The notes under the pieces: generated by a model
The model's input: the letters and a program-made list of their open reading frames with translations, nothing else
Told to the model about the DNA's origin: nothing
Database searches by the model: none
Position numbers and translations under genes: made by a program
Shown: positions 1 to 64,000 of the stretch, one piece after another
How the letters are laid out: the number at the start of each line of letters is the position of its first letter
Numbering within the stretch: the stretch's first letter is position 1
Assembly (NCBI RefSeq): GCF_025165815.1
Contig: NZ_JAFFZE010000004.1
Location: 558,001 to 622,000 of the forward strand
Direction: 5' to 3'
DNA length: 64,000 nt
Source: Actinophytocola gossypii
GTDB taxonomy: Bacteria; Actinomycetota; Actinomycetes; Mycobacteriales; Pseudonocardiaceae

Positions 1-1
1 C

Positions 2-367
2 GAGCGGCCCCTGGAGTTCGTCGTCGCCTTCGTCGTCGGCTACGCGGCGCTGCTCGGGCTCGGCATGATCTCCGCGGCCGTCGCCCCCACGAGCGGTGCC
101 GCGAACCAGATCGGCACCCTCCTGTTCGTTGCGCTGATGTTCTTCGGCGGGGCCTTCCTGCCCCGTGTCGTCATGCCCGACGTGCTGCGCGAGGTCGGCG
201 AGTTCATACCGCCCGGGCTGCAGGCTCTCACCGCGGCGTGGTCCGCCGAGGCGGGCGAGGTCACCGCCACCGCCGGTGGGCAGCCGTTCTGGCCGCAGGT
301 CGCCATAATGGCGGGTATCGCAGTGATCGCGAGCGCGATCGCCGCGAAGCTCTTCCGCTGGGAGTAG
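2..367 (+). CDS. ABC-2 type transporter permease, C-terminal part (5' end outside window)
   Basis: The reading frame is open from base 2, so the gene starts upstream of the window. The visible 121 residues hold three hydrophobic segments: one at the very start (FVVAFVVGYAALLGLG), one in the middle (TLLFVALMFFGGAFL) and one at the end (VAIMAGIAVIASAIAAKLF). This layout and the phrase PPGLQALTAAW before the last helix are typical of ABC-2 family permeases in drug or antibiotic exporters. The stop codon abuts the GTG of the sensor kinase, so the three genes probably form one operon in which the two-component pair responds to the stress the pump relieves. The cognate ATPase should lie just upstream. 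Confidence 0.75.
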   Translation, partial: ERPLEFVVAFVVGYAALLGLGMISAAVAPTSGAANQIGTLLFVALMFFGGAFLPRVVMPDVLREVGEFIPPGLQALTAAWSAEAGEVTATAGGQPFWPQVAIMAGIAVIASAIAAKLFRWE

Positions 368-1720
368 GTGTCGATGACGGGGGAAACCGGGGCCGGTGAG
401 CGTCCGCGCGTGGGGACGCACGAATCCGCCGTCGTCGAAGAGGCGGAGACCGCGAACCGCTCCCGGTTGGCCTGGAAAGCGGAGCAGCTGCGAGTCTGGG
501 ACCTTCTGCAGTTGATCACACCGTGGTTGCTGCTGACGATCTCGACGGCGATCTATTTCTCGTGGGTGCTCCCGGCCTCCGGTGAACGCTTCTGGCGCGA
601 GGGCGCATCCGTCCTCGGGCTGGTCGCGGTCTCGGTGCTGTGGGTGTTGTTCGGGCACACGCTGCCCATCAGGAGGAGGACGCTCCGGCCCGTGTCGGCT
701 GGCATCTTCTTCATCGGGCTGCTGGCGCTGTGCGTCACCCTCATGGCGTACTCCGACATCTTCCTCGTCTTCACCATCACGGGGTTCTTCCACGCGTACC
801 TGATCAGGCCGTGGCCGTTGGGGGTGCTCGAAGTCCTGGCCACCTCGGTGGCCCTCAACGGCTCGGCCATGCGGGTGTGGGCCGACCCGACCGCGAACGT
901 GCTCGCGGAGTTCATCCTGATCGTCGCCGTGCAGACCGCGGCGATCGGAGTGGGCATCCTGCTGACGGCGCGCAGCGAACCAGAGGAACGCAAGCGGGAG
1001 GAACTCGTCGAGCGACTCGAGGCGGCACTGCACGAGAACGCCGGGCTGCACGCGCAACTGGTCGCCCAGGCCCGTGAATCCGGGGCGCAGGACGAGCGGC
1101 AGCGACTTGCCAGCGAGATCCACGACACGCTGGCCCAGGGTCTCGCCGGCATCATCACACAGCTCCAGGCAGCGGAGCGTTCCGCGAGTATGCGGGGCGA
1201 GACGGAAGAGCACGTCGCGCGTGCGCTTCGGCTCGCGCGCAGCAGTCTGACCGAGGCCAGACGGTCCGTGCGGGCGCTCGCTCCCCAGGAACTCGGGCGA
1301 GCGCACCTCCCCGACGCGCTGCGCACCCTGACCGAGCGATGGTCGGCGGACCACGGGATCAGCGCGCAGGTGGAGGTGACCGGCACCCGAGAGCCGCTGA
1401 GCCCGGCGATCGAGGTGTCGCTCTTCCGGGTCGCGCAGGAGTCGCTGACCAACGTGGCGAAGCACGCGGAGGCAACACGCGTCGGTGTCACGCTGTCGTA
1501 CACGGGCCCCGAGGTGCTGTTGGACGTGCGGGATGATGGGCGCGGGTTCGCGAAAGGGGTCGGCACCGGCTTCGGCCTGACGAGCATGCGCCAGCGCATC
1601 AGAGGGGTCGGCGGTCACGTAGAGGTGCAGAGCGCACCGGGTGAGGGGACGTCCGTCAGTGCGCGCGTTCCGGCGATCGCCCCCGGGGGCAGGAGAGCAA
1701 CGGAGGAGACCGACCGATGA
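368..1720 (+). CDS. Sensor histidine kinase (HisKA_3/HATPase, DesK/NarL class)
   Basis: This is a 450-residue membrane kinase. Five or six hydrophobic helices lie in roughly residues 45-205. A coiled linker (EERKREELVERLEAALHENAG) leads into the dimerisation box ERQRLASEIHDTLAQG, in which His252 is the likely phospho-acceptor. The ATPase domain shows the N-box VAQESLTNVAKHAEA and the G-box DDGRGF, and ends in GHVEVQSAPGEGTSV. The GTG start lies directly after the stop of the upstream permease. The stop overlaps the next gene (ATGA), so kinase and regulator are translationally coupled. It should phosphorylate the adjacent LuxR-type regulator. The signal is unknown; pairing with an exporter suggests an envelope or antibiotic cue. 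Confidence 0.93.
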   Translation: MSMTGETGAGERPRVGTHESAVVEEAETANRSRLAWKAEQLRVWDLLQLITPWLLLTISTAIYFSWVLPASGERFWREGASVLGLVAVSVLWVLFGHTLPIRRRTLRPVSAGIFFIGLLALCVTLMAYSDIFLVFTITGFFHAYLIRPWPLGVLEVLATSVALNGSAMRVWADPTANVLAEFILIVAVQTAAIGVGILLTARSEPEERKREELVERLEAALHENAGLHAQLVAQARESGAQDERQRLASEIHDTLAQGLAGIITQLQAAERSASMRGETEEHVARALRLARSSLTEARRSVRALAPQELGRAHLPDALRTLTERWSADHGISAQVEVTGTREPLSPAIEVSLFRVAQESLTNVAKHAEATRVGVTLSYTGPEVLLDVRDDGRGFAKGVGTGFGLTSMRQRIRGVGGHVEVQSAPGEGTSVSARVPAIAPGGRRATEETDR

Positions 1721-2337
1721 TTCGACTAGTCGTCGTCGACGACCATCCGATCGTGCGGGGCGGTCTTCGGGACACCTTCGCGAATGCCGAGGACATCGTC
1801 GTGGTCGGTGAGGCCGGTGACGGCGCCGAGGGCATCGAACGTGCCGAGCTGCTGGCAGCGGATGTCGTGCTCATGGACCTCCGGATGCCCGGGATGGACG
1901 GCGTCGCCGCGACCGCTGCCCTGCGGGAGCGCTGCCCGAGTGTCCGAGTGCTGATCCTGACCACCTTCGACAGCGAGAGCGACGTACTGCCGGCGATCGA
2001 GGCGGGTGCGATCGGATACCTCCTGAAAGACGCGCTGCCCGACGAACTGATGCGAGCCGTCCGTGCGGCCGCGCGTGGAGAGTCGGTGCTCGCGCCGTCG
2101 GTGACGCAGCACCTCATGGGGCAGGTTCGGAGACCCGGCGCCGGCACACTGACCGATCGGGAGAAGGAGGTGCTGCAGTTGGTCGCGAACGGCAGTTCGA
2201 ATCGAGAGGCCGCCGCCGCGTTGTTCATCGGCGAGGCGAGCATCAAGACCCATCTGCAACACATCTACGACAAACTCGGCGTTCGTGATCGAGCCTCGGC
2301 CGTGGCCGAGGGCTACCGCCGCCGGCTGCTCACGTGA
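1717..2337 (+). CDS. LuxR/NarL-family response regulator
   Basis: The 206-residue protein has a receiver domain (residues 1-120) with the acidic pair VVDDH, phospho-acceptor Asp54 in VVLMDLRMPGMDG and the KD motif in YLLKDALPDEL. A C-terminal LuxR helix-turn-helix (about residues 145-200) shows LTDREKEVLQLVANGSSNREAA and IKTHLQHIYDKLGVRDR. It is the output partner of the kinase it overlaps by four bases. The expected target is the promoter of the upstream transporter operon. Because this pair sits next to the cluster that starts at 2859 it could also be cluster-linked, but nothing in the sequence proves that. Confidence 0.94.
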   Translation: MIRLVVVDDHPIVRGGLRDTFANAEDIVVVGEAGDGAEGIERAELLAADVVLMDLRMPGMDGVAATAALRERCPSVRVLILTTFDSESDVLPAIEAGAIGYLLKDALPDELMRAVRAAARGESVLAPSVTQHLMGQVRRPGAGTLTDREKEVLQLVANGSSNREAAAALFIGEASIKTHLQHIYDKLGVRDRASAVAEGYRRRLLT

Positions 2338-2858
2338 CGCCCCGCGGCTGACCACCCGCACGGCGGAACGGTCGCGAGCGGCATCGAGACCGAACCGGAC
2401 GGCTCGCGCCCGCTTCCCGACTCGGCGGAGCACCACCGTTTGTTCCGGGGTGCGGCCGGGAGAGCCGTCTCGGAGACGGCGAGGTGCCGTGACTGGCGCT
2501 CCGTCGATCACCGGCGGGCAGAGTTTGTGTTCCTCCAAACCTAGTCCACTCCGGACAGATCACGTTCGGCGAAGGCGTGCGGGCACGAAGTCACCCGAAG
2601 GCAGGCCGTGCGGATACAGCAACGGCGGCACTTCGGTGGTCTTCTGAGTCTTGACCTCGCGAGCCGTCACCGACACCCGGAAACGCCGATCACCGAGAAG
2701 GCGCGCTCTTCACCAGCCGATCCACAGGTTCGTCGAGGACCGAATCCCTGGACCGCTTCCGCCGGGGGATGGTCTTCTTGTTTCACCGGACGGGACGCAG
2801 GTCGCACAGAAGCCCTGACACCTGAACCGGAGAAGCCAGAGACAAGGAGGTGACGAAC
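2338..2858. other. Intergenic region without a convincing gene, upstream of the peptide gene
   Basis: About 520 bases with no reading frame that shows family features or a good ribosome binding site. It must carry the promoter for the peptide-asparagine synthetase operon; I could not pick out a reliable -35/-10 pair. Confidence 0.5.
2844..2853 (+). promoter_or_regulatory. Very strong Shine-Dalgarno site of the peptide gene
   Basis: AAGGAGGTGA is an almost complete match to the 16S rRNA 3' end, five bases before the ATG at 2859. It is the strongest ribosome binding site noticed in the window. It fixes the start of the 22-codon ORF and argues that the short ORF is truly translated. Confidence 0.8.
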
Positions 2859-2927
2859 ATGAAGAAGTACGCCAAGCCGGCCGTCAGCAAGGTCTCGCAG
2901 GCCACGGTGCTCAAGGACAACACCTGA
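2859..2927 (+). CDS. 22-residue lasso-leader-like peptide without a core (candidate scaffold or precursor peptide)
   Basis: The peptide starts MKKYAKPAV and ends VLKDNT. It contains a YxxPx(V/L) signature (Tyr4, Pro7, Val9), which in lasso peptide leaders is the motif bound by the RRE (PqqD-like) protein. A Thr lies at the end, where a lasso leader would end. The stop codon comes right there, so no core follows. It has a near-perfect ribosome binding site and is followed by a hairpin at 2941-2963, then by an asparagine-synthetase-like gene with an RRE-like tail, and a stand-alone RRE is encoded at 10250. I infer it is either a carrier peptide whose C terminus or side chains are modified, or a very short RiPP precursor. 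No homologue is recalled, so the function is not established. Confidence 0.7.
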   Translation: MKKYAKPAVSKVSQATVLKDNT

Positions 2928-2940
2928 GCCGAACGGGTTT

Positions 2941-2963
2941 CCGGCCTTCGTGAGTGAGGCCGG
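2941..2963 (+). terminator. Hairpin between peptide and asparagine-synthetase-like gene (attenuator or partial terminator)
   Basis: CCGGCCT (2941-2947) and AGGCCGG (2957-2963) form a perfect seven-base-pair stem around a nine-base loop. No T-run follows, so it is more likely an mRNA-stabilising or attenuating hairpin. It would yield more peptide than enzyme, as is common downstream of RiPP precursor genes. Confidence 0.55.
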
Positions 2964-3044
2964 GTCCGGAGACGTTCGTTTGGTGCGCGCCCGCGCGCGC
3001 CGGGCGCGCCCCCACGCCTGAACCGCCTGTCGTGAGGCACACCA

Positions 3045-5222
3045 ATGTGCGGAAACGCGGGTCTCGCCCGAATCGACGGACAAGATCTCGGTCCTGACGC
3101 CGACGCGCTGCTCGCGCTGCTCGCCGACACCCTTCACCATCGCGGACCCGACGATCGGGAATGTCTGCGAACGGGACCGGTGGGGCTCGCCTTCACCCGG
3201 CTCTCGTTGGTGGACCCGGAGGACGGTAGCCAGCCATTGATCAGCGACGACGGCAATCTCGTCCTGATCGCCAACGGCGAGGTCTACAACCACCGGGAGC
3301 TCGCGGCACAACTGCCGGCCGGAACGCGCCTCAGGACCGGCTCCGACTGCGAGGTGCTGCTGTATCTCTACCGGCAGCACGGTCTGGACTTCCTACGGAA
3401 CGTCCGCGGCATGTTCGGTCTCATCCTCTGGGACCGCGCCCGGAACCAGCTGATCCTCGCCCGCGACAGGTTCGGCATCAAGCCGCTCTACTATCACCGG
3501 AACGACCAGCGAATCACGTTGTCCTCCGAGGTCAAGGGCCTGTTCGCCGACCCTGCGACCCCACGCTCCTTCGACTGGGAGCGATCCCTCTCGAACCCCT
3601 TCATGTCGGCCTCCGCCCGCTTCGGCGGCCCCGAGGTGGTCACGTGGTTCGAGGGTGTCGACAGCGTTCCCGCGGCCACGATCCTTCGAATCGATCTGAG
3701 CGACGGCCGTACCCACACTCATCGCTACTGGGAGATGCCCACCGAGGCCGAAGAGGGCGTCAGCGCTGAGGAGTTCATCCGTCGCTACGGCGACATCCTG
3801 GAACATTCGGTCCAGGAGTGCGCGACCGCGGACACCGAGCTCGGTCTGTTTCTGTCCGGCGGCATCGATTCCGCCGCCGTGCTGGCGCTGGCGGCGCCCC
3901 AGTTGACCGAGGTGCACACCTTCACGGCGCTGTCCGGCGGCACCCAGGTCAACGGTGACGCGGAGCATGCGAGCTGGCTGGCCCGGACGCTGGGCGTCCC
4001 CAACCACCAGGTGGTCTTCGATCGCGATCACGTTCCGACGCCCGAGGAATGGTGTCGACTCGTGTGGTTGGCGGAGACGCCGATGACTGGGCCCGAGATC
4101 TACTACAAGCACGAGTTGCACCGGTTCGCCCGAGCCGAGCGTCCGGATCTGCGCGGCATGTTGCTCGGTGCCGCCAGCGACGAGTTCAACGGCGGCTACT
4201 CCCCCAACATGAGCGGCAACAGCGACTGGCAGTCCTTTGTGGCCGCTCTGCGCCACATGGACCGCGCTACTCGTCTGGACCTCCATCCGGGACTGCGCAG
4301 CTGGTGGTCCGAGGGGCATGACTTCTTCTCCGACGAGGCCCTCACCCGTTTGGTCGGCGACACCACCACGGACGTGTATCGCGCGTACGTGGATTCCCAG
4401 TACGCGAAGGTCCAGCAGTACAACCTGTGGCACGAGGACCGCACCGCGGCGGGCAGTGGCATCGAGGCCCGGGTGCCTTTCCTCGACCACCGGCTCGTTG
4501 AGCTGACCGCGGTCATCCCGGCCCGAATGCGCCCACAACTGTTGTGGGACAAGCAGATCCTGCGCGAGGCGATGCGCGGCCGGTTGCCTGCCCGGATCGC
4601 GGACCGTCCCAAGGGGCCGTTCTTCTACGGATCGGGTACCTGGCACGCCTATCAGATGCTGATCCGGCTGTTGCGCAGGAACGACAGCGAACTCGTCGAT
4701 CGAGCCCTGTCCGCCCCCGGCGCCGACCTGTACCTCGACGGCGACGCGATCCGGCACCGGCTCGCCGAGTTCGGCGACGGTGTGACGGACGCTCCCGCCG
4801 TGGAAATGCTCATGCGTGTGGTCAACATGGGCCTGTTGGCCGAGATGACGGCAGCTCCACCGCGTCTCGCGGAGCTGTCCGCAGGGCCCGTTCGGGTCGG
4901 TCTTTCGGCGACGAGCGCGCACGGTGCCGACACGGAGAACGACCTGTTCAGCGCTGACCAGGACCACTCGTCGGACCGGGTGCTGGCGCTGTCCGACGAC
5001 GTCCAGCTCCTCACCGATGCCCAGGAGACGTGGTTCCTGCTCCACGCGGGTCAGATCGAGTACGTCCTGGAGCAGGACAGCCCCATCCTCCGCGTGTTGG
5101 TGCTCATCGACGGCACGACCCCCTTCGATGAAGTGCTCGCCAAGTCAGGAGTGCGTGCTGACGAGGTCCGGTCCGACCTCAACGACCTCTTCGGCGAACG
5201 ACTTCTGACCTTCAGCGGGTGA
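3045..5222 (+). CDS. Glutamine-dependent asparagine-synthetase-like enzyme with C-terminal PqqD/RRE-like domain
   Basis: The 725-residue protein begins MCGNAG, so processing exposes Cys2, the nucleophile of class II glutamine amidotransferases. The amidotransferase domain covers about residues 2-200. The AMP-forming synthetase domain (about 240-600) has the pyrophosphate loop SGGIDS at residues 271-276 and the AsnB-type sequence EARVPFLDHRLVEL. Beyond the usual end of AsnB, residues 640-725 (ALSDDVQLLTDAQETWF, then ILRVLVLIDGTTPFDEVL, then LFGERLLTF) look like a PqqD-type peptide-recognition domain. Inference: the enzyme binds the peptide encoded at 2859 and amidates or condenses a carboxylate on it. 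It differs from lasso cyclases in keeping a complete glutaminase domain. The stop is seven bases before the next start. Confidence 0.85.
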   Translation: MCGNAGLARIDGQDLGPDADALLALLADTLHHRGPDDRECLRTGPVGLAFTRLSLVDPEDGSQPLISDDGNLVLIANGEVYNHRELAAQLPAGTRLRTGSDCEVLLYLYRQHGLDFLRNVRGMFGLILWDRARNQLILARDRFGIKPLYYHRNDQRITLSSEVKGLFADPATPRSFDWERSLSNPFMSASARFGGPEVVTWFEGVDSVPAATILRIDLSDGRTHTHRYWEMPTEAEEGVSAEEFIRRYGDILEHSVQECATADTELGLFLSGGIDSAAVLALAAPQLTEVHTFTALSGGTQVNGDAEHASWLARTLGVPNHQVVFDRDHVPTPEEWCRLVWLAETPMTGPEIYYKHELHRFARAERPDLRGMLLGAASDEFNGGYSPNMSGNSDWQSFVAALRHMDRATRLDLHPGLRSWWSEGHDFFSDEALTRLVGDTTTDVYRAYVDSQYAKVQQYNLWHEDRTAAGSGIEARVPFLDHRLVELTAVIPARMRPQLLWDKQILREAMRGRLPARIADRPKGPFFYGSGTWHAYQMLIRLLRRNDSELVDRALSAPGADLYLDGDAIRHRLAEFGDGVTDAPAVEMLMRVVNMGLLAEMTAAPPRLAELSAGPVRVGLSATSAHGADTENDLFSADQDHSSDRVLALSDDVQLLTDAQETWFLLHAGQIEYVLEQDSPILRVLVLIDGTTPFDEVLAKSGVRADEVRSDLNDLFGERLLTFSG

Positions 5223-5229
5223 GGTGGAC

Positions 5230-6276
5230 ATGTACCAGCGGATGGCTCAGGAGCAGTTGCTGCGGGGTGACGCCTCGTCCCGGCCCGCGGTGACCGTGTA
5301 CGCCAGCCGATACGAGCGCTGGGAGGACCTGGCGAGCGTCCGGCGCAGGCCTCGACGGGACTTCGTCCCGGACGAGGAGACCTCGGACCTCTTTTTCCCC
5401 CCGGAGCTCTACCCGGTCGTGCTGCATCCGTTGGTCGCCGCGAAAGGCGAGGTGGTCGTCAAGGCACTGCTGCTGCATCGCCTGTACGACTACCTGGACT
5501 TCACCACCGAACTCGAGAACCTCGCGGTCATCCCCGTGGCCACCAAGATCAGCCGAGGCCGGTCCGGACTGGTCCTGCCCGCGCAGATGAAGGCCGACGC
5601 GTACAAGATCGTGACTGACGAGGCATGGCACGCACAGTTCTCACACGACTTCGTCCGCCAGATCGAGGCAAGCACCAACATCCCGCACCGCACCACTGAG
5701 GACGCCCCCGCTCCGTCGTTCCTGCTGCGGCTCGACGAACTGCGGGAGAAGTTGCCGCACGACATACGCGGCGTCGAGTCGCTGCTGTTCGCCATCGTCA
5801 GTGAGACGCTGATCTCCGGGATCCTGTCGGACATTCCCCGTGACGAACGGCTGCCCTTCAGCGTGCGCGAACTGGTGCGCGACCACGCCGTGGATGAAGG
5901 ACGGCATCACCAGTACTTTCGAACCGTCCTGAAACACCTCTGGCCCGCACTCAGCCCTCGCGAACGCCGAGCTGTCGGGCCGCACATCCCCTCCGTGGTC
6001 AACGCCTACCTCGAACCGGACTACGAACAGACCTTCCGGCACCTGCGAGGCATCGGTCTGACTGACGACGAGGCCGTCCAGGTCATCACCGAATCGTGGC
6101 CGCCGCACACGGTTCAGCACACCATCGCCGACGCCGCTCGCCCCGTCGTGCGCTACTTCGCCGAGGCAGGAGCGATCGACGACGACCGGACTCGGGAGTC
6201 CTTCGAGTGGGCGGGGTTGTGGGGTGCAGACTCCACCGGAGACCTCACGAGGACCGAAGGGATGGTGCTCCGGTGA
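5230..6276 (+). CDS. AurF-type diiron N-oxygenase
   Basis: This protein of about 348 residues keeps all seven iron ligands of the p-aminobenzoate N-oxygenase AurF at matching spacing: Glu96 (TELEN), Glu131 and His134 (DEAWH), Glu192 (SETL), and His219, Glu223 and His226 (DHAVDEGRH). AurF-family enzymes convert amines to hydroxylamines, nitroso or nitro groups. Here the substrate is probably a nitrogen installed by the preceding glutamine-dependent enzyme. The ATG at 5230 is preferred because GAGGTGG lies five bases before it; a GTG at 5224 is the alternative. The stop overlaps the next start (GTGA). Confidence 0.9.
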   Translation: MYQRMAQEQLLRGDASSRPAVTVYASRYERWEDLASVRRRPRRDFVPDEETSDLFFPPELYPVVLHPLVAAKGEVVVKALLLHRLYDYLDFTTELENLAVIPVATKISRGRSGLVLPAQMKADAYKIVTDEAWHAQFSHDFVRQIEASTNIPHRTTEDAPAPSFLLRLDELREKLPHDIRGVESLLFAIVSETLISGILSDIPRDERLPFSVRELVRDHAVDEGRHHQYFRTVLKHLWPALSPRERRAVGPHIPSVVNAYLEPDYEQTFRHLRGIGLTDDEAVQVITESWPPHTVQHTIADAARPVVRYFAEAGAIDDDRTRESFEWAGLWGADSTGDLTRTEGMVLR

Positions 6277-7556
6277 ACGGCCAGGACAAGGCTGGTGTCG
6301 ACGTGACGACCCCCACCGATCCAGCAGGCAGCACTCGCGATGCCGCTCCCCTGATGAGCCCGGCTGTGATCTTCCGCCGGTTCTGGCTCGCGACCACGGT
6401 GAGCGGTCTCGGGTCCGCGGTCACGCTGGTCGCGCTCCCGCTGGTCGCGCTGATCGTCCTCGACGCCTCCGTCATCGAGGTCACGCTGCTCACCGCGGCG
6501 GGCCACGTGGGGTGGCTGGTGCTCGGTCTCCCCGCCGGGGTGATCGTGCAGCGCTACCCGCTGCGTGGCCTGCAGGTCACCATGGATCTCGTCCGTTTCG
6601 CCGCGATCTGCTCGATACCGCTGGCCTGGTGGTTGGGTGTGCTCACCTACGCGCAGCTGCTGGTGGTGGCCCTGATCGTCGGTTTCGCGAGAGTCCTGTT
6701 CGACATCGGCAGTTTGACCTTCCTGCCGGCGATCGTCGAGAAGAAGGAACTCAACGCTCGTAACAGCCTCATCTCCGGGACACACGCGGTGAACCAGACG
6801 GGCGGCCCGTCGGTCGGCGCATTGATCGTCCAGGCCATGGGTCCGGTCGTCGCATTGCTTCTCGACGCCATCAGCTACCTGGTTTCTGCTCTCACCCTGC
6901 GTACCCTCCCGGAGCCCGGCGCCAGCGGGAACTCCCAGGTCAAGCCAGTCCAACTGATCAAGGAGGGCTGGACCTTCGTCGTCCGACACGCCGTGATGGG
7001 CCCCTGCCTGTGGTGGGCGACGGCGACGAACTTCTTCAGCACCGCCCTCATCGCGCTCACCCCGGTCTATCTGGTGCGCGCCGCCGAGACACCCCCCGCC
7101 ACCGTTGGTTTCGTCCTGGCCATGGACGGCCTCGGCGCCGTGATCGGTTCCGCCGTGGCGACACGGCTCGCCCGGCGGTTGGGCACCGCCCGCACGCTGA
7201 TCGTCGCGAGCGTGGCGGGCGGCCTGATCGCCCTGGTCATCCCCTTCACGACCAGCCTCGACACCATCTACTTCTTCATGATCGGCAACGCGGGGCTGTC
7301 CGCCGGTGTGGTGATCGGCAGCATCCTGACCCGGACCTACCGGCAGACGGAGAGCCCACCAGAGCTGCTGTCGCGGGTGATGGCTACCACGAGGTTCGTC
7401 TCCTGGGGAGCGATTCCCCTCGGAGCCGCGATCAGCGGCCTGGTCGCGGACTCGATCGGCCTGCACCCCGCTCTGTGGCTGGTGTGCGCGGGGACGCTGG
7501 TCGCACCTCTCATCCTGCTGCTCAGCCCGTTGCGTTCGCGCCGCGACTTCGGGTGA
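6273..7556 (+). CDS. MFS transporter (likely product exporter)
   Basis: A 427-residue protein with a polar N-terminal stretch of about 30 residues followed by roughly twelve hydrophobic segments. The sequence resembles actinobacterial MFS drug exporters (for example AGHVGWLVLGLPAGVIVQRYP at the loop after the second helix, and ARNSLISGTHAVNQTGGPSVGALIV). The GTG start overlaps the stop of the AurF-like gene. Longer in-frame starts upstream would overlap that gene by more than 100 bases and are not credible. Its place in the biosynthetic operon suggests self-resistance and export of the final product. Confidence 0.9.
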   Translation: MNGQDKAGVDVTTPTDPAGSTRDAAPLMSPAVIFRRFWLATTVSGLGSAVTLVALPLVALIVLDASVIEVTLLTAAGHVGWLVLGLPAGVIVQRYPLRGLQVTMDLVRFAAICSIPLAWWLGVLTYAQLLVVALIVGFARVLFDIGSLTFLPAIVEKKELNARNSLISGTHAVNQTGGPSVGALIVQAMGPVVALLLDAISYLVSALTLRTLPEPGASGNSQVKPVQLIKEGWTFVVRHAVMGPCLWWATATNFFSTALIALTPVYLVRAAETPPATVGFVLAMDGLGAVIGSAVATRLARRLGTARTLIVASVAGGLIALVIPFTTSLDTIYFFMIGNAGLSAGVVIGSILTRTYRQTESPPELLSRVMATTRFVSWGAIPLGAAISGLVADSIGLHPALWLVCAGTLVAPLILLLSPLRSRRDFG

Positions 7557-7692
7557 GCCGGCGCGTCGCGCTCGGTCGTCATCGAACACGGTGATGCGGG
7601 TCATCGAGAACGTTGCGCGGCACCGCGTTGCCCAGGCGCTCCCCCGTCGATGACGATGGGTGCACCATCCCGCGGTCGCAGGGCAGGGGAAC

Positions 7693-8766
7693 ATGGGCAC
7701 TGATGGACGCACGGTCAGCGCTGTCGACGACTCCGCCGAGGTGACATCGCCCGCGATGACGACCATGCTCGCGACCATCGGCCCCGCGACTCGCGCACCT
7801 GAGACCATGGCTGCCCTGATCCGCCTCGGCGTCAGCGGGTTCCGGTTCTCCGCCTCGAAGTTCGGCGTGGTCGAGCTCGCGGCCCAGGCGGCGGACGCCC
7901 GCGCGGCGGGTCGTGCCGTCGGCCGGCCCGTGGAGCTGCTTCTCGACCTGCCCGGCGCCAAGGTCCGGTTCACGAACCCGGAATCGCTCGACCTCGGCGC
8001 CACGCCACGGTTCAGGATCTCCTACGCACGACAGCTCACCCGCCACGGCCAGGACATGCCAGAACTCGGTGTGTCCGATCCGGAGCTGGGCGCCGGCATT
8101 GCTCCCGGCGACCTCCTGCTCATCGGCGACGGCGAGATCGCTGCCCGTGTGGTGTCGGCATCCAGGACCCACTGTGTGGCCGAGTCGCTCGACGGTGGGG
8201 TGCTCGGCCCGCGCAAGGGTGTCTGGGTGATGGGAAAGTCACGACGACTCCGGCCACCCGACCCGGAGGCGGACCTCGCCCTGCTCGAGAAGTTGAGCGA
8301 CTCGGCCTTCACCGGGGCGTTGGTCTCGTTCGCCGAGGATGCGGCCGTGCTGGACCCGGTCCGCGCGCGGTGGGGCGGGCGAAGCGCCAACGCCGTCGTG
8401 GCGAAGGTGGAGACCCGGGCAGGCGTGGCCAACATCGCCGAGATCGCGCGGGCGGCGGACAGCGTGCTGGTTGGCCGTGGTGACCTGCTCATGGACAGCG
8501 GGGTGCTCGACTTCCACGACCTGTGCACGACCGCTGTGCGGGAATGCAGGCGATTGTCCGTGCCGGTCGTGGTGGGCACCCAGCTGCTGTCCGGTCTGGA
8601 GCACTCGTGGCTGCCGCTTCGTTCCGAGCTCGCCTATCTGTGCGGCGTGCTCGAGTCGGGTGTCGACGGGCTGTTGCTCACGACCGAGACCACCTTCGGC
8701 AGCGATCCGCTTCGTGCGGCGGGCTTGATGGCAGAGCTGATTCGGCGCTACGGCGTCCGCGAGTAG
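7693..8766 (+). CDS. Shortened pyruvate-kinase-like protein, copy 1
   Basis: The 357-residue protein has the catalytic (beta/alpha)8 barrel of pyruvate kinase but lacks the C-terminal regulatory domain (typical enzymes are about 470-500 residues). Retained: ATIGPAT at the start; Lys90 in DLPGAKVRF; Lys238 and Glu240 in AKVET; Asp264 in GRGD; Thr296 in GTQLL; and RSELA and TTET near the end. The RxNxSH motif of true enzymes is altered to FRFSASK, with Arg and one Ser kept. Inference: a phosphoryl-transfer enzyme with a changed acceptor. It is a paralogue of the protein at 12760-13818. ATG 7693 is chosen for the GGGG just before it; ATG 7660 is possible. It converges with the minus-strand operon, with a gap of ten bases. 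Confidence 0.85.
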   Translation: MGTDGRTVSAVDDSAEVTSPAMTTMLATIGPATRAPETMAALIRLGVSGFRFSASKFGVVELAAQAADARAAGRAVGRPVELLLDLPGAKVRFTNPESLDLGATPRFRISYARQLTRHGQDMPELGVSDPELGAGIAPGDLLLIGDGEIAARVVSASRTHCVAESLDGGVLGPRKGVWVMGKSRRLRPPDPEADLALLEKLSDSAFTGALVSFAEDAAVLDPVRARWGGRSANAVVAKVETRAGVANIAEIARAADSVLVGRGDLLMDSGVLDFHDLCTTAVRECRRLSVPVVVGTQLLSGLEHSWLPLRSELAYLCGVLESGVDGLLLTTETTFGSDPLRAAGLMAELIRRYGVRE

Positions 8767-8776
8767 CGGTCGAGAA

Positions 8777-9337
8777 TCAGAACACTATCCAGTAACGCCG
8801 TTTCGGGCCGACCACGGTGTCCCGTACGTCCTCCAGCACCCCACCGGCATTCTCGATCATGCGGCCGGACACGTGGTTGTCGGGCGAGCAGGTCAACAGC
8901 ACCCTGTCCATTCCCCGCGACCGCGCCCGCTCGAGTGCCACGTCCAGTGCCCAGGTCGCGATGCCACGCCGTCGGTACCGGGGACAGACGCTGTAACCGA
9001 TGTGCCCGCCCGCCTCCAACAGGAGCGGGGTGAGCGCGTGCCGAAGCTCGATCGCGCCAAGACAGATGTCCTCGTGGGTGATCCACCAGTACGTCGAGTG
9101 TGCCCGGCCGGGCGCCGGCTCCACCGCCGCGTCGGCGGAACGGAGCAGTTTGGCGACCCAGGCGGCGAAGCCCTCCTGGCTCGTCACGTCATCGTCGGCA
9201 CCGAGCCCGGCCCCGTCCAGGTGAGACCCGGCAGGCCATTCAGCGTAAGCGGCGAGCCACGAGGCGTGCAACCGCGGGTCGGGCCGGGTCAACTCGGGAC
9301 GGAGTTCGTCCGGCTCCCGCGCAGGAACCATGCCCAT
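8777..9337 (-). CDS. GNAT-family N-acetyltransferase
   Basis: The 186-residue protein has the GNAT fold. The acetyl-CoA loop is seen in YSVCPRYRRRGIATWALDVAL (the Q/RxxGxG/A type), and the C-terminal part has LLTCSPDNHVSGRMIENAGG, typical of the RimJ/MCC1210 type. It is the last gene of the eight-gene minus-strand operon, starting one base after the stop of the ArsR-like gene. It may acetylate the cluster product for self-protection or as a tailoring step; the sequence does not reveal the substrate. Confidence 0.88.
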   Translation of the reverse strand: MGMVPAREPDELRPELTRPDPRLHASWLAAYAEWPAGSHLDGAGLGADDDVTSQEGFAAWVAKLLRSADAAVEPAPGRAHSTYWWITHEDICLGAIELRHALTPLLLEAGGHIGYSVCPRYRRRGIATWALDVALERARSRGMDRVLLTCSPDNHVSGRMIENAGGVLEDVRDTVVGPKRRYWIVF

Positions 9338-9338
9338 G

Positions 9339-10253
9339 TCAGAACCCCAGTCGCTGTAGGAGGGCGGCGCCGCCTTGGTCGAGTTGGTAGAATACCCGCC
9401 CGCCGAGCCGTTGCTTCCACACCAGGCCGGAGGCGGCCAGGACGGTCAGGTGCTGTGACACCGTGCTCTTGGCCATTCCCAACGAAGCCGCCACAGCTGT
9501 GGTCGTCTGCGGAATCTTCAACGCGCGCACCACCTGTGCTCGCCCGCTGCCGAGCAGAAGCGCCAGGCGATCCTCCGTGGGGGCGGCACGGTCGGTCGCC
9601 GTCAGGACCTGGAAGAAGCCGGTGGCCCGAGCCTGGTACGAGACAGCCACCACGCCCGGCTCCCGCAGGAACAGCCGCACGCCGCCCGCGAACACGGTCG
9701 GCACCAGCAACAGTTGCGAGCTGGTCACCGACACCTCGAGATCGCAGTGGAACGGTGCGGTCAGGAAGGGCCGGGACCACAGCACCCGTCCGTCCAACTC
9801 GTTCAGCATCGCCTCCGGCCCGGACACGACGAGGGTCCGGCCCCGGAAAAGAACCTCCTCTTCCAACGAGGTCCGCATCTGGACCCAGTGAGGGGCGATC
9901 GCCCAGTCCCAGTACTGCTCGAGGAGTCCGCAAAGCCGGTCGGCGGAGTTGCCTTCGCACCGGACCCGCATTTCCATGAGCTCGGGCTCGAGCGTGCTGC
10001 ACGCGGCGCTGGGCAGCGGCACGGAACCTTGTGGGAACAGTGACAGGTTGGCGCGCCGCATCGGCTCCACCAGGCCTTCCACAAGGTGGCGAGGCAGTTC
10101 GCGGCGAACCGCACGGGCCCAGCGGGAGTAGGGCGACGGCGCCTCGCCCGGATAGCGGGCGAGGATCGCCAGGCTGCCGATGGTTTCCCACAGCGGGCTG
10201 AGCGCGAGCCGCACTCGGCCGAGGCTGTCGTCATCCACCCGCAGCCGGATCAC
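9339..10253 (-). CDS. ArsR-like transcriptional regulator with long N-terminal domain
   Basis: The 304-residue protein has a winged helix-turn-helix at its C terminus (IPQTTTAVAASLGMAKSTVSQHLTVLAASGLV, then the wing RLGGRVFYQLDQGGAALL). The preceding 220 residues form the sensor domain found in actinobacterial ArsR-type regulators of the DUF5937 kind. The start is a GTG that overlaps the stop of the RRE gene (GTGA); an ATG at 10277 would overlap it by 28 bases. Position inside the operon suggests a local, possibly autoregulatory, controller. The ligand is unknown, and no metal-binding cysteine pair of the classical ArsR type is seen. Confidence 0.85.
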   Translation of the reverse strand: MIRLRVDDDSLGRVRLALSPLWETIGSLAILARYPGEAPSPYSRWARAVRRELPRHLVEGLVEPMRRANLSLFPQGSVPLPSAACSTLEPELMEMRVRCEGNSADRLCGLLEQYWDWAIAPHWVQMRTSLEEEVLFRGRTLVVSGPEAMLNELDGRVLWSRPFLTAPFHCDLEVSVTSSQLLLVPTVFAGGVRLFLREPGVVAVSYQARATGFFQVLTATDRAAPTEDRLALLLGSGRAQVVRALKIPQTTTAVAASLGMAKSTVSQHLTVLAASGLVWKQRLGGRVFYQLDQGGAALLQRLGF

Positions 10254-10537
10254 CGCAAGGGCTCCTCGACCACCCATTCGACGACACCGCGACCAGCGAG
10301 GTCGTCGAGAAAATCACTCACGTCGGCGCTGACCTCCGCGGGGTCGGCGTCGTACCTGGCGACGACGATGGCGACGATGTCCGCGACGCGGTTCCGCCCG
10401 TCCGCCGACTCGTAGATCAGCTTCGCCACGTCGGTCAGTTCCAACGCGTCCGCGTCGACGCCGATGACCAGGTCGCCGGAGACCCGGCGGACCCGGACGC
10501 CGAGGGCCCGGCGCGGCACGCGAAGGCCGGTGCTCAT
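10250..10537 (-). CDS. Stand-alone PqqD-like RiPP recognition element
   Basis: A 95-residue protein with the PqqD/RRE pattern: an N-terminal beta hairpin (VRVRRVSGDLVIGVD), a helix with LTDVAKLIYESADGRNRVADI, then IVVARYDADPAEVSADVSDFLDDLAGRGVVEW. Such proteins bind leader peptides through their YxxPx motif and present them to partner enzymes. It overlaps the nucleotidyltransferase upstream (ATGA) and the ArsR-like gene downstream (GTGA). Its likely ligand is the 22-residue peptide encoded at 2859, in which case the whole minus-strand operon acts on a peptide-bound substrate. The binding partner is inference; the family call is strong. Confidence 0.88.
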   Translation of the reverse strand: MSTGLRVPRRALGVRVRRVSGDLVIGVDADALELTDVAKLIYESADGRNRVADIVAIVVARYDADPAEVSADVSDFLDDLAGRGVVEWVVEEPLR

Positions 10538-11352
10538 GTGGTCTCCACACGGATGGCGATGTCCTGGCAGATGGTGAGCACGGATCGGACCCACGGTCGC
10601 GGATCGGCCGGGTCGTAGTCCCGCATGGTCTCCAGCGCCCAGTAACGCTCGAACGAAAGCACCTCGGGAGCAGCCGCTTTGAACCGGTTGGGTCGCCACT
10701 TGGGCATGTGGCTGCCGTACTCGCCCGCGCTCTCCAACAGTGAGTCGACGGCGTGGCCGAGTGCCCGGCGAGCCGACAACACCGCGCTTTCCAGATGCCC
10801 GGCCTCCAGTTGGCCCAAGGCGTCTTCCGCGGCGTCATCGGCCAGGCCGAGCGACCGGACCACGACGATGGAGCGGAAGGCGGACTGGTTCAGCAGTTCG
10901 CATCTGGCCTCGATCCACTCGCTGCCCAGCAACGGCCGGCAGTGGACGAGGCGGGCCAGGGAGGTCTCCTCGCGTGGCGAGAGGATCTCGCCGGCGAAGA
11001 CCTCACCTGTGTACCTGTCCCAGCTGATCTTGGCGAGCATCTGGTCGAACTGGCGCTCCAGCCAGTAGGTGATCTCCCAACGACGGCCGTTCTCGAAGAA
11101 CACCTCGTTCCGCACCCGTGGCGGGTCGAGCGGCATCAGGGCGGCGTTGTAGCTCTCTGTCCGCACCTCCTCGGTGGTGACGACGTAGATGTCGAAGTCA
11201 CTGCGGGAGTTCTCCCAGCCACGCGCGACCGAGCCGACGACGAAGGCGGCGATCGTGTCGTCAGGGAGCAGGTCGCGCTCTCGGAGCGGGTTGAGCCAGT
11301 CGGCGGTGTCCTGCTCCGGCGTGGGCACCGCCATGAAGGTCCGCTCGCTCAT
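10534..11352 (-). CDS. Nucleotidyltransferase-domain protein (Pol-beta superfamily)
   Basis: A 272-residue protein. Residues 38-58 carry the nucleotidyltransferase signature: Gly40-Ser41 followed by SDFDIYVV with catalytic acids Asp52 and Asp54. The helical C-terminal half (about 140-250, with QLEAGHLESAVLSARRALGH) resembles the HEPN-like domain of aminoglycoside or kanamycin-type nucleotidyltransferases. It could adenylylate a hydroxyl or phosphate as a tailoring, activation or resistance step. Nucleotidyltransferases also occur beside some lasso peptide clusters. It overlaps its neighbours by four bases on both sides, so it is co-translated with the RRE. Confidence 0.85.
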   Translation of the reverse strand: MSERTFMAVPTPEQDTADWLNPLRERDLLPDDTIAAFVVGSVARGWENSRSDFDIYVVTTEEVRTESYNAALMPLDPPRVRNEVFFENGRRWEITYWLERQFDQMLAKISWDRYTGEVFAGEILSPREETSLARLVHCRPLLGSEWIEARCELLNQSAFRSIVVVRSLGLADDAAEDALGQLEAGHLESAVLSARRALGHAVDSLLESAGEYGSHMPKWRPNRFKAAAPEVLSFERYWALETMRDYDPADPRPWVRSVLTICQDIAIRVETT

Positions 11353-11999
11353 GTGCGGCTCACCAACGACATGCCGTCGGCGACGGGGAGCATGACGACC
11401 TCGACTCGGGAGTCCTTGACCAGCCGCTTGTTGAACTCGATGACCGCGTGGTCGGCCTCCTTGACCGGCTTCAGCACCCGGCCGCTGCGGAAGACGTTGT
11501 CGAAGGCGACGATTCCGCCCGGTCGGGTCCGCACGATCAGTTCCTCGAAGTACTCCAGGTACCCCTCCTTGTCGGCGTCGACGAAGGAGAAGTCCAGGTG
11601 CGGCTCGGCCGGCAGCGCGCGCAGCGTCTCGATCGCGGGCGCTATGCGCAGATCGATGCGGTCCACGACGCCGGCCGCCTGCCACGCTTCACGAGCGATC
11701 GGTGTCCAGTCGTCGGTGATGTCGCAGGCGATCAGGCGGCCGCCGGGCCGCAGACCGCGGGCGATCGCGAGGGAGGACATCCCCGTGAAGCTGCCCACGT
11801 CGACGGCGTGACGTGCGCCGAGGGTCCGGGCCAGCAGAGTGAGCAGAGCACTCTGCTCGGGTGCTGTCTGCCAGTGCGCCACCCGAGGAAGGGTCGAGGT
11901 CTGCTCGATGATCCGGCGCTGCACGGCATCGAGCGGAACGCTGTGCGCGAGCATGTACTCGCGCAGCGGGGCTGGTATGAGGAGTGTGCTGTCCTTCAT
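11349..11999 (-). CDS. Class I SAM-dependent O-methyltransferase (caffeoyl-CoA type)
   Basis: The 216-residue protein matches the Methyltransf_3 family in size and motifs: motif I VDVGSFTGMSSLAIA (residues 67-81), the acidic ACDITDDW, and the divalent-metal region FVDADKEGYLEYFEEL followed by RPGGIVAFDNVF. Members methylate catechol-type hydroxyls, often on acyl carriers or small molecules. It lies in the middle of the overlapped minus operon (ATGA at both ends), which marks it as a tailoring enzyme of this pathway. The acceptor may be a hydroxyl made by the flavin monooxygenase at 25113 or a hydroxylamine made by the AurF-like enzyme. Confidence 0.9.
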   Translation of the reverse strand: MKDSTLLIPAPLREYMLAHSVPLDAVQRRIIEQTSTLPRVAHWQTAPEQSALLTLLARTLGARHAVDVGSFTGMSSLAIARGLRPGGRLIACDITDDWTPIAREAWQAAGVVDRIDLRIAPAIETLRALPAEPHLDFSFVDADKEGYLEYFEELIVRTRPGGIVAFDNVFRSGRVLKPVKEADHAVIEFNKRLVKDSRVEVVMLPVADGMSLVSRT

Positions 12000-12763
12000 G
12001 AGGCCGTGGCCTTTCGAACGGTCGGGTGGGTGAGGATGCGGCCGGAGGTGGTGGCGTCCCCGGCGGTCCGGCCGGCGTTGTCGAAGAGCTCGAGCACGTG
12101 CTCGGCGAGTTCAGGCGCCGTGGAGCGGTCCGAACGCACCACTGTCCACTCGGGATCGCCGGCGATCAGCCGGGTGGTCAGCTCGTCGAGTCGCACGATC
12201 TCGTCCAGGTGTCGACGCAGGAAGTCGTTGACAGCGTGCTTGGCGGGTCCTTCGCGGGCCGCCATCCGTTCTCGCCGGGCCGCGGGAGCACAGGTCAGGT
12301 AGATCTGCACGGCGAAGCGGGGAACACGGGCACGGATCCACTCGGGTGCCAGGTAGCACTCACCAGGGGTCAGAAAGGTGTTGAACGAGTGCTGTGTCAG
12401 CCAGTACCGGTCCTGCACCCTGACCGCACCTGGTTCGGGCGGTCTCTGCTGAGCGGCCAGTTCGGCGTCCACGATGAGCTGTGCGGAACGCACGCTGTTG
12501 AAGCGGCGCCACAGCCCCAGGTCACGGAAGGGTCGGTCCGTGGCATCGTCGAAGACCGCCACCGCTTCGCCGAGCATCGCGTCCACGAGTCCGCCCTTGG
12601 TCAGCGTGCCGTGTGACTGCGTGACCTCGTGGCCCCGTGCGCGCAACTCGGCCGCGATCAGCCGCGCGAGGCTGGTCTTGCCGCTGCACTCGTGTCCGTC
12701 CAGGAGGATGCCGGGGATGAAGGGACGTTGGACGGTGGTCCCTCGACCTGGGTCGGGTTTCAT
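11996..12763 (-). CDS. Thymidylate-kinase-like P-loop kinase
   Basis: A 255-residue P-loop protein with Walker A GHECSGKTSLA at residues 23-33 and a LID-like region ACAPAARRERMAAREGPAKH. The sequence VRVQDRYWLTQHSF resembles the DR(Y/W) motif of dNMP kinases. It is clearly not the housekeeping thymidylate kinase given its cluster position and divergence. It likely phosphorylates a pathway intermediate, or the monophosphate produced by another kinase in the same operon (APH-like gene at 13829). Both ends overlap neighbouring genes by four bases. Confidence 0.8.
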   Translation of the reverse strand: MKPDPGRGTTVQRPFIPGILLDGHECSGKTSLARLIAAELRARGHEVTQSHGTLTKGGLVDAMLGEAVAVFDDATDRPFRDLGLWRRFNSVRSAQLIVDAELAAQQRPPEPGAVRVQDRYWLTQHSFNTFLTPGECYLAPEWIRARVPRFAVQIYLTCAPAARRERMAAREGPAKHAVNDFLRRHLDEIVRLDELTTRLIAGDPEWTVVRSDRSTAPELAEHVLELFDNAGRTAGDATTSGRILTHPTVRKATAS

Positions 12764-13818
12764 GGGCGGCTCGGGAAGAGTGCGGTTCTGACGGTCGTGG
12801 GTGCGTATCGGTCCCGAAGTCCGGTGAGGAGTGTCACCGCCCGAACCGGGTCGGTGGCCCCCGCCGTCTCTTCGGAGAGCATCAGCCCGGCCACCCCCTC
12901 AGCCAGCAACCCGCTGACGGTGGCGAGCTCCGATCGGTGCGGCAGCCACCCGGCCGCGAGGCTGGTCAACAGCTGGGTACCGACGAGCACAGGGCATCCG
13001 ATCGCGCGCGCCGCGTCCAGCACCCGGCGGCAGGCCGCGTGGAACTCGACCGGGCCGGTGTCGAGCAACAGGTCGCCGCGTCCGAGCAGGATCCCGTCGG
13101 CGGCCCGGGCGACCTCGTCCGCCGACGCCGCTCCGGTCGCTGTCTCGACCTTCGCGACCACCGAGGGCAGTGGACCCTCGCGGACACCCTCGCTCAGCAC
13201 CGCGCGGGCACGGTCGACGAGATCGGCCGACTCGGCGAAGGAGATCACCACAGCGTCGAACGGTGTACCGGCCATTGCCCGCAACCCGGCGAGGTCGTAG
13301 GGGGTGAACTCCTGTGCGCCCCCGGCGTCGCGGGCACCGGGGAAGGAGAGCCCTCGCCGGATCCCGATCACGCCGGTGGTCAGCGGTACCGCCCTGCACG
13401 AACCCGCGGCGTGTTCCACGATCCGCAACGCGTCCTCCCCGTCGCCGATGACGACGAGGTCGCCGACCGATGGACGCGGGTCGCCGGGACCGAGGCCGGA
13501 CACCCCGAGCCGCGGCACCGGACCGGTGAGATCGGAAGGGCCGGCGTCGAAGCGCAGCACGAGCTCGGTGACGCCGGCCAGGTCCAGGTAGGCGTCGTTG
13601 GTCAGTCGCGGTTTGGCGCCGGGGAGGTCGAGCACCAACTCGACCGGCAGACCAAGATCCGCGGCGAGCTCACGAACCACTTCGGCGAGGGCCGCGAGCT
13701 GGGCCACGGGGGTCTTGGATGCCGTGAAGCGGAACACATCCACCCCGGCTTTCAGCAGGTCACCGAGGACCTCCCTGGAGGAGCAGGCCGGTCCGACCGT
13801 GGCGACGACGTGGGTCAT
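12760..13818 (-). CDS. Shortened pyruvate-kinase-like protein, copy 2
   Basis: A 352-residue paralogue of the protein at 7693-8766. Both have the barrel and lack the regulatory C-terminal domain. Motifs run in the same order: THVVATVGPACSS, VDVFRFTASK, VLDLPGAKPRLT, VVIGDGEDALRIV, AKVETATGAASADE, LLGRGDLLLDTGPVEFH, LVGTQLLTSL and LPHRSELATVSGLL. Conservation of the lysine, acidic and threonine residues used for PEP chemistry suggests active enzymes. The ATG at 13818 leaves a ten-base gap to the upstream gene; an ATG at 13842 would overlap it by 14 bases. The presence of two copies in opposite operons of one cluster suggests two related phosphoryl-transfer steps or a heteromer. Confidence 0.85.
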   Translation of the reverse strand: MTHVVATVGPACSSREVLGDLLKAGVDVFRFTASKTPVAQLAALAEVVRELAADLGLPVELVLDLPGAKPRLTNDAYLDLAGVTELVLRFDAGPSDLTGPVPRLGVSGLGPGDPRPSVGDLVVIGDGEDALRIVEHAAGSCRAVPLTTGVIGIRRGLSFPGARDAGGAQEFTPYDLAGLRAMAGTPFDAVVISFAESADLVDRARAVLSEGVREGPLPSVVAKVETATGAASADEVARAADGILLGRGDLLLDTGPVEFHAACRRVLDAARAIGCPVLVGTQLLTSLAAGWLPHRSELATVSGLLAEGVAGLMLSEETAGATDPVRAVTLLTGLRDRYAPTTVRTALFPSRP

Positions 13819-13828
13819 GCCGGCCCGC

Positions 13829-14827
13829 TCAGGCCCACGCACCGAGCAGCCCGAGCGTCTCGGCGGCTCGGGTGGCCGGGCCCGCGTCGAGGCGAGCCAG
13901 CCCCGCGTGCGTGAAGGACAGGCTCAGGCGGAAGACGAGCCAACCCACTTCCTCATGCTCGCGCCTGGTGAAGTCGAAGGGATCTCCGAGCATCTCGGAC
14001 GTCCACGTACCCAGTCGGTCGTACAGGTGGGGCGGCACCAGGGACAGCGCGCTCAGGCCGTAGCGCAGCAACACCAGGCAGGCCATCAGCTCCAACCGGG
14101 CGGCCTCGCTCGCATCGACGGGGCGGTCGAAGTAGGCCTCCAGGAACTTCTCGAGCAGCGCGCCCTCGATGCCGAGCGAGAGCATCGCGTTGGCCAGGTC
14201 GTACAGCGGGTCCCCGAAGCCGAGGTGGTCGAAATCGATGAGCCAGGCGCGCATGCCGTCGAACAGGACGTTGCCGCGGTTCAGGTCGTGGTGGCAGAGC
14301 CGGTCCTCGACCCCGAGCCGGCCGAGCGCCGCTCGCAGGCCGTCGAACCGTTCGGACGCCTCGCTGTAGATCGCGAGCTCGGGAATCCGGGGGGCGAGTC
14401 GCGCCACCCCGGACCGCGCGGCGTCTATCTTGCCCTCGTGCAGCCGCGGGTCACCGTCCATGTCGAGGGTGTGCAGCTCACGCAGGACCCGAGCGAGTGA
14501 GAGAGCCTGCCACTGGGCGATCGGTCGGGTGGCGGGAGCGCCCAGGATCTCGTCCATGACCAGCACGCCGCTCACGGGATCGGCGTACTCCACCCTCGGG
14601 CCGACCCCGTGCTTGCCGAGCAACTGGGCTGCCCTGAACTCCGTTGGTACGACGCCTTCTTCAGCGAACCGCAGGTCGATCACACGTGCGACCCGACGGG
14701 TACCGTCAACAGCGATGGAATAGGTCGATGCCCATGGCGTGGGGGTGGCCGGGAAGGCGCTCACCGTCGCCCTGTCGCTCAGCCCGAGGATCTCCAGAAC
14801 ACCCGCAAGCCGATCATCAGCACACAT
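13829..14827 (-). CDS. APH/choline-kinase-family phosphotransferase
   Basis: The 332-residue protein has the bilobed aminoglycoside-phosphotransferase fold: catalytic loop LCHHDLNRGNVLFDG (HxDxxxxN), and IDFDHLGFGDPLYDLANAM as the magnesium-binding DFD-type motif. It is the first gene of the minus-strand operon. The ATG at 14827 (MCADDRLAG) is preferred because the longer frame to 14992 runs into the divergent promoter region with no domain content. The role may be resistance by phosphorylation or a biosynthetic kinase feeding the thymidylate-kinase-like and pyruvate-kinase-like proteins downstream. The substrate is unknown. Confidence 0.87.
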   Translation of the reverse strand: MCADDRLAGVLEILGLSDRATVSAFPATPTPWASTYSIAVDGTRRVARVIDLRFAEEGVVPTEFRAAQLLGKHGVGPRVEYADPVSGVLVMDEILGAPATRPIAQWQALSLARVLRELHTLDMDGDPRLHEGKIDAARSGVARLAPRIPELAIYSEASERFDGLRAALGRLGVEDRLCHHDLNRGNVLFDGMRAWLIDFDHLGFGDPLYDLANAMLSLGIEGALLEKFLEAYFDRPVDASEAARLELMACLVLLRYGLSALSLVPPHLYDRLGTWTSEMLGDPFDFTRREHEEVGWLVFRLSLSFTHAGLARLDAGPATRAAETLGLLGAWA

Positions 14828-15044
14828 GGATGACCTCTTTCCGATCAGCGTCCGTGCAGCATCAAACAGCGCGCTCCCCTTCGTCAAGGCACCGATCACC
14901 GTATCCGATAAGGGCATTCGTGAACTTCGATGCTGAATCCGGCCAAGCGTCGCTATGGTAATCATGGAGGTTGTCGGTTCGCATCGCGGCACATTCGACG
15001 GTTGCGGGCCCGGTCAAGTGGCCCTGTCGTGAGGGTTATCAATC
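14828..15044. promoter_or_regulatory. Divergent promoter region between minus-strand operon and PKS operon
   Basis: This 217-base gap drives both the eight-gene minus operon and the PKS operon, so it is the likely control point for the LysR (27593) and ArsR-like (9339) regulators. GTGAGGG at about 15030 serves as ribosome binding site for the PKS start. I could not assign -35/-10 boxes or an operator with confidence. Confidence 0.55.
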
Positions 15045-18000
15045 ATGCGCGAAGATGTTGCCATCATCGGTGTTGCCTGCCGATATCCTGGCGCCGCGCA
15101 TGCCCACGCGTTCTGGGACGACCTCGCGAACAAACGGTCCGGGATCAGAGAAGTCGGTCCGGACAACTGGAGTTCGGACACGTTCTATTCGCCGGACGGC
15201 GTTGAGTCCGGGCAGGTGAACACGAAATGGATCGGCGGCCTCAGTGACTCGCGCAACTTTGATCACGCGTTCTTCAACATCTCGCCACGTGAGGCGGTCG
15301 CGCTGGATCCGCAGCACAGGATCCTCCTCGAGGAGGCATGGCACTGCCTCGAGGATTCCGGCCTGCCGATCGACCTGCTCCGCCGGTCACGGACGTCGGT
15401 GAACATCGCCCTGTCGGTGCACGACTACCTGCTCAGGGCCACCGCCAACAACAAGCGGGTCGACGTGTTCGACCCGGTCGGCAACTACCACTGCATGTCG
15501 GCCAACCGTATTTCGTACTTCCTGGATCTGCGCGGCCCCAGTCGCGCGGTGGACACTGCCTGCTCGTCCTCACTGGTGGCGTTGAGCCACGGCCGACAGG
15601 ACCTGCTGCACGAGGACTGTGATTTCGCCGTCGTCGGCGGCGTGAACCTGATCTCCTCGCCATGGCGCTATCTGGCATTCACGCAGTCCCGCATGCTCAG
15701 CCCTGACGGCCGCTGCTTCACCTTCGATTCCCGGGCGAACGGATACGTGCCTGGTGAGGGCGCCGGCGTGGTACTGCTGACCAGGCTGTCGAACGCCGAG
15801 CAGCTCGGCTGTCACGTGTACGGCGTGCTCAAGGGCATCGCCACCAACCATAACGGGCACAATCGAACCGTCACCGCGCCCAGCGTTTCGGCACAGGTCG
15901 ATGTCATTTCCCGTGCGCTGGCCGACGCTCAGGTGGACCCGGCCCAGGTGAGCTATGTGGAGGCGCACGGGACCGGCACCAGCCTGGGTGATCCGATCGA
16001 GATCGAGGCCCTCGACATCGCCTACGCCCGGCGGGAACGGGCATCGGCGCTGACGGTCGGCTCGGTCAAGACCAACATCGGTCACGTCGAGGCGGGCGCG
16101 GGCATGGCCGGCCTGATCAAGGTCCTGCTCATGCTCCGGAACAGGACCATCGCACCCACCCTGAACGTCGAGCGGGTCAACCCGCTCATCGAGCACACCG
16201 CGGAGCGAATCGAGTTCCCCGGCGACGCCGCGCCGTGGTCGAGCGAGGGGCCGCGAACGGCGGGCATCAGCTCGTTCGGGTTCGGTGGCGTCAACTGCCA
16301 CGCCATCGTGTCGGAACACCAGCCGCGTGAGCGTCGGCCGGACCCGGTGCGAGGCGGAGTGTCCGACGGCGGTGTCCCGCCGGTGTTCACCCTCGCGGCG
16401 AAGACTCGTACCGCACTCGAGCGTTCGCTCGGTGAATGGTCCCACCACGTGCGTTCCGCGCGGCCGGAGACGTTGGCCGGCCTTTGCCGGGCCACGAACC
16501 AGCGAGATCTGACGCTGCCGTACCGGTTCGCCGCGCGCGCCGGCGATCTCGTCGTCGCGCTCACCCGCGTGGAAGGCGAGATCCGACACAGCCAAAGGTC
16601 CCCGGAACTCGCGATCCTCCTGACAGCCGACCCCGTGGAGTCGATCCGCGACCCGGGCGTCGCAGCGCACCGGTCGATCGTTCTCGCCGAAGCCGTCGCG
16701 GACCCGGCGAATCCAGCTCTTGACCCGTTCGCCACACGATTGGCCGTACTGCGTGCCTTGGCCGAACGCGCTGTGCACGGGGCCGAGTTGGTCGCACACT
16801 GCGGCGATGGTGCCGCCGCTGTCATGGTGCATTCCGGGATGATGTCCGTCGCCGACGCCGCCGAGGCACTGGCCGCCGACGGCCCTCTCGTCGTGACGGC
16901 GTCGCCAACCGTCGCGGTGCACATCGGTGCGCGGTCGTTCCTGCCCAACGAGATAACGGCGGAGTACTTGGCGGAACTCGCCAACAACTGTGCCCGATCG
17001 GTAGCCGTGGTCGCGGCATACGCGGCACACGCCGCCGGTCTTCTCGGGCACCAGCACACCTTCGTTCGGGAACTCGGCGCGTGGGCGAACCCGACGCGCG
17101 CCCACGGCCTCTTCCTGACCGAGGCTGTTCACGACTTCGCCGAGATCGCGGACTCGTTGAGACCCGAGCACCGCGCGATGACGGCCCTCGCGATCGACGC
17201 GGCCCACACGGAGATCGACCACGCCTGGGGTTTGACAGCTGCCGGATGGCGCGACCCGGCCACCCACGAACTGGCGAACCTCGTCCGCAGGAACATCGTG
17301 TCGCCCACGACGGCATTGCACATGCTCGCCGGGTCAGCCGATCTGGCAGCGGTCGCCGCGCAGGCGCGCGAACATCGCGATGTCCGCTCCTCGGTGCTGA
17401 CAGACGTGCCGCTGCTGCGGCGGCACACGGCCGAGCAGCACCGTGGTCTTCGCATTCCCGCCACACGGGCCGAGGCGGTGCGGGATCTCCCGCAGGATGT
17501 TCGAGCGGATTGCCTGGCCGTCGTCGGAGCATTCGGCAGCACGGATCCCAGGGTTCGCTCGGTGCGGATCGACCCATCGACAGCGGATGCGTTCGCCACC
17601 TGCCTGATCGAACTCTGGCTTACCGGCTGCGACATCGACTGGGCGGGCGCGCAAACCGGTGTCGAGCACATCCCAGGACTACCCGGTTACTCCTTCGATC
17701 CGCACGAGCACTGGCACGAGGACGAGGTGTTCAGATTCGACGGCCGTGAACCTGCCACGCCCTCCGTGCCGGAGGGACGGTCGGCGAATGCTCGACGTCA
17801 CGACGGGTACGAGGCGAGTGACCGGCCAGCGGAAGCGGCCCAGTCCGTCTCCGCGACCATGCCGGACGACGACCTGGCAGCGGAACTGCGACAGCTTCTG
17901 CGCCAGTTGGTGGCGCAGAGCACCAAGAACCAGCTCTCCACGGTAGGTACGGACACCGAGTTCGCGGATCTCGGCATCGATTCGCTGATCATCCACTCGC

Positions 18001-19541
18001 TCAACGGAGAACTGTGCCAACGCTTCGGCGAGGTCGCGGTCACCTTGTTCTTCGAGTGCCGCGACATCCGGTCGCTGGCCGACCACCTTCTCCGGGACTA
18101 CCGACCGGCCGTCGCCACCTACTTCGCCGAACACACGAGCACTCACCGCACTCCGGAAACGCCGGTGGCACAACACAGCCCGGACGGACCGCGATCGGGC
18201 GCGGCGCGGCACCCGATGCCGCCCGCCGCACAGCCGATCGCGATCATCGGGCTCGATGCCAGGTTCCCCGGCGCGGACTCCCTCGACGAGTTCTGGGCCG
18301 GTCTCCGCGACGGTGCCGACTGGATCACGGAGATTCCGCGCGACCGCTGGGACCACGACCGCTATTTCGATCCCCGCCGCGGCGTGCCGGGCAAGGTGTA
18401 CGCCAAGTGGGGCGGATTCCTCTCCGATGTCGACTGTTTCGACGCTGCCGCCTTCGGTATCGCACCGTCCGACGCTCAGTTCATGGATCCCCAGGAGCGG
18501 TTGTTCCTCGAGTCCGCGTACGCCTGCCTGGAGGTCGCGGGCTACTCGCGGGAGCGCCTGCGCGCCCAACACGACAACGAGGTCGGGGTCTTCGTCGGGG
18601 CCAGCTTCAACAACTACCAACTGATCCAGTACGAAGCCGACCTGGCGAGGCGCGGCAGCCCCGCGGGCGTTCTCAACTCGCAGACCTACGCGATCGCCAA
18701 CAGGGTGTCGTTCACCTACGATCTGCGTGGCCCCAGCCTCACCCTGGACACCGCGTGTTCGTCATCGCTGTCCGCCATTCACCTGGCCTGCGAGAGTCTG
18801 CGCCGAGGTGAGTCCGCGATGGCGCTCGCGGGCGGGGTGAACCTGTCGCTGCATCCGTCGAAGTACCAGATGATGGCGAGGTATCAGTTCCTGTCATCCG
18901 ACGGGCGGTGCCGGGCCTTCGGTGACGGTGGCGACGGCTATGTGCCCGCCGAGACGGTCGGTAGCTTTCTGCTCAAACCCCTGGCCACCGCCGAACGCGA
19001 CGGTGATCGAATCTATGGCGTCATCCGGGGCAGCGCACACACCCACGGCGGCCGGGCCAACGGGTTCACCGTCCCCAATCCGGCCGCCCAGGCTCTGACG
19101 ATCGAGCGGGCGCTGCACCGGGCGGCCGTCGATCCGGTCACGATCAGCTACATCGAAGCGCACGGGACCGGGACCAAACTGGGCGATCCGACCGAGATCG
19201 CCGGCATCACAAAGGCACTCGGCACGACGCACAAGCAGTACTGCGCCGTCGGCTCGGTGAAGTCGAACATCGGCCACGGCGAGGCGGCGGCCGGTGTGGC
19301 GCAGGTTGCCAAGGTGATTCTGCAGATGCAGCACCGCACACTGGTTCCGTCGCTGCTGCACGCCGACCGGACGAATCCGTCGATCGACTTCGCGAACTCA
19401 CCGGTGTACGTGCAACAAAGTCTCGAGGACTGGAACCCCGACCGCAGTGGGCTCGGCGACATCCCCTTGCGCGCCGGCATCACCTCGATCGGCGCGGGCG
19501 GCACCAACGTCCATCTCGTCATGGAGGAGTACGGCAGATGA
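15045..19541 (+). CDS. AT-less polyketide synthase, KS - vestigial linker - ACP - KS
   Basis: A 1498-residue protein. KS1 (about 1-430) has active-site Cys173 (DTACSSS), His308 (EAHGTGT) and His347 (KTNIGH). Residues 430-930 show no working domain but end with ELWLTGCDIDWAGAQ and a PGYSF motif, the post-AT linker of ordinary modules, so an AT has decayed or been lost. An ACP follows, with Ser980 in LGIDSL as the phosphopantetheine site. KS2 (about 1060-1498) has Cys1238, His1373 and His1411. The protein ends right after KS2, whose linker and ACP are on the next protein: a split module. The stop overlaps the next start (ATGA). Acyl groups must come from the discrete AT at 26782. Both KSs look condensation-competent. 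Confidence 0.92.
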   Translation: MREDVAIIGVACRYPGAAHAHAFWDDLANKRSGIREVGPDNWSSDTFYSPDGVESGQVNTKWIGGLSDSRNFDHAFFNISPREAVALDPQHRILLEEAWHCLEDSGLPIDLLRRSRTSVNIALSVHDYLLRATANNKRVDVFDPVGNYHCMSANRISYFLDLRGPSRAVDTACSSSLVALSHGRQDLLHEDCDFAVVGGVNLISSPWRYLAFTQSRMLSPDGRCFTFDSRANGYVPGEGAGVVLLTRLSNAEQLGCHVYGVLKGIATNHNGHNRTVTAPSVSAQVDVISRALADAQVDPAQVSYVEAHGTGTSLGDPIEIEALDIAYARRERASALTVGSVKTNIGHVEAGAGMAGLIKVLLMLRNRTIAPTLNVERVNPLIEHTAERIEFPGDAAPWSSEGPRTAGISSFGFGGVNCHAIVSEHQPRERRPDPVRGGVSDGGVPPVFTLAAKTRTALERSLGEWSHHVRSARPETLAGLCRATNQRDLTLPYRFAARAGDLVVALTRVEGEIRHSQRSPELAILLTADPVESIRDPGVAAHRSIVLAEAVADPANPALDPFATRLAVLRALAERAVHGAELVAHCGDGAAAVMVHSGMMSVADAAEALAADGPLVVTASPTVAVHIGARSFLPNEITAEYLAELANNCARSVAVVAAYAAHAAGLLGHQHTFVRELGAWANPTRAHGLFLTEAVHDFAEIADSLRPEHRAMTALAIDAAHTEIDHAWGLTAAGWRDPATHELANLVRRNIVSPTTALHMLAGSADLAAVAAQAREHRDVRSSVLTDVPLLRRHTAEQHRGLRIPATRAEAVRDLPQDVRADCLAVVGAFGSTDPRVRSVRIDPSTADAFATCLIELWLTGCDIDWAGAQTGVEHIPGLPGYSFDPHEHWHEDEVFRFDGREPATPSVPEGRSANARRHDGYEASDRPAEAAQSVSATMPDDDLAAELRQLLRQLVAQSTKNQLSTVGTDTEFADLGIDSLIIHSLNGELCQRFGEVAVTLFFECRDIRSLADHLLRDYRPAVATYFAEHTSTHRTPETPVAQHSPDGPRSGAARHPMPPAAQPIAIIGLDARFPGADSLDEFWAGLRDGADWITEIPRDRWDHDRYFDPRRGVPGKVYAKWGGFLSDVDCFDAAAFGIAPSDAQFMDPQERLFLESAYACLEVAGYSRERLRAQHDNEVGVFVGASFNNYQLIQYEADLARRGSPAGVLNSQTYAIANRVSFTYDLRGPSLTLDTACSSSLSAIHLACESLRRGESAMALAGGVNLSLHPSKYQMMARYQFLSSDGRCRAFGDGGDGYVPAETVGSFLLKPLATAERDGDRIYGVIRGSAHTHGGRANGFTVPNPAAQALTIERALHRAAVDPVTISYIEAHGTGTKLGDPTEIAGITKALGTTHKQYCAVGSVKSNIGHGEAAAGVAQVAKVILQMQHRTLVPSLLHADRTNPSIDFANSPVYVQQSLEDWNPDRSGLGDIPLRAGITSIGAGGTNVHLVMEEYGR

Positions 19542-20596
19542 GCACCGGTCATCCATCGAGTCCTGCCGCTCGCTTCGTCCTGACCATCTCGGCGGGCAGC
19601 GCTGAATCCCTCACTGCCTACGTGCGGGGGCTGTCCACCTTCCTCTCCGGCGATCCGCGGCCCGGGCGACACCCGTTCCCCCACACGGTGACCCTGCCAG
19701 GTGTGGCCGCGACGCTGTTGAACTTCCGGCGGTGCGCGCCGCACCGGCTGGCACTGAGCGCGGCCACCCTGGCTGAGGCGGCCGACAAGCTCATCTCCTT
19801 CACCGAGCACACGTCGAATCCGCACTCGACCGCACCACACGGCCTGTACGCGAACGTCATCCACCGGAGCACTTTCGACGAGGACGCCGTCGCGAGCCAG
19901 GACCGGGACTACCTGCTGGCGCTTGCCGCGAGCGGACGCCATGAGCAGCTCGCGAAGCTGTGGTCCGTCGGGTTCCCGGTCGACTGGCGGCACGTCTATC
20001 CCGAACTGGTCGCCGAACGTCCGGTCTATCTACCACCGGTGCCGTTGGACCGACGTCGATACTGGCCGCACGCACCCGAGGCCGCATCCGCGACAACCAC
20101 GAGAGCGGCCGCGCCGCCAGATGCCGACGATCGACGTCGCCCAGGGAACAAGTCCTCGCAACTCGTGGCCGAGCTGACGAACCTGCCGACCGCTCTTCGC
20201 GAGCGCCGGCTCTGCGACTATCTGCAGGATCGCATCGCCGTGCTGCTCGACTATCCGGACGGAGAGCGTCCGCACACCGACCGCGGGTTCTTCGACCTCG
20301 GCATGTCGTCCATCCACCTGGGGCAGGTGCGGCAGTCCATCATCGCCGACACCGCGTTCGAACCAAGCGACACGTCGGCGTTCGAGCATCCGACCATCGC
20401 CGAGTTCGCCGCCTATCTGGCGCGCGAGCTGGCGGCCCACAGCGAATCCGAGATCGCACCATCGGATTCCGTGGTGCACGGGCCCGACGCGACGGAGCCT
20501 GCTCAGGCTCTCCTGCCGCACACCCTCGGCGAGGACGACATCGACCGGCTTTCCGCCCACGACCTGGAACGCGCACTCATCGAGGTGGTTTCGTGA
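19538..20596 (+). CDS. PKS fragment: KS-AT linker, post-AT linker and ACP (second half of a split module)
   Basis: This 352-residue protein starts with the region that normally follows a KS (LTISAGSAESLTAYVRGLSTFL). It reaches a post-AT linker (LAKLWSVGFPVDWRHVYPE, then PLDRRRYWP) without any AT core, and ends with an ACP containing GFFDLGMSSIHL, where Ser257 is the expected phosphopantetheine site. It therefore completes the KS2 module that begins on the upstream protein, showing deletion of the AT between two preserved linkers. The overlap with both neighbours (ATGA, GTGA) supports stoichiometric co-translation. Confidence 0.85.
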   Translation: MSTGHPSSPAARFVLTISAGSAESLTAYVRGLSTFLSGDPRPGRHPFPHTVTLPGVAATLLNFRRCAPHRLALSAATLAEAADKLISFTEHTSNPHSTAPHGLYANVIHRSTFDEDAVASQDRDYLLALAASGRHEQLAKLWSVGFPVDWRHVYPELVAERPVYLPPVPLDRRRYWPHAPEAASATTTRAAAPPDADDRRRPGNKSSQLVAELTNLPTALRERRLCDYLQDRIAVLLDYPDGERPHTDRGFFDLGMSSIHLGQVRQSIIADTAFEPSDTSAFEHPTIAEFAAYLARELAAHSESEIAPSDSVVHGPDATEPAQALLPHTLGEDDIDRLSAHDLERALIEVVS

Positions 20597-23500
20597 CGGG
20601 ATACCTCGACACGGACCACGAGATTCGGACGCTCAAAGCGCTACTTCGCAAGTCGCTCAACACGATTCGCGAACTCAACCAGAGTGCCACGAATGCCGGA
20701 CCTGCCGAGCCGATCGCGGTCATCGGCATGGCTTGCGAGCTTCCCGGCGGGGCCACCACGCCAGAAAAGTACTGGTCCCTGCTCCGGTCCGGTCGCGAAT
20801 GTACGCGCAACGCGCCGGCCAGCGAATGGGTGGCGGATGTCTACGATCGCTACTTCAGCCAGAACCCACGAGCGGTCCGCAACACTCGCGCGAACTATCT
20901 CGACAGTGACGTCATGCTCTTCGACCCGCGCGCCTTCAACATCTCCCCGAAGGAAGCGCGGGACATGGACCCGACGCAGCGACTCGCGCTGAAGCTCACA
21001 GCTCAGGCACTGGAGCGCGCCGGGTATCAGCCGCGGCGCATCCACGGTCGCGTCGGAGTGTACTTCGGCCTCGTCGGCGGCGAATACGGTGCGCTCGCGC
21101 GACAGTCGGCCGAGCCGGGCACGTATGTCGCCACCGGCTCGCTCAACAGCGTGGTGGCCGGCCGGATCAGCCACACCTTCGATTTCGGTGGGCCCGCGGT
21201 GGCCGTCGACACGGCGTGCTCATCGTCGTTGGTCGCGCTGCACCTGGCCACCGAGAGCATCCGCGCAGGAGACTGCGACGTCGCCGTGGTCGGCGGGGTG
21301 AACCTGCTGCTGGACCCGTCGATCTTCACCGTGCTGTCGGGCTTCGGCGCGCTCTCCGCTGACGGTCGTTGTCGCCCGTTCGCCGCGGACGGTGCGGGGT
21401 ACGGCCGTGGCGAGGGCGGCGGGGTGGTCGTGCTGAAGCGTTGGAGTGACGCGGTGCGTGACCGCGACAACGTGCTGGCCTTGGTGCACGCCACGTCGGT
21501 CAACCACGACGGAACCTGCAGCGGACTGACCGTGCCGAACGGACGGGCGCAGCGTGCCCTGATCGAGCGGACTCTACAGCGGTCAGGTCTGCGAGCCACC
21601 GACGTCGACTACCTCGAGGCACACGGTACCGGTACTCGGCTGGGGGATCCCATCGAGTTGTCGGCGGCGAGTGCGGTCTACTGCCAGAACCGTTCCTCGG
21701 ATCGACCGCTCATCGTCGGCTCGGCGAAGGCGCAGATCGGGCACCTCGAGGCGGCGTCCGGCATCGCCTCGCTCATCAAGCTCGTTCTGGTGCTGCAGAA
21801 CCGTTGCGTGCCGGCACAAGTCGTCGCGGGTGAACCCAACCGCGACATCGACTTCGAGCGCATGTGCCTGCGACCGACCGCGGCCGAGGCACCGCTGACC
21901 TCCTCCCGGCCGGTCGGTGCGGTCAGCTCCTTCGGCTTCAGCGGCACGAACGGGCACGCGATCCTGTCAGCGGCTCCGCCGGCCGAGACAGTGCGGGCCG
22001 GGCGCAGGCTGAAAGCTCAGCCGGTGCTGCTGTCGGCTCGCTCGGCCACCGCGCTGACGGACCAGTTGCGCCGTCTGGCCGATCATCTGACCGAGGTCGA
22101 ATCCGACCTTGAGGACGTCGGATTCACGCTGGCGGTCGGCCGGGACCACGGACCGTTTCGCACCAGCCTGTTGGCCGAAACCCGCGAACAAGCAGTGCGA
22201 ACCCTTGAGGCCAGGCTCGCCACACCACACCTCGTCACCTCATCGCGCCTGTTCCGCGCCGGTGCGGCCAAACTCGGGTTCGTTCTCGGGGCGGCGGATC
22301 GCGGATGGCAGGCCCGGCGGTGGTACGGGCTGTTCTCCGCATTCCGTGACGGGTTCGACCGAGTCGACGCGGCCTGGTCCGAACTGGGTGGATCGCCGTT
22401 GACCCGCTGGATCGAATCGGACACCCATCCGTCCAGCGCGGTGGAGTCCGCCGCCCTGCAACTCGGACTGCTGTGCGGCACGGTGCGGCTGTGGCGGGCG
22501 TTCGCCATCCAGCCGGCGATCTGGATGGCCGAAGGCATCGGATGCTTCGCGGTCGCCGTCGAGACCACCGCTCGCACCGCACATGACGCCCTCGCTGAGC
22601 TGAGCCAACTGGTCCAGGGTGAACAGGTACGTCCTGACGGCAGCATCGACCTCTCCGGACTACCGGCTCCCACGATCGGTCGCGCCTCCACCCACGGCCG
22701 TCACCTCGATGCCGCCGTGATCTGCCCACGTGACGGAGACTTCGTCGGTCCTCACCACCTGGCTGACCCCGCCTACTGGGCCGCGGCCGCCACCGTGCGC
22801 GCCGACATCGCGGCGGCCGGCCGTCTGTGCGTGGAACACGACGTGCGCATCGGCGTGTTGGTCGGTGAAGGCGGCACGACCGCTCGTGTCCGGCAGGTTC
22901 TCGAACCGGTTCTCACTCTTGTCGACACCGACGAGGATGTGGACGATCCGCGGCAGGCCCTCATCCAGTGCCTGTTGCGCCTGTACGAGTTGGGCTTCGA
23001 CATCGACTGGCGCCCGCTCTACGAGAACACGGCGGCGCGACGGACCACCGTGCCCACGAGTTCCCTGGACGAAGCGGTATACGCCTTCGTGTCCGCTGCC
23101 GAGCGGCCGGTCGACGTTTCCACCGCCGACCGCTCCGACGCACTGCAACCGGCGCCGCACCTCTCGCCCGGCGACAAACTCGAGGTGGATTTCGAGCTGG
23201 ACCCTGCCGAGCTGGCCCTCTCGGACACGCACCATGTCGTTCACATCGGTTACTTCGTCGAAATGCTGTTGCGCGGGGTGACCACAGTCGCACCGGGCCA
23301 CGAGTTCGAGGTGGCCGACATGCGTTTCAGCGCGGCCCTGGTCCTGCGCGACGCACCCGGCATCGTCCGGTTGGTGTTCGACGGGTTGGGTAGCTCCGGC
23401 GCGAGCTTCGCCTTCCACTCCCTGGCCGATGCCGCGACCAACCAATGGCAGCAGCACGTGCACGGAACACTGCGCGAGCGGCCACCAGTCGCGGAGTCGG

Positions 23501-25116
23501 TCCGTGCTCGCCCGCCGGGCGCGGAACACCTGTGCTCCGGAGACGAGTTCTATGCGCGCTTGGGAGAGCGTGGAATGCACCTCGGACCAAGCGTACGTGC
23601 TGTCGGAGACGTGTTCCGGACCAGTTCCGGTGTCCGGGCCACCGTCGCCGCGGAACACCGCGCTGCCCCGGCGCGGGCCTCCGCTCGGGTCGCCCCCGGA
23701 CTGCTGGACGCCTGCGCGCAGCTCTTCCACGCCGCGCTACCTCCTGGCGAGCCGTCGACGGCGGCGTTCATGGTGGAACGACTGCAGGGTCTGATCGTTC
23801 ATTCCGGGGCGCCCGCAGCGGTCGCCGAGCTACAGGTCGAGAATGTGCGGGTCGAACCCGACGGTGCGCTCGCGCACGGTCGGGTCTCCGTCCACGACGT
23901 GGATGGCCGGACGGTGCTGCGGTGCGCCACCGCCACCGTTCGTGTCCTCGATCGAGGGATCGAACAGGTGCTGGCTGCCGCAGGCCCGGTCGGTGACGCT
24001 TTGCGCCTCACCTCCGACGACCTGGCCGCCGCCGGCGCGGGAGATCGGACCGCTGTCGAAGGCATCGTGCGCCGCATGGTGGCAAGGTTGACCGACGCGC
24101 CGGAGGACGGCATCGGGCCAGGTGATTCGACGGCCGCGCTCGGCATCGACTCCCTGCAGGCCACTGCTCTGCACCGGGCACTGCGACCGATCGACCCGGA
24201 CGGACTGGTGCCGCTGGCCGACATCGTTGCCGGAAGCTCCATCTCCGATCTGGCCGCCCGGTTGCTCGGCAGGCGCAATGGTGTCGCGGTACGTGATGTT
24301 CCGGCGACGGCCACTTCCGTCGAACGCGCTGGCGGCTACCTGAAGCGGCGAGTGGCGGCCGCGCGGGTCCGTCTGTTGTGCGTTCCCTACGGTGGCGGCA
24401 GCACGCTGGTGTTCCAGCGTTGGCAGACGTTGCTCGGTCCGGACGTGGACGTGTGCCCGGTGGCGCTCCCAGGTCGCGGCGAGCGTCTCGGCGAACCGCT
24501 GGTACCCGACGTGTACGACGTCGTGGACTCCCTCGAACCGGAAGCCGCCGAGGCATGTGACGAACCCGTTGTCATCTACGGCCACAGCGCGGGCGCGCTG
24601 ATCGGTTACCTGCTGGCGCTGCGTCTCCGGCGCCGCGGCATCACCACCATCCGGCATCTCGTCGTCGGGGCCTTCAGCAGCCCAGGAGTCACGGAGAACC
24701 CCTTCTACCGCAAGAGTTTGCGTGCTCTCGCTGCCGTCGGGTATCCGGGCCTGCCGAGCACCGCCCAGATCCGGGCGCTCGACACGGACGCGCTACGCGA
24801 GCTGGCACGGTTGTTGTCGCTCCCGGCCCCGCCGGATGTGGACGCCGAGTTCCTGCGCCTCACGCTGCCGATTCTGGTCAACGACCTTCGCCTGGTAGGC
24901 AGCTACCGGCCCGCCGAGGCGGATGTGCTCGACATACCCGTCACCGCGGTGCACGGCGCACAGGACGACCGAGTGGCCGGTGACGAGATGCGCGACTGGC
25001 GTCACCGCACCTCCGCGGGCTTCGACTTCCACACCGTGGCGGGCGACCACCTGTTCCTCCACGGGGACCAGCGGGAACATGAACTGCTCGACATCATTCG
25101 TGAGGTGCTGAAGTGA
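20593..25116 (+). CDS. Polyketide synthase, KS - inactive AT - DH-like - ACP - thioesterase
   Basis: A 1507-residue protein with GTG start overlapping the upstream stop. An N-terminal helix (DHEIRTLKALLRKSLNTIREL) looks like a docking coiled coil. The KS (about 38-465) has Cys209, His344 and His384. An AT-like region (about 490-790) has AEGIGCFA where active ATs have GHSxGE, so Gly648 replaces the catalytic Ser. A hotdog/DH-like region (about 860-1130) has His881 or His884 near HHVVHIGYF and Asp1039 in GLLDAC. The ACP site is Ser1187 (LGIDSL). The C-terminal thioesterase (about 1290-1505) has Ser1332 in GHSAGA and a late GDHLFLHG histidine, resembling type II thioesterases. It terminates and releases the chain. 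In-frame starts upstream of 20593 would overlap the previous gene and are rejected. Confidence 0.92.
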   Translation: MTGYLDTDHEIRTLKALLRKSLNTIRELNQSATNAGPAEPIAVIGMACELPGGATTPEKYWSLLRSGRECTRNAPASEWVADVYDRYFSQNPRAVRNTRANYLDSDVMLFDPRAFNISPKEARDMDPTQRLALKLTAQALERAGYQPRRIHGRVGVYFGLVGGEYGALARQSAEPGTYVATGSLNSVVAGRISHTFDFGGPAVAVDTACSSSLVALHLATESIRAGDCDVAVVGGVNLLLDPSIFTVLSGFGALSADGRCRPFAADGAGYGRGEGGGVVVLKRWSDAVRDRDNVLALVHATSVNHDGTCSGLTVPNGRAQRALIERTLQRSGLRATDVDYLEAHGTGTRLGDPIELSAASAVYCQNRSSDRPLIVGSAKAQIGHLEAASGIASLIKLVLVLQNRCVPAQVVAGEPNRDIDFERMCLRPTAAEAPLTSSRPVGAVSSFGFSGTNGHAILSAAPPAETVRAGRRLKAQPVLLSARSATALTDQLRRLADHLTEVESDLEDVGFTLAVGRDHGPFRTSLLAETREQAVRTLEARLATPHLVTSSRLFRAGAAKLGFVLGAADRGWQARRWYGLFSAFRDGFDRVDAAWSELGGSPLTRWIESDTHPSSAVESAALQLGLLCGTVRLWRAFAIQPAIWMAEGIGCFAVAVETTARTAHDALAELSQLVQGEQVRPDGSIDLSGLPAPTIGRASTHGRHLDAAVICPRDGDFVGPHHLADPAYWAAAATVRADIAAAGRLCVEHDVRIGVLVGEGGTTARVRQVLEPVLTLVDTDEDVDDPRQALIQCLLRLYELGFDIDWRPLYENTAARRTTVPTSSLDEAVYAFVSAAERPVDVSTADRSDALQPAPHLSPGDKLEVDFELDPAELALSDTHHVVHIGYFVEMLLRGVTTVAPGHEFEVADMRFSAALVLRDAPGIVRLVFDGLGSSGASFAFHSLADAATNQWQQHVHGTLRERPPVAESVRARPPGAEHLCSGDEFYARLGERGMHLGPSVRAVGDVFRTSSGVRATVAAEHRAAPARASARVAPGLLDACAQLFHAALPPGEPSTAAFMVERLQGLIVHSGAPAAVAELQVENVRVEPDGALAHGRVSVHDVDGRTVLRCATATVRVLDRGIEQVLAAAGPVGDALRLTSDDLAAAGAGDRTAVEGIVRRMVARLTDAPEDGIGPGDSTAALGIDSLQATALHRALRPIDPDGLVPLADIVAGSSISDLAARLLGRRNGVAVRDVPATATSVERAGGYLKRRVAAARVRLLCVPYGGGSTLVFQRWQTLLGPDVDVCPVALPGRGERLGEPLVPDVYDVVDSLEPEAAEACDEPVVIYGHSAGALIGYLLALRLRRRGITTIRHLVVGAFSSPGVTENPFYRKSLRALAAVGYPGLPSTAQIRALDTDALRELARLLSLPAPPDVDAEFLRLTLPILVNDLRLVGSYRPAEADVLDIPVTAVHGAQDDRVAGDEMRDWRHRTSAGFDFHTVAGDHLFLHGDQREHELLDIIREVLK

Positions 25117-26762
25117 CGACCACGGACACGGACGAAGTCGAAGTACTGGTGGTCGGCGCCGGCCCGGTCGGCCTCACCCTCGCTTGCGCGCTCGCCGACA
25201 ACGACGTGCGGGTGCGGATCGTCGACAAACTCGAGCACTGGTCACCGCTGAGCAAGGCCATGACGCTCACGCCGCGCACGCTGGAGTGCTTCCACATGCT
25301 CGGAGTGGCCGCCGAATGTCTACGAACCGGCATCATGTCCCGGCGGATCAACCACTACACCCAGCGCGGACGTGTCATCGGCGTGGCGGACCTCGCCGAG
25401 CTGGATGGCGAATATCCGGGGCTGCTGCAGCTCAGCCAGGGCGATACCACCGGCATCCTCGACCGCGCGGCGGCTGACCGAGGCCTCACCGTTGAACGCG
25501 GCCGTGCCCTCACCGACATCGACGTCGAGGGTGACAGCCATCGCTGTCACCTGCGGGACACCGATGGCCGGGCCCGCACGGTCACCGCGCGTTTCGTGGT
25601 CGGCGCGGACGGGGGCCGCAGCCGGGTTCGGGAGATCGTCGGAGCGGCCTTCGACGGCGCGGAACAGGATGAGACCTTCATCATGGCCGACGTCGAGATG
25701 CGCGGATTTCCCTATCACGCGCACGAGCGACATCAGTTCTGGCTCGACGAAGGCACTTTTCTCGCGGTCCTGCCCATCAACGGCCGCATGTTCCGGCTCG
25801 TCTCCACCTGCCGGGTCGCCACCGCGGAGGTGGACGCGGAATTCGTGTTGCGCCGCTTCAGGGAAGTGCTGAGGGCAGTCGGTCTTGACGCGGTGACACT
25901 GGGCGATCCGTACTGGGTCAGTCGGTTCAACCCCCGGCAGTTCATCGCCGAGAGCTTCCGGAGTGGGGGAATCTTCCTGGTCGGCGACGCCGCACACGTT
26001 CAGAGCCCCATCGGCGCACAGGGACTGAACACCGGCATCCAGGACTCGATCGACCTGGCCTGGAAGCTGGCGGTCGTGCTGCGCGCCAAGGCTGGCGACG
26101 CCCTGCTCGACAGCTACCACGGCGAACGGTTTCCCGTGGCACAAGCCCTGTTCGACTACAACAACATGCTGAGTGAACGCGTGTTCGGGAGGAACCGGTG
26201 GAGGCGAAGTCGGCTGCGTAGTCAGAACAAGCGCCTGAACCGACGCGCATATCACGCCGCGGAGATAGCGAAGCTCAGTCAGTTCGCTGTCGCCTATCCC
26301 GCACCGACGGGATCTGTTCCACGTTCCCGGGTGGTCCCCGGCCGTCGCATGCCGACCTGTGCGCTGACGTCGGCTTCCGGCCCGTTCGACCTGCTGCGCG
26401 AACTGGGCGCGAGGCGGCACGTCATCCTGGCGTTCGCAGGTGCGCACGATACCGTCGAGTCGCTCGTCGGCCCGGCACTGGAAAGGTACAGGGAGCGTCT
26501 TGGCGACCACGCGTTCCGCGCCTACACCGTGCACGAAAGGGTTTCCGCGGGTCAACTCTTCGACATGCCCGCCGGCCCCCACGCTCTGATCGACATCGCC
26601 GGGCGCTGCCGGGCCAACCTCGATCTCCAGCTACGCGACGTCGTGGTGATCCGTCCCGACGGCTACGTCGGCGCCGTGGCGGACGCCGAATCGCTGTCCG
26701 CACTTGACGACTTCCTCGACCGCTTGTTCGTCGGACAGCCCAACTCGGTCTCGCGGCGGTGA
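25113..26762 (+). CDS. FAD-dependent aromatic hydroxylase/monooxygenase
   Basis: A 549-residue flavoprotein of the phenol hydroxylase / pentachlorophenol monooxygenase type. It has the dinucleotide motif VVGAGPVGLTLACAL near residue 12, the DG motif FVVGADGGRSRVREIVG and the FAD-binding GDAAHVQSPIGAQGLNTGIQ, and a C-terminal thioredoxin-like domain (about 400-549). It probably hydroxylates an aromatic or polyketide ring of the product, giving a hydroxyl that the O-methyltransferase could cap. The GTG start overlaps the stop of the PKS (GTGA). Confidence 0.93.
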   Translation: MTTTDTDEVEVLVVGAGPVGLTLACALADNDVRVRIVDKLEHWSPLSKAMTLTPRTLECFHMLGVAAECLRTGIMSRRINHYTQRGRVIGVADLAELDGEYPGLLQLSQGDTTGILDRAAADRGLTVERGRALTDIDVEGDSHRCHLRDTDGRARTVTARFVVGADGGRSRVREIVGAAFDGAEQDETFIMADVEMRGFPYHAHERHQFWLDEGTFLAVLPINGRMFRLVSTCRVATAEVDAEFVLRRFREVLRAVGLDAVTLGDPYWVSRFNPRQFIAESFRSGGIFLVGDAAHVQSPIGAQGLNTGIQDSIDLAWKLAVVLRAKAGDALLDSYHGERFPVAQALFDYNNMLSERVFGRNRWRRSRLRSQNKRLNRRAYHAAEIAKLSQFAVAYPAPTGSVPRSRVVPGRRMPTCALTSASGPFDLLRELGARRHVILAFAGAHDTVESLVGPALERYRERLGDHAFRAYTVHERVSAGQLFDMPAGPHALIDIAGRCRANLDLQLRDVVVIRPDGYVGAVADAESLSALDDFLDRLFVGQPNSVSRR

Positions 26763-26781
26763 CCGGATCGAAGGGGACACC

Positions 26782-27720
26782 GTGCCAGTGATCATGTTCG
26801 CCGGTCAGGGCTCGCAGTACGCGGGAATGGGGCGCGACCTGTTGGACGAGTTCCCCGAGCACCTGGCGCAGGCGGACGAGGTGCTCGGCTACTCCGTCCG
26901 CGATCTGTGCCTCGACGACAAGGACGGCTGGTTGACGTCCACGAGGTTCGCCCAGCCCGCGTTGTACGTCGTGAACGTGTTGACGTACTTGCGTGTCCGG
27001 CGGCTGTGCGAGATCGAACCCACCGCACTGCTCGGGCACAGCCTCGGTGAGTACTGCGCCCTGCACATCGCGGACGTGTTCGACTTCCCCACCGGACTCG
27101 CACTGGTGGCACGCCGCGGCGAACTGATGACCGATGCCGGCGACGGCGCCATGGCCGCGGTCATCGGACTCGACGCCGGCGCGGTGCACGACGCTCTCGC
27201 GACCTGGAGCGGAGACGGGCTCTGGGTGGCCGGCTACAACACGCCGGATCAGACCGTCCTCTCAGGCTTTCCCGACCAGGTGCGTGCGGCCAAAAATCAC
27301 TTCCTTGATGCCGGCGCACGAACCTATGTCCCACTGAACGTGAGCGGCGCGTTCCATTCCCCGTTGATGGCGCCGGCCCGGTCGGAGTTTCAGCGCGTAC
27401 TGGCCAGAACCGACCTGCGCGCTCCGCGAATACCGGTGGTGAGCAACACCACCGGCGCGATTCACACCGTCAACCGGATCGAACACGATCTGGGCGAACA
27501 GATTTCGGGCCCGGTCCGGTGGGTGGACAGTGTTCAGTTGCTGGCGGGCCGCGGCGAAACCTCCTGGATCGAGATCGGTCCCAAGACGATGCTCACGCCG
27601 ATGGTCGAATCGATCCTGGCGTCCCCTGAGCCTTCGTCCGGCGACCGAGCGGAGCGGTGGACGATGAGTCCAGCAGCGACTCGCCGTCCTGGCACATGGT
27701 CTGGGAGACCACGTCGATGA
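26782..27720 (+). CDS. Discrete malonyl-CoA-type acyltransferase (trans-AT)
   Basis: A 312-residue acyltransferase starting VPVIMFAGQGSQYAGMG. Catalytic Ser87 lies in GHSLGEYCAL, and His192 in GAFHSPLM, the FabD-like signature for malonyl selection. The arginine in ARRGELM is also present. The GTG at 26782 is chosen because GAAGGGG lies just upstream, after the stop of the monooxygenase. It supplies all three AT-deficient PKS proteins in trans. The last 35 residues (from about SSGDRAERW) do not look like AT sequence and are encoded opposite the end of the LysR gene, with which this gene overlaps tail to tail. Confidence 0.93.
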   Translation: MPVIMFAGQGSQYAGMGRDLLDEFPEHLAQADEVLGYSVRDLCLDDKDGWLTSTRFAQPALYVVNVLTYLRVRRLCEIEPTALLGHSLGEYCALHIADVFDFPTGLALVARRGELMTDAGDGAMAAVIGLDAGAVHDALATWSGDGLWVAGYNTPDQTVLSGFPDQVRAAKNHFLDAGARTYVPLNVSGAFHSPLMAPARSEFQRVLARTDLRAPRIPVVSNTTGAIHTVNRIEHDLGEQISGPVRWVDSVQLLAGRGETSWIEIGPKTMLTPMVESILASPEPSSGDRAERWTMSPAATRRPGTWSGRPRR

Positions 27721-28570
27721 AGATCCGCGTCTCTCGGTTGAGTTTTCTGCCCTGCCGCCAAACGATCTGGGCGAAGACCTCGAAGGAGGGCTGCCAGTCG
27801 AGCACGCTCAGCCGCGCTTCCTTGACCGCACTCGCCACGGCGGTCGCGGGCAGAACACTGATGCCGATCCCGGTCGCGATCCCCTGCTTGACCGACTCGA
27901 TGTTACCGAACTCGATGAGGGAGACCGGGGTGTCGGCGCCCTTGTTGAAGTCCGACTCCATGAGCGCCCGGTAGGAACAATTCGTCCCAGGCGCAAGTAC
28001 GGGAAACATTCGCAGATCGGACGTCGACACCTGCGCGGTGCGGTCCAGCGGATGCCCGGGCGCGACCACGGCCACCAGCCGCTCGGCCCCGAGTACTTTG
28101 GTCTCCAGTCCATGATGCCGATTCTCGGGTTCGATCAGGAAGCCCACGTCCAGCATTCCCCTGCGCAAGGACTCGTGCGCCTCGCGGCACGTGGTCGACT
28201 GGAGAATCAACTGCATTTGGGGGTAGCGGTGATAAAAGAACTCGAGGACGGCGGGCATGCGGTATGAGATCAGACTCTCGACCGCCCCGATCGTCAGAGT
28301 TCCCGACGGTTCGGTCTCGTCAGCCAAGGAGCTTCGTGCCTCGTCGACAAGTGCGAGGATACGTTCCACGTAGGGGACGAGCCGTTCACCGACCGGCGTG
28401 AGCCGGATCTTCCCTCCGAATCGTTCGAAGAGCTCCATGCCCAAAGCAGCCTCAAGGCTTTTGATCTGCGCGGTCACGCTGGACTGCGCGTACCGGAGTT
28501 CGGTCGCGGCTTTGGTGAAACTCATGTGGGTCATGACACGGTGGAACGTGCTCAGTTGTTTCAGATCCAT
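27593..28570 (-). CDS. LysR-family transcriptional regulator
   Basis: A 325-residue regulator with the LysR helix-turn-helix at residues 1-60 (FTKAATELRYAQSSVTAQIKSLEAALG) and an effector-binding domain starting near residue 90 (SGTLTIGAVESLISYRMP). It converges on the PKS operon, and its last 128 bases are antisense to the acyltransferase gene. The final 40 residues after QTMCQDGE are poorly conserved in appearance. It is the best candidate for pathway-specific control of the operons around 14828-15044. The effector is unknown. Confidence 0.92.
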   Translation of the reverse strand: MDLKQLSTFHRVMTHMSFTKAATELRYAQSSVTAQIKSLEAALGMELFERFGGKIRLTPVGERLVPYVERILALVDEARSSLADETEPSGTLTIGAVESLISYRMPAVLEFFYHRYPQMQLILQSTTCREAHESLRRGMLDVGFLIEPENRHHGLETKVLGAERLVAVVAPGHPLDRTAQVSTSDLRMFPVLAPGTNCSYRALMESDFNKGADTPVSLIEFGNIESVKQGIATGIGISVLPATAVASAVKEARLSVLDWQPSFEVFAQIVWRQGRKLNRETRIFIDVVSQTMCQDGESLLDSSSTAPLGRRTKAQGTPGSIRPSA

Positions 28571-29234
28571 ACCAATTCCCCCAATGCCCGCAGATGCTGG
28601 TGAGTCTCAGTGGCGTTGCGGAGCCGACACTGGCGGTCAGGCGAAACCCAATCCTGCCAGGTGGAATTTCGACCGCCCCGGGGTCGGCCCTGAGATTTGC
28701 CTACCACTCGCCCCGCGCGGCCACGGTCGCCAGCACCTCCGGGCTGTACACCTGTACTCGCGAATCAGCGATCACTGTGGTTCCTCCCACGATGCCCCTT
28801 CACCGATGCCAAGTGCTCCGACAAACACTCTGACATGTTCGGGTGCGTCCGCGCCGGTCGTCGTGTCAAGCTCAAGTGGGGCGAGATCAGGTCTTGAACC
28901 GTTGTACTGAGGACGACCGAGGAGTGATCCGGAGGTAGGGCCGGTCACGTCGTCGATGGGACCGGGCGTGCCCGATGGGATCGTGGCTGGCGCTCTGGTC
29001 GCGCGGTCGCATGAGTCCTTCGCGGGCTGGGGCCGGGTGATGCTGGCTGCGCGACGGCACGCATCGGCGGGTGCCATTGATCAAGGAGACTCGTCCGATC
29101 GCGGCCCAGCTGATCGAGAAGGCGAGAAGGACAACACGCACGCCCGGTCGTTCACCGTGCCACGCTGAGGACGGAATCGCCACGCCGTCCTGTGCGATGC
29201 CACGCACTGGGGACGAGGTGGGTGCGCAGCCCGG
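28571..29234. other. Non-coding or fully decayed stretch, cluster boundary
   Basis: About 660 bases upstream of the LysR gene with only short frames that lack family features or good ribosome binding sites. The LysR promoter must lie at its left end. The remainder may be decayed sequence, consistent with the pseudogenes that follow. Confidence 0.5.
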
Positions 29235-29413
29235 CTACGAGCACCTTTCACCGACGCGGGCGAGCGGGTCGACCTTCAGGTCGGTCTCCGGGTTGAACGG
29301 CGGGTCGAACAGCCCGGTCCGGAACCGGCTCAGGTACGGGTCGACCAGGAGGGTCCGGTCGCCGACGTCGATCCGCCAGCCGGCGGTGCCCAGCCAGCGG
29401 AACGTGGCGGTGG
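29235..29413 (-). pseudogene. Fragment of a metallo-beta-lactamase-fold hydrolase (N-terminal strand region only)
   Basis: A minus-strand frame ending at the TAG at 29235-29237 reads FRWLGTAGWRIDVGDRTLLV followed by DPYLSRFRTGLFDPPFNP. This is the characteristic start of a family of MBL-fold hydrolases. The metal-binding HxHxDH region and the rest of the fold are absent, so it is a remnant of about 60 codons. It lies directly downstream of an S8 protease remnant on the same strand. The two were probably joined by a deletion. Confidence 0.65.
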
Positions 29414-29457
29414 GGCCGCCGCGCCCCTGGCGGCGGGGGGCGGCGGCCGCGGCGGCG

Positions 29458-30199
29458 GTGCTCCGGTGGAGTGCATGCCACTCCCACCGGTGCTGTCACA
29501 CGGGGCCTCGGTCGCACAGTAACCACCCGGGTCGAAACCAGTTGTACTCGTGGTCGAACGTTCCGTCGGGCAGGGTGCCCCGGTAGGAGCCCACCAGCGC
29601 CGGATGGTCGTACTGGGCGCCGCGGCCGAGCTCGGCCACCACCACGCCCTCGCCGCGTACCCCCATGTCCCACACGTCCGGGGTGTTGATCCGGTCGATG
29701 TTCCACTCGACCGTGCCCGCCGCCGCTTGCGACCGGGCGGCAGCCGGCTCCGGCTCCGGCAGCGCGATCTCCGTGTCGGCCTCGATCGCGGCCACCTCCG
29801 GCCGCGCCGCCAGCTCGTCGACCAGCGCCAGGTCCCGGTGACGATGAGGCTGTTGTCGATCCAGAACGAGCTGAACTCGGCGCCGCGCTCGGTCAGCAGC
29901 GCGCGCAGCCCGGCCTGTGTCCGCTCGGCGTGCATGGTCTTGGCCTCGTACACGAACTCGGCACGCGACCCGTCGTCCTGGCTCCGGTCCGCCGCGCCGG
30001 ACAGGTCCACCTGCGCGGCCAGCATCACCCAGAACGTCGTGTTCGGTCCGTCGTCGGCGTCGTCGAGCACCGCCGCGTCAACCACCGTGAGCGGCGCCGT
30101 GGCGAGCGCGGGCGCCGAGCCGGTGGCCGCGGTCGCGGCGAGCAGGCCGCACGCGAGCAGGGCGGGTAACCAGCGCCGGTTGCGGTGCCGTCGGATCAT
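29458..30199 (-). pseudogene. Secreted S8 (subtilisin-like) protease pseudogene, frameshifted and truncated
   Basis: It starts with a good ribosome binding site and a signal peptide (MIRRHRNRRWLPALLACGLL, then Ala-rich), followed by an inhibitor-I9-type propeptide (GLRALLTERGAEFSSFWIDN). One G is missing in the G-run near 29835, shifting into VDELAARPEVAAIEADTEI and the catalytic start IDRINTPDVWDMGVRGEGV. One extra T near 29537 shifts it again into FDPGGYCATEAPCDSTGG. The GHGTH histidine motif is degraded to GSGMHSTG, and no serine motif follows. The gene is dead by two single-base indels plus loss of the 3' half. Confidence 0.8.
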
Positions 30200-30555
30200 C
30201 GGACCCTCCCATAGATCTGCCAGATGGCAACCGCAGTCTCCGGGATGGCACAGCGACGCCAGAACACCTTTCGAGTGCGGGTATGCGGCCGTGCACATTC
30301 CCGCCAATACCAGATCCGACGGGCCAACGCAGTTTCGAATCAACGGACACCGTCGTTGTCGGGACGCGCGCCGAGGGTGTCGCCCACCCGAGCGGGACGT
30401 GGGCGCGTTGGCACACCACGACGAGCACGACCCCACATCCTCGGCGAACGCCACAGCCGAAGGCGGACTGGCGAACGCCCGCGGCGACAACGCGGCGGCG
30501 GAAGGTGCTTGACAAAGATCCATGCGCTCGACGGCGTCAGCGGACAGTGGGACGC
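30200..30555. other. Intergenic stretch with no supportable gene
   Basis: About 355 bases between the S8 pseudogene start and a small secreted ORF. It presumably held the protease promoter. No family features were found in any frame. Confidence 0.45.
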
Positions 30556-30792
30556 TCAGAGGCCGAGAGGGTGGGCGGAGAGCCAGTCGGTGTGGCGGCG
30601 TTTCAGGGCGTCGCGTTCGCTGGACGTGGGCAGCCCCGGGGCCCCGGAACCTCCCGGTCCCGCTGCTGGACCGGCGCGCCGTCGGAACGAACCGCGCACC
30701 TGCTCGGCCGCGGCGACCGCCGAGGTACCGCCCACCAAGAACAACGCTGACACGACAATCGAGGTAGCTGTTCTGCCACGTCGAGATCGCAT
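30556..30792 (-). CDS. Small predicted secreted protein, 78 residues (possibly a truncated gene)
   Basis: AGGAGGTG lies about eight bases before the ATG at 30792. The protein begins with an Arg-rich n-region and a hydrophobic core ending AVAAAEQV, a Sec-type signal peptide. The mature part is about 45 residues, rich in Pro, Gly and Arg, and ends ERDALKRRHTDWLSAHPLGL. The good ribosome binding site and signal peptide suggest a real start, but the abrupt end and the neighbouring pseudogenes make truncation of a longer secreted enzyme plausible. No family recognised. Confidence 0.5.
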   Translation of the reverse strand: MRSRRGRTATSIVVSALFLVGGTSAVAAAEQVRGSFRRRAGPAAGPGGSGAPGLPTSSERDALKRRHTDWLSAHPLGL

Positions 30793-30952
30793 GAGTCTCC
30801 AACACCTCCTCACAACGCACCAAAGCCGTGGCATACCGAGATGAAATCCGCAAGCCAACAGAATGGCCCCACGTTGATGTGGGCGCCAACCACGCACACG
30901 ACTCCGCGCTACCACCCAAACAATCGACCGCATCCGGAATTTCATGAGAAGC

Positions 30953-32179
30953 TCAGGGAGCGGCGAGTGCTTCGGTGGGCGCGAGGCGTGACGCGCGGAC
31001 GGCCGGGTAGAGACCGGCGATACCGCCGATCACCAGTGTGGCCGCGACCCCTCCGAACATGGCCCAGACCGGCACCACGATCGGCCACGACTGGGTTGCC
31101 GCATAGCCACCGGTGACGACGAGTCCGAGCACCAGCCCACCGACGCCGCCCAGTGCGGACAACAACAGTGACTCGGCGAGGAACTGGCTGCGGATCTGGC
31201 CCTTGGTTGCGCCGAGTGAACGGCGCAGGCCGATCTCCGCCCGGCGCTCCAGCACCGAGATCACCATCGTGTTCGCCACACCGACACCGCCGACCAGGAG
31301 CGCCACGGCGCCCAGCCCGAGCAGTAGCGCGGTGAACGTGGCGTTCGTGGCCTGCCGCGCCGCCAGCGCGTCGGAAGGACGTGACACCGATACTTCGTTG
31401 GGAGCCTCGGGATTCGCGGTCTGGGCGAGCACATCCCGGACCGATTCGACGGCGGTGTCGGCGGTTCGGGTGTGCACTGTGGTCGGATGCCCGTCGAATC
31501 CCAGCTCGGCCTCGGCCGCCGGCCAGCCGACGAGCGCCGCACTGTCCAGCTCGGGCACCAGTGTCACCGGCTCCAGGATGCCGATCACGGTGAACCAGAC
31601 GCCGCCGACGACGATCTGGACGTCCGTACCGGCGGCACCGATGCCGAGCCGTTCAGCCGCGCTCGCGCCGAGCACGACAGCGGGGTAACGCTCCGTCGCG
31701 GCGTTGAGCCATGTGCCGTTGTCGAGCTTGGCACCCACCAGATCCAGCAGGCTGGTGGTCGCCGCGTTGACCCCGATGCCGCCGCTTTCCGCCTCGGGAA
31801 TCCGGTCATTGCGATACACCTGGGCGTCGCCGACCGAGCCCACGGCCGCGGTTTGCGTGACGGGTCCGATCCGGCCGACCATCGCCACCGACTCCGGCGG
31901 CAGCTTCGCCTCCTCCCCGAAAATCGTGTCGCCGGGCGTCACGGTCAGCAGGTTGGTGCCCAGTGCGGCGAGTGTCCGATCCAGCCCGGCCCGGGAGGAG
32001 GACGAGATGCCGACCACGGAGACCATCGCCGCGATGCCGATCGCGATCCCGAGCGCGGACAGGACCGCGCGCAGTGGCCTGGTGCGCAGGCCGGCTCCGC
32101 CGACGCGGACGACGTCGCGGGGGCTCAGCCTCGCTGGCACCGGTCGCGGGCGCTCCGCTGCCGTGGTGTCCGTCATCAC
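30953..32179 (-). CDS. MacB/FtsX-type ABC transporter permease
   Basis: A 408-residue membrane protein. It has one N-terminal transmembrane helix ([22 protein letters not shown]), an extracytoplasmic domain of about 220 residues and three C-terminal helices ([66 protein letters not shown]). [19 protein letters not shown] is the hallmark coupling segment of FtsX-like permeases. It overlaps the ATPase gene by four bases. Together with the ATPase and adaptor it forms a MacAB-like exporter or mechanotransmitter. Confidence 0.93.
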
Positions 32180-32871
32180 CGTACCTCCCGGGCAGCGGCG
32201 AAAGCGGAGTCGCCGACCTTCTGCCCGTCGCGCATCCGTACCTGCCGGGGCAGGCTCGCCGCGAGCTGCGCGTCGTGCGTGATCACGAGCACCGTGGTGC
32301 CCCCGGCATGCAGTTCCCGCAACAGCTCCAGCACGCCTGCCCCCGACACGGTATCCAGGTTTCCGGTCGGCTCGTCGGCGAGCAACAGTGCGGGCTCGCC
32401 GACCACCGCGCGAGCGATCGCCACCCGCTGACGTTCACCACCGGAGAGCTGATGCGGCCGGTGATCGAGCCGATGGCTCAGTCCCACCCGCTCCAGCGTC
32501 GCCGCGGCCCGGCGCCGCCGTTCTCGCAGCGGGACGCCGGCGTAGAGCAGCCCGTCCGCCACGTTGTCCACCACGGCGGTGCCCACCGCGAGGTGGAACT
32601 GCTGGAACACGAACCCGATGCGGGAGGCGCGTAGCGCCGACAGCTCCCGGTCCGGCAACTCGGCCACCGCACACCCATCGACCCGTACCGTCCCGGTGCC
32701 CGGCCGGTCCAGCGTGCCGATCATGTTCAGCATGGTGGACTTGCCCGAGCCGGACGGCCCGACGATGGCCACCAGCTCCCCGTACCCGATGGTGAGGTCG
32801 ACCTCGCGCAGCGCGGCCACCCCGCCGGGGTAGGACTTCGACACCTCGTGAAGCTCGACGACGCCGGTCAT
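32176..32871 (-). CDS. MacB/LolD-type ABC transporter ATP-binding protein
   Basis: A 231-residue ATPase with Walker [11 protein letters not shown]-loop FVFQQFHL, signature [14 protein letters not shown], Walker [14 protein letters not shown] and the switch histidine in VITHD. The sequence pattern is that of the LolD/MacB subgroup that pairs with FtsX-like permeases. It overlaps the permease downstream and the adaptor upstream by four bases each (ATGA), giving the order lipoprotein, adaptor, ATPase, permease. Confidence 0.95.
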
Positions 32872-33962
32872 GACGGGACACCCACCTTCGTACCGGCGGA
32901 GATAGTGTCCCCGGACACCTCGACCCGGCCGCCGGAGAACAGCCCGACCTCGACCGCCACGATGCGGGTTGAGGAACCACGGACCACCTCGACTCCGTAG
33001 CCGCCCTCGGCCAGTGCGAGCAGTGCAGACACGGGAACGGTCAGCACGTTCTCGCGCTCGGCGGCGGTGAAACCGACCGACACCGAAGCCTGGTCGAAAC
33101 GGCTGACCGTTTTCTGGTCGGCCACCGAGACCGTGACCTCGATCGTCGTGCTGGACTCCTCGTCCTCGCTCTGCGCCGGCTCGAACACCGTGAGCACCTC
33201 GGACACCGTGCCCTCCACCTCCTTGCCGTCGGGCAGGGTCACGGGCACCTTCGTACCCTCCTTCGCGAGCCGCTGCTCGTCGACGTCGAGGGTGACCGTG
33301 ATGAGGCGGGTGGTGCCGGTGTAGGTCAGCAAAGCTTGTCCCGGCTGGGCCGCGTCGCCGATGGTCGCGTTGAGTGCGGACACCCGGATCTCGCCCGTCG
33401 CGAACGCCACGCGGCCAAGTTCCACGGTTCCGGTCTCCGTCAGGCCGTTGTCCTCCTGCCAGCTCTCCACCGCCGTCGCCGTGGCGTCGGTGAACGTGTC
33501 ATCCACGGTGAAGCCGGTGTAGCCCAGCGCCGCCAGATTCTCCTCCAGCTGGGCGACGTCCGACCCTTCGGCACCGCTCGACAGGTCGCGGTACGCGGGC
33601 ACCTTTCCGTACATGAGCACTACCGGAAGCTCGTCCACCCGGTAGAGCACGTCGCCGCGCCGGACGACGGTGCCCACCCCTGGAAGCCAGGTGGTGGTGC
33701 CGCTCGGCTTGGGAGACAGGGAAAGCTCCGAGCCGTAGCCGAGCGTGCCGTCCTTCACCTCTTGGTCGACGAGGGTCTGCTTGGTCACCTCTGCGGTGGC
33801 GGGCGGCAGGTCACTCGCGGGCTGCGCGGCGTCCGAATCGCCGCCGAACCGGACCGCGGTCGCCGCACCGGCACCCACGACGAGCAGCACGCCGGTCATC
33901 AGCGCCACCCGCTTGGCGCGGCCGTGGCGGGGCCTGTCGTCCTGGTCGTCCGCAGGGCTCAC
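32868..33962 (-). CDS. Membrane-fusion/adaptor protein with peptidoglycan-binding domain
   Basis: A 364-residue protein with GTG start overlapping the upstream lipoprotein stop. An N-terminal membrane anchor ([19 protein letters not shown]) is followed by a lipoyl/barrel-like domain, then a peptidoglycan-binding insert ([19 protein letters not shown] and [18 protein letters not shown]), then a beta-barrel C-terminal half ([22 protein letters not shown]). This is the actinobacterial version of the MacA-type adaptor. It links the permease to the cell wall. Confidence 0.92.
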
Positions 33963-34507
33963 CGGCCACCGCCGGGCCGGGTCTGGAACTGCACACACTT
34001 CTGCTCGGCTGCCTTGAACTCCTCGGAGGCGGGATCAATGCCGCTGTTGGTCTTCATCCCGATCTGACCATCCGCCCTGGGGTCCGGGAAGTCCGGCAGG
34101 CCGTTCTCGCGCATGCACTTGGCGAACTTGCGCAGCTGCTCGATCTCCTTTTCACTCGGGCCGGAACCACCCGACCCGGCCGGAGAGTACTCGCGGCATT
34201 TCTCCGTCGCCTTCTTCATCGCCTCGGCCTTCCCGGCGTCGTCCCTGCTTCGCTCGCCCTCGATCTTCATCCCCCCGCCGGGACCGGGATCCTCGAAGTC
34301 GGGCACGCCGTTGTTACGCATGCACTTCGCGAACGCGAGAGCCTTCTCCTCTTCGCTCATGTTCGCGGTGTGCTGCTCGCTCCGCGCAGTGGTCTCAGTG
34401 GACGTTCCGTCCGCGCTCGCCACGTCGTCGGCACCGTCTCCGGTACTGGCGCAGCCCCCCGTCGCCACGGCCGCCAGCAGGCACAGTCCGGCGAGAATGC
34501 GTTTCAT
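33959..34507 (-). CDS. Lipoprotein with two Cys-containing CMRxNGxPDFxDP repeats
   Basis: A 182-residue protein with a lipobox ending in ATGGC and a Ser/Thr/Asp-rich tether. Two homologous repeats follow: FAKCMRNNGVPDFEDPG, and later FAKCMRENGLPDFPDPR. Each is followed by a second cysteine (EKCREY, QKCVQF), so four conserved Cys could form two disulfides. AAGGAG lies eight bases before ATG 34507; a GTG at 34516 is too close to it. It heads the exporter operon and is probably its surface-exposed partner. The family is common in actinobacterial MacAB-type operons but its molecular role is not known to me. Confidence 0.85.
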   Translation of the reverse strand: MKRILAGLCLLAAVATGGCASTGDGADDVASADGTSTETTARSEQHTANMSEEEKALAFAKCMRNNGVPDFEDPGPGGGMKIEGERSRDDAGKAEAMKKATEKCREYSPAGSGGSGPSEKEIEQLRKFAKCMRENGLPDFPDPRADGQIGMKTNSGIDPASEEFKAAEQKCVQFQTRPGGGR

Positions 34508-34652
34508 CGATCTCACTCCTTCAACTCGGTACCGAACGGATCGGGACCAGGTCTACGCATTCGGTGGTTTCGGGATGGTTTCCTGGTCCCACGTACGAAA
34601 CCCCGCCGAAACCCGGGGATGAGGCATGCTGGTGACCGGAGAGGAGTGATCG

Positions 34653-35306
34653 ATGCGAGTGCTCCTGATCGAGGACGACAGGGAGATGGCGCACGCGGTC
34701 GCGACCGGGTTGCGGCGCGCGCGCATGGCGGTCGACGTGGTACTCAACGGCGCGGCCGGGCTCGAGCGCGCGCTGGGCAACGACTACGACGTGATCGTGC
34801 TCGACCGGGACCTGCCCGGCATGCATGGCGATGACGTGTGCGCCGAGCTGGTCGCCGCCCGGCCGCGTGCCCGGGTACTGATGCTCACCGCGGCCGCCAC
34901 CAGCGCGGACCTCGTGGACGGACTTGGCCTCGGTGCCGACGACTACCTGCCGAAGCCGTTCGAGTTCCCCGTGCTCGTCGCCCGGATCTGCGCGCTCGCC
35001 CGGCGAGCCCAGCCGGCCATCCCACCGGTTCTGCGGCAAGGGGACCTCGAGGTCGATACCGCGCAACGCCGTGCCCGCAGGGGTGACAGGCAGCTCGACC
35101 TCGCGCCGAAGGAGTTCGGCGTTCTGGAGCTGCTGCTGGCCTCGCAGGGCCGCACCGTCTCGGCGGAGGAGATGCTCGAACGCGTCTGGGACGAGGCGAC
35201 CGACCCGTTCACGAGCGCCGTCAAGATCACCATCAGCAGGCTCAGGGCCAAGCTCGGGGAACCGCCGGTGATCGAGACGGTGGCCAGGTCCGGCTACCGG
35301 ATCTGA
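34653..35306 (+). CDS. OmpR/PhoB-family response regulator
   Basis: A 217-residue regulator. The receiver domain starts MRVLLIEDDREMA, with the phospho-acceptor Asp in VIVLDRDLPGMHGDD and the conserved Lys in YLPKPFEFP. The winged-helix output domain (about 125-217) has LAPKEFGVLELLLASQGR and FTSAVKITISRLRAKLGEPPVIETV. It is transcribed divergently from the lipoprotein/MacAB operon (145-base gap), which is its most likely target. It is followed by its kinase after two bases. Confidence 0.95.
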   Translation: MRVLLIEDDREMAHAVATGLRRARMAVDVVLNGAAGLERALGNDYDVIVLDRDLPGMHGDDVCAELVAARPRARVLMLTAAATSADLVDGLGLGADDYLPKPFEFPVLVARICALARRAQPAIPPVLRQGDLEVDTAQRRARRGDRQLDLAPKEFGVLELLLASQGRTVSAEEMLERVWDEATDPFTSAVKITISRLRAKLGEPPVIETVARSGYRI

Positions 35307-35308
35307 GG

Positions 35309-36463
35309 ATGCGGATGCGTGTGTTCCCGTCGCCCCGACGCAGCGTCCGGCTGCGCCTTTCCCTGCTCTACGGCGTGTTGTTCCTGGTCTCGGGTACCGC
35401 GTTGCTCGCGGTGACCTACCTGCTGCTGTTCCACACCGGTGGTTCCGTCTACATGCCGGGGCCCGAAGGGGCCGACGCGCTGCCGGTCGCCCCGGCTTCT
35501 CCGCCGGCGGAGAAGGCCCACCTCGAAGATGCGCTCCGTGATCAGCGCGATGCCGACCAGCGCGACTTCCTGCTTCAGGGCGGGATCGCGCTGGCACTCA
35601 TGACGGTGGTCTCCGTCGTGCTCGGCTGGCTGGTTGCCGGGCGGCTGTTGCGTCCGCTGCGGACGGTCACCAGCACCGCGCGGGACATCTCGGCCACCAA
35701 CCTGCACCAGCGGCTCGCGCTGAGCGGTCCCGACGACGAGCTGAAACAGCTCGGTGACACGTTCGACGGACTGCTGGAACGCCTGGAGCGATCCTTCCGG
35801 TCACAGCGCCAGTTCGTCGCCAACGCCTCCCACGAGCTGCGCACGCCGCTGGCCCGGCAACGGACCCTGGGGCAGGTCGCCCTGTCCGATCCCGGCGCCA
35901 CCGTGGAGTCGCTGCGAGAGGCGCACGAGCGGATCATCCTCGCGGGCAGGCAGCAGGAGCGGCTGATCGAGGCGATGCTCACCCTCGCCCGCGGCGAGGG
36001 TGGCCTGGACCGGCGTGAGCCGCTCGATCTCGCCACGGTGGCGGACGAGGTCCTGCTCGCGCAGCGTGCGGACGCCGCGCGGCGGGGTCTGCGGCTGAGC
36101 TCGGCACTCGGCCCCACGTCCGTCACCGGTGACCCGCGGCTGCTCGAACGCGTGATCGCCAACCTCGTCGACAACGCACTGCGGTACAACGTCTCCGGTG
36201 GCCACGTGGAGGTCGCGACGGGCACCTCGGAAGGGCACAGCGTGCTCACGGTGAGCAACACCGGGCCGGTCGTACGGGAGCAGGACGTCGAAAGAATCTT
36301 CCGTCCCTTTCAGCGGGCCGCCGCCGACCGCACGGGCAACGACGGCGGAATCGGCCTCGGACTGTCCATCGTGGACGCCGTCGTCACCGCGCACGGCGCC
36401 ACGATCACCGCGCGCCCCAACCCGGGTGGCGGCCTTACGGTGACCATCACGTTCGCCCACTGA
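35309..36463 (+). CDS. Two-transmembrane sensor histidine kinase
   Basis: A 384-residue kinase with transmembrane helices at about residues 15-40 and 92-112 enclosing a short extracellular sensor. It has a HAMP domain (RLLRPLRTVTSTARDIS to LERLERSF), the H-box FVANASHELRTPLARQR, the N-box RVIANLVDNALRYN, and F/G2 boxes IFRPF and GIGLGLSIV. It pairs with the OmpR-type regulator. Its small extracellular loop suggests it senses the membrane or the exported substrate of the adjacent MacAB-like system. Confidence 0.95.
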   Translation: MRMRVFPSPRRSVRLRLSLLYGVLFLVSGTALLAVTYLLLFHTGGSVYMPGPEGADALPVAPASPPAEKAHLEDALRDQRDADQRDFLLQGGIALALMTVVSVVLGWLVAGRLLRPLRTVTSTARDISATNLHQRLALSGPDDELKQLGDTFDGLLERLERSFRSQRQFVANASHELRTPLARQRTLGQVALSDPGATVESLREAHERIILAGRQQERLIEAMLTLARGEGGLDRREPLDLATVADEVLLAQRADAARRGLRLSSALGPTSVTGDPRLLERVIANLVDNALRYNVSGGHVEVATGTSEGHSVLTVSNTGPVVREQDVERIFRPFQRAAADRTGNDGGIGLGLSIVDAVVTAHGATITARPNPGGGLTVTITFAH

Positions 36464-36956
36464 GCAGGTGAGGGGGTCCTGTACCGCAAGAGGGCCGCTG
36501 GGTATGGTCGTCGCCGATGACAGCGGGCCGGGTGGGCCGGAAGGTGTGGTCGCGGGCGATCGAGCCCGCGGACCAGCGCTGCCTCGTGGGGTTCGACCGG
36601 GCCGCGGCTCGCGGACATCGGCCAGGGTGTGTCGACCCGTGCGCGGATCGTTCCGTGGACCGAGTTGGGTCCTTGTTTCCACTCTGGATGTTACTGTCCT
36701 CGCGTAGTTTGCGGTAGGGCATGATCACATCCGGATTGGTCTGTCGTGCGGGCTTGGCCGCGGGGCATGTGGGCGGCGTCGGCGTTCCCTTGGCGCGGTT
36801 ACGGTGACGTCCATCGGGTTCGACCGCTGGTAAGCGGATTGTCATTTCGTTGGATGTGGTGTTCGGGCCGCCGTCGGGGTGGGAGCCTGCACGAGACCTC
36901 GCGCCAGCCGGCGGGGCCAGTTGGCCGGCGCGAGGTCTCGGGCTTCTTCTCGCTCT
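36464..36956. other. Non-coding stretch without recognisable content
   Basis: About 490 bases downstream of the sensor kinase. A long minus-strand frame crosses it, but its composition (very rich in Arg, Pro and Ser) and the lack of any family motif mark it as a shadow frame. No clear hairpin plus T-run was found. Confidence 0.45.
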
Positions 36957-37110
36957 ACACGGGCTCGACGGCGACGCGCGGCTCGGTGTCGAGCTCCAGC
37001 TCCACGTCGGCCTCTTCGCCGATCGCGACACCTGCGGCCGCCGGTCGGCGTCGCTGAGGCCGAACAGGCGACGGCCGCGCGCCCCGCCGAACGCCTCCAC
37101 CACCTCGGGC
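36957..37110 (-). pseudogene. Remnant of a DUF1905/YdeI-like protein
   Basis: In two adjacent minus-strand frames one reads VVEAFGGARGRRLFGLSDADRR, then AAGVAIGEEADVELELDTEP. The second string matches the end of DUF1905 domains (AAGVxxGDxVxVxLELDTEPR). The beta-hairpin that should lie between is missing and the frames differ by one base, so this is an internally deleted and frameshifted fragment. Confidence 0.5.
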
Positions 37111-37192
37111 GGACTTCCAGCCCCGCATGGGCTCGGGCGGCTCGACGAGGGCGCGAAGCTTCACGGCCCTCCTTGCTGGCTGTCCTCGGTGG

Positions 37193-37606
37193 CTACTTCG
37201 CGGAGGGCTGATCGTTGCCCTGAGCGGTGTAGCCGACGCGCCAGATGTATCCGTCCAGGTCGGCGAAGGTGCCGCCGTAACCGCCCCACGGCAAGGCGTC
37301 GGCGGGCTTGAGGATGGTGGCGCCGGCCTTCTCGGCCTGCGCCATCATCTCGTCCACTCGCGCCTCACTACCGAGCTCGTAGGTGAGGACCAGTCCGCTG
37401 AAGCCGTTGCCGTCCGGGTTCGTGCCCACCAGGTCTGCCAGGCCTTCGCGGCCGTAGAGGCCGACAGGCGAGGCGCCGTCGGACTCGAAGAACACCGAGA
37501 TGCCGTAGTCGTTCTTGATCTTCCAGCCGAGGCCGTCGGTGTAGAACCGCTTGGCGTCCTCCATGTTCCGGACGCCGAGCAGGGTCGGGATCACGTGCGC
37601 TGTCAT
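37193..37606 (-). CDS. VOC-family (glyoxalase-like) protein
   Basis: A 137-residue VOC-fold protein. It has MTAHVIPTLLGVRNMEDAKRF as first beta-alpha unit, VFFESDGASPVGLYGREGLA, and a second module with EKAGATILKPADALPWGGYGGTFADLDGYIWRV, typical of bleomycin-resistance/dioxygenase-like proteins. GAAGGAGA lies six bases before the ATG at 37606; a longer frame to 37717 lacks this. It is divergent from the ECF sigma factor (124-base gap), so the two may be co-regulated. Confidence 0.9.
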   Translation of the reverse strand: MTAHVIPTLLGVRNMEDAKRFYTDGLGWKIKNDYGISVFFESDGASPVGLYGREGLADLVGTNPDGNGFSGLVLTYELGSEARVDEMMAQAEKAGATILKPADALPWGGYGGTFADLDGYIWRVGYTAQGNDQPSAK

Positions 37607-37730
37607 GTTGCATCTCCTTCTGTTCGAGGTGTGTACGGTGCCTGAACCAGCAGGTGAACCGCCGGATGTCACATCGGCGCGGGTTCGCCGGTCAATCGGT
37701 ATGACAGGCCGAGACAAAGGAATGTGACAG

Positions 37731-38594
37731 ATGGTCGAGCAGGATTGGCTGAGCGAGCGGTTCGCCGAGCACCAGAGTCGCTTGCACGCGGTGGCCTACC
37801 GGATGCTCGGCTCACCCGGTGAGGCCGAGGACGCGGTGCAGGAGGCGTGGCTGCGGGTCAGCCGCGCCGGCACCGGCCAAGTGGAGAATCTGGCCGGGTG
37901 GCTGACCACGATCACGGCCCGGGTCTGCCTGAACATGCTCGAAGCACGGCGGGCCCGACGTGAGGAATCGGCCGGGGCGCTGCCGCCAGAGCCGGCCGCG
38001 CCACACTCCGACATCCGCTCGGCCGACCCCGAGGACGAGGCGCTGCTCGCCGATTCGGTCGGTGTCGCACTGATGGTGGTGCTGGACACCCTGACTCCCG
38101 CTGAACGGCTCGCGTTCGTCCTGCACGACATCTTCGCTGTGTCGTTCGGCGAGATCGGCGCCGTCATCGACCGCTCCCCGGCCGCGGCCCGGCAGTTGGC
38201 CAGCCGGGCCCGGCGCCGGGTGCAGGGCGCGGCGGAGGCGTCCGATGCAGCCCGATCGGCGAAGCGGGACATCATCGAGGCCTTCCTCGCCGCCTCCCGA
38301 AGCGGGGACTTCGCCGCCCTGCTCGAACTGCTCGACCCGAACGCCGCGGCCCTGGACGTCCGCGGCGCCCCTGCGGTGGCGTCATTCTTCGCCGGCCGAG
38401 CGCAGGCCGCCCGGCTCGCGTTGGTCGACGGCGTTCCGGCGGCCGTCTGGCTGCACCGCGGCCGGCCGAAGGCCGTCTTCACATTCACCATCGGCAGCGG
38501 GAAGATCACCAACATCACCATCGACACCGACCTGGGCCGCCTCGACAGCCTGGCGATTGTCCTGCTTCACACCGACGACAAGGAACGGCGATGA
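37731..38594 (+). CDS. ECF sigma factor with C-terminal SnoaL-like domain (ECF41/SigJ type)
   Basis: A 287-residue sigma factor. Region 2 (about 8-75) has FAEHQSRLHAVAYRMLGSPGEAEDAVQEAWLR. Region 4 (about 115-170) has LTPAERLAFVLHDIFAVSFGEIGAVIDRSPAAARQLASRAR. A SnoaL-like extension (about 180-287, FLAASRSGDFAALLELLDP) follows. In such sigma factors the tail controls activity in place of an anti-sigma factor. Its stop overlaps a VOC gene (ATGA) and a second VOC gene is divergent, matching the habit of this group to sit beside small oxidoreductase or VOC targets. Confidence 0.93.
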   Translation: MVEQDWLSERFAEHQSRLHAVAYRMLGSPGEAEDAVQEAWLRVSRAGTGQVENLAGWLTTITARVCLNMLEARRARREESAGALPPEPAAPHSDIRSADPEDEALLADSVGVALMVVLDTLTPAERLAFVLHDIFAVSFGEIGAVIDRSPAAARQLASRARRRVQGAAEASDAARSAKRDIIEAFLAASRSGDFAALLELLDPNAAALDVRGAPAVASFFAGRAQAARLALVDGVPAAVWLHRGRPKAVFTFTIGSGKITNITIDTDLGRLDSLAIVLLHTDDKERR

Positions 38595-39097
38595 CCCGGC
38601 CTTCCCGGCAGGTCCGTGCCACCGGCATGAACCTCAAGCTCTCGTCGTGGGCCCTGGCCGTCCACGACCTGAACGAGGCACTCGGCTTCTACCGTGACGT
38701 GCTCGGCTTCGAGGTACACGCCGACGCCGAATCCGAGGCGACACGGCGAGTGAGCGTCGGCCCGCGGTCGCAGCCGGACATGCAGATCTTCCTCCAATCA
38801 CCGGGAACGGATCCACGTGTCTCGCCAGCCGACCGGCAGATGATCGAGGACCTGATGGCCAACGGCCTGCTCGGCCAGCGTCTCGTCTTCCTGACCGACA
38901 ACTGCGACACCACCTTCGAGCACATCGAGGCCGCAGGCGCTGAAGTGATGCAAGAACCGATCAACCAGCCCGACGGTGCCCGCGACTGCGCCTTCCTCGA
39001 CCCTTCCGGCAACATGCTGCGTTTCACCCAGACGCGTCAGATGAACCGTGCACTCGCATACCGACGGACAAGCCGCGAAGGCCCCCAGGCACCCTGA
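38591..39097 (+). CDS. VOC-family (glyoxalase/bleomycin-resistance-like) protein
   Basis: A 168-residue protein with VOC modules: LKLSSWALAVHDLNEALGFYRDVLGFEVH, then QMIEDLMANGLLGQRLVFLTDNC, then EAAGAEVMQEPINQPDGARDCAFLDPSGNMLRF. The ATG overlaps the sigma-factor stop, so it is translationally coupled and a likely member of the sigma factor's operon. An internal ATG near residue 13 (MNLKLSS) could be the true start. The substrate is unknown. Confidence 0.9.
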   Translation: MTRPSRQVRATGMNLKLSSWALAVHDLNEALGFYRDVLGFEVHADAESEATRRVSVGPRSQPDMQIFLQSPGTDPRVSPADRQMIEDLMANGLLGQRLVFLTDNCDTTFEHIEAAGAEVMQEPINQPDGARDCAFLDPSGNMLRFTQTRQMNRALAYRRTSREGPQAP

Positions 39098-39209
39098 ACG
39101 CGGCCGCCAGGGAAACACTGGTGGACCACCGCGCCGATCGCGAAAGCCATCGCCCGTCGCTCGGCTTGTCGCGTTGGTTTGACGAAACGGTAGGGCAAGA
39201 TCTGTTGTC

Positions 39210-40088
39210 ATGACCAACGGCGAACCAACCTTCGTGCTAGTTACTGGTTCTGGGGCCACCTCGTTTCTGTGGAACCCAGTGGTCAGAGAGCTCGTGCTGC
39301 GTGGGCATCGTGCCTTGCCCGTCGAGTTGCCCGGCCACGGGTTCGACACGGTGTTCCCCGCGGGCTACGGGAGCCCGCAGGACCTCGAGCTTTTCACCGG
39401 CGCACGCTCACCGGTGGCCGGGCTTACGCTCGACGACTACGCCGAGCACACCCTCGGTCTCGTGCGCCGGGCCGCTCAGCACGGCCCCGTTGTTCTGGTG
39501 GGCCACAGCCTGGGCGGCAGCACCGTCACTCGGGTAGCCAACACCGCCTCCGACCTGCTGGCCCACGTGGTCTACCTCAGCGCCTACTGCTGTGTGGACT
39601 CACCCACTGTGGTCGGCTACGCGCCCACCGCTCCGACACCGGACAGCCCGCTCGCGCGGGCGCGGCAAATGGCGTTCCTCGGTGATCCCCGCCGTACCGG
39701 CGTGACACGGACCAACCCCATGACTGCCGACCCCGACGTGCTGGCCGTCCAGCACGCCCTACTCGTGGCCGACCTCGACCCCGCACACGTGCCCGCAGTA
39801 CTCGCCTACGCCACCCAGCCCGACGAGCCGCTGCAGGTCGTCCTCGCCGACGCCCAGGTCGACCCCGGGACATGGGGGCGACTGCCGCGCACCTACGTCC
39901 GGACCAGCCAGGACGAGGTTGTCCCCATCGAGGTGCAGGACCGCATGATCGCCGAAGCCGACCATCTCACCCCCACGAACCCCTTTACCGTGCACACCAT
40001 CGCCGGAAGCCACTTCGTACCGATCACCCGCGCCACCGAGGTGGCCGACATCCTCATCACCACATCGGATAGCAGGTTGGTTACGTAG
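39210..40088 (+). CDS. Alpha/beta hydrolase
   Basis: A 292-residue alpha/beta-hydrolase with the oxyanion-region VTGSGATSFLWNPVVREL, nucleophile elbow VVLVGHSLGG, a late acidic residue region TSQDEVVPIEVQDRM, and the catalytic His in TIAGSHFVPITRATEV. It has no signal peptide, so it is cytoplasmic. It resembles esterases of the salicylate-esterase/hydroxynitrile-lyase-like group. It stands alone between the sigma-factor operon and a transposase graveyard. Confidence 0.9.
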   Translation: MTNGEPTFVLVTGSGATSFLWNPVVRELVLRGHRALPVELPGHGFDTVFPAGYGSPQDLELFTGARSPVAGLTLDDYAEHTLGLVRRAAQHGPVVLVGHSLGGSTVTRVANTASDLLAHVVYLSAYCCVDSPTVVGYAPTAPTPDSPLARARQMAFLGDPRRTGVTRTNPMTADPDVLAVQHALLVADLDPAHVPAVLAYATQPDEPLQVVLADAQVDPGTWGRLPRTYVRTSQDEVVPIEVQDRMIAEADHLTPTNPFTVHTIAGSHFVPITRATEVADILITTSDSRLVT

Positions 40089-40099
40089 AGGGCGCAGCC

Positions 40100-40450
40100 T
40101 CACCTTGGCTTGAGCTTCAACCTGTTCGGCGGGGTCGTGGGGTGCTGGACTTGGTTGCCTTGCCGCTGCGTGGTTTTCGTTGGTTTACGCTGGTGACGAC
40201 GTGGACGTCGTGGCGTGGGGCTGGTCGTGGGCTGGGGTGGCCGGTGGGGCGTCCGGGGCCAGGCCGGGTGGGTTTGGCGCATCGGCCGGAGAGCCGATCG
40301 GCGGCGCAGATCGGTGGTTTGGTCTCTGGCGAGGCGGAGTTGCGCGTAGGCGGCGAGGACGAGCCAGGTCCAGCGGTCGCCCTGTTCGGGTGTGCGCAGC
40401 TTCGGGCATGTCCAGCCCAACGTCTGAGTATCGATCTCGACCCCCCGATG
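40100..40450 (-). pseudogene. C-terminal remnant of a transposase (first family)
   Basis: The minus frame reads VEIDTQTLGWTCPKLRTPEQ then GDRWTWLVLAAYAQLRLARD, the conserved end of a large actinobacterial transposase family of the NF041680 kind. After about 40280 the frame degrades, and no N-terminal two-thirds exists. No terminal inverted repeats were seen. It is a dead fragment lying antisense to, and partly adjoining, a second transposase remnant. Confidence 0.7.
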
Positions 40451-40890
40451 GTCGACCTGCTCTGGCGGCCCAGCGGGGTGGCGAGGAGATCGCGGACGGG
40501 CGTGCGGGTCGGCAGTGGGCGTTGCCGCTGGCTGATCGGTACTGCTGGTCGCGGTGTACTGGCGGACGAACCTGACGATGCGCCAGATCGGGCCGCTGTT
40601 CGGGGTGTCCCACTCCGCAGCGCGCCGGGTGATCGACAAGGTCGGCCCCTGTTGGCGCTGGCGCCAGTGCGCAAACGGCGGATCGACTCGGTCGCGATCG
40701 TGGACGGCACACTAGCGCCGAGCCGCGACCACCGGCTCGCGGCGCCGTCAAAGAACTACCGCTACTCCACGAACGTGCAGATCGCGATCGACGCCGATAC
40801 TCGCTTGGTGATCGCCACCGGCGACCCCGCAACCAGGTGACCGCAACGACACCACCGTCTACCGCGACTCCGCGTTACGCCACCTCCGAC
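40440..40890 (+). pseudogene. Frameshifted IS5-type DDE transposase remnant (second family)
   Basis: Three plus-strand frames together give the usual order: GRQWALPLADR, then a helix-turn-helix TNLTMRQIGPLFGVSHSAAR, then the catalytic block VAIVDGTLAPSRDHRLAAPS, KNYRYSTNVQIAIDADTRLV and ATGDP. After one more frameshift the stretch RNDTTVYRDSALRHL follows. Only the first Asp of the DDE triad (VDGT) remains; the second half is missing. At least two frameshifts were found. Confidence 0.75.
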
Positions 40891-41025
40891 GGCCGTCGGC
40901 TCGGAGCCGGTGACTCCGGGTCCCCGCTGGTGGCCTCCGACGACGAGACCGTGGTCGGGGTGCCGCCCGGCACACCGAAGGGGGCCGGCGCCCCGAACGT
41001 TGTGTCCCATGAGGTCGTCGCGTAA
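40891..41025 (+). pseudogene. C-terminal fragment of a trypsin-like (S1) serine protease
   Basis: The frame reads RRLGAGDSGSPLVASDDETVV and ends PNVVSHEVVA before a stop at 41023-41025. GDSGSP is the active-site serine motif of chymotrypsin-like proteases, followed by the normal downstream strand. The His and Asp parts are missing, replaced upstream by transposase sequence. This is likely the surviving tail of a protease gene broken by the insertion. Confidence 0.6.
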
Positions 41026-41112
41026 CGCCGTGTTCAGAAGTGCGGCATACGCTGCTCGCCGAGAGATCGCTGACAGCCGCGTTCTCGGAACGGGCAGGGA
41101 GAACCGATACCG

Positions 41113-42612
41113 ATGACGGATGATTCGCAGCAGGACTCGACGTTCACTCGGCGCCGGCTCCTTGGTACCGCGACCGCGGGAGGCGCCGCGGCGGCGGCCT
41201 CGTTGTTGCCATCCAGTGTCCAGAAGGCACTGGCCACTCCATCGACGAGCAAGCGACCGTCCCTACGCGACGTCGAGCACGTCGTGCTCCTGATGCAGGA
41301 GAACCGGAGCTTCGACCATTACTTCGGCACGATGTCGGGTGTCGCCGGATTCTCCGACCCGGACGCGATCCGGCTCCCGACCGGCCGCAACGTCTTCTAC
41401 CAGCCAACGGACCAGAATGCCGACGGCTACGTGCTTCCGTTCCACCTGGACAGTCGGACCACGTCGGCGCAGGGGATGCCGACGGCGGGCGACTACGCCT
41501 GGGACCCCGCGCACATGGCGTGGAACGAGGGCAAGATGGACATGTGGCTGCCGGCCAGCTACCGGTACTTCCAGGGGAACAAGGAGCACATCCCGCGGCT
41601 CATGGGGTACTTCGAGGAACAGGACATCCCGTTCCACCGCGCCCTCGCTGACGCGTTCACGATCTGCGACCACTACCACTGCTCGATCCTCGGCTCCACC
41701 ACACCGAACCGAGTCATGTGGGAGACCGGCGGGGTGGACCCCGACGGCAAGGCCGGCGGTCCCATTCTCATCAACGCGATGAACGAGAACCGCTGGCGGA
41801 CGTACGCGGAGAACCTCACCGACGCCGGGGTGAGCTGGCGCTTCTACCAGGAAGAAGGGGGCATGCGGAGCCAGACGGGCTGGTTCAAGGCCTTCCGGGA
41901 GGCGCCCAGCACGTCCCCGCTGTACACGAACAGCCGAACCGTCTCCACCGGCCAGTTCGAGTACGACGCGATCAACGACCGGTTGCCGTCGGTGAGCTGG
42001 CTGTTCCCGCCCACCGACCAGAACGAGCACCCCAACCAGTCCATGCCGGCGGCCGGTGCGCAGTACATCGCGTCGAAGATCGACGCGATCGCGGCCAACC
42101 CCGACGTGTGGGCCAAGACCGTGCTGATCCTGGTCTGGGACGAAAACGGCGGCATGTTCGACCACGTCCCGCCGCCCACGCCGCCGCCGGGCACGCCCGA
42201 GGAGTTCGTGACACTGACCTCCCCAGGTGGCGTCAACGGCGGCGGACGTCCCCTCGGCGCCGGGTTCCGCGTTCCCTGCATCATCATCTCCCCGTGGACG
42301 GCCGGCGGCTGGGTGTGCAGTGAGCCGTTCGACCACACCTCCAACCTGCGGTTCCTGGAGAGGGTGACCGGGGTGGCGGCCTCGAACATCAGTGGCTGGC
42401 GGCGGGACACGTTCGGCGATCTCACCTCGGCGTTCCGCTTCCGGGGCAGGGCGGCCGAGCCGCCCACCGTGCCGAGCACGTCGGGGCACCTGGCGCTGGC
42501 CAAGTACGAGGTGGCGAACCTGCCGGAGCCCGCCTTCCCCGAGGATCACCAGACTCCCCCGGTCCAGGAGCGCGGCCGTCGCCCCAGCACTCGGCCTCCC
42601 GGCCCACGCTGA
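41113..42612 (+). CDS. Tat-exported phospholipase C / acid-phosphatase-like phosphoesterase
   Basis: A 499-residue protein with a twin-arginine signal (FTRRRLLGTATAGGAAAAASLL) and cleavage near ALATPS. The phosphoesterase signature VVLLMQENRSFDHYFGTMSG is at about residue 58, ICDHYHCSILGSTTPNRVMW is in the middle, and VLILVWDENGGMFDHVPPP is a later metal-site block. This is the non-hemolytic phospholipase C family, which releases phosphate from phospholipids outside the cell. The C-terminal 40 residues are Pro/Arg rich. It is followed by a strong hairpin at 42637. Confidence 0.93.
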   Translation: MTDDSQQDSTFTRRRLLGTATAGGAAAAASLLPSSVQKALATPSTSKRPSLRDVEHVVLLMQENRSFDHYFGTMSGVAGFSDPDAIRLPTGRNVFYQPTDQNADGYVLPFHLDSRTTSAQGMPTAGDYAWDPAHMAWNEGKMDMWLPASYRYFQGNKEHIPRLMGYFEEQDIPFHRALADAFTICDHYHCSILGSTTPNRVMWETGGVDPDGKAGGPILINAMNENRWRTYAENLTDAGVSWRFYQEEGGMRSQTGWFKAFREAPSTSPLYTNSRTVSTGQFEYDAINDRLPSVSWLFPPTDQNEHPNQSMPAAGAQYIASKIDAIAANPDVWAKTVLILVWDENGGMFDHVPPPTPPPGTPEEFVTLTSPGGVNGGGRPLGAGFRVPCIIISPWTAGGWVCSEPFDHTSNLRFLERVTGVAASNISGWRRDTFGDLTSAFRFRGRAAEPPTVPSTSGHLALAKYEVANLPEPAFPEDHQTPPVQERGRRPSTRPPGPR

Positions 42613-42636
42613 CCCGAGTGCACGAGCGACAGGTCG

Positions 42637-42664
42637 GGGCCGTTCGCTGGGTGACGAACGGCCC
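42637..42664 (+). terminator. Strong hairpin downstream of the phospholipase C gene
   Basis: GGGCCGTTCG (42637-42646) pairs perfectly with CGAACGGCCC (42655-42664) around an eight-base loop, 25 bases after the stop codon. No T-run follows, which is usual for high-GC actinobacterial terminators. Confidence 0.7.
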
Positions 42665-43008
42665 TGCCTCCGGTCGGTCAGGCGGCCTGGGCAGCGCGGG
42701 TTTGTGCTCACCGGAGCCCGGAATGCAGGAACGCGTCGGTGCTCCGGCGCGCGGCAACCAGGTACACGGCCACGACGGGCAGCGTCGCGACCTACCGCCC
42801 TGCCGTCCATCGGCGAGCCGATGCGTGTTCTGGGCCGCCCGGCCCGCCGAGGGACACGGGATGCCGTCGTCGAGGTCAGCCGTGGCGACGCGGCCCCATG
42901 ACCTCGCGGACCGCCACCGGACCATCCCACCGACCATCGCCGACAGCGATTCCAGCCCTGCGCTGATCGGTTCCTCCTCGGCCGCCCTCGGAGACCGGAT
43001 GGGCTCGG
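42665..43008. other. Convergent intergenic gap without a gene
   Basis: About 340 bases between the phospholipase terminator and the end of the minus-strand catabolic operon. No family features in any frame. Confidence 0.5.
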
Positions 43009-43956
43009 TCAGTACGGCTCGACCATGTCGAAGTAGGCAGCCGGGTTGGTCACGAACAACTGCCGTACCAACTCCTCGATCCGGTCGCCGGAATAGCCGC
43101 GGTCTGCCAGGTCCTCCCGCAGTCGCGGTAGCCATCTGCCCGCGATGTAGCGCAGCCCAGGACCTCCCGTATAGGACTCCAGGTCGGTGCGCCGGGCCAG
43201 GTCGCCGCCGATCAGCAGGCGGTCGGCGTGCCCTGCCTCCACCACCGCGAGCAGGCAGTCGATCCGGGTGCTCTCCGGGAGGTACTTGATTTTCGAGAAC
43301 CCGTCGTAGCACAGGTACGCGCCCTGGGCGGCGATCTGGCGGTGCAGGAACGGATCGGGGTTGCGGGTCAGGTGCACGAACCCGACGCGACGCAGGTCGA
43401 CGCCTTCCTCGCGGAGGATGTCGATCTGCTCGAGGGCCATCGTGCCGGTCTCGGTGTGGCCGTGCAGGGTTGCGCCGGTCGAGCGGTGCGCCCGTGCCGC
43501 CGCCCGGATGACCCGTTCCTCGACCGGCGAGATGTGGTTGTAGCCGGTGCCGAACTTGATCACGCCGCCGCGTACGTCGGTGCCGTTCATTCCCTCGGTG
43601 ACGTCGGCGACGATCTGCTCGGTCAGCCGCTCGACCGGCCAGTCGGCGATCAGATCGTCGAACCACTCGCCCTTGTTGAACCCGGCGCAGGCGATGATCC
43701 GCACCCCGGTCCGCTCACTGATCCGGCGCAACGCCGCCGGATCGCGTCCGTAGTCCCAGGCGGACGCCTCGTACATCGACCGGACGCCCACTTCACGCGC
43801 GATCAGTGTCTCGGCGAGTGCCTTGTCCTCGTCCAGGATCTCCAGGTCCGGATCCTGCTCGACCTTCCACCGCGGTGGGGAGCCGATGAGATGCTCGTGC
43901 GAGTAGGTGAAACCGAGCTCCCCTGCCGAGATGTCACCGGTGACCGTGCGAATCAA
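43009..43956 (-). CDS. Phosphotriesterase-family amidohydrolase (PTE-like lactonase/esterase)
   Basis: A 315-residue metal-dependent hydrolase. It has the HxH ligands in TYSHEHLIG near residue 20, the bridging Lys in GGVIKFGTG, a metal His in TLHGHTETG, a second His in VGFVHL and the final Asp in RLLIGGDLARR. The TTG start is supported by AAGGAAGGG upstream on the minus strand and overlaps the kinase by 23 bases. Family members often hydrolyse sugar lactones or phosphorylated lactones. As the last gene of an operon with an FGGY kinase, that role is plausible here but not proven. Confidence 0.88.
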   Translation of the reverse strand: MIRTVTGDISAGELGFTYSHEHLIGSPPRWKVEQDPDLEILDEDKALAETLIAREVGVRSMYEASAWDYGRDPAALRRISERTGVRIIACAGFNKGEWFDDLIADWPVERLTEQIVADVTEGMNGTDVRGGVIKFGTGYNHISPVEERVIRAAARAHRSTGATLHGHTETGTMALEQIDILREEGVDLRRVGFVHLTRNPDPFLHRQIAAQGAYLCYDGFSKIKYLPESTRIDCLLAVVEAGHADRLLIGGDLARRTDLESYTGGPGLRYIAGRWLPRLREDLADRGYSGDRIEELVRQLFVTNPAAYFDMVEPY

Positions 43957-45406
43957 GTGACCCTTCCTTCTGCTCGTCGGCCGATTCCTTCAGATAGTGG
44001 GCGAAGGCGGCCTCGCGCGCCCGCGCGTACCTCGCACTCCTGGCCCGCCACGCGGCGCGGAACTCCGGCCGCGGCCGCAGCTCGCGGTATCCGGTGGGCG
44101 CCGGGCACCGCACCCCGAGGGCCCGCCAGGCCAGCCGGGCCGCCCCGGTGGCCGAGACCTCGGGCTCGTCGACCACCCGGGCGGGCAGGTCGAGCACGTC
44201 GGTGATCACCCGAACCCAGACCGGCAGGTGCGTGCCCCCGCCGCTGAGCAGGACGCGCCGCCCACCGGCCAGCCGGACGGCCATCGCCAGTTCGAAGGCG
44301 GTGCCCTCGAACAGCGCCCGGGCAAGCTCGGGCCCACTGGTGCCCGGTTCGATCCCGAACACACTGCCGCGAGCCGCCGGCAGGAACTCGGGGGTGCCCG
44401 CACCGGCCAGGTGCGGCAGGAAGACCAGGGGGCTGTCCGGGTCTGGCTCGTCCGGCGCCTCGCGCAGCACCTGCTCCCCCGCGAGCGAGCGCAGCCAGTT
44501 GATCGCCAGTCCGCCGGTGATCAGCGAAGCCAGGGCGAACGCGCCGCCGGGCAGGGGGTGGTAGGTGAGCCGGCCGCGCCAGGCCGGGTCGAACTCCTGG
44601 TCGGGCAGGCGCACCAGGGCCGTGATCGACGTACCGAGTGAGACCAGGACACTGCCGTCCTGCTCGGTGTCCCCGGCACCGAGCATGGCGGCGGCCATGT
44701 CCCCTAGCCCGGCCTGCACCGGGACGCCCTCGGGCAGCCCCGTGTCGGCGGCCGCGCTCACCGACACGCCGCCGACCAGGGCGTCCGACTCGGACAATGC
44801 CGGGAACGGCGCCGAATCGAGCCCGCATTCCCGGATCAGCTCGGTGTGCCAGGTCATCCCGCCGCGGTCCAGCAACAGCGTGTTGTACGCATCGGTCGGC
44901 TCGCTGCCGAGCACGCCGGTCAGCCTCGCCCGGACGAAGTCCTTCGCCGCGCCGAATGTCGCGGCCGCCGTCAGCGTCGCCGGTTCGTTGCGCGCCAGCC
45001 ACAGCAGCTTGGCCAGCGTGAACACGGTGCCCGGCACGTTGTGGCCGCTGTCCTCGATGCGCGCGCGTACCGCCGGGGGCAGCGCCGCGATCTCAGCCTC
45101 GCCCCTCGTGTCGGCCAGCAGGATCGCGGGCCGCACCGCACGGCCGTCCTCGTCCATGACCACCAGCGAGCTCATGTTGCCGGACACGCCCACCACGGCC
45201 GTCCGTGACCGCTGATCGGGATCCAGTTTCCCGATCGCCGTTCTGGTGGACCGCCACCACTGCTCGGGATCGGCCTCGACCACGCCCGGCCCCTTCCGCA
45301 GGCCGTGGCGGGCGGACGCGGACGCGACGACCACGCCGTCGCGATCCACCAGGACCGCCTTGGTACTGGTGGTGCCGACGTCGACACCGAGCGCGAGCTC
45401 GCTCAC
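43934..45406 (-). CDS. FGGY-family carbohydrate kinase
   Basis: A 490-residue kinase. The phosphate-1 motif LGVDVGTTSTKAVLVDRDG is at the N terminus, VGVSGNMSSLVVMDEDG and ILLADTRGEAEI are in the substrate domain, and VQAGLGDMAAAMLGAG and SGGGTHLPVWVRVITDVL are in the C-terminal ATPase half, in the xylulokinase/gluconokinase style. The GTG start overlaps the GntR stop (GTGA). An open frame continues upstream to 46297 but runs through the GntR gene and is a shadow. It phosphorylates the sugar or sugar acid brought in by the transporter at 46931-51441. Confidence 0.92.
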   Translation of the reverse strand: MSELALGVDVGTTSTKAVLVDRDGVVVASASARHGLRKGPGVVEADPEQWWRSTRTAIGKLDPDQRSRTAVVGVSGNMSSLVVMDEDGRAVRPAILLADTRGEAEIAALPPAVRARIEDSGHNVPGTVFTLAKLLWLARNEPATLTAAATFGAAKDFVRARLTGVLGSEPTDAYNTLLLDRGGMTWHTELIRECGLDSAPFPALSESDALVGGVSVSAAADTGLPEGVPVQAGLGDMAAAMLGAGDTEQDGSVLVSLGTSITALVRLPDQEFDPAWRGRLTYHPLPGGAFALASLITGGLAINWLRSLAGEQVLREAPDEPDPDSPLVFLPHLAGAGTPEFLPAARGSVFGIEPGTSGPELARALFEGTAFELAMAVRLAGGRRVLLSGGGTHLPVWVRVITDVLDLPARVVDEPEVSATGAARLAWRALGVRCPAPTGYRELRPRPEFRAAWRARSARYARAREAAFAHYLKESADEQKEGSLDSHGHR

Positions 45407-46209
45407 GCCGACCCCACCTGCAGCACCGGCGCCACCCCGTCCACCCACGACGAGGGTGAGATCCGCACCGCGATGGCAAAGCGCCCGCCGGCCAGCGCCG
45501 AGACCGAGTGCTCGGCCGGCCGCCCGTCGGCGAGCACCGCCGTGCGGCGGCAGGACATGACGGGTGCCGGCACCGGCAACCCGAGCAACCGCGCGACGTG
45601 CTCGTCCGCGGCGACCGCGGTCCACTCCTCCTCCGCGCTGTGCGGGCGTCCCGCGCCCGGTCCGCTCTCCAGGTGCTCGTACAGGGAGCTCTTGCTGATG
45701 GCGACCGGATCGAGCGAGGGGTACAGCTCTACCGGCAACCAGGACAGCACGTGCACGACCGGAGCGTCGTCGCAGCGGATCACCCGCTCCACCCGCCACG
45801 CGATCGTGTCCAGGTCCACCCCCAGTCGCGCGGCGGGCTCGGCGGGCAGCGGAGCCCGCTCGAACCCCACCATCTCCTCGGCGGTGGTGTGGCCGCCCCG
45901 GCGCAGGTCCTCGCTGAACGACGGCAGGCGGCCGGGGGCCAGCGACCGCACGGCGCGATGCCGCTCCGCGGTGAACGTACCGCGGCCCTGGCGCCGCACC
46001 GCCAGGCCCCGGCGCTGCAACTCGTGCAGGGCCTGGATCGCGGTGTTGCGGCTGACCCCCAGGTGCCGGCTGATCGCCGGCTCGGACGGCAACCGGACGC
46101 CGGGGGGCAGATCCTCGATCAGCCGGGTCAGCTGGTCGGCGATCTGGCGGTACTTGGGAACTCCGGAGCCTTCGTCCACTCCGGACAGCATCGTCACCGG
46201 AAGGGTCAT
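45403..46209 (-). CDS. GntR/HutC-family transcriptional regulator
   Basis: A 268-residue regulator. The GntR winged helix (about 20-80) has YRQIADQLTRLIEDLPPGVRLPSEPAISRHLGVSRNT and RRGLAVRRQGRGTF. The UTRA/HutC ligand domain (about 100-260) has RVERVIRCDDAPVVHVLSWLP. It is embedded in the catabolic operon with four-base overlaps on both sides, so it is probably an autoregulating repressor induced by the transported compound. The tandem repeat at 51495-51512 before the first gene is a candidate operator. Confidence 0.92.
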   Translation of the reverse strand: MTLPVTMLSGVDEGSGVPKYRQIADQLTRLIEDLPPGVRLPSEPAISRHLGVSRNTAIQALHELQRRGLAVRRQGRGTFTAERHRAVRSLAPGRLPSFSEDLRRGGHTTAEEMVGFERAPLPAEPAARLGVDLDTIAWRVERVIRCDDAPVVHVLSWLPVELYPSLDPVAISKSSLYEHLESGPGAGRPHSAEEEWTAVAADEHVARLLGLPVPAPVMSCRRTAVLADGRPAEHSVSALAGGRFAIAVRISPSSWVDGVAPVLQVGSA

Positions 46210-46934
46210 GCCAACCGCCCCCGCCACGCTTCGATGACCCGGGTGGCCTCGCCCACCACGTGCTCGAGGACGGCTTCACCCGTCTCGGCGGACGCACGGG
46301 TGGGGTCGCCGAACACTCCGGTCGTGCTTACCTCATCCCACCGGACCGGGGCCGCATCGAAATCCGCTGGATAGTACGGGTATTCCGGCCTCGCCCGGTC
46401 CAGGTGCACCCGCTCCGGCCGCAACGCCAGCAGGATCGAGGTCTCGATCTCGTCCGCGTGCATGATGCCGGGCCGTGACTCCGGGGTGGTACGCACCCGT
46501 GCGGAGATCTCGGCCAGCCCGGGATAGGTCAGGTGCAGCGCGGGCAGGCCGGCCTTCTCGGCAAGCACCCTGGTCGCCCTGCGCAGAGCGGCGGCGTTAC
46601 CCAGGTGCGCCGACATCAGCACCAGGCCCCGCACCCCGTTGCGGGCCAGCCCGTCCGCGAGATCGGTGACCAGGTTGACCAGGGTCTCGTCGCGCACCGA
46701 GAGGCTGCCGGGAAACCGCTCCAGGGACCACACCTGGCCGTAGGGCACCGTCGGCAGCAGCAACAGGTTCGCGGCTTCGGCCAGCCGCTCGGCGATCCCG
46801 TCCGCCGCGTCGTTGTCCGCGCCCAGGGTGAGATGCGGCCCGTGCTCCTCGACCGCACCGAACGGCAGCAACGCCACCGGCCGTGCCGCCACCGCGTCCC
46901 CGATCTCCTCCCAGGTCAGCTCGGCCCACTTCAT
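46206..46934 (-). CDS. Creatininase-family amidohydrolase
   Basis: A 242-residue protein with the family signature LLPFGAVEEHGPHLTLGADND near residue 22 (Glu and His metal ligands, then Asp), MSAHLGNAAALRRA, and HADEIETSILLALRP near residue 170. These enzymes cleave cyclic or linear amides (creatinine, formamides, the MftE peptide). In this operon it may open an amide of the imported compound, implying that the substrate is an amido- or lactam-bearing sugar derivative. Four-base overlaps on both sides show co-translation. Confidence 0.9.
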   Translation of the reverse strand: MKWAELTWEEIGDAVAARPVALLPFGAVEEHGPHLTLGADNDAADGIAERLAEAANLLLLPTVPYGQVWSLERFPGSLSVRDETLVNLVTDLADGLARNGVRGLVLMSAHLGNAAALRRATRVLAEKAGLPALHLTYPGLAEISARVRTTPESRPGIMHADEIETSILLALRPERVHLDRARPEYPYYPADFDAAPVRWDEVSTTGVFGDPTRASAETGEAVLEHVVGEATRVIEAWRGRLA

Positions 46935-47923
46935 CGATCGCTCCGTCCCCTGCGCACGAACCTGAGGGTCACCAGCATCATCACGATCAGCACCGCTCCC
47001 TGCGTCGCCTGTTGCACCGGGGCGGGCACGTCCCAGGTGGTCAGGATGGTCTGCAGGAACACCAGTACCAGCACCCCGGCGAACGTGCCGGTCGGGCTGC
47101 CGATCCCGCCGGTGAGCGCGACCCCGCCGATCACCGCGGCGGCGACCGAAGCCAGCGTATAGCTCGCGCCCGCGGTCAGCGACGCCGAGCCGGCGAACGC
47201 GGTCAGGTAGACCCCGCCGATCGCGGCGGTCAGCCCGGAGGCCACATAGGCCGCGACGGTGTGCCGGCGCACCCCGACCCCGGCCAGGAAGGCCAGCCGC
47301 GGATTGGCCCCGACCACTATGAACCGGCGGCCCGGAACGGTCCGGTAGAGCAGCACCGCGGCGAGCAGCCAGACCGCCAGCCACACCAGGAACCCCCACC
47401 GCAGCGTGCCACCGAACGCTCCCCCGTCGGCGAATTCGCGGAACCCCGGTGCGATCGCGCCCTTCGGCTGGCCCTTGGTCAGCACGTAGTACCCGCCCTG
47501 CACCGCCGTGCCCACGGCCAACGTGGCCAGCAGGGGCGGCAGGCGCAGCCACACCACGATCAATCCGTTGACCAGGCCGACCAGCGCACCCGCGGCGAGG
47601 GCGAGGCCCAGCGCGGCCGGCGTGTTCGCGTCCTGCCCGGCCATCGTCGCCGAGAGCACCACGGCGGCCAGGTTCATGGTGAAGCCGACCGACATGTCCA
47701 GTCCTCGGCACAGCAGTACCAGCGTCTGTCCTATCGCGACGATGCCGAGCGCCGCGTTCGAACCGAGGATGCCGAGCAGCCGGTCGGGGGCGAAGCCATC
47801 CGGTGTGCTCACCCCCAACACGAGGAAACAGACCACGGCTAGCGCGTAACCGAACAGCAGGCTCCTGTCCAGCTTCGGTCGCGCCAACGGCGGGCCCACG
47901 GTGGAGAGCTCGGTCATCCTCAT
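46931..47923 (-). CDS. Ribose-type (RbsC-like) ABC transporter permease, second copy
   Basis: A 330-residue permease of the BPD_transp_2 family with 8-10 hydrophobic segments. It has the motif GIVAIGQTLVLLCRGLDMSVGFTMNLAAVV and, near the end, SVAAAVIGGVALTGGIGSPTGTFAGV (the EAA-like loop of ribose/xylose permeases). The ATG at 47923 overlaps the stop of the other permease. It forms a heterodimeric channel with the preceding permease. Confidence 0.93.
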   Translation of the reverse strand: MRMTELSTVGPPLARPKLDRSLLFGYALAVVCFLVLGVSTPDGFAPDRLLGILGSNAALGIVAIGQTLVLLCRGLDMSVGFTMNLAAVVLSATMAGQDANTPAALGLALAAGALVGLVNGLIVVWLRLPPLLATLAVGTAVQGGYYVLTKGQPKGAIAPGFREFADGGAFGGTLRWGFLVWLAVWLLAAVLLYRTVPGRRFIVVGANPRLAFLAGVGVRRHTVAAYVASGLTAAIGGVYLTAFAGSASLTAGASYTLASVAAAVIGGVALTGGIGSPTGTFAGVLVLVFLQTILTTWDVPAPVQQATQGAVLIVMMLVTLRFVRRGRSDR

Positions 47924-48870
47924 CCTCCCCTGGCCAGGAAAGCCGGCCGCTTCCCGCTCGCCTCGTAGAGGGCCACCGCGATGACCAGCACGACGGCCTC
48001 CACGATGTACTGGTAGTAACTGTCCAGACCGGACAGAACGATGAGGTTCTGCAACAGTCCGAGCACGGCCGCCGCGGGCAGCACGGTGAGCACCGAGCCC
48101 TGCCCTCCGGTCAGCGCGATCCCGGCGATGAGCACCACCGTGATCGAGTCCAGGATCAACGAGCCGCCGGACAGCGAGTCGCCGGAGTAGGTGCGAGCTA
48201 CCACCGCGAGCCCGGCCATCCCGGAGAACAGCCCGGACAGCGCGTAGGCACGCAGTGTCGCCGACCGCCACGGCAGCCCGGTGCGCCGGGCGGCCACCGG
48301 GTCGTGGCCGGTGGCCAGCACCACGCGTCCCCAGCGGGTCCACGACACCGCCGTCCAGGCCACCGCCAGCGCGGCCACCGCGACGACGAAGGCCAGCGGC
48401 ACCGGATACGCCTGCAAGGTCAGCACCGCCAACAGCCCGCGGCTCACCTGGCCGCCCGGCTCGGCGAGCACGAGAAGCCCGATCCCACCGAGCACCCCGG
48501 ACATGCCCAGCGTCATCACCAGCGCGGGTACACCTGCGAGCACGCCGAGGCCGTTGACCAGTCCCGCCGCGACGCCCACCGCCAGCGCCAGCACCGCCGC
48601 GACCCAGCCGGGCACCGCGGGCGTCGCGACGAGCACGGTGCCCAGCCCGACGATTCCGCCCACGGACAGGTCGATGCCGCCGAGCAGCACCACCACCGCC
48701 TGCCCCGCGGACACCAGCAGCAACGGCGCCAGCGACGCCATCAGGGAGTTCGCGTTGTTGGCGGACCGGAACGGCTCGGAGAGGACAGGCAACACGATCA
48801 GCGCGATGAACACGAGCAGCCACAACGGAATGCCGGCGCGCAGGGCGGTGCGGGTGGTCGTGCCGATCAC
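47920..48870 (-). CDS. Ribose-type (RbsC-like) ABC transporter permease, first copy
   Basis: A 316-residue permease similar to the following one. It has LLLVSAGQAVVVLLGGIDLSVGGIVGLGTVLVA near residue 50 and SITVVLIAGIALTGGQGSVLTVLPAAAVLG near residue 255. The GTG start overlaps the ATPase stop (GTGA). Two different permeases with one two-domain ATPase is the usual layout of ribose/autoinducer-2 class importers. Confidence 0.93.
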   Translation of the reverse strand: MIGTTTRTALRAGIPLWLLVFIALIVLPVLSEPFRSANNANSLMASLAPLLLVSAGQAVVVLLGGIDLSVGGIVGLGTVLVATPAVPGWVAAVLALAVGVAAGLVNGLGVLAGVPALVMTLGMSGVLGGIGLLVLAEPGGQVSRGLLAVLTLQAYPVPLAFVVAVAALAVAWTAVSWTRWGRVVLATGHDPVAARRTGLPWRSATLRAYALSGLFSGMAGLAVVARTYSGDSLSGGSLILDSITVVLIAGIALTGGQGSVLTVLPAAAVLGLLQNLIVLSGLDSYYQYIVEAVVLVIAVALYEASGKRPAFLARGG

Positions 48871-50387
48871 GCGGGGACCTCCTGTCCCATCGCCAGGGCC
48901 AGGACCCGCTCCTCCGTGGCGTCGCCCCCGGGTACCGTGCCGGTGATCCGCCCCTCGTAGATCACCACGATGTCGTCGGCCATCCCGAGCAACTCCTGGA
49001 TGTCGGTTGACACCAGCACGACGGCGACGCCACGCGCGGTGAGCTCGCGCAGCAGTCCGAAGATCTCCTCACGGGCGCCGACGTCCACGCCCCTCGTCGG
49101 GTCGTCGAGTACCAGCACCCGCAGGTCGGCACGCAACAACCACCGACCGAAGAGGACCTTCTGCTGGTTGCCGCCGGACAGTTCGCCCACCGCCTGGCCT
49201 GTGGACGAGCTACGCAACGCCAGCCGGGCCGCGACCTCGCGGACCGCTGCGGCCTGCCGCCGCGGGCGGAACCAGAACCGGCCGCGTATCCCGGCGCCGC
49301 CGACCAGCGCCATGTTCTCCGCCACCGACAGCGCCAGGGCCAGGCCCGCCGTGCGCCGGTCCGACGGCACGTATCCCACCCCGGCCGCGATGGCCTTGGC
49401 AGGGCTGTTCAACCGGGTCGGCGCGCCGGCCACGAGGACCTGACCCGACGTCGGTGCCCGCACACCGGCCAGTACCTCGGCGATGGCGGACTGGCCGTGT
49501 CCCTCCAGCCCGGCGATCCCGGTGACCCGCCCCGGAACCACGTCGAGGGTGATGTCGTGCAGCCCGTGCCCGCTGACCTCGCGCAGGGCGAGCACCGGAT
49601 CGGTCCGGCCGGCCGCGTCCGTCCGTGCCGGGTACAGGTCGGAGACATCACGGCCGACCATCGCCGAGATCAACCGGTCGTGGGAGTAGTCCGCCAGGTC
49701 CCCTTCCTCGGCCAGTTCGCCGCCGCGCAGCACCGCAACCTTGGTGCAGAAGCGGAACAGCTCGTTCATCCGGTGTGACACGAAGACGATGCCGGTGCCG
49801 CGCCGGGCCAGCCGGACGACCAGCGCGTGCAGCACGTCGACCTGAGTGCTCTCCAGTGAGGAGGTGGGCTCGTCCAGGATCAGCACCTTCGGCTGCGTGG
49901 CGACCGCCTTGGCGATCTCCACCAGCTGGCGCTGCCCCGGCGAGAGCCGGGCGACGCCGGCGTCGGGGTCGAGATGGATGCCGAGGTCGTCCAGGATCTT
50001 CGCGGCCGTCTCGCGCAGCGCCCGCTCTCCGATCAGTGGTCCGGTCACCGGCTCCGCCCCCAGCAGGACGTTCTCGGCCACGGTGAGGTTGCCGAACAGG
50101 CTCAGCTCCTGGTGCACCATGGCGATACCGGCGCCGCGGGCGGCCTGCGGTCCGTGTGACAGGCGCGTGCCGTCGACCAGGACCTGCCCGGAGTCCGGGC
50201 GCACCGCGCCGGCGATGACGTTCATCAGGGTGGACTTGCCTGCCCCGTTCTCCCCGACCAGCGCGAGGACCTCGCCCGCGGCCAGCGACAGCGACACGTC
50301 CCGCACCGCGACCGTGCCGCCGAACGTCTTGCTGATCGATTCGCAGACCAACCGGCACGGTCCGGGCACCGCAGTGCGATCAGCCAT
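48867..50387 (-). CDS. Sugar ABC transporter ATPase with two nucleotide-binding domains (RbsA-like)
   Basis: A 506-residue protein with duplicated ABC domains. The first has GENGAGKSTLMNVIAG, LSPGQRQLVEIAKAV and LILDEPTSSLE. The second lacks a canonical Walker A (GLEGHGQSAIAEVLAGV), as is usual in RbsA/XylG proteins, and has LSGGNQQKVLFGRWL and VLVLDDPTRGVDVGA. The ATG overlaps the end of the binding-protein gene by eight bases. Confidence 0.95.
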   Translation of the reverse strand: MADRTAVPGPCRLVCESISKTFGGTVAVRDVSLSLAAGEVLALVGENGAGKSTLMNVIAGAVRPDSGQVLVDGTRLSHGPQAARGAGIAMVHQELSLFGNLTVAENVLLGAEPVTGPLIGERALRETAAKILDDLGIHLDPDAGVARLSPGQRQLVEIAKAVATQPKVLILDEPTSSLESTQVDVLHALVVRLARRGTGIVFVSHRMNELFRFCTKVAVLRGGELAEEGDLADYSHDRLISAMVGRDVSDLYPARTDAAGRTDPVLALREVSGHGLHDITLDVVPGRVTGIAGLEGHGQSAIAEVLAGVRAPTSGQVLVAGAPTRLNSPAKAIAAGVGYVPSDRRTAGLALALSVAENMALVGGAGIRGRFWFRPRRQAAAVREVAARLALRSSSTGQAVGELSGGNQQKVLFGRWLLRADLRVLVLDDPTRGVDVGAREEIFGLLRELTARGVAVVLVSTDIQELLGMADDIVVIYEGRITGTVPGGDATEERVLALAMGQEVPA

Positions 50388-51441
50388 TGAACATGCTCCT
50401 GATCTGCGCGGGGTCGAGCCGGGTGTCCACCCAGAAGTCGTCCGGAAGGTCGGGCTGGACCAGGGACGGCAGGTTGTCCGCGGTGACGGCCGGCGGCTCC
50501 TTGCGGTCGTTCTTCTGGTATGGCTGACCGGTCAGCACGCGCAGCGTCACCTTCAGGGCATCGTCGGCCAGCCACGTCGGCTTGGACACGCCGATGGCGT
50601 CGAACCCGCTCTCCGGACCAAGCTGCTGCCACACCTTGAGCAACCCGTTGTTGCCCTCGCCGGTCATGGGTACCAGCGGATGGCCATCGGCCCGGAACGC
50701 TTCGATCGCACCGAGCGTCATGGCCCCGCCCTGGGACCACACGCCATCGACCTGCGGGTGGGCGGCGAGCATGCTCGTCACCGCGCGCTTGGCCTCGGCC
50801 TGGTCCCAGTTCGCGGCGGCGGAGGCGACGACCCGGATCCCGGGGTAGCGGGCGAACACCTCCCGCGCCCCGGCCCGGCGCTGCTCGTTCACCGGGTTGC
50901 CGGCGACCCCGTCCAGCACGTAGATGCGGCCCTTGCCACCGAGCCGGTCGACCAGCCACTGTGCGCCGACCCGGCCGATGGCGGTGTCGTCCACTGTGAC
51001 CAGTGAGGTGTAGGTGTCGGTGTTGGCGTCGGCCCCCAGCAGGATCACCGGGATGCGCGCCGCGTTGGCCTTCTTGATGATGGGCACCGCGGCCTGCGGG
51101 GAGACCGGGGTCATGATGATCGCGTCGACCTTGCGGGAGATCATCGAGTCGACGTTGGAGATCTGCTTCTGCGCATCGTTGTCGGACTGGGTGTAGACGA
51201 CCCGTTCGATCTGTGCCCCGTGTCGGCTGACCGAGGCGCGGAACTCGGCCGCGAGCTGGACCGACCAGCTGTTGCCCAGCCAGTAGGTGTCGTAACCGAT
51301 GACGAAGGTGCTCTTGGTTTCGCCCGCCGGTGGTCCGGCCACACCCGTTTCTTCGGACTGACTCGTGCACGCCGCCAGCAGCAACACCGCGGCGAGTGCC
51401 AGCAGTTCGAGCACGAGCCTGCGCCGCCTGCCACCGACCAT
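50380..51441 (-). CDS. Sugar ABC transporter substrate-binding lipoprotein (RbsB-like)
   Basis: A 353-residue binding protein with a lipobox LLLAACTSQ and the periplasmic-binding type I fold: FVIGYDTYWLGNSWSVQL, SMISRKVDAIIMTPVSPQAAVPIIKKANAARIPVILLGA, GAQWLVDRLGGKGRIYVLDG and AAHPQVDGVWSQGG. GGAGGG lies nine bases before the ATG at 51441. The longer frame upstream has no domain content. It is the first gene of the operon and defines the imported compound. The ligand-binding residues do not point to a particular sugar. Confidence 0.94.
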   Translation of the reverse strand: MVGGRRRRLVLELLALAAVLLLAACTSQSEETGVAGPPAGETKSTFVIGYDTYWLGNSWSVQLAAEFRASVSRHGAQIERVVYTQSDNDAQKQISNVDSMISRKVDAIIMTPVSPQAAVPIIKKANAARIPVILLGADANTDTYTSLVTVDDTAIGRVGAQWLVDRLGGKGRIYVLDGVAGNPVNEQRRAGAREVFARYPGIRVVASAAANWDQAEAKRAVTSMLAAHPQVDGVWSQGGAMTLGAIEAFRADGHPLVPMTGEGNNGLLKVWQQLGPESGFDAIGVSKPTWLADDALKVTLRVLTGQPYQKNDRKEPPAVTADNLPSLVQPDLPDDFWVDTRLDPAQIRSMFNG

Positions 51442-51494
51442 GACCGCTGACCCTCCACCGTTGGACCGTCCGTCGAGGCAAGGATGGTCTTGAT

Positions 51495-51512
51495 GGGTCA
51501 ACCTGTCAACCC
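51495..51512. promoter_or_regulatory. Tandem repeat upstream of the catabolic operon (candidate operator/promoter)
   Basis: The sequence GGGTCAACCTGTCAACCC reads on the minus strand as two GGTTGAC units eight bases apart, with GGGT/ACCC ends in inverted orientation. The first unit also supplies a TTGACA-like -35 box for the minus-strand operon. It lies about 55 bases before the binding-protein start. It is a candidate site for the GntR regulator. Confidence 0.4.
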
Positions 51513-52011
51513 GTCGTCCTGCCCCCGATTGTCCGTCATCCGAACAGATGCCCAAGGGCCAGCCAGCGCGTCGCCGCGAAACACCTCGGTACGACGAGCT
51601 GAACACGCCCGGACCCCGCGCACGAGCCGAGGCCGGTCTCGACGCGGTCACCACAAGCTCATCCAGATGTGGAAGCTTCGCGTGTACGCCCGACAGGGGG
51701 CGCTCCCGTGAGCGCGCGAGCGACCCATCACAGGACGGTCCGGCACAGGTCTGCTCGGCGCGGATCAGGTTCTGGCGGCCGGTGAAAGGGAAGTCGGCGC
51801 ACCACGCCCAGGTTGCCCACCATGGTGTCCGCAGAGGGGGCGGCGAGCCCACGTACAGGCCGGTCGCGTCACCGACGCGCGCCTTGTCGAGCGCTCGGCG
51901 AACGCCGCCCAGCGAGATCCGCGGAGGACCTGCGGACCGGGCGGCCGGGGGACGATCCCGTCGTGGGTGACCACGTGCCCCCGGCTGGGGCGGCTGTTGC
52001 GGGAGCCCTGG
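51513..52011. other. Intergenic stretch without a recognisable gene
   Basis: About 500 bases between the catabolic operon promoter and the end of the arabinofuranosidase gene. Only Arg/Pro-rich shadow frames are present. A small CGTGG/CCACG hairpin at 51962-51975 may help end the minus-strand transcript from the arabinan operon. Confidence 0.45.
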
Positions 52012-53496
52012 TCAGCCGAGCCGGATCGCGGTCCACGACACCGGTGCCAGAACGGTGCGGAGGGTGTCGTCGGACAACTCGGCGGACTGGTGACGCGGCA
52101 CGACGCGGTCGGGGTTCGCGCGGGTGTTGGTCGCCGACGTGTCGGGGTCGTGCACTGTCCAGGCCTCGCTGACCGATGTGGCGCCGGGCACGGTGGCGCG
52201 GAGTTCCACCGGCTCGATCCGGTGCCGGTTCACGGCGAACACGACCACCTCGCCGGTCGCCGGTTCGTGGGTGGCGACCGCGTCGACCACCGGGACGTTG
52301 CCGTAGCGTGCCGTCGGATACACCGGGGACGTGACCTCTGTGCGCAGCACCTGTCCACGCGCGAGCCGGGACGTCAGCGCGAAGGGGTGGAACGTCGTCT
52401 GCCGCCACGCCGGGCCACCAGGCTCAGTACGGATGGGCGCGATCACGTTGACCAGCTGCGCCTGGCACGCGGCCGCCACCCGGTCGCTGTGCCGCAGCAG
52501 CGAGATCAGCAGGTTCCCGACGACGACGGCGTCCAGGACGTCGTAGACGTCCTCGATCAGCCGCGGCGCGGTACGCCATTCGGTGGGCGGATCGGCCTGG
52601 AACCTGCTCTGATACCAGACGTTCCACTCGTCGAATGACAGGCCGATCCGCTTGTCGCTGCGCAGCCGGGCACCGACGGCGTCGGCCGTGGCGACGACGC
52701 TGTCGATGAAGTGGTCCATGTCGACCGCCGAGGCGAGGAAACTGTCCACATCGCCGTCGAGCGGCTCGTAGTAGGCGTGGCAGGAGATGTGGTCCACCAG
52801 GTCGTAGGTCAGCTCGAGGACCGTTGCCTCCCACGCGCCGAACGTCGGCATGCCCGAGTGCGAGCTGCCACACGCGACCAGTTCGAGCCCCGGCTCCGCC
52901 TGCCGCAGCGCCCTGGCCGTCTCGGCGGCCAGCCTGCCGTACTCGTGCGCGGTCTTGTGCCCGGTCTGCCACGGGCCGTCCAGCTCGTTGCCGAGGCACC
53001 ACAGCCGGACGCCGTGGGGGTCGGCTGTCCCGTTCGCCCGCCGCAGGTCCGACAGCAGGGTACCGCCGGGGTGGTTCATGTACTCGTGCACGTCGAGTGC
53101 CTCGGCGACGCCGCGGGTGCCGAGGTTCACCGCGTACATCACCTCCGCGTCTGCCTTGCGGGCCCAGCGGGCGAACTCGTCGATGCCGACCGCGTTGGTC
53201 TCGATGCCGCGCCACGCGAGGTCGCGCCGCACCGGGCGGTCCGGTCCGACGCCGTCCTCCCATCGGTAGCCGGACACGAAGTTGCCGCCCGGGTAACGGA
53301 CCAGCGAGACGCCGAGCTCGCGGGTCAGCGCGAGCACGTCACCGCGGAAGCCGTCCTCGTCGGCGGTCGGGTGCCCGGGCTCGTGGATGCCGGAGTACAC
53401 ACACCGACCCATGTGTTCGACGAACGAACCGAAGAGCCTGCGCCGCACCGGTGCGACGACGAAGTCCGGGCTGAGGACGATGTCGGCCTTGAGCAC
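52012..53496 (-). CDS. GH51 alpha-L-arabinofuranosidase (intracellular)
   Basis: A 494-residue glycoside hydrolase family 51 enzyme. It has RRLFGSFVEHMGRCVYSGIHEP at the start, RYPGGNFVSGYRWEDGVGP, the acid/base Glu in WCLGNELDGPWQTG and the nucleophile Glu in GLSFDEWNVWYQS. The C-terminal 150 residues form the beta-sandwich domain. There is no signal peptide, so it acts in the cytoplasm on imported arabino-oligosaccharides. The GTG at 53496 follows AGGAG; an earlier start would run into the permease gene. It is the last gene of the operon binding protein, MalF, MalG, GH51. Confidence 0.96.
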   Translation of the reverse strand: MLKADIVLSPDFVVAPVRRRLFGSFVEHMGRCVYSGIHEPGHPTADEDGFRGDVLALTRELGVSLVRYPGGNFVSGYRWEDGVGPDRPVRRDLAWRGIETNAVGIDEFARWARKADAEVMYAVNLGTRGVAEALDVHEYMNHPGGTLLSDLRRANGTADPHGVRLWCLGNELDGPWQTGHKTAHEYGRLAAETARALRQAEPGLELVACGSSHSGMPTFGAWEATVLELTYDLVDHISCHAYYEPLDGDVDSFLASAVDMDHFIDSVVATADAVGARLRSDKRIGLSFDEWNVWYQSRFQADPPTEWRTAPRLIEDVYDVLDAVVVGNLLISLLRHSDRVAAACQAQLVNVIAPIRTEPGGPAWRQTTFHPFALTSRLARGQVLRTEVTSPVYPTARYGNVPVVDAVATHEPATGEVVVFAVNRHRIEPVELRATVPGATSVSEAWTVHDPDTSATNTRANPDRVVPRHQSAELSDDTLRTVLAPVSWTAIRLG

Positions 53497-53503
53497 AGGT
53501 CTC

Positions 53504-54358
53504 CTATCGCAGTGCGCCGGCGGCGGCGCCACTGCGCCAGAACCGTTGCAGGAGGACGAAAGCGATGACGAGCGGGACGATCGCCAGCAGTGCGCCGGTG
53601 ACGACCAGGTCGAACAGCACCCGCGTGCCGGCCTCCTGCTGGGCGGTGTTGAACCACGTGGTCAACCCCACGGTCAGCGGGAACAGGTCGGCGTCGCTCA
53701 GCATCACCAGCGGCAGGAAGTAGTTGTTCCACGTCGCCACGAGCGTGAACAGGAACACCGTGACGAACACGGGCCGGATGTTCGGCACCACTACCTGCCA
53801 GAAGATCCGCAGCTCGCTCGCCTGGTCGAGACGGGCGGCGTCGAGCAGTTCCACCGGGATGCTCTCGGCCACGTACACCCGGACGAGGTAGGTGCCGAAC
53901 GGGCTGAGCAGCGACGGCAGGATCACCGCCCACATCGTGTTGACGATGCCGACGTTGGACAGGATCAGGTAGGTCGGCAGCACCAGCGCGGTCGCGGGCA
54001 CCATGATCATGCCGAGCAGCGCGGTCTCGAAGAACCGCTTGCCCCAGAAGGAGAAGCGCGCGAGACCGTACCCCGCGAGCGAGGCGAGCACCGTCGCTCC
54101 GACCGCGCTGCCCCCCGAGTACACGGCGGTGTTGAGCAGCCAGTCGCCGTACACGCCGCCGTCCTCGCGGAACAGCCGCACCAGGTTGTCGAACAGGCTG
54201 AACTCGTCGCCGAACCACATCGCGGGGCTGGACAACAGGTCGGCCTGGTTCTTGGTGGCCGCGATGACGATCCACAGCAGTGGGACGAGGAAGTACAGCA
54301 TGCCCGCCGCCATGAGCAGGTGCGGCACCCGCGTCCGCACCGTCGCGGGCCGGGTCAT
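53504..54358 (-). CDS. Carbohydrate ABC transporter permease (MalG-like)
   Basis: A 284-residue permease with six predicted transmembrane helices, starting MTRPATVRTRVPHLLMAAGM. The EAA loop is seen in ELLDAARLDQASELRIFWQVVVPNIRP. The ATG overlaps the stop of the MalF-like gene. No ATPase gene is present in the operon, so a shared MsiK-type ATPase encoded elsewhere is expected. Confidence 0.94.
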   Translation of the reverse strand: MTRPATVRTRVPHLLMAAGMLYFLVPLLWIVIAATKNQADLLSSPAMWFGDEFSLFDNLVRLFREDGGVYGDWLLNTAVYSGGSAVGATVLASLAGYGLARFSFWGKRFFETALLGMIMVPATALVLPTYLILSNVGIVNTMWAVILPSLLSPFGTYLVRVYVAESIPVELLDAARLDQASELRIFWQVVVPNIRPVFVTVFLFTLVATWNNYFLPLVMLSDADLFPLTVGLTTWFNTAQQEAGTRVLFDLVVTGALLAIVPLVIAFVLLQRFWRSGAAAGALR

Positions 54359-55236
54359 GACGACCTCCGCTTCCTGGTCGACAACACGAACGCGTACGCG
54401 GCGACGAAGACCACGAACCCGAGCGCGAAGGAGATCGCCGCGGAGTAGTGGAAGTCCGAGTAGGCGAACGCCTGGTTGTACGCGTAGAGGTTCGGGGTGT
54501 ACCCGGCGGAGATCTGGGGTGCGAACCGGGACATGACGTAGGGCTCGACGAAGAACTGCATCGTCCCGATGACGGAGAAGATCGCGGCGAGCGCGATCGC
54601 CTGCCGGATCGCGGGCACCTTGACCCGTACCGCGATCTGCACCTGCGACGCGCCGTCGATCAGCGCCGCCTCGTACATCTCCCTCGGCACCCCCTGCAGC
54701 GCCGAGTACAGCACGATCATGTTGTAGCCGGTCCACGCCCACGTCACGATGTTGCCCAGCGACACGAGCAGCAGGTCGGCGCTGAAGAAGTCGGCCGGCG
54801 CGCCGCCGAATGCCGTCGGCAGGTCGGCGAACGGGCCGAACGTCCTGCTGTACAGGAAACCCCACATGAGCGCGCCGAGGACGGCCGGGACGGCGTAGGG
54901 CATGAACGCGATGAGCCGGAACGCGATCGCGAACCTCGTCGTGACCGCGTCGAGCGTGAGCGCGCCGACGAGCGCGATCCCCAGCATGAGCGGGACCTGC
55001 ACCGCGCCGAACACGAGCACGCGCAGGAAACCGTCCAGCAGCACGGGATCGGTGAACGCCCGCGTGTAGTTGCCGAACCCGGTGAACTGTTCGCCCAGCG
55101 CGAGGCTCTTGCTGGACAGGCTGAGCCAGAACGCGTACCCGAGCGGCACGACGAGGAACGCCACGACCACGAGGAAGAACGGAAGTACGAACAACGCTCC
55201 GGCGACCGGGTGATCGGTCATGCGTCTGCGCCGCAA
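54355..55236 (-). CDS. Carbohydrate ABC transporter permease (MalF-like)
   Basis: A 293-residue permease with six predicted helices and the EAA loop in MYEAALIDGASQVQIAVRVKVPAIRQ. A TTG at 55236 with AGGAGAT just upstream is the likely start; an ATG at 55221 is 20 bases from that ribosome binding site. It lies nine bases after the binding-protein gene and overlaps the MalG-like gene, forming the membrane part of an arabino-oligosaccharide importer. Confidence 0.94.
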   Translation of the reverse strand: MRRRRMTDHPVAGALFVLPFFLVVVAFLVVPLGYAFWLSLSSKSLALGEQFTGFGNYTRAFTDPVLLDGFLRVLVFGAVQVPLMLGIALVGALTLDAVTTRFAIAFRLIAFMPYAVPAVLGALMWGFLYSRTFGPFADLPTAFGGAPADFFSADLLLVSLGNIVTWAWTGYNMIVLYSALQGVPREMYEAALIDGASQVQIAVRVKVPAIRQAIALAAIFSVIGTMQFFVEPYVMSRFAPQISAGYTPNLYAYNQAFAYSDFHYSAAISFALGFVVFVAAYAFVLSTRKRRSS

Positions 55237-55245
55237 CGGGATCTC

Positions 55246-56559
55246 CTATTCCACCGTGAAGCCCTGTTTCCTCGCGTAGTCCACGACGTTCTTCTGCGTC
55301 GCGTCGAGCACCGTGTCCCATTCCCGCTGCCCGGAGGTGGCTTCCGCGCACCGGTCGAGCAGGTCGCCGAACACGAAGTCCTGGAACGGGGTGTAGTCGA
55401 AGTCGCCCAGCTTCTCCGACACCGGCACGAAGATCTCGTTCACCTTCTGGCCGTTGAAGAACTCGTACGCCTTGCCGGTGAACGCCGGGTCGGCCGCGAC
55501 GTCCTTGACGAGCGGGTACAGGAACGCCTTGTTCAGGCCGATGTCCCAGGCCTCCTCGGATTTCCCGAACAGCTCGCGGGCCACCACGGTGGCCGCCTCC
55601 GGGTTGTCGGCCTGCTTGGTGACGGTGAACGTCGAGCCACCCCAGTCGCCGTGCTCGTCGGCGCCCTTCTCCCACTGCGGCATCGGAGCGACGGCCCACT
55701 TGCCCGCGGTGTTCTTCAGGGAACCCGCGACGTATCCGGGTGTCCAGCCCGCCGCGGCCCACGTCCAGTACTTGCCGGAGTCCAGCGCGGCGGCGGCGTC
55801 GGCGGTGAAGAACGGGTCGGTGGCCATGAGGTCCCGTTCGACGAGGTCACCGTAGAACTCGATGACCTTCTCGCAGTCCGGGTGGGTCAGGTCGATCTTC
55901 ACCTTGTCCCTGGCCTCGGTGATCGAGTAGCCGTACGGCCGGCAGCCCGCCTGCCACATCAGGCCGTTGAGCCAGCCGCCGTCGCTGCCGAAGCTCGCGA
56001 TGTAGGCGTCCGGGTCGACCGCCTTCATCTTCTCCGCGGCGGTCGCGTACTCGTCCCAGGTCGTCGGCACCGGGATCCGGTGCTGGTCGAAGAGGTCCTT
56101 GCGGTACATCAGTGCCATCGGACCGCCGTCGACGGGGATGGCGAAGACCTTGTCGCCGTCGGTGGCCTGCTGCCAGGCCCATTCCGCGTACAGGTCCTCG
56201 TCCGCGCCGGCGCCGTACTGTCCCATGTCCACGAGCGCGTCGAGGATGAGGAACGTGGGGATCTGCTGGAACTCCACCATCGCGACGTCCGGGGCCCCGG
56301 TGCCCGCGGTGAACGCGGTCTTCAGCTTGGCGTACTGGTCCGGGCCGGTGCCGACGTTGGTCCAGTCGACCTGGATGTCGTCGTGGGAGGCGTTGAACGC
56401 ATCCACCACGCCCTTGAACTCGGGATACCACGCCCACACGGACACGCGGACGGGGCCGCCGTCCGAGCCGCCACTGTCGCCGCCGCACGCGGTGGCGGCC
56501 AGGAGCCCTGCCACGGTGAGCACGGAGACGAGTGTTCGCGACCGGTTGATGCCGAGCAT
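55246..56559 (-). CDS. Extracellular sugar-binding lipoprotein (ABC importer, family 1)
   Basis: A 437-residue binding protein with a lipobox GLLAATACGG. The mature start is VRVSVWAWYPEFKGVVDAFN, with GAPDVAMVEFQQIP, GGPMALMYRKDLFDQHRIPVP and ALDSGKYWTWAAAGWTPGY, all typical of sugar-binding proteins for oligosaccharides. It is the first gene of the minus-strand operon. Its promoter region (56560-56854) is shared with the divergent LacI gene and carries two LacI-type palindromes. Confidence 0.95.
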   Translation of the reverse strand: MLGINRSRTLVSVLTVAGLLAATACGGDSGGSDGGPVRVSVWAWYPEFKGVVDAFNASHDDIQVDWTNVGTGPDQYAKLKTAFTAGTGAPDVAMVEFQQIPTFLILDALVDMGQYGAGADEDLYAEWAWQQATDGDKVFAIPVDGGPMALMYRKDLFDQHRIPVPTTWDEYATAAEKMKAVDPDAYIASFGSDGGWLNGLMWQAGCRPYGYSITEARDKVKIDLTHPDCEKVIEFYGDLVERDLMATDPFFTADAAAALDSGKYWTWAAAGWTPGYVAGSLKNTAGKWAVAPMPQWEKGADEHGDWGGSTFTVTKQADNPEAATVVARELFGKSEEAWDIGLNKAFLYPLVKDVAADPAFTGKAYEFFNGQKVNEIFVPVSEKLGDFDYTPFQDFVFGDLLDRCAEATSGQREWDTVLDATQKNVVDYARKQGFTVE

Positions 56560-56713
56560 GAGACAGCGCCTTTCCGCGGGCGGCGACCACCGGCGGGGAA
56601 CGGGCACATCCGGGGGCACGCCGAGCAGGAGCGAGGGCAGGGACCGGGGGGTGCTGCGCGCCACGACCGGACAGGTCCGCAGGGCCTGACCATGGCTATC
56701 GCCGTGACACCTG

Positions 56714-56733
56714 GTTTTGCTGCGCTGCAAAAC
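56714..56733. promoter_or_regulatory. LacI-type operator 1 (arabinan importer / lacI intergenic region)
   Basis: GTTTTGCTGCGCTGCAAAAC is a near-perfect palindrome (18 of 20 positions symmetric) with a central GCGC, the usual form of a LacI-family operator. It lies between the divergent importer operon and lacI gene, so it likely controls both. Confidence 0.7.
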
Positions 56734-56745
56734 AGTATGAACGCC

Positions 56746-56765
56746 GGTTTGCCGCGCTGCAAGCC
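56746..56765. promoter_or_regulatory. LacI-type operator 2 (second copy)
   Basis: GGTTTGCCGCGCTGCAAGCC shares the core TTTGCNGCGCTGCAA with operator 1 and lies exactly 32 bases from it, about three helical turns. Two in-phase sites suggest cooperative binding by the adjacent LacI regulator. Confidence 0.65.
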
Positions 56766-56854
56766 TTTGTTTTCGCGGCGGCATCGGGTTGTCGTGGTAG
56801 GAGAGGCCATGCACACTTCTCCCAGCGGCCCTGCCTGCACCGAAGGAGAACGTC

Positions 56855-57886
56855 ATGCGCGATGCCACCTTGCGTGACGTCGCACAGCTGGCCGGGGTGT
56901 CCGCCCGGACGGTGTCCAACGTCGTGAACGGCTACGCGCCGGTCACCGCACGCACGCGTGAGAAGGTCGAGCGGGCGCTGCGCGAGCTCAACTACCGGCC
57001 GAACGTGCTGGCCCGCAACCTCGCACGCGGCCGGTCCGGACAGATCGCGGTCGTCGTGCCCTACCTCGACACGCCCTACTTCGCCGAGCTGCTGCAGGCG
57101 ATCATCCCGCGGGCGCGGGAACACGGGTACAACGTCCTGATCGACCAGACCGACGGCGACGCGGCACACGAACGGGAGCTGATCAGCCGCGGCGCCCGCG
57201 CGTTCCTCTTCGACGGGATGATCTTCAGCCCGCTCGGGCTGGCCCAGGAGGACCTCGTCGAGATCGACCCGGACCTGCCGCTGGTCGTCCTCGGTGAACG
57301 CGTGTCCAACGGCGTTTTCGACCACGTCGGCATCGACGACGTGGCAGCCGCACGGGCCGCCACCGCCCACCTGATCGGCCTCGGCAGGCGGCGCATCGCG
57401 GCGATCGGCGACCAGCCCTACCCCACGGGTGAGGCCGCACAGCTGCGCACCCGCGGCTACCGCCAGGCACACGAGGACGCCGGCCTGCCCGTCGACGAGT
57501 CCCTCGTCATCCCGACGCCGCGGTTCAACCGCGCCGACGGTTCCGGCGCGATGCGTGCGCTGCTGGCGCGCGACGACCCCCCGGACGCCGTCTTCTGCTA
57601 CAGCGACCTCGTCGCGCTCGGCGCGCTGCACACCGCGCTGGAACTGGGCTGCCGCGTGCCGGAGGACATCGCGCTGATCGGCTACGACGACATCGAGGAA
57701 GGCCGCTACTCGAACCCGGCCATCAGCACGATCTCTCCGGACAAGGCCGCCATCGCCGCGACCGCGGTCGAACGGCTGCTCATGCGCATCGGCAGCACGG
57801 GGCCGGTGCCCGGCATCGAAGTACGTGCCGGGCACCGGCTCATCGCCCGGGAAAGCACGATGGGGAAACGCCACCGAGACCCGTGA
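56855..57886 (+). CDS. LacI-family transcriptional regulator (arabinan importer operon)
   Basis: A 343-residue regulator with the LacI headpiece ATLRDVAQLAGVSARTVSNVVNG and hinge helix region YRPNVLARNLARGRS, then a type I periplasmic-binding ligand domain (QIAVVVPYLDTPYFAELLQAI, VGIDDVAAARAATAHLIGLG, ALIGYDDIEEGRYSNPAISTI). AAGGAG lies six bases before the ATG. It is divergent from the importer/GH51 operon. It should repress that operon and itself through the palindromes at 56714 and 56746 until an arabinose-containing inducer binds. Confidence 0.95.
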   Translation: MRDATLRDVAQLAGVSARTVSNVVNGYAPVTARTREKVERALRELNYRPNVLARNLARGRSGQIAVVVPYLDTPYFAELLQAIIPRAREHGYNVLIDQTDGDAAHERELISRGARAFLFDGMIFSPLGLAQEDLVEIDPDLPLVVLGERVSNGVFDHVGIDDVAAARAATAHLIGLGRRRIAAIGDQPYPTGEAAQLRTRGYRQAHEDAGLPVDESLVIPTPRFNRADGSGAMRALLARDDPPDAVFCYSDLVALGALHTALELGCRVPEDIALIGYDDIEEGRYSNPAISTISPDKAAIAATAVERLLMRIGSTGPVPGIEVRAGHRLIARESTMGKRHRDP

Positions 57887-57972
57887 GTTCGTCGACGTGG
57901 CGGCGACGTTTCGCGAGACGACCTCCACTCCGGTGCGAGAGCGACCGTCCCCGGAGCGCGGGACACAACTCT

Positions 57973-57986
57973 TGTGAGCGTTAACA
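57973..57986. promoter_or_regulatory. Candidate LacI-family operator upstream of the endo-arabinanase
   Basis: TGTGAGCGTTAACA matches the palindromic form TGTTAGCGCTAACA at 12 of 14 positions. It sits about 280 bases before the GH43 gene and 105 bases from a better copy. Confidence 0.45.
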
Positions 57987-58090
57987 TTTTTGCCTTGCTC
58001 CGTCGTGGCCGCAAACGGATTTGATCTCCGAACCGGGAGTTCAGACGGTTTTGGTCCGGTAATGCTGGCGTCGGCACTCCTGCACATTGG

Positions 58091-58106
58091 CTGTTAGCGA
58101 TAACAG
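58091..58106. promoter_or_regulatory. Candidate LacI-family operator upstream of the endo-arabinanase (strong copy)
   Basis: CTGTTAGCGATAACAG is an inverted repeat with perfect six-base arms and a central CG, one change from the palindromic form TGTTAGCGCTAACA. It differs from the operators at 56714/56746, so it probably binds the other LacI protein (61522-62553). Confidence 0.65.
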
Positions 58107-58268
58107 GAATGTGTTGTCGGCACTGTCCGGTGCCGTTATCGTGCTGTGTGTGCTCCCGTCGCGCTGACCCGGTGCACGCCGGTGGCAGGTGGTGTCCTGC
58201 TCACGAGGAGGCGGTGGCCGGGCGCGGTGGCACGTCCCCTGCTGTCATTCGTTGGAATCGAGGACATC

Positions 58269-59228
58269 GTGGTCTCGTCGATGAAACGCATCCTGATATT
58301 GGCGGCGGCCCTGACCGTCACCGTGGTGGCGGCACCGGAAGCGGCTGCCTACCCGGCACCGGGCCGGGTGACCGGTGACATCGGCGTGCACGACCCGAGC
58401 GTGGTCAAACGCCCTGACGGCAGCTACCTGGTCGCGCACACCGGCAACGACATCGCGCTGAAGACGTCCACCGATCGCACCGCGTTCCGCAACGCGGGTG
58501 CGGTGTTCCCCGGCGGTGCGCCGTGGACGAGCACCTACACCGGCGGCAGCCGGAACCTGTGGGCACCGGACATCTCCTACCACAACGGCCAGTACTGGCT
58601 GTACTACTCGGCTTCCACGTTCGGGTCGAACCGGTCGGCGATCTTCCTGGCGACGAGCACCAGCGGCAATTCGGGCACGTGGACCAACCGCGGCCTGGTG
58701 ATCGAGTCGCGCACGTCGGACAACTTCAACGCCATCGACCCCGATCTGGTGGTGGACGACCAGGGCCGCTGGTGGCTGTCCTTCGGCTCGTTCTGGTCCG
58801 GCATCAAGATGATCGCGCTCAACCCGTCCACCGGCCTGCGATCGGACAGCACGATCCGCTCGATCGCCGGGCGGGGCGGCGGCGCGATCGAGGCGCCGAA
58901 CATCGTCAAGCGCGGAAGCCATTACTACCTGTTCGTCTCGTTCGACCGGTGCTGCCAGGGTGCGTCGAGCACCTATCGGGTGATGGTGGGCCGCTCCACC
59001 AGCGTCACCGGCCCGTACGTCGACCGCAACGGTGTCGCGATGACCTCCGGCGGCGGCACCGAGATCCTCGCCGGGCATGGCGACGTTCACGGCCCCGGGC
59101 ACCAGGACGTCCTGGCCGACAGCGACGGCGACGTCCTGATCTACCACTACTACGCGAACAACGGCGCGTCGCTGCTGGGCATCAACCTGCTCACCCGCGA
59201 CTCGGCGGGCTGGCCCTACGTCTACTGA
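58269..59228 (+). CDS. Secreted GH43 endo-1,5-alpha-L-arabinanase
   Basis: A 319-residue enzyme with signal peptide (KRILILAAALTVTVVAAPEA, cleavage near AAAYP) and a five-bladed GH43 catalytic domain. The catalytic base Asp is in IGVHDPSVV, the pKa-modulating Asp in NAIDPDLVV and the acid Glu in GAIEAPNIV, with FDRCCQGASSTYRVMVGRS and LAGHGDVHGPGHQDVL typical of arabinanases. GAGGA lies just before a GTG at 58269; an ATG at 58281 is an alternative start. It cuts linear arabinan outside the cell, feeding the importer encoded next door. Confidence 0.93.
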   Translation: MVSSMKRILILAAALTVTVVAAPEAAAYPAPGRVTGDIGVHDPSVVKRPDGSYLVAHTGNDIALKTSTDRTAFRNAGAVFPGGAPWTSTYTGGSRNLWAPDISYHNGQYWLYYSASTFGSNRSAIFLATSTSGNSGTWTNRGLVIESRTSDNFNAIDPDLVVDDQGRWWLSFGSFWSGIKMIALNPSTGLRSDSTIRSIAGRGGGAIEAPNIVKRGSHYYLFVSFDRCCQGASSTYRVMVGRSTSVTGPYVDRNGVAMTSGGGTEILAGHGDVHGPGHQDVLADSDGDVLIYHYYANNGASLLGINLLTRDSAGWPYVY

Positions 59229-59248
59229 CCTCACCCAGGGAGAAGACC

Positions 59249-60745
59249 GTGACAACGACCACTTGCGGTCCGCGGCGACGACGGTGGACCACCCTTGTCC
59301 TGGCGGTCACGACCGCCGTGCTCGGTGGGCTCACCACCGCCCTGCCACCGGCCGCGGCCGCGGCCGTGGTGGACACCAATGCCTCCTACGTCCTGGTCAA
59401 CCGCAACAGCGGCAAGGCGCTCGACGTGTACGACCTCGCCACCGAGGACGGTGCCCGGATCGCCCAGTACACCCGTAACGACGGGGCCTGGCAGCAGTGG
59501 CAGTTCGTCGACTCCGGCGGCGGCTACTACCGGCTCAAGTCACGCCACAGCGGCAAGGTGCTCCAGATCTCCGGTGGCTCCACCGCCGACGCCGCCGACG
59601 TGGTGCAGTGGGCCGACAGCAACGCAACGAGCCAGCAGTTCCGGCTCGTGGACTCCGCGGACGGGTACGTGCGACTGCTCAACCGCAACAGCGGCAAGGC
59701 CGTGGAGGTCTACGAGTGGTCCACAGAGGACGGTGCGCGCGTCGTGCAGTGGCCGGACCTGGACGGGGCGAACCAGCAGTGGCAGCTGGTGCGGCTGGGG
59801 TCGGGCGCGGGTACCTTCACCAACCCGATCAAGCGCAACGGCCCCGACCCGTGGCTGCAGTACCACAACGGTTACTACCACCTGGCCACGACGACGTGGA
59901 ATTCCACGATCACCACGCGCCGGTCCCGGACCCTGGCAGGGCTGTCGACCGCACCTGACCAGGTGATCTTCAACCTCGCGGGACGCCCCAACGGCTGCTG
60001 CAACATGTGGGCACCGGAGTTCCACCTGCTCAACGGGCGTTGGTACCTCTACTACGTCGCAGGGCAGAACGTGCAGGACTACAACCCAACGCAACGCCTC
60101 CACGTACTGGAGTCATCCGGCACCGACCCCATGGGCCCCTACACGTTCAAGGCGGACCTGGGCGACACCTGGGAACTCGACGCCAGCATCCTCCAGCACG
60201 GCGGCAGGTTGTACATGCTGGGCAGCGCCATGGACGGCACACAGAGCCTCACCATCACACCCATGAGCAACCCCTACACGCTCTCCGGTGCGCGCCGCAC
60301 CATCTCGCAGCCCACGTTGGCCTGGGAACGCCAGACCGCGCCGGTCAACGAGGGTGCGGAACCGTTGTACCGCAACGGCCGCGTCATGATCGTCTACTCG
60401 GCCAGCGCGTGCTGGAGCCCGGACTACAAGCTCGGTCTGCTCACGCTGACCGGTAGTGATCCGCTCAACCGGGCGCACTGGACGAAGTCGCCCAACCCGG
60501 TGTTCCAGCGCAGCGACTCCAACGGCGTCTACGCCCCGGGCCACAACGGCTTCTTCAAGTCCCCGGACGGCACGGAGGACTGGATCGTCTACCACGCCAA
60601 CGACAGTGCATCCGGCGGTTGCGACATGAACCGCTCGACCCGAGCGCAGAAGTTCACCTGGAACTCGGACGGCACGCCGAACTTCGGCATCCCTGTCCGG
60701 CTCGGCGTCCAACTCGCCGCACCCTCCGGCGAACCGGCGTCCTGA
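59249..60745 (+). CDS. Secreted exo-arabinanase/arabinofuranosidase GH43 with N-terminal CBM13 (ricin-type) domain
   Basis: A 498-residue protein. A signal peptide ends near PPAAAAAV, then a ricin-type trefoil (about 45-185) shows repeated NRNSGK units and QQW/QQF motifs. The GH43 domain (about 190-495) has NGPDPWLQYHNGYYHLATTT, CCNMWAPEFHLLNGRWYLYY, WELDASIL and APVNEGAEPLYRN. The pattern resembles the exo-arabinofuranosidase subfamily represented by Araf43A of Streptomyces avermitilis. GGGAG lies before the GTG at 59249, only 20 bases after the endo-arabinanase stop, so the two are co-transcribed. It trims arabinan to arabinose. Confidence 0.92.
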   Translation: MTTTTCGPRRRRWTTLVLAVTTAVLGGLTTALPPAAAAAVVDTNASYVLVNRNSGKALDVYDLATEDGARIAQYTRNDGAWQQWQFVDSGGGYYRLKSRHSGKVLQISGGSTADAADVVQWADSNATSQQFRLVDSADGYVRLLNRNSGKAVEVYEWSTEDGARVVQWPDLDGANQQWQLVRLGSGAGTFTNPIKRNGPDPWLQYHNGYYHLATTTWNSTITTRRSRTLAGLSTAPDQVIFNLAGRPNGCCNMWAPEFHLLNGRWYLYYVAGQNVQDYNPTQRLHVLESSGTDPMGPYTFKADLGDTWELDASILQHGGRLYMLGSAMDGTQSLTITPMSNPYTLSGARRTISQPTLAWERQTAPVNEGAEPLYRNGRVMIVYSASACWSPDYKLGLLTLTGSDPLNRAHWTKSPNPVFQRSDSNGVYAPGHNGFFKSPDGTEDWIVYHANDSASGGCDMNRSTRAQKFTWNSDGTPNFGIPVRLGVQLAAPSGEPAS

Positions 60746-60756
60746 CCCGACACCGT

Positions 60757-60860
60757 GGTGGGGGGGGGGCGGGCCGCCCCCCCCCCCCCCCCCCCCCCCG
60801 CCCCCCCCCCCCCCCGGCCCGGCGCCCCCCCCCCCCCCCGGGGGGGCCGGCGGCCGACCC
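60757..60860. repeat. Homopolymeric C/G tract (possible assembly artefact)
   Basis: Runs of 10 G (60760-60769), 23 C (60777-60799), 15 C (60801-60815), 15 C (60825-60839) and 7 G (60840-60846) follow each other within 90 bases. No coding function is visible. The G and C blocks could fold on each other. Such runs are rare in real genomes and common where contigs were joined or read through a hard hairpin. Confidence 0.8.
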
Positions 60861-60947
60861 GCCGCCCACCACCCAACCGCCCGAACCAAGGAGAAACCGG
60901 TGCGCGACGCGCCATGCCTGCACCTGGCCGCGTACCCAAGGTCATGA

Positions 60948-61388
60948 TCACCGCGCACCCCGACCGGCGCCGTTGCCATGGCGGGTGTCGTGGTAGCGGG
61001 CCATCAGTTCCCAGTACGCCAGCAAGAGTCCCATCTGTGCCGCGGCGGCGACCGCGGCCGGGACGGCGCGACGTCGGCGGGCCGCGACCATCGCCCCGAC
61101 CCCGGCCACGGTCGCGGCGGCGTTGACGGCCATCGCGGCGTCCATCGGTCGCTCCTCGATCCACCGTTCCTCGCCGAGCATCGCGCGGGTCGACCAGGCC
61201 CGCTCGTGCGCGGGTTTGCCGAACACCACCGGGTTGACCGCCATCCACGCACCGACGAACGCGGCGTCGCGCCAGCTGCGCCGCCAGACGGGGACCAGCA
61301 TCAGTGGGATGCTGGCCCACCGGGTCCAGGCACTCCACGGGTTGCAGTGCCGCGCGAACACCGCACGTTTGACCTGCCGCCAGTTCAC
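60948..61388 (-). CDS. DUF6653-type small membrane protein
   Basis: A 146-residue protein starting at a GTG (NWRQVKRAVFARHCNPWSAW). It has the conserved block RHCNPWSAWTRWASIPLMLVPVW, then FVGAWMAVNPVVF, RAMLGEERWIEERPMDAA and two hydrophobic segments (NAAATVAGVGAMVAA and AVAAAAQMGLLLAYWELM). The pattern matches the DUF6653 family of actinobacterial membrane proteins. The ribosome binding site is weak. The function is unknown and there is no evident link to arabinan use. Confidence 0.75.
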   Translation of the reverse strand: MNWRQVKRAVFARHCNPWSAWTRWASIPLMLVPVWRRSWRDAAFVGAWMAVNPVVFGKPAHERAWSTRAMLGEERWIEERPMDAAMAVNAAATVAGVGAMVAARRRRAVPAAVAAAAQMGLLLAYWELMARYHDTRHGNGAGRGAR

Positions 61389-61430
61389 CTTTCCCGCTCC
61401 GTTCTGCTCTGCCGCGACCCTTCGCGACCG

Positions 61431-61500
61431 TCGGGCTGACAGGATTCGAACCCGCGACCCCTTGACGCACTCCACTCGGTCGCCTCGGGCGGAAGCCGCT
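61431..61500 (-). other. tRNA-like 3' half (T-arm and acceptor strand)
   Basis: On the minus strand GCGGGTTCGAATCCTGT (T-stem and TTCGAAT loop) is followed by CAGCCCGA, the usual end of an acceptor arm. I cannot fold a matching 5' acceptor, D-arm and anticodon arm in the preceding 90 bases without running into the lacI stop. It is best read as a decayed tRNA or an old integration-site remnant. Confidence 0.4.
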
Positions 61501-61521
61501 CCTTCCCGACCGGCACGTCTG

Positions 61522-62553
61522 TCAGGCCCGCGGCGGGGCCACACTGTCCCGCTGGATCAGGCTCGGGGGGACCGTGCGCTTCGGCTCCTCGACCTCGTCC
61601 GCCGAGACCTGTGCCAGCAGCAGGCCAAGCGTCTCCCGCGCCACGGCGTCGAAGTCGGGACGGATGGTCGTCAGCGGGGGGATGAAGTACGCCGCCTCCG
61701 GGACGTCGTCGAAGCCCACCACGCTCACCTCCCTCGGCACGGACCTGCCCCGTTCGCTCATGGCTCGGAGCAGGCCGAGCGCCAGGTGGTCGTTCGCGGC
61801 GAAGACGGCCGTGACCTCGGGCATCCTCGCCAGCATCTGTCCGGCACGGTAACCGGCGGCCGCGCTCCAGTCCGCCGCCACCAGCGGCGGGACCTCGGCC
61901 CCGGCGGCCTCCAGCGCGTCCTGCCACCCGCGCACCCTGCCCATCGCGTCGAACCAGTCCGGGGGCCCGGACACGTGCCACACCGTCCGGTGGCCGGCCG
62001 CCAGCAGGTGCTTCGTCGCGTCGTAGGCACCGGCGTACTGGTCCACGGTCACCACGGGCATCGCCCGCTCGGGATCACCGTCCACTGTTACCACCGGGAC
62101 GCCCGCTGGCACGTCGGCGAGCGCCTCGTTGGCCGACGCCGTCGGGGCGATCGCCACGATGCCGGCAACCCGCTGGTCGCGGTGGTGCTCCACGGCCTCG
62201 GCGATCGACGTGCGGTCGAGCACCTGCACGCGCTTGAGGCTCACCGCGAAACCCGCCTCGCCCGCCGCCAGCTCGAAGGCCGCCAGCAGCGACGCCGGAC
62301 CGTACAGCGTCGAGTTCGCCGCCACCACGCCGATGAGCTGGGTACGCCCCGTGACCAGGGCCCGCGCCGCCTTGTTCGGTCGGTACCCCAACTCGGCGAT
62401 GGCCGCGCGCACCCTGAGCCTCGTCTGCTCGCGCACGTTCGGGTGCCCGTTCAGCACCCTCGACACGGTCTGGTGGGACACTCCGGCCAACCGCGCGACA
62501 TCGGTCATCGCCGGGTCGCGCGCGACCTTGCTCCCCACCACCGCGTCGTCCAC
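61522..62553 (-). CDS. LacI-family transcriptional regulator (second)
   Basis: A 343-residue regulator with headpiece MTDVARLAGVSHQTVSRVLNG, hinge YRPNKAARALVTGRT, and ligand domain motifs (QLIGVVAANSTLYGPASLL, VVTVDQYAGAYDATKHLLAAGH, VSVVGFDDVPEAAYFIPPLTTI). The GTG start at 62553 lies 51 bases after the GH43 gene on the same strand; an internal ATG at 62508 is possible. The likely targets are the GH43 genes around it, including the TGTTAGCG palindromes near 58000. Confidence 0.94.
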   Translation of the reverse strand: MDDAVVGSKVARDPAMTDVARLAGVSHQTVSRVLNGHPNVREQTRLRVRAAIAELGYRPNKAARALVTGRTQLIGVVAANSTLYGPASLLAAFELAAGEAGFAVSLKRVQVLDRTSIAEAVEHHRDQRVAGIVAIAPTASANEALADVPAGVPVVTVDGDPERAMPVVTVDQYAGAYDATKHLLAAGHRTVWHVSGPPDWFDAMGRVRGWQDALEAAGAEVPPLVAADWSAAAGYRAGQMLARMPEVTAVFAANDHLALGLLRAMSERGRSVPREVSVVGFDDVPEAAYFIPPLTTIRPDFDAVARETLGLLLAQVSADEVEEPKRTVPPSLIQRDSVAPPRA

Positions 62554-62604
62554 CGCCGAACCTCGCTCCGGGTCATGATCGTCCTGTCCACCAGTGTCGC
62601 ACCA

Positions 62605-64000
62605 TCAGCGGATTCTGAACGTCGCACGCTCCCGTTCGGCGCGTCCCCGACCCGGTCGGCGGGCCACCACCAACCGGCCGCTCTCATGCGTCAGGTACAT
62701 GTCACGGTCGGTCACGAGCCGCAGGGACACGGCGTCGCGGTCGGCCAGGCCCGGCTCGCGGACGAAGCTCGTCGACCGGCCGTAGGCGTCGGTGTCCTCG
62801 TACGGGTCGACGCGGAGGACGTCGGCGACCCGGACGTACCGGTCGGGGAAGTTCACCGACGCCAGCGACACCGTGCCGGCCCCGAAGTGCCCCGGGCCGA
62901 ACCGGAACTGCGAGTCGGCCAGCTCCCGGACGTTGCCATCGACCCGCAGCCGGTACTCGAAGTGCCGCACGACGAGGTGCGGCGCGTCCAACGGGGACAG
63001 CCGGCTGATGGGACCGCCCTTGCCGACCGGCACGCCGAAGCTGGGCGTGCCGTCCTCGTTCCACCCCAGCTCCTGCACACGGGTGTGCCGGTTCGGGTCG
63101 AACAGCGGGTCGCCGTCGATGTCGCGGTAGTCGCGGGCGTGGTAGACGAGCACGTCGGTCCGGCCGTCCTCGGCGACGGTGAACGAGTTGTGCCCCGGGC
63201 CGAACTGCCGGGTCTGGTCGTTGGTGACGAAGACCGGGCCGGTCTTGGTCCACGACCGCGCGTCGAGCAGGTTCGCGTTCTCGTCCGCGGTGAGCAGGCC
63301 CATGCAGTACCGCGCGTCGGTGGCGCTCGCGGAGAAGGTGACGAACACCCGGCCGTTCCGGATCAGCACGGCCGGACCCTCGTTGACCCGGAAGCCCTGG
63401 ATCTCCCAGCTCGCGGTCGGCACCGCGATCCGCACCGGCTCGGTCGCGAGCTCGAGCGGGGACGCCATCTCGGCGATGTAGAGGTTGCTGTTGGTGGCGA
63501 TGCCCGGCTCGCTCTGCGCCCACAGGAAGTACCGCTTCCCCCGGTGGGTGAAGGTGGTCGCGTCCAGGGTGAAGGTGTCCCACGCGGTCACCATCCGGCG
63601 CGGCGGCAGCCAGCCGTCCGCGCGCGGGTCGGCGTTCGGGGACTCCAGGACATAGGTGCGGATGCGGAACGGCTCGTCGGCGTCGCCCGCGGCGAAGTAG
63701 ACGTACCACCGGCCGTCGATCCGGTGCAGCTCCGGTGCCCAGATGTAGCCGCCCATCCGCCCGCTGCTCGGACGGCGCCAGATGGTGCGCTCGCGAGCGG
63801 ACGCGAGACCGTCCAGCGTGGACGCGCCGCGCACGACGAGCCGGTCGTACTCCGGCACCGAGCCCGTCAGGTAGTACATCCCGTCGACCGGGCGGGTGAT
63901 GAACGGGTCGGCGCGCTGTTCCACCAACGGGTTGCGGGTGGTCAGGCCCGACCGGTCACGGCGACCCGGCGAGGCGGTGCCGGTGGCGGCGGCGGCCGTG
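62605..64000 (-). CDS. Secreted GH43 arabinofuranosidase with C-terminal AbfB (CBM42) domain, 5' end outside window
   Basis: The frame is open to the window edge. The first visible residues (Ala-rich, then TGTASPGRRDRS) look like the end of a signal peptide. The GH43 domain has NPLVEQRADPFITRPVDGMYY (base Asp), GYIWAPELHRIDGRWYVYFAAG, FTLDATTF (Asp) and FRVNEGPAVLIRNGRVFVTF (acid Glu). The last 130 residues (HLVVRHFEYRLRVDG, FRFGPGHFGAGTVSLASVNF) form an AbfB beta-trefoil that binds arabinofuranose side chains. It likely debranches arabinan or arabinoxylan outside the cell. It is followed by the second lacI. Confidence 0.92.
   Translation of the reverse strand, partial: TAAAATGTASPGRRDRSGLTTRNPLVEQRADPFITRPVDGMYYLTGSVPEYDRLVVRGASTLDGLASARERTIWRRPSSGRMGGYIWAPELHRIDGRWYVYFAAGDADEPFRIRTYVLESPNADPRADGWLPPRRMVTAWDTFTLDATTFTHRGKRYFLWAQSEPGIATNSNLYIAEMASPLELATEPVRIAVPTASWEIQGFRVNEGPAVLIRNGRVFVTFSASATDARYCMGLLTADENANLLDARSWTKTGPVFVTNDQTRQFGPGHNSFTVAEDGRTDVLVYHARDYRDIDGDPLFDPNRHTRVQELGWNEDGTPSFGVPVGKGGPISRLSPLDAPHLVVRHFEYRLRVDGNVRELADSQFRFGPGHFGAGTVSLASVNFPDRYVRVADVLRVDPYEDTDAYGRSTSFVREPGLADRDAVSLRLVTDRDMYLTHESGRLVVARRPGRGRAERERATFRIR

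Follow-up and report, generated by a model that had tools for sequence, protein, structure and literature searches.

A conserved 22-residue peptide without a core and an apparently undescribed RiPP-like or scaffold cassette in actinobacteria

Organization of the Actinophytocola gossypii locus

The window analysed here is a 64,000-nucleotide stretch of the Actinophytocola gossypii genome (contig NZ_JAFFZE010000004.1, positions 558,001 to 622,000), in which a 22-codon ORF (2859–2927, + strand; ATG at 2859, TGA at 2925–2927) encodes the 22-residue product MKKYAKPAVSKVSQATVLKDNT; from its translation and comparison with homologues we regard this as a candidate precursor or scaffold peptide without a core. 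The Shine-Dalgarno sequence AAGGAGGTG (2844–2852, + strand) lies 6 nt before the ATG, in agreement with the near-perfect ribosome binding site of the original prediction, and the upstream stretch is loosely similar to a ribosome binding site in 43 of 44 homologues, the exception (L024) having just 9 nt upstream. The YxxPx signature that had also been predicted is formed by Y4 and P7 and is kept across the homologues; these match the RRE-binding motif of lasso leaders, [Y/W]xxPx[L/V/I/F/A] (PMC13381572), and 23 of 26 sequences have A or V at position 9.

Downstream of the ORF is a gene (3045–5222, + strand) coding for a 725-residue glutamine-dependent asparagine-synthetase-like amide synthetase (AS; Pfam Asn_synthase, 4e-55). 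Against the TIGR01536 asparagine synthase model it scores 313 bits, above the cut-off of 267, and it falls far below the lasso cyclase models NF033535 (176 of 525 bits) and NF033561 (73 of 300). The glutaminase residues are intact in a 42-sequence comparison, with R52, N77, G78, E79 and D101 in all 42 and C2 in 41 (one gap), which bears out the predicted use of glutamine and points to ammonia rather than an external amine as the nitrogen source. The next gene (5224–6276, + strand) codes for an AurF-type diiron N-oxygenase (PF11583, 4e-26; AurF structures, 3e-7), in which E98, E133, H136, E194, H221, E225 and H228 are present in all 37 sequences compared; we take these seven to be the AurF diiron ligands. 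It is followed by an MFS exporter gene (6273–7556, + strand; MFS_3, 2e-30) with an inferred GTG start at 6273 that overlaps the AurF stop, and by the first of two copies of a short pyruvate-kinase-barrel protein (7660–8766, + strand; PF00224, 9e-35).

The remaining genes are transcribed leftwards, in the order APH-type kinase (13829–14992, − strand; PF01636, 7e-20), the second short pyruvate-kinase-barrel copy (12760–13842, − strand; TIGR01064, 2e-43 and below cut-off; PF00224, 111 bits), a P-loop small-molecule or nucleotide kinase-like protein (11996–12763, − strand; AAA_18, 1.8e-5, and Thymidylate_kin, 0.037, both below cut-off), an O-methyltransferase (11349–11999, − strand; PF01596, 3e-45), a kanamycin-nucleotidyltransferase-fold protein (NT; 10534–11352, − strand; NTP_transf_2, 1.3e-4), a PqqD-family RRE (10250–10537, − strand; PF05402, 7e-12) that shares its first 4 nt with the end of NT, and an ArsR-type regulator (9339–10277, − strand), which is present in part of the cassettes (its BLAST cluster occurs in 16 loci). 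The start-to-stop overlaps along this series are 14, 4, 4, 4, 4 and 28 nt, as expected for one translationally coupled operon, and three kinase-like genes are thus in one overlapping operon with NT and PqqD. Adjoining this operon, and together spanning 15045–26762, are type I PKS genes, whose examined ORFs encode KS and ACP domains, and after them a FAD monooxygenase gene. The original prediction had picked out AS and the RRE domains, and the AurF-type gene, the NT–PqqD pair and the kinases were missing from it.

Both of the RRE-type domains that had been proposed are supported, the PqqD protein by Pfam (its comparison with solved structures gives PqqC/D at 5e-8 and TbiB1 at 0.11) and the AS C terminus (4980–5216, + strand) by modelling. 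There is no Pfam PqqD match in this AS tail, and an AlphaFold model built from 40 sequences predicts an RRE-like fold with beta-strands at 49–78 and then three helices at 83–120, with pLDDT >90 over most of 49–120. The top Foldseek matches are TigE, GdmN, MibB, a ribosomal-protein hydroxylase, TruD/LynD-type heterocyclases and MccB, with weak E values (0.02–0.5, none below 0.001) and non-RiPP proteins in the list. Of these, we take MibB, the TruD/LynD-type heterocyclases and MccB, with E values of 0.04–0.5, to be RRE-bearing RiPP enzymes; GdmN and the ribosomal-protein hydroxylase are non-RiPP enzymes. Two general features of RiPP systems are therefore present, namely a ribosomally encoded precursor adjoining candidate modifying enzymes, at the level of gene neighbourhood, and an RRE in the modifying machinery (PqqD by Pfam, the AS tail by model).

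The peptide is conserved in sequence and in length

A scan of GTDB species genomes with AS gave 57 loci, of which 41 are actinobacterial and contain close AS relatives (41–92% identity of the best segment). These relatives are near full length except in L054, where a protein of 731 aa is encoded and residues 1–570 are matched. The other 16 loci contain distant AsnB proteins (L059–L061, L063, L064 and L067–L077; 27–36% identity), and three of these 16 are actinobacterial. By looking for YxxP ORFs upstream of AS and by scanning whole loci with a profile we identified a homologous short ORF in 40 of the 41 close-AS loci, the exception being L058, in which AS, AurF and NT are encoded and no peptide was found. 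It is also present in all four of a further set of loci (three plasmids and one genome). The original prediction named as evidence against it homologous loci lacking a conserved short ORF, or homologues with a longer peptide carrying a normal core; since 40 of 41 loci carry the ORF and no longer core was seen, neither objection holds.

We tallied peptide features in 44 loci, leaving out L032 (an extended N terminus with the same end), L058 (no peptide), and L084 and L086, which are the same loci as L022 and L050 respectively. The peptide is exactly 22 residues long in 43 of the 44 (that of L062 has 20), and Y4, K6 and P7 are each present in 43. No longer core is present in any of the 44. In contrast to this fixed length, the last residue varies, with 14 A, 7 V, 6 R, 5 T, 4 S, 3 K, 2 P and one each of I, H and G at position 22. 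The earlier proposal that the peptide ends where a core would begin thus holds for its length; because the last residues vary, the final one to five could conceivably form a minimal core at the C terminus.

In most loci the peptide ends ~70–130 nt upstream of AS, and there are departures from this arrangement. L034 and L047 each have three peptide copies, and L053 has two with divergent tails. In L050, L051 and L053 the peptide is upstream of genes other than AS, and in L065 a divergent copy is on the opposite strand downstream of AS.

The peptide profile was trained on 26 sequences, which it then re-found; among the loci outside the training sample are L021, L026, L028, L033, L037, L040, L045, L046, L048, L050, L051, L053, L065, L078–L080 and L085. 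Its scores stayed below 8 throughout 1.28 Mb of reversed sequence, below 10 in the 16 distant AsnB loci and below 12 in another 12 AurF loci (2.7–3.9 kb), and these nulls exclude a chance ORF. A peptide-first search of 394 genomes of the class yielded three matches: the window (8.8e-10), an AS-carrying genome (3.4e-10) that appears to be that of L050 and so is not independent, and a weak match (3.5e-4) without the cassette. At the codon level, third positions are no more variable than first positions (33 loci) and nonsynonymous changes exceed synonymous ones in eight of 12 close pairs, so the codon support for purifying selection is weak and the case for the peptide is carried by the protein-level pattern and the fixed length. 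On these sequence comparisons, the ORF at 2859–2927 is a real gene. We note that the gene table for the three plasmid regions with the peptide, which is known to be incomplete, lists no such ORF.

Cassette partners

Among 42 loci (the window and 41 others, counting genes within the fetched flanks), AS, AurF, NT and PqqD are all present in 33. Partial sets are AS, AurF and NT (two loci), AS, NT and PqqD (two), AS and AurF (two), AS and NT (one, on a 3.5-kb contig), and AS alone (two). There is no AurF within the flanks of L042 and L062, no PqqD in those of L023 and L058, and no further cassette gene within 10 kb in L030 and L057. When ten genomes were searched with the NT alignment, NT was identified in nine; in L030, L049 and L057 it is ~12–18 kb from AS, apparently on the same contig as judged by coordinate, and none was found in the L065 genome. 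AurF relatives also occur without the cassette nearby.

The closest association is between NT and PqqD, which are adjacent and on one strand in 34 of the 35 loci with both, and in the sole exception (L066) a second NT gene is next to that for PqqD. Other pairs of cassette genes are adjacent far less often (6–12 loci per pair). This arrangement suggests that PqqD presents a peptide to NT as its substrate. The NT model (mean pLDDT 90) has ANT(4'') (1.1e-6) and kanamycin NTase (3e-6) as its closest solved structures, and G40, S41 and E128 are invariant in 34 sequences with D52 and D54 nearly so; in the alignment the L036 protein has N at both metal aspartate positions, and may therefore be inactive. 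The MFS exporter BLAST cluster is represented in 25 loci, and with a loose threshold an MFS or ABC match is present somewhere in 35 of 42.

Two variants of the AurF-type proteins were seen. In L065 there appears, by eye, to be a fused short RRE-like helical stretch, although Pfam recognises just AurF in this fusion and no RRE-like stretch. Proteins in L036 (18787–19812), L037 (7422–8489), L043 (13394–14497) and L044 (16622–17731) are extended at the N terminus by MCGxxGxFxGC, a sequence similar to that with which a glutaminase domain begins, and more Cys residues come after it.

Kinase-like genes near the cassette

Whole-genome searches with Pfam kinase families covered 37 locus genomes, with matches checked by translation (L027, L040 and L045 were left out, and L049 and L054 share one genome); the PF00224 search also took in the window's own genome. 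Nucleotide-kinase-like genes are near the cassette in 29 of 38 genomes; this count is raised by common descent and by the tendency of biosynthetic genes to cluster, and the link is therefore an association and not proof. An earlier count seeded from the loci themselves, with kinase genes in 16 of 46 cassette loci and in none of 20 stretches of the window's own genome, was rejected as biased, the seeds having come from cassette loci.

With full-length enzymes (≥380 bits) and fragments or weak partial matches (G776, G756 and G757) set aside, PF00224 identified 12 divergent short pyruvate-kinase-barrel genes, two in each of six genomes (the window, L021, L022, L047, L055 and L056). Among the 38 genomes searched these divergent genes are confined to these six, which have the cassette, and all 12 are less than 18 kb from AS by coordinate. 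Seven of the ten outside the window are inside loci and translate without stops, and the other three (two in L047 and one in L055) rest on contig numbering. PF02223, for which some genomes had more initial candidates than the number scored, gave at least 65 matches outside its main high-scoring group, and in at least 16 genomes one of these is inside the locus, against a chance expectation of ~0.2 (22-kb zone, genomes of ~9 Mb); the 16 in-locus genes translate with a P-loop. For PF00334, eight of 28 divergent matches, in six genomes, are inside loci. Three thymidylate-kinase matches (the second in L025, L042 and the second in L039) and four NDK matches (L052 C55, L039, L044 and, by eye, L030) were dropped as coincidences of coordinate. 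In L050 a PfkB kinase (1.6e-37) is beside a P-loop protein with a weak Thymidylate_kin match (0.0024, below cut-off).

Surroundings of the cassette

The neighbourhoods of the cassette are varied, and include PKS genes, LanM or PEP-mutase family members and an amidinotransferase. An annotated lanM gene is beside the cassette on a plasmid (L080, 12554–15427), and DUF4135 proteins are encoded in L026 (6521–9406), L030 (6470–9673) and L041 (13330–16536), with LANC_like over cut-off in L026 and L041; L034 has a protein of the same BLAST cluster. Eight loci (L023, L035, L037, L038, L040, L043, L045 and L048) have in common a HAD hydrolase and proteins of 227 aa and 380 aa, the latter two without a Pfam match. 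In L028 (2044–4869) a thymidylate-kinase-like gene is followed by a PanC gene (pantoate-beta-alanine ligase family) and a class III-type aminotransferase gene, a run that suggests a cluster-specific small molecule next to the cassette. In L044 and L085 a CAAX-protease-like membrane protein (PF02517) is encoded between AS and the NT or PqqD gene. Streptomyces griseofuscus DSM 40191 (L029) is among the strains with the cassette. The cassette is also on large linear Streptomyces plasmids (L078, L079 and L080), and it may move, since transposase genes are near it in all three of these regions and a tyrosine recombinase gene in one.

Relationship to known systems and alternative explanations

The peptide shares with actinobacterial lasso systems its YxxPx leader motif, the PqqD-type RRE and an AsnB-family enzyme, and a Thr at position 16, present in 16 of 26 sequences, is reminiscent of the conserved Thr that is next to last in lasso leaders (PMC10368454). 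These likenesses could be explained by a cryptic lasso-type RiPP with a very short core (approximately the last five residues) and AS as its cyclase. However, AS falls well below the lasso cyclase cut-offs while passing asparagine synthase and retains an intact glutaminase, the peptide has no conserved Asp or Glu as ring acceptor, and PF13471, the B2 transglutaminase-like leader peptidase family, gave 26 matches in 17 of 38 genomes of which none could be placed within 20 kb of the cassette. We reject a lasso peptide proper, in which a core with a ring-forming Asp/Glu and a loop is expected, and consider the short-core version very unlikely. Still more improbable is that the ORF is a regulatory leader acting by attenuation or ribosome stalling ahead of AS. 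The short distance to AS in most loci would suit such a role, but the RRE-binding motif is conserved as protein, and we reject attenuation given the triplicated ORFs (L034 and L047) and the placements upstream of other genes or on the other strand downstream of AS.

The alternative closest to the original prediction is a PEARL-like carrier, in which AS couples an external amine or hydroxylamine to the C terminus, and the group is matured and cut off and the peptide reused. As in the PEARL systems (TglA, TmoA and AmmA), the peptide is coreless, and its length is fixed; the assembly of pearlins takes place at the carrier C terminus and tmo encodes an RRE protein (PMC9303977), and the varied surroundings of the cassette are in keeping with this. 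The systems differ in that AS, AurF and NT are here in place of the LanB-type gene, with no dedicated protease identified. PF04738 (LanB) is present in 20 of the 38 genomes, and by contig number, contig match or translation none of its matches could be put less than 20 kb from the cassette; two are ~23.5 kb away by coordinate (L034 and L044), where the contig match to the cassette is uncertain. The earlier statement that the window has no LanB-type ligase is thus supported across the 38 genomes for this 20-kb range, and a PEARL system in the strict sense is rejected. Moreover, the intact glutaminase points to ammonia and not to an external amine, a carrier should have a constant loading end yet residue 22 varies, and no protease recurs among the neighbour clusters inspected (PF13471 being the one protease family searched directly). 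We regard a PEARL-like carrier as unlikely overall, while giving it serious weight. A different role for the same enzymes is as a hydroxylamine-donor module of the trichostatin type, with AurF and AS supplying N-OH to a polyketide or other product and the peptide just a docking site or carrier. TsnB7 (AurF-like) hydroxylates the amide of glutamine with its helper TsnB6, and TsnB9 (AsnB-like) passes the hydroxylamine on (PMC5719088; PMC13418202); the pairing of an AurF-like with an AsnB-like enzyme, as in TsnB7/TsnB9, ActI/ActJ (actinonin) and MatA/MatC (matlystatin) (PMC5719088), and the hydroxamate chemistry are common to these systems (PMC5719088; PMC13418202), the two enzymes are encoded together in the cassette, and there is a PKS in the window cluster. 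In those known systems, however, the substrates described are the free amino acid glutamine, acids or CoA esters, the parts of these accounts available to us mention no peptide, NT or PqqD whereas here PqqD is tied to NT, and several loci have by eye no evident shared acceptor pathway, making this explanation distinctly improbable.

A proposed pathway at the peptide C terminus

Our preferred explanation is that the ORF encodes the substrate or scaffold peptide of an undescribed RiPP-like cassette that acts on the C-terminal carboxylate, a reading that we consider a real possibility while stopping just short of calling it probable. From the peptide and cassette described above we infer the chemistry as follows. 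As there is no internal core, the carboxylate at residue 22 is the constant feature of the peptide, and the fixed length, the RRE-like domain on AS and the variable last residue together point to this carboxylate as the target. Both the RRE-like AS tail and the PqqD partner of NT would bind the N-terminal YxKP segment. AS would convert the carboxylate to a carboxamide with nitrogen from glutamine, the AurF-type enzyme would N-hydroxylate the amide to a hydroxamate, and NT would place a nucleotidyl group, or one resembling it, on the resulting N-OH or else on the amide. The simplest chain would therefore be acid, amide, hydroxamate and then nucleotidyl transfer to N-OH, in a presumed order; with the amide as alternative acceptor a phosphoramidate would result, as in microcin C. 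The accessory kinases probably shape the NT substrate, the exporter would secrete the product, and the peptide would be trimmed by some protease. Counting against this C-terminal pathway is that AS would have to tolerate many C termini, given the variable residue 22. That variability fits poorly with a carrier that is reused and is less of a problem if the conjugate is retained; a retained peptide conjugate of the microcin C kind fits as well as a released small molecule.

Several known systems resemble parts of this scheme. The asparagine-synthetase-like TsrC and ScdTA amidate RiPP C termini, and PesC (nitrilobacillins) makes a C-terminal nitrile, so that AS-like enzymes acting on a precursor C terminus have precedents; PesC has MNIO and HExxH oxygenases as partners, with no AurF or NT mentioned in the part of the account available (PMC13060819). 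Microcin C also has a short precursor of fixed length (MccA), which bears a C-terminal nucleotide through a phosphoramidate linkage (PMC6495379). It differs in using MccB where AS and NT are present here, and nucleotide attachment in the cassette is putative. No ThiF family member turned up in the general Pfam scans of cassette-locus proteins; MccB is a ThiF-like enzyme that adenylates its precursor at the C terminus.

An extension of the proposed pathway, which we offer as a rather unlikely but specific possibility, is that the cassette makes peptide–nucleotide conjugates by a route unrelated to that of microcin C, with NT joining the 22-mer hydroxamate to the monophosphate of a cluster-specific molecule X. 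In this extension X would be raised to an NTP-like triphosphate by serial kinases, in the order APH-like, P-loop or thymidylate-kinase-like, and then NDK- or pyruvate-kinase-like. N–P nucleotides from Streptomyces are known, including the hydroxylamine-bearing EM2487 and 1100-50 (PMC6429109), and K-563 is a further Streptomyces compound of the phosphoramidate nucleotide kind (PMC6434342); nothing in the available parts of these two papers ties such compounds to the cassette. The L044 and L085 peptides end in Pro. Phosmidosine contains Pro, and we know of no link between it and the cassette.

Implications

The original idea stands in part, and what it pointed to is a real, widespread and apparently undescribed RiPP or scaffold cassette. 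Among the matches listed in the open-access literature, a scope with subscription papers mostly outside it, there is no description of the cassette or of an AurF-type enzyme in a RiPP cluster. It would add a RiPP or scaffold class whose enzyme set was not found described, recognisable by a 22-codon ORF that is short enough to escape routine annotation, and would offer new chemistry in the proposed C-terminal peptide hydroxamates and their nucleotidylation. If the conjugate extension is true, conjugates that differ in X and in the residue at the C terminus (A, V, R, T, S, K or P, among others) would form a family of aminoacyl-adenylate mimics and could be Trojan-horse inhibitors of different tRNA synthetases, and such a cassette might make orphan Streptomyces nucleotides of the phosphoramidate or hydroxylamine type, like phosmidosine or EM2487/K-563. 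The cassette is found in several actinobacterial genera and on some plasmids, and provides a genome-mining handle to clusters with products yet to be found.
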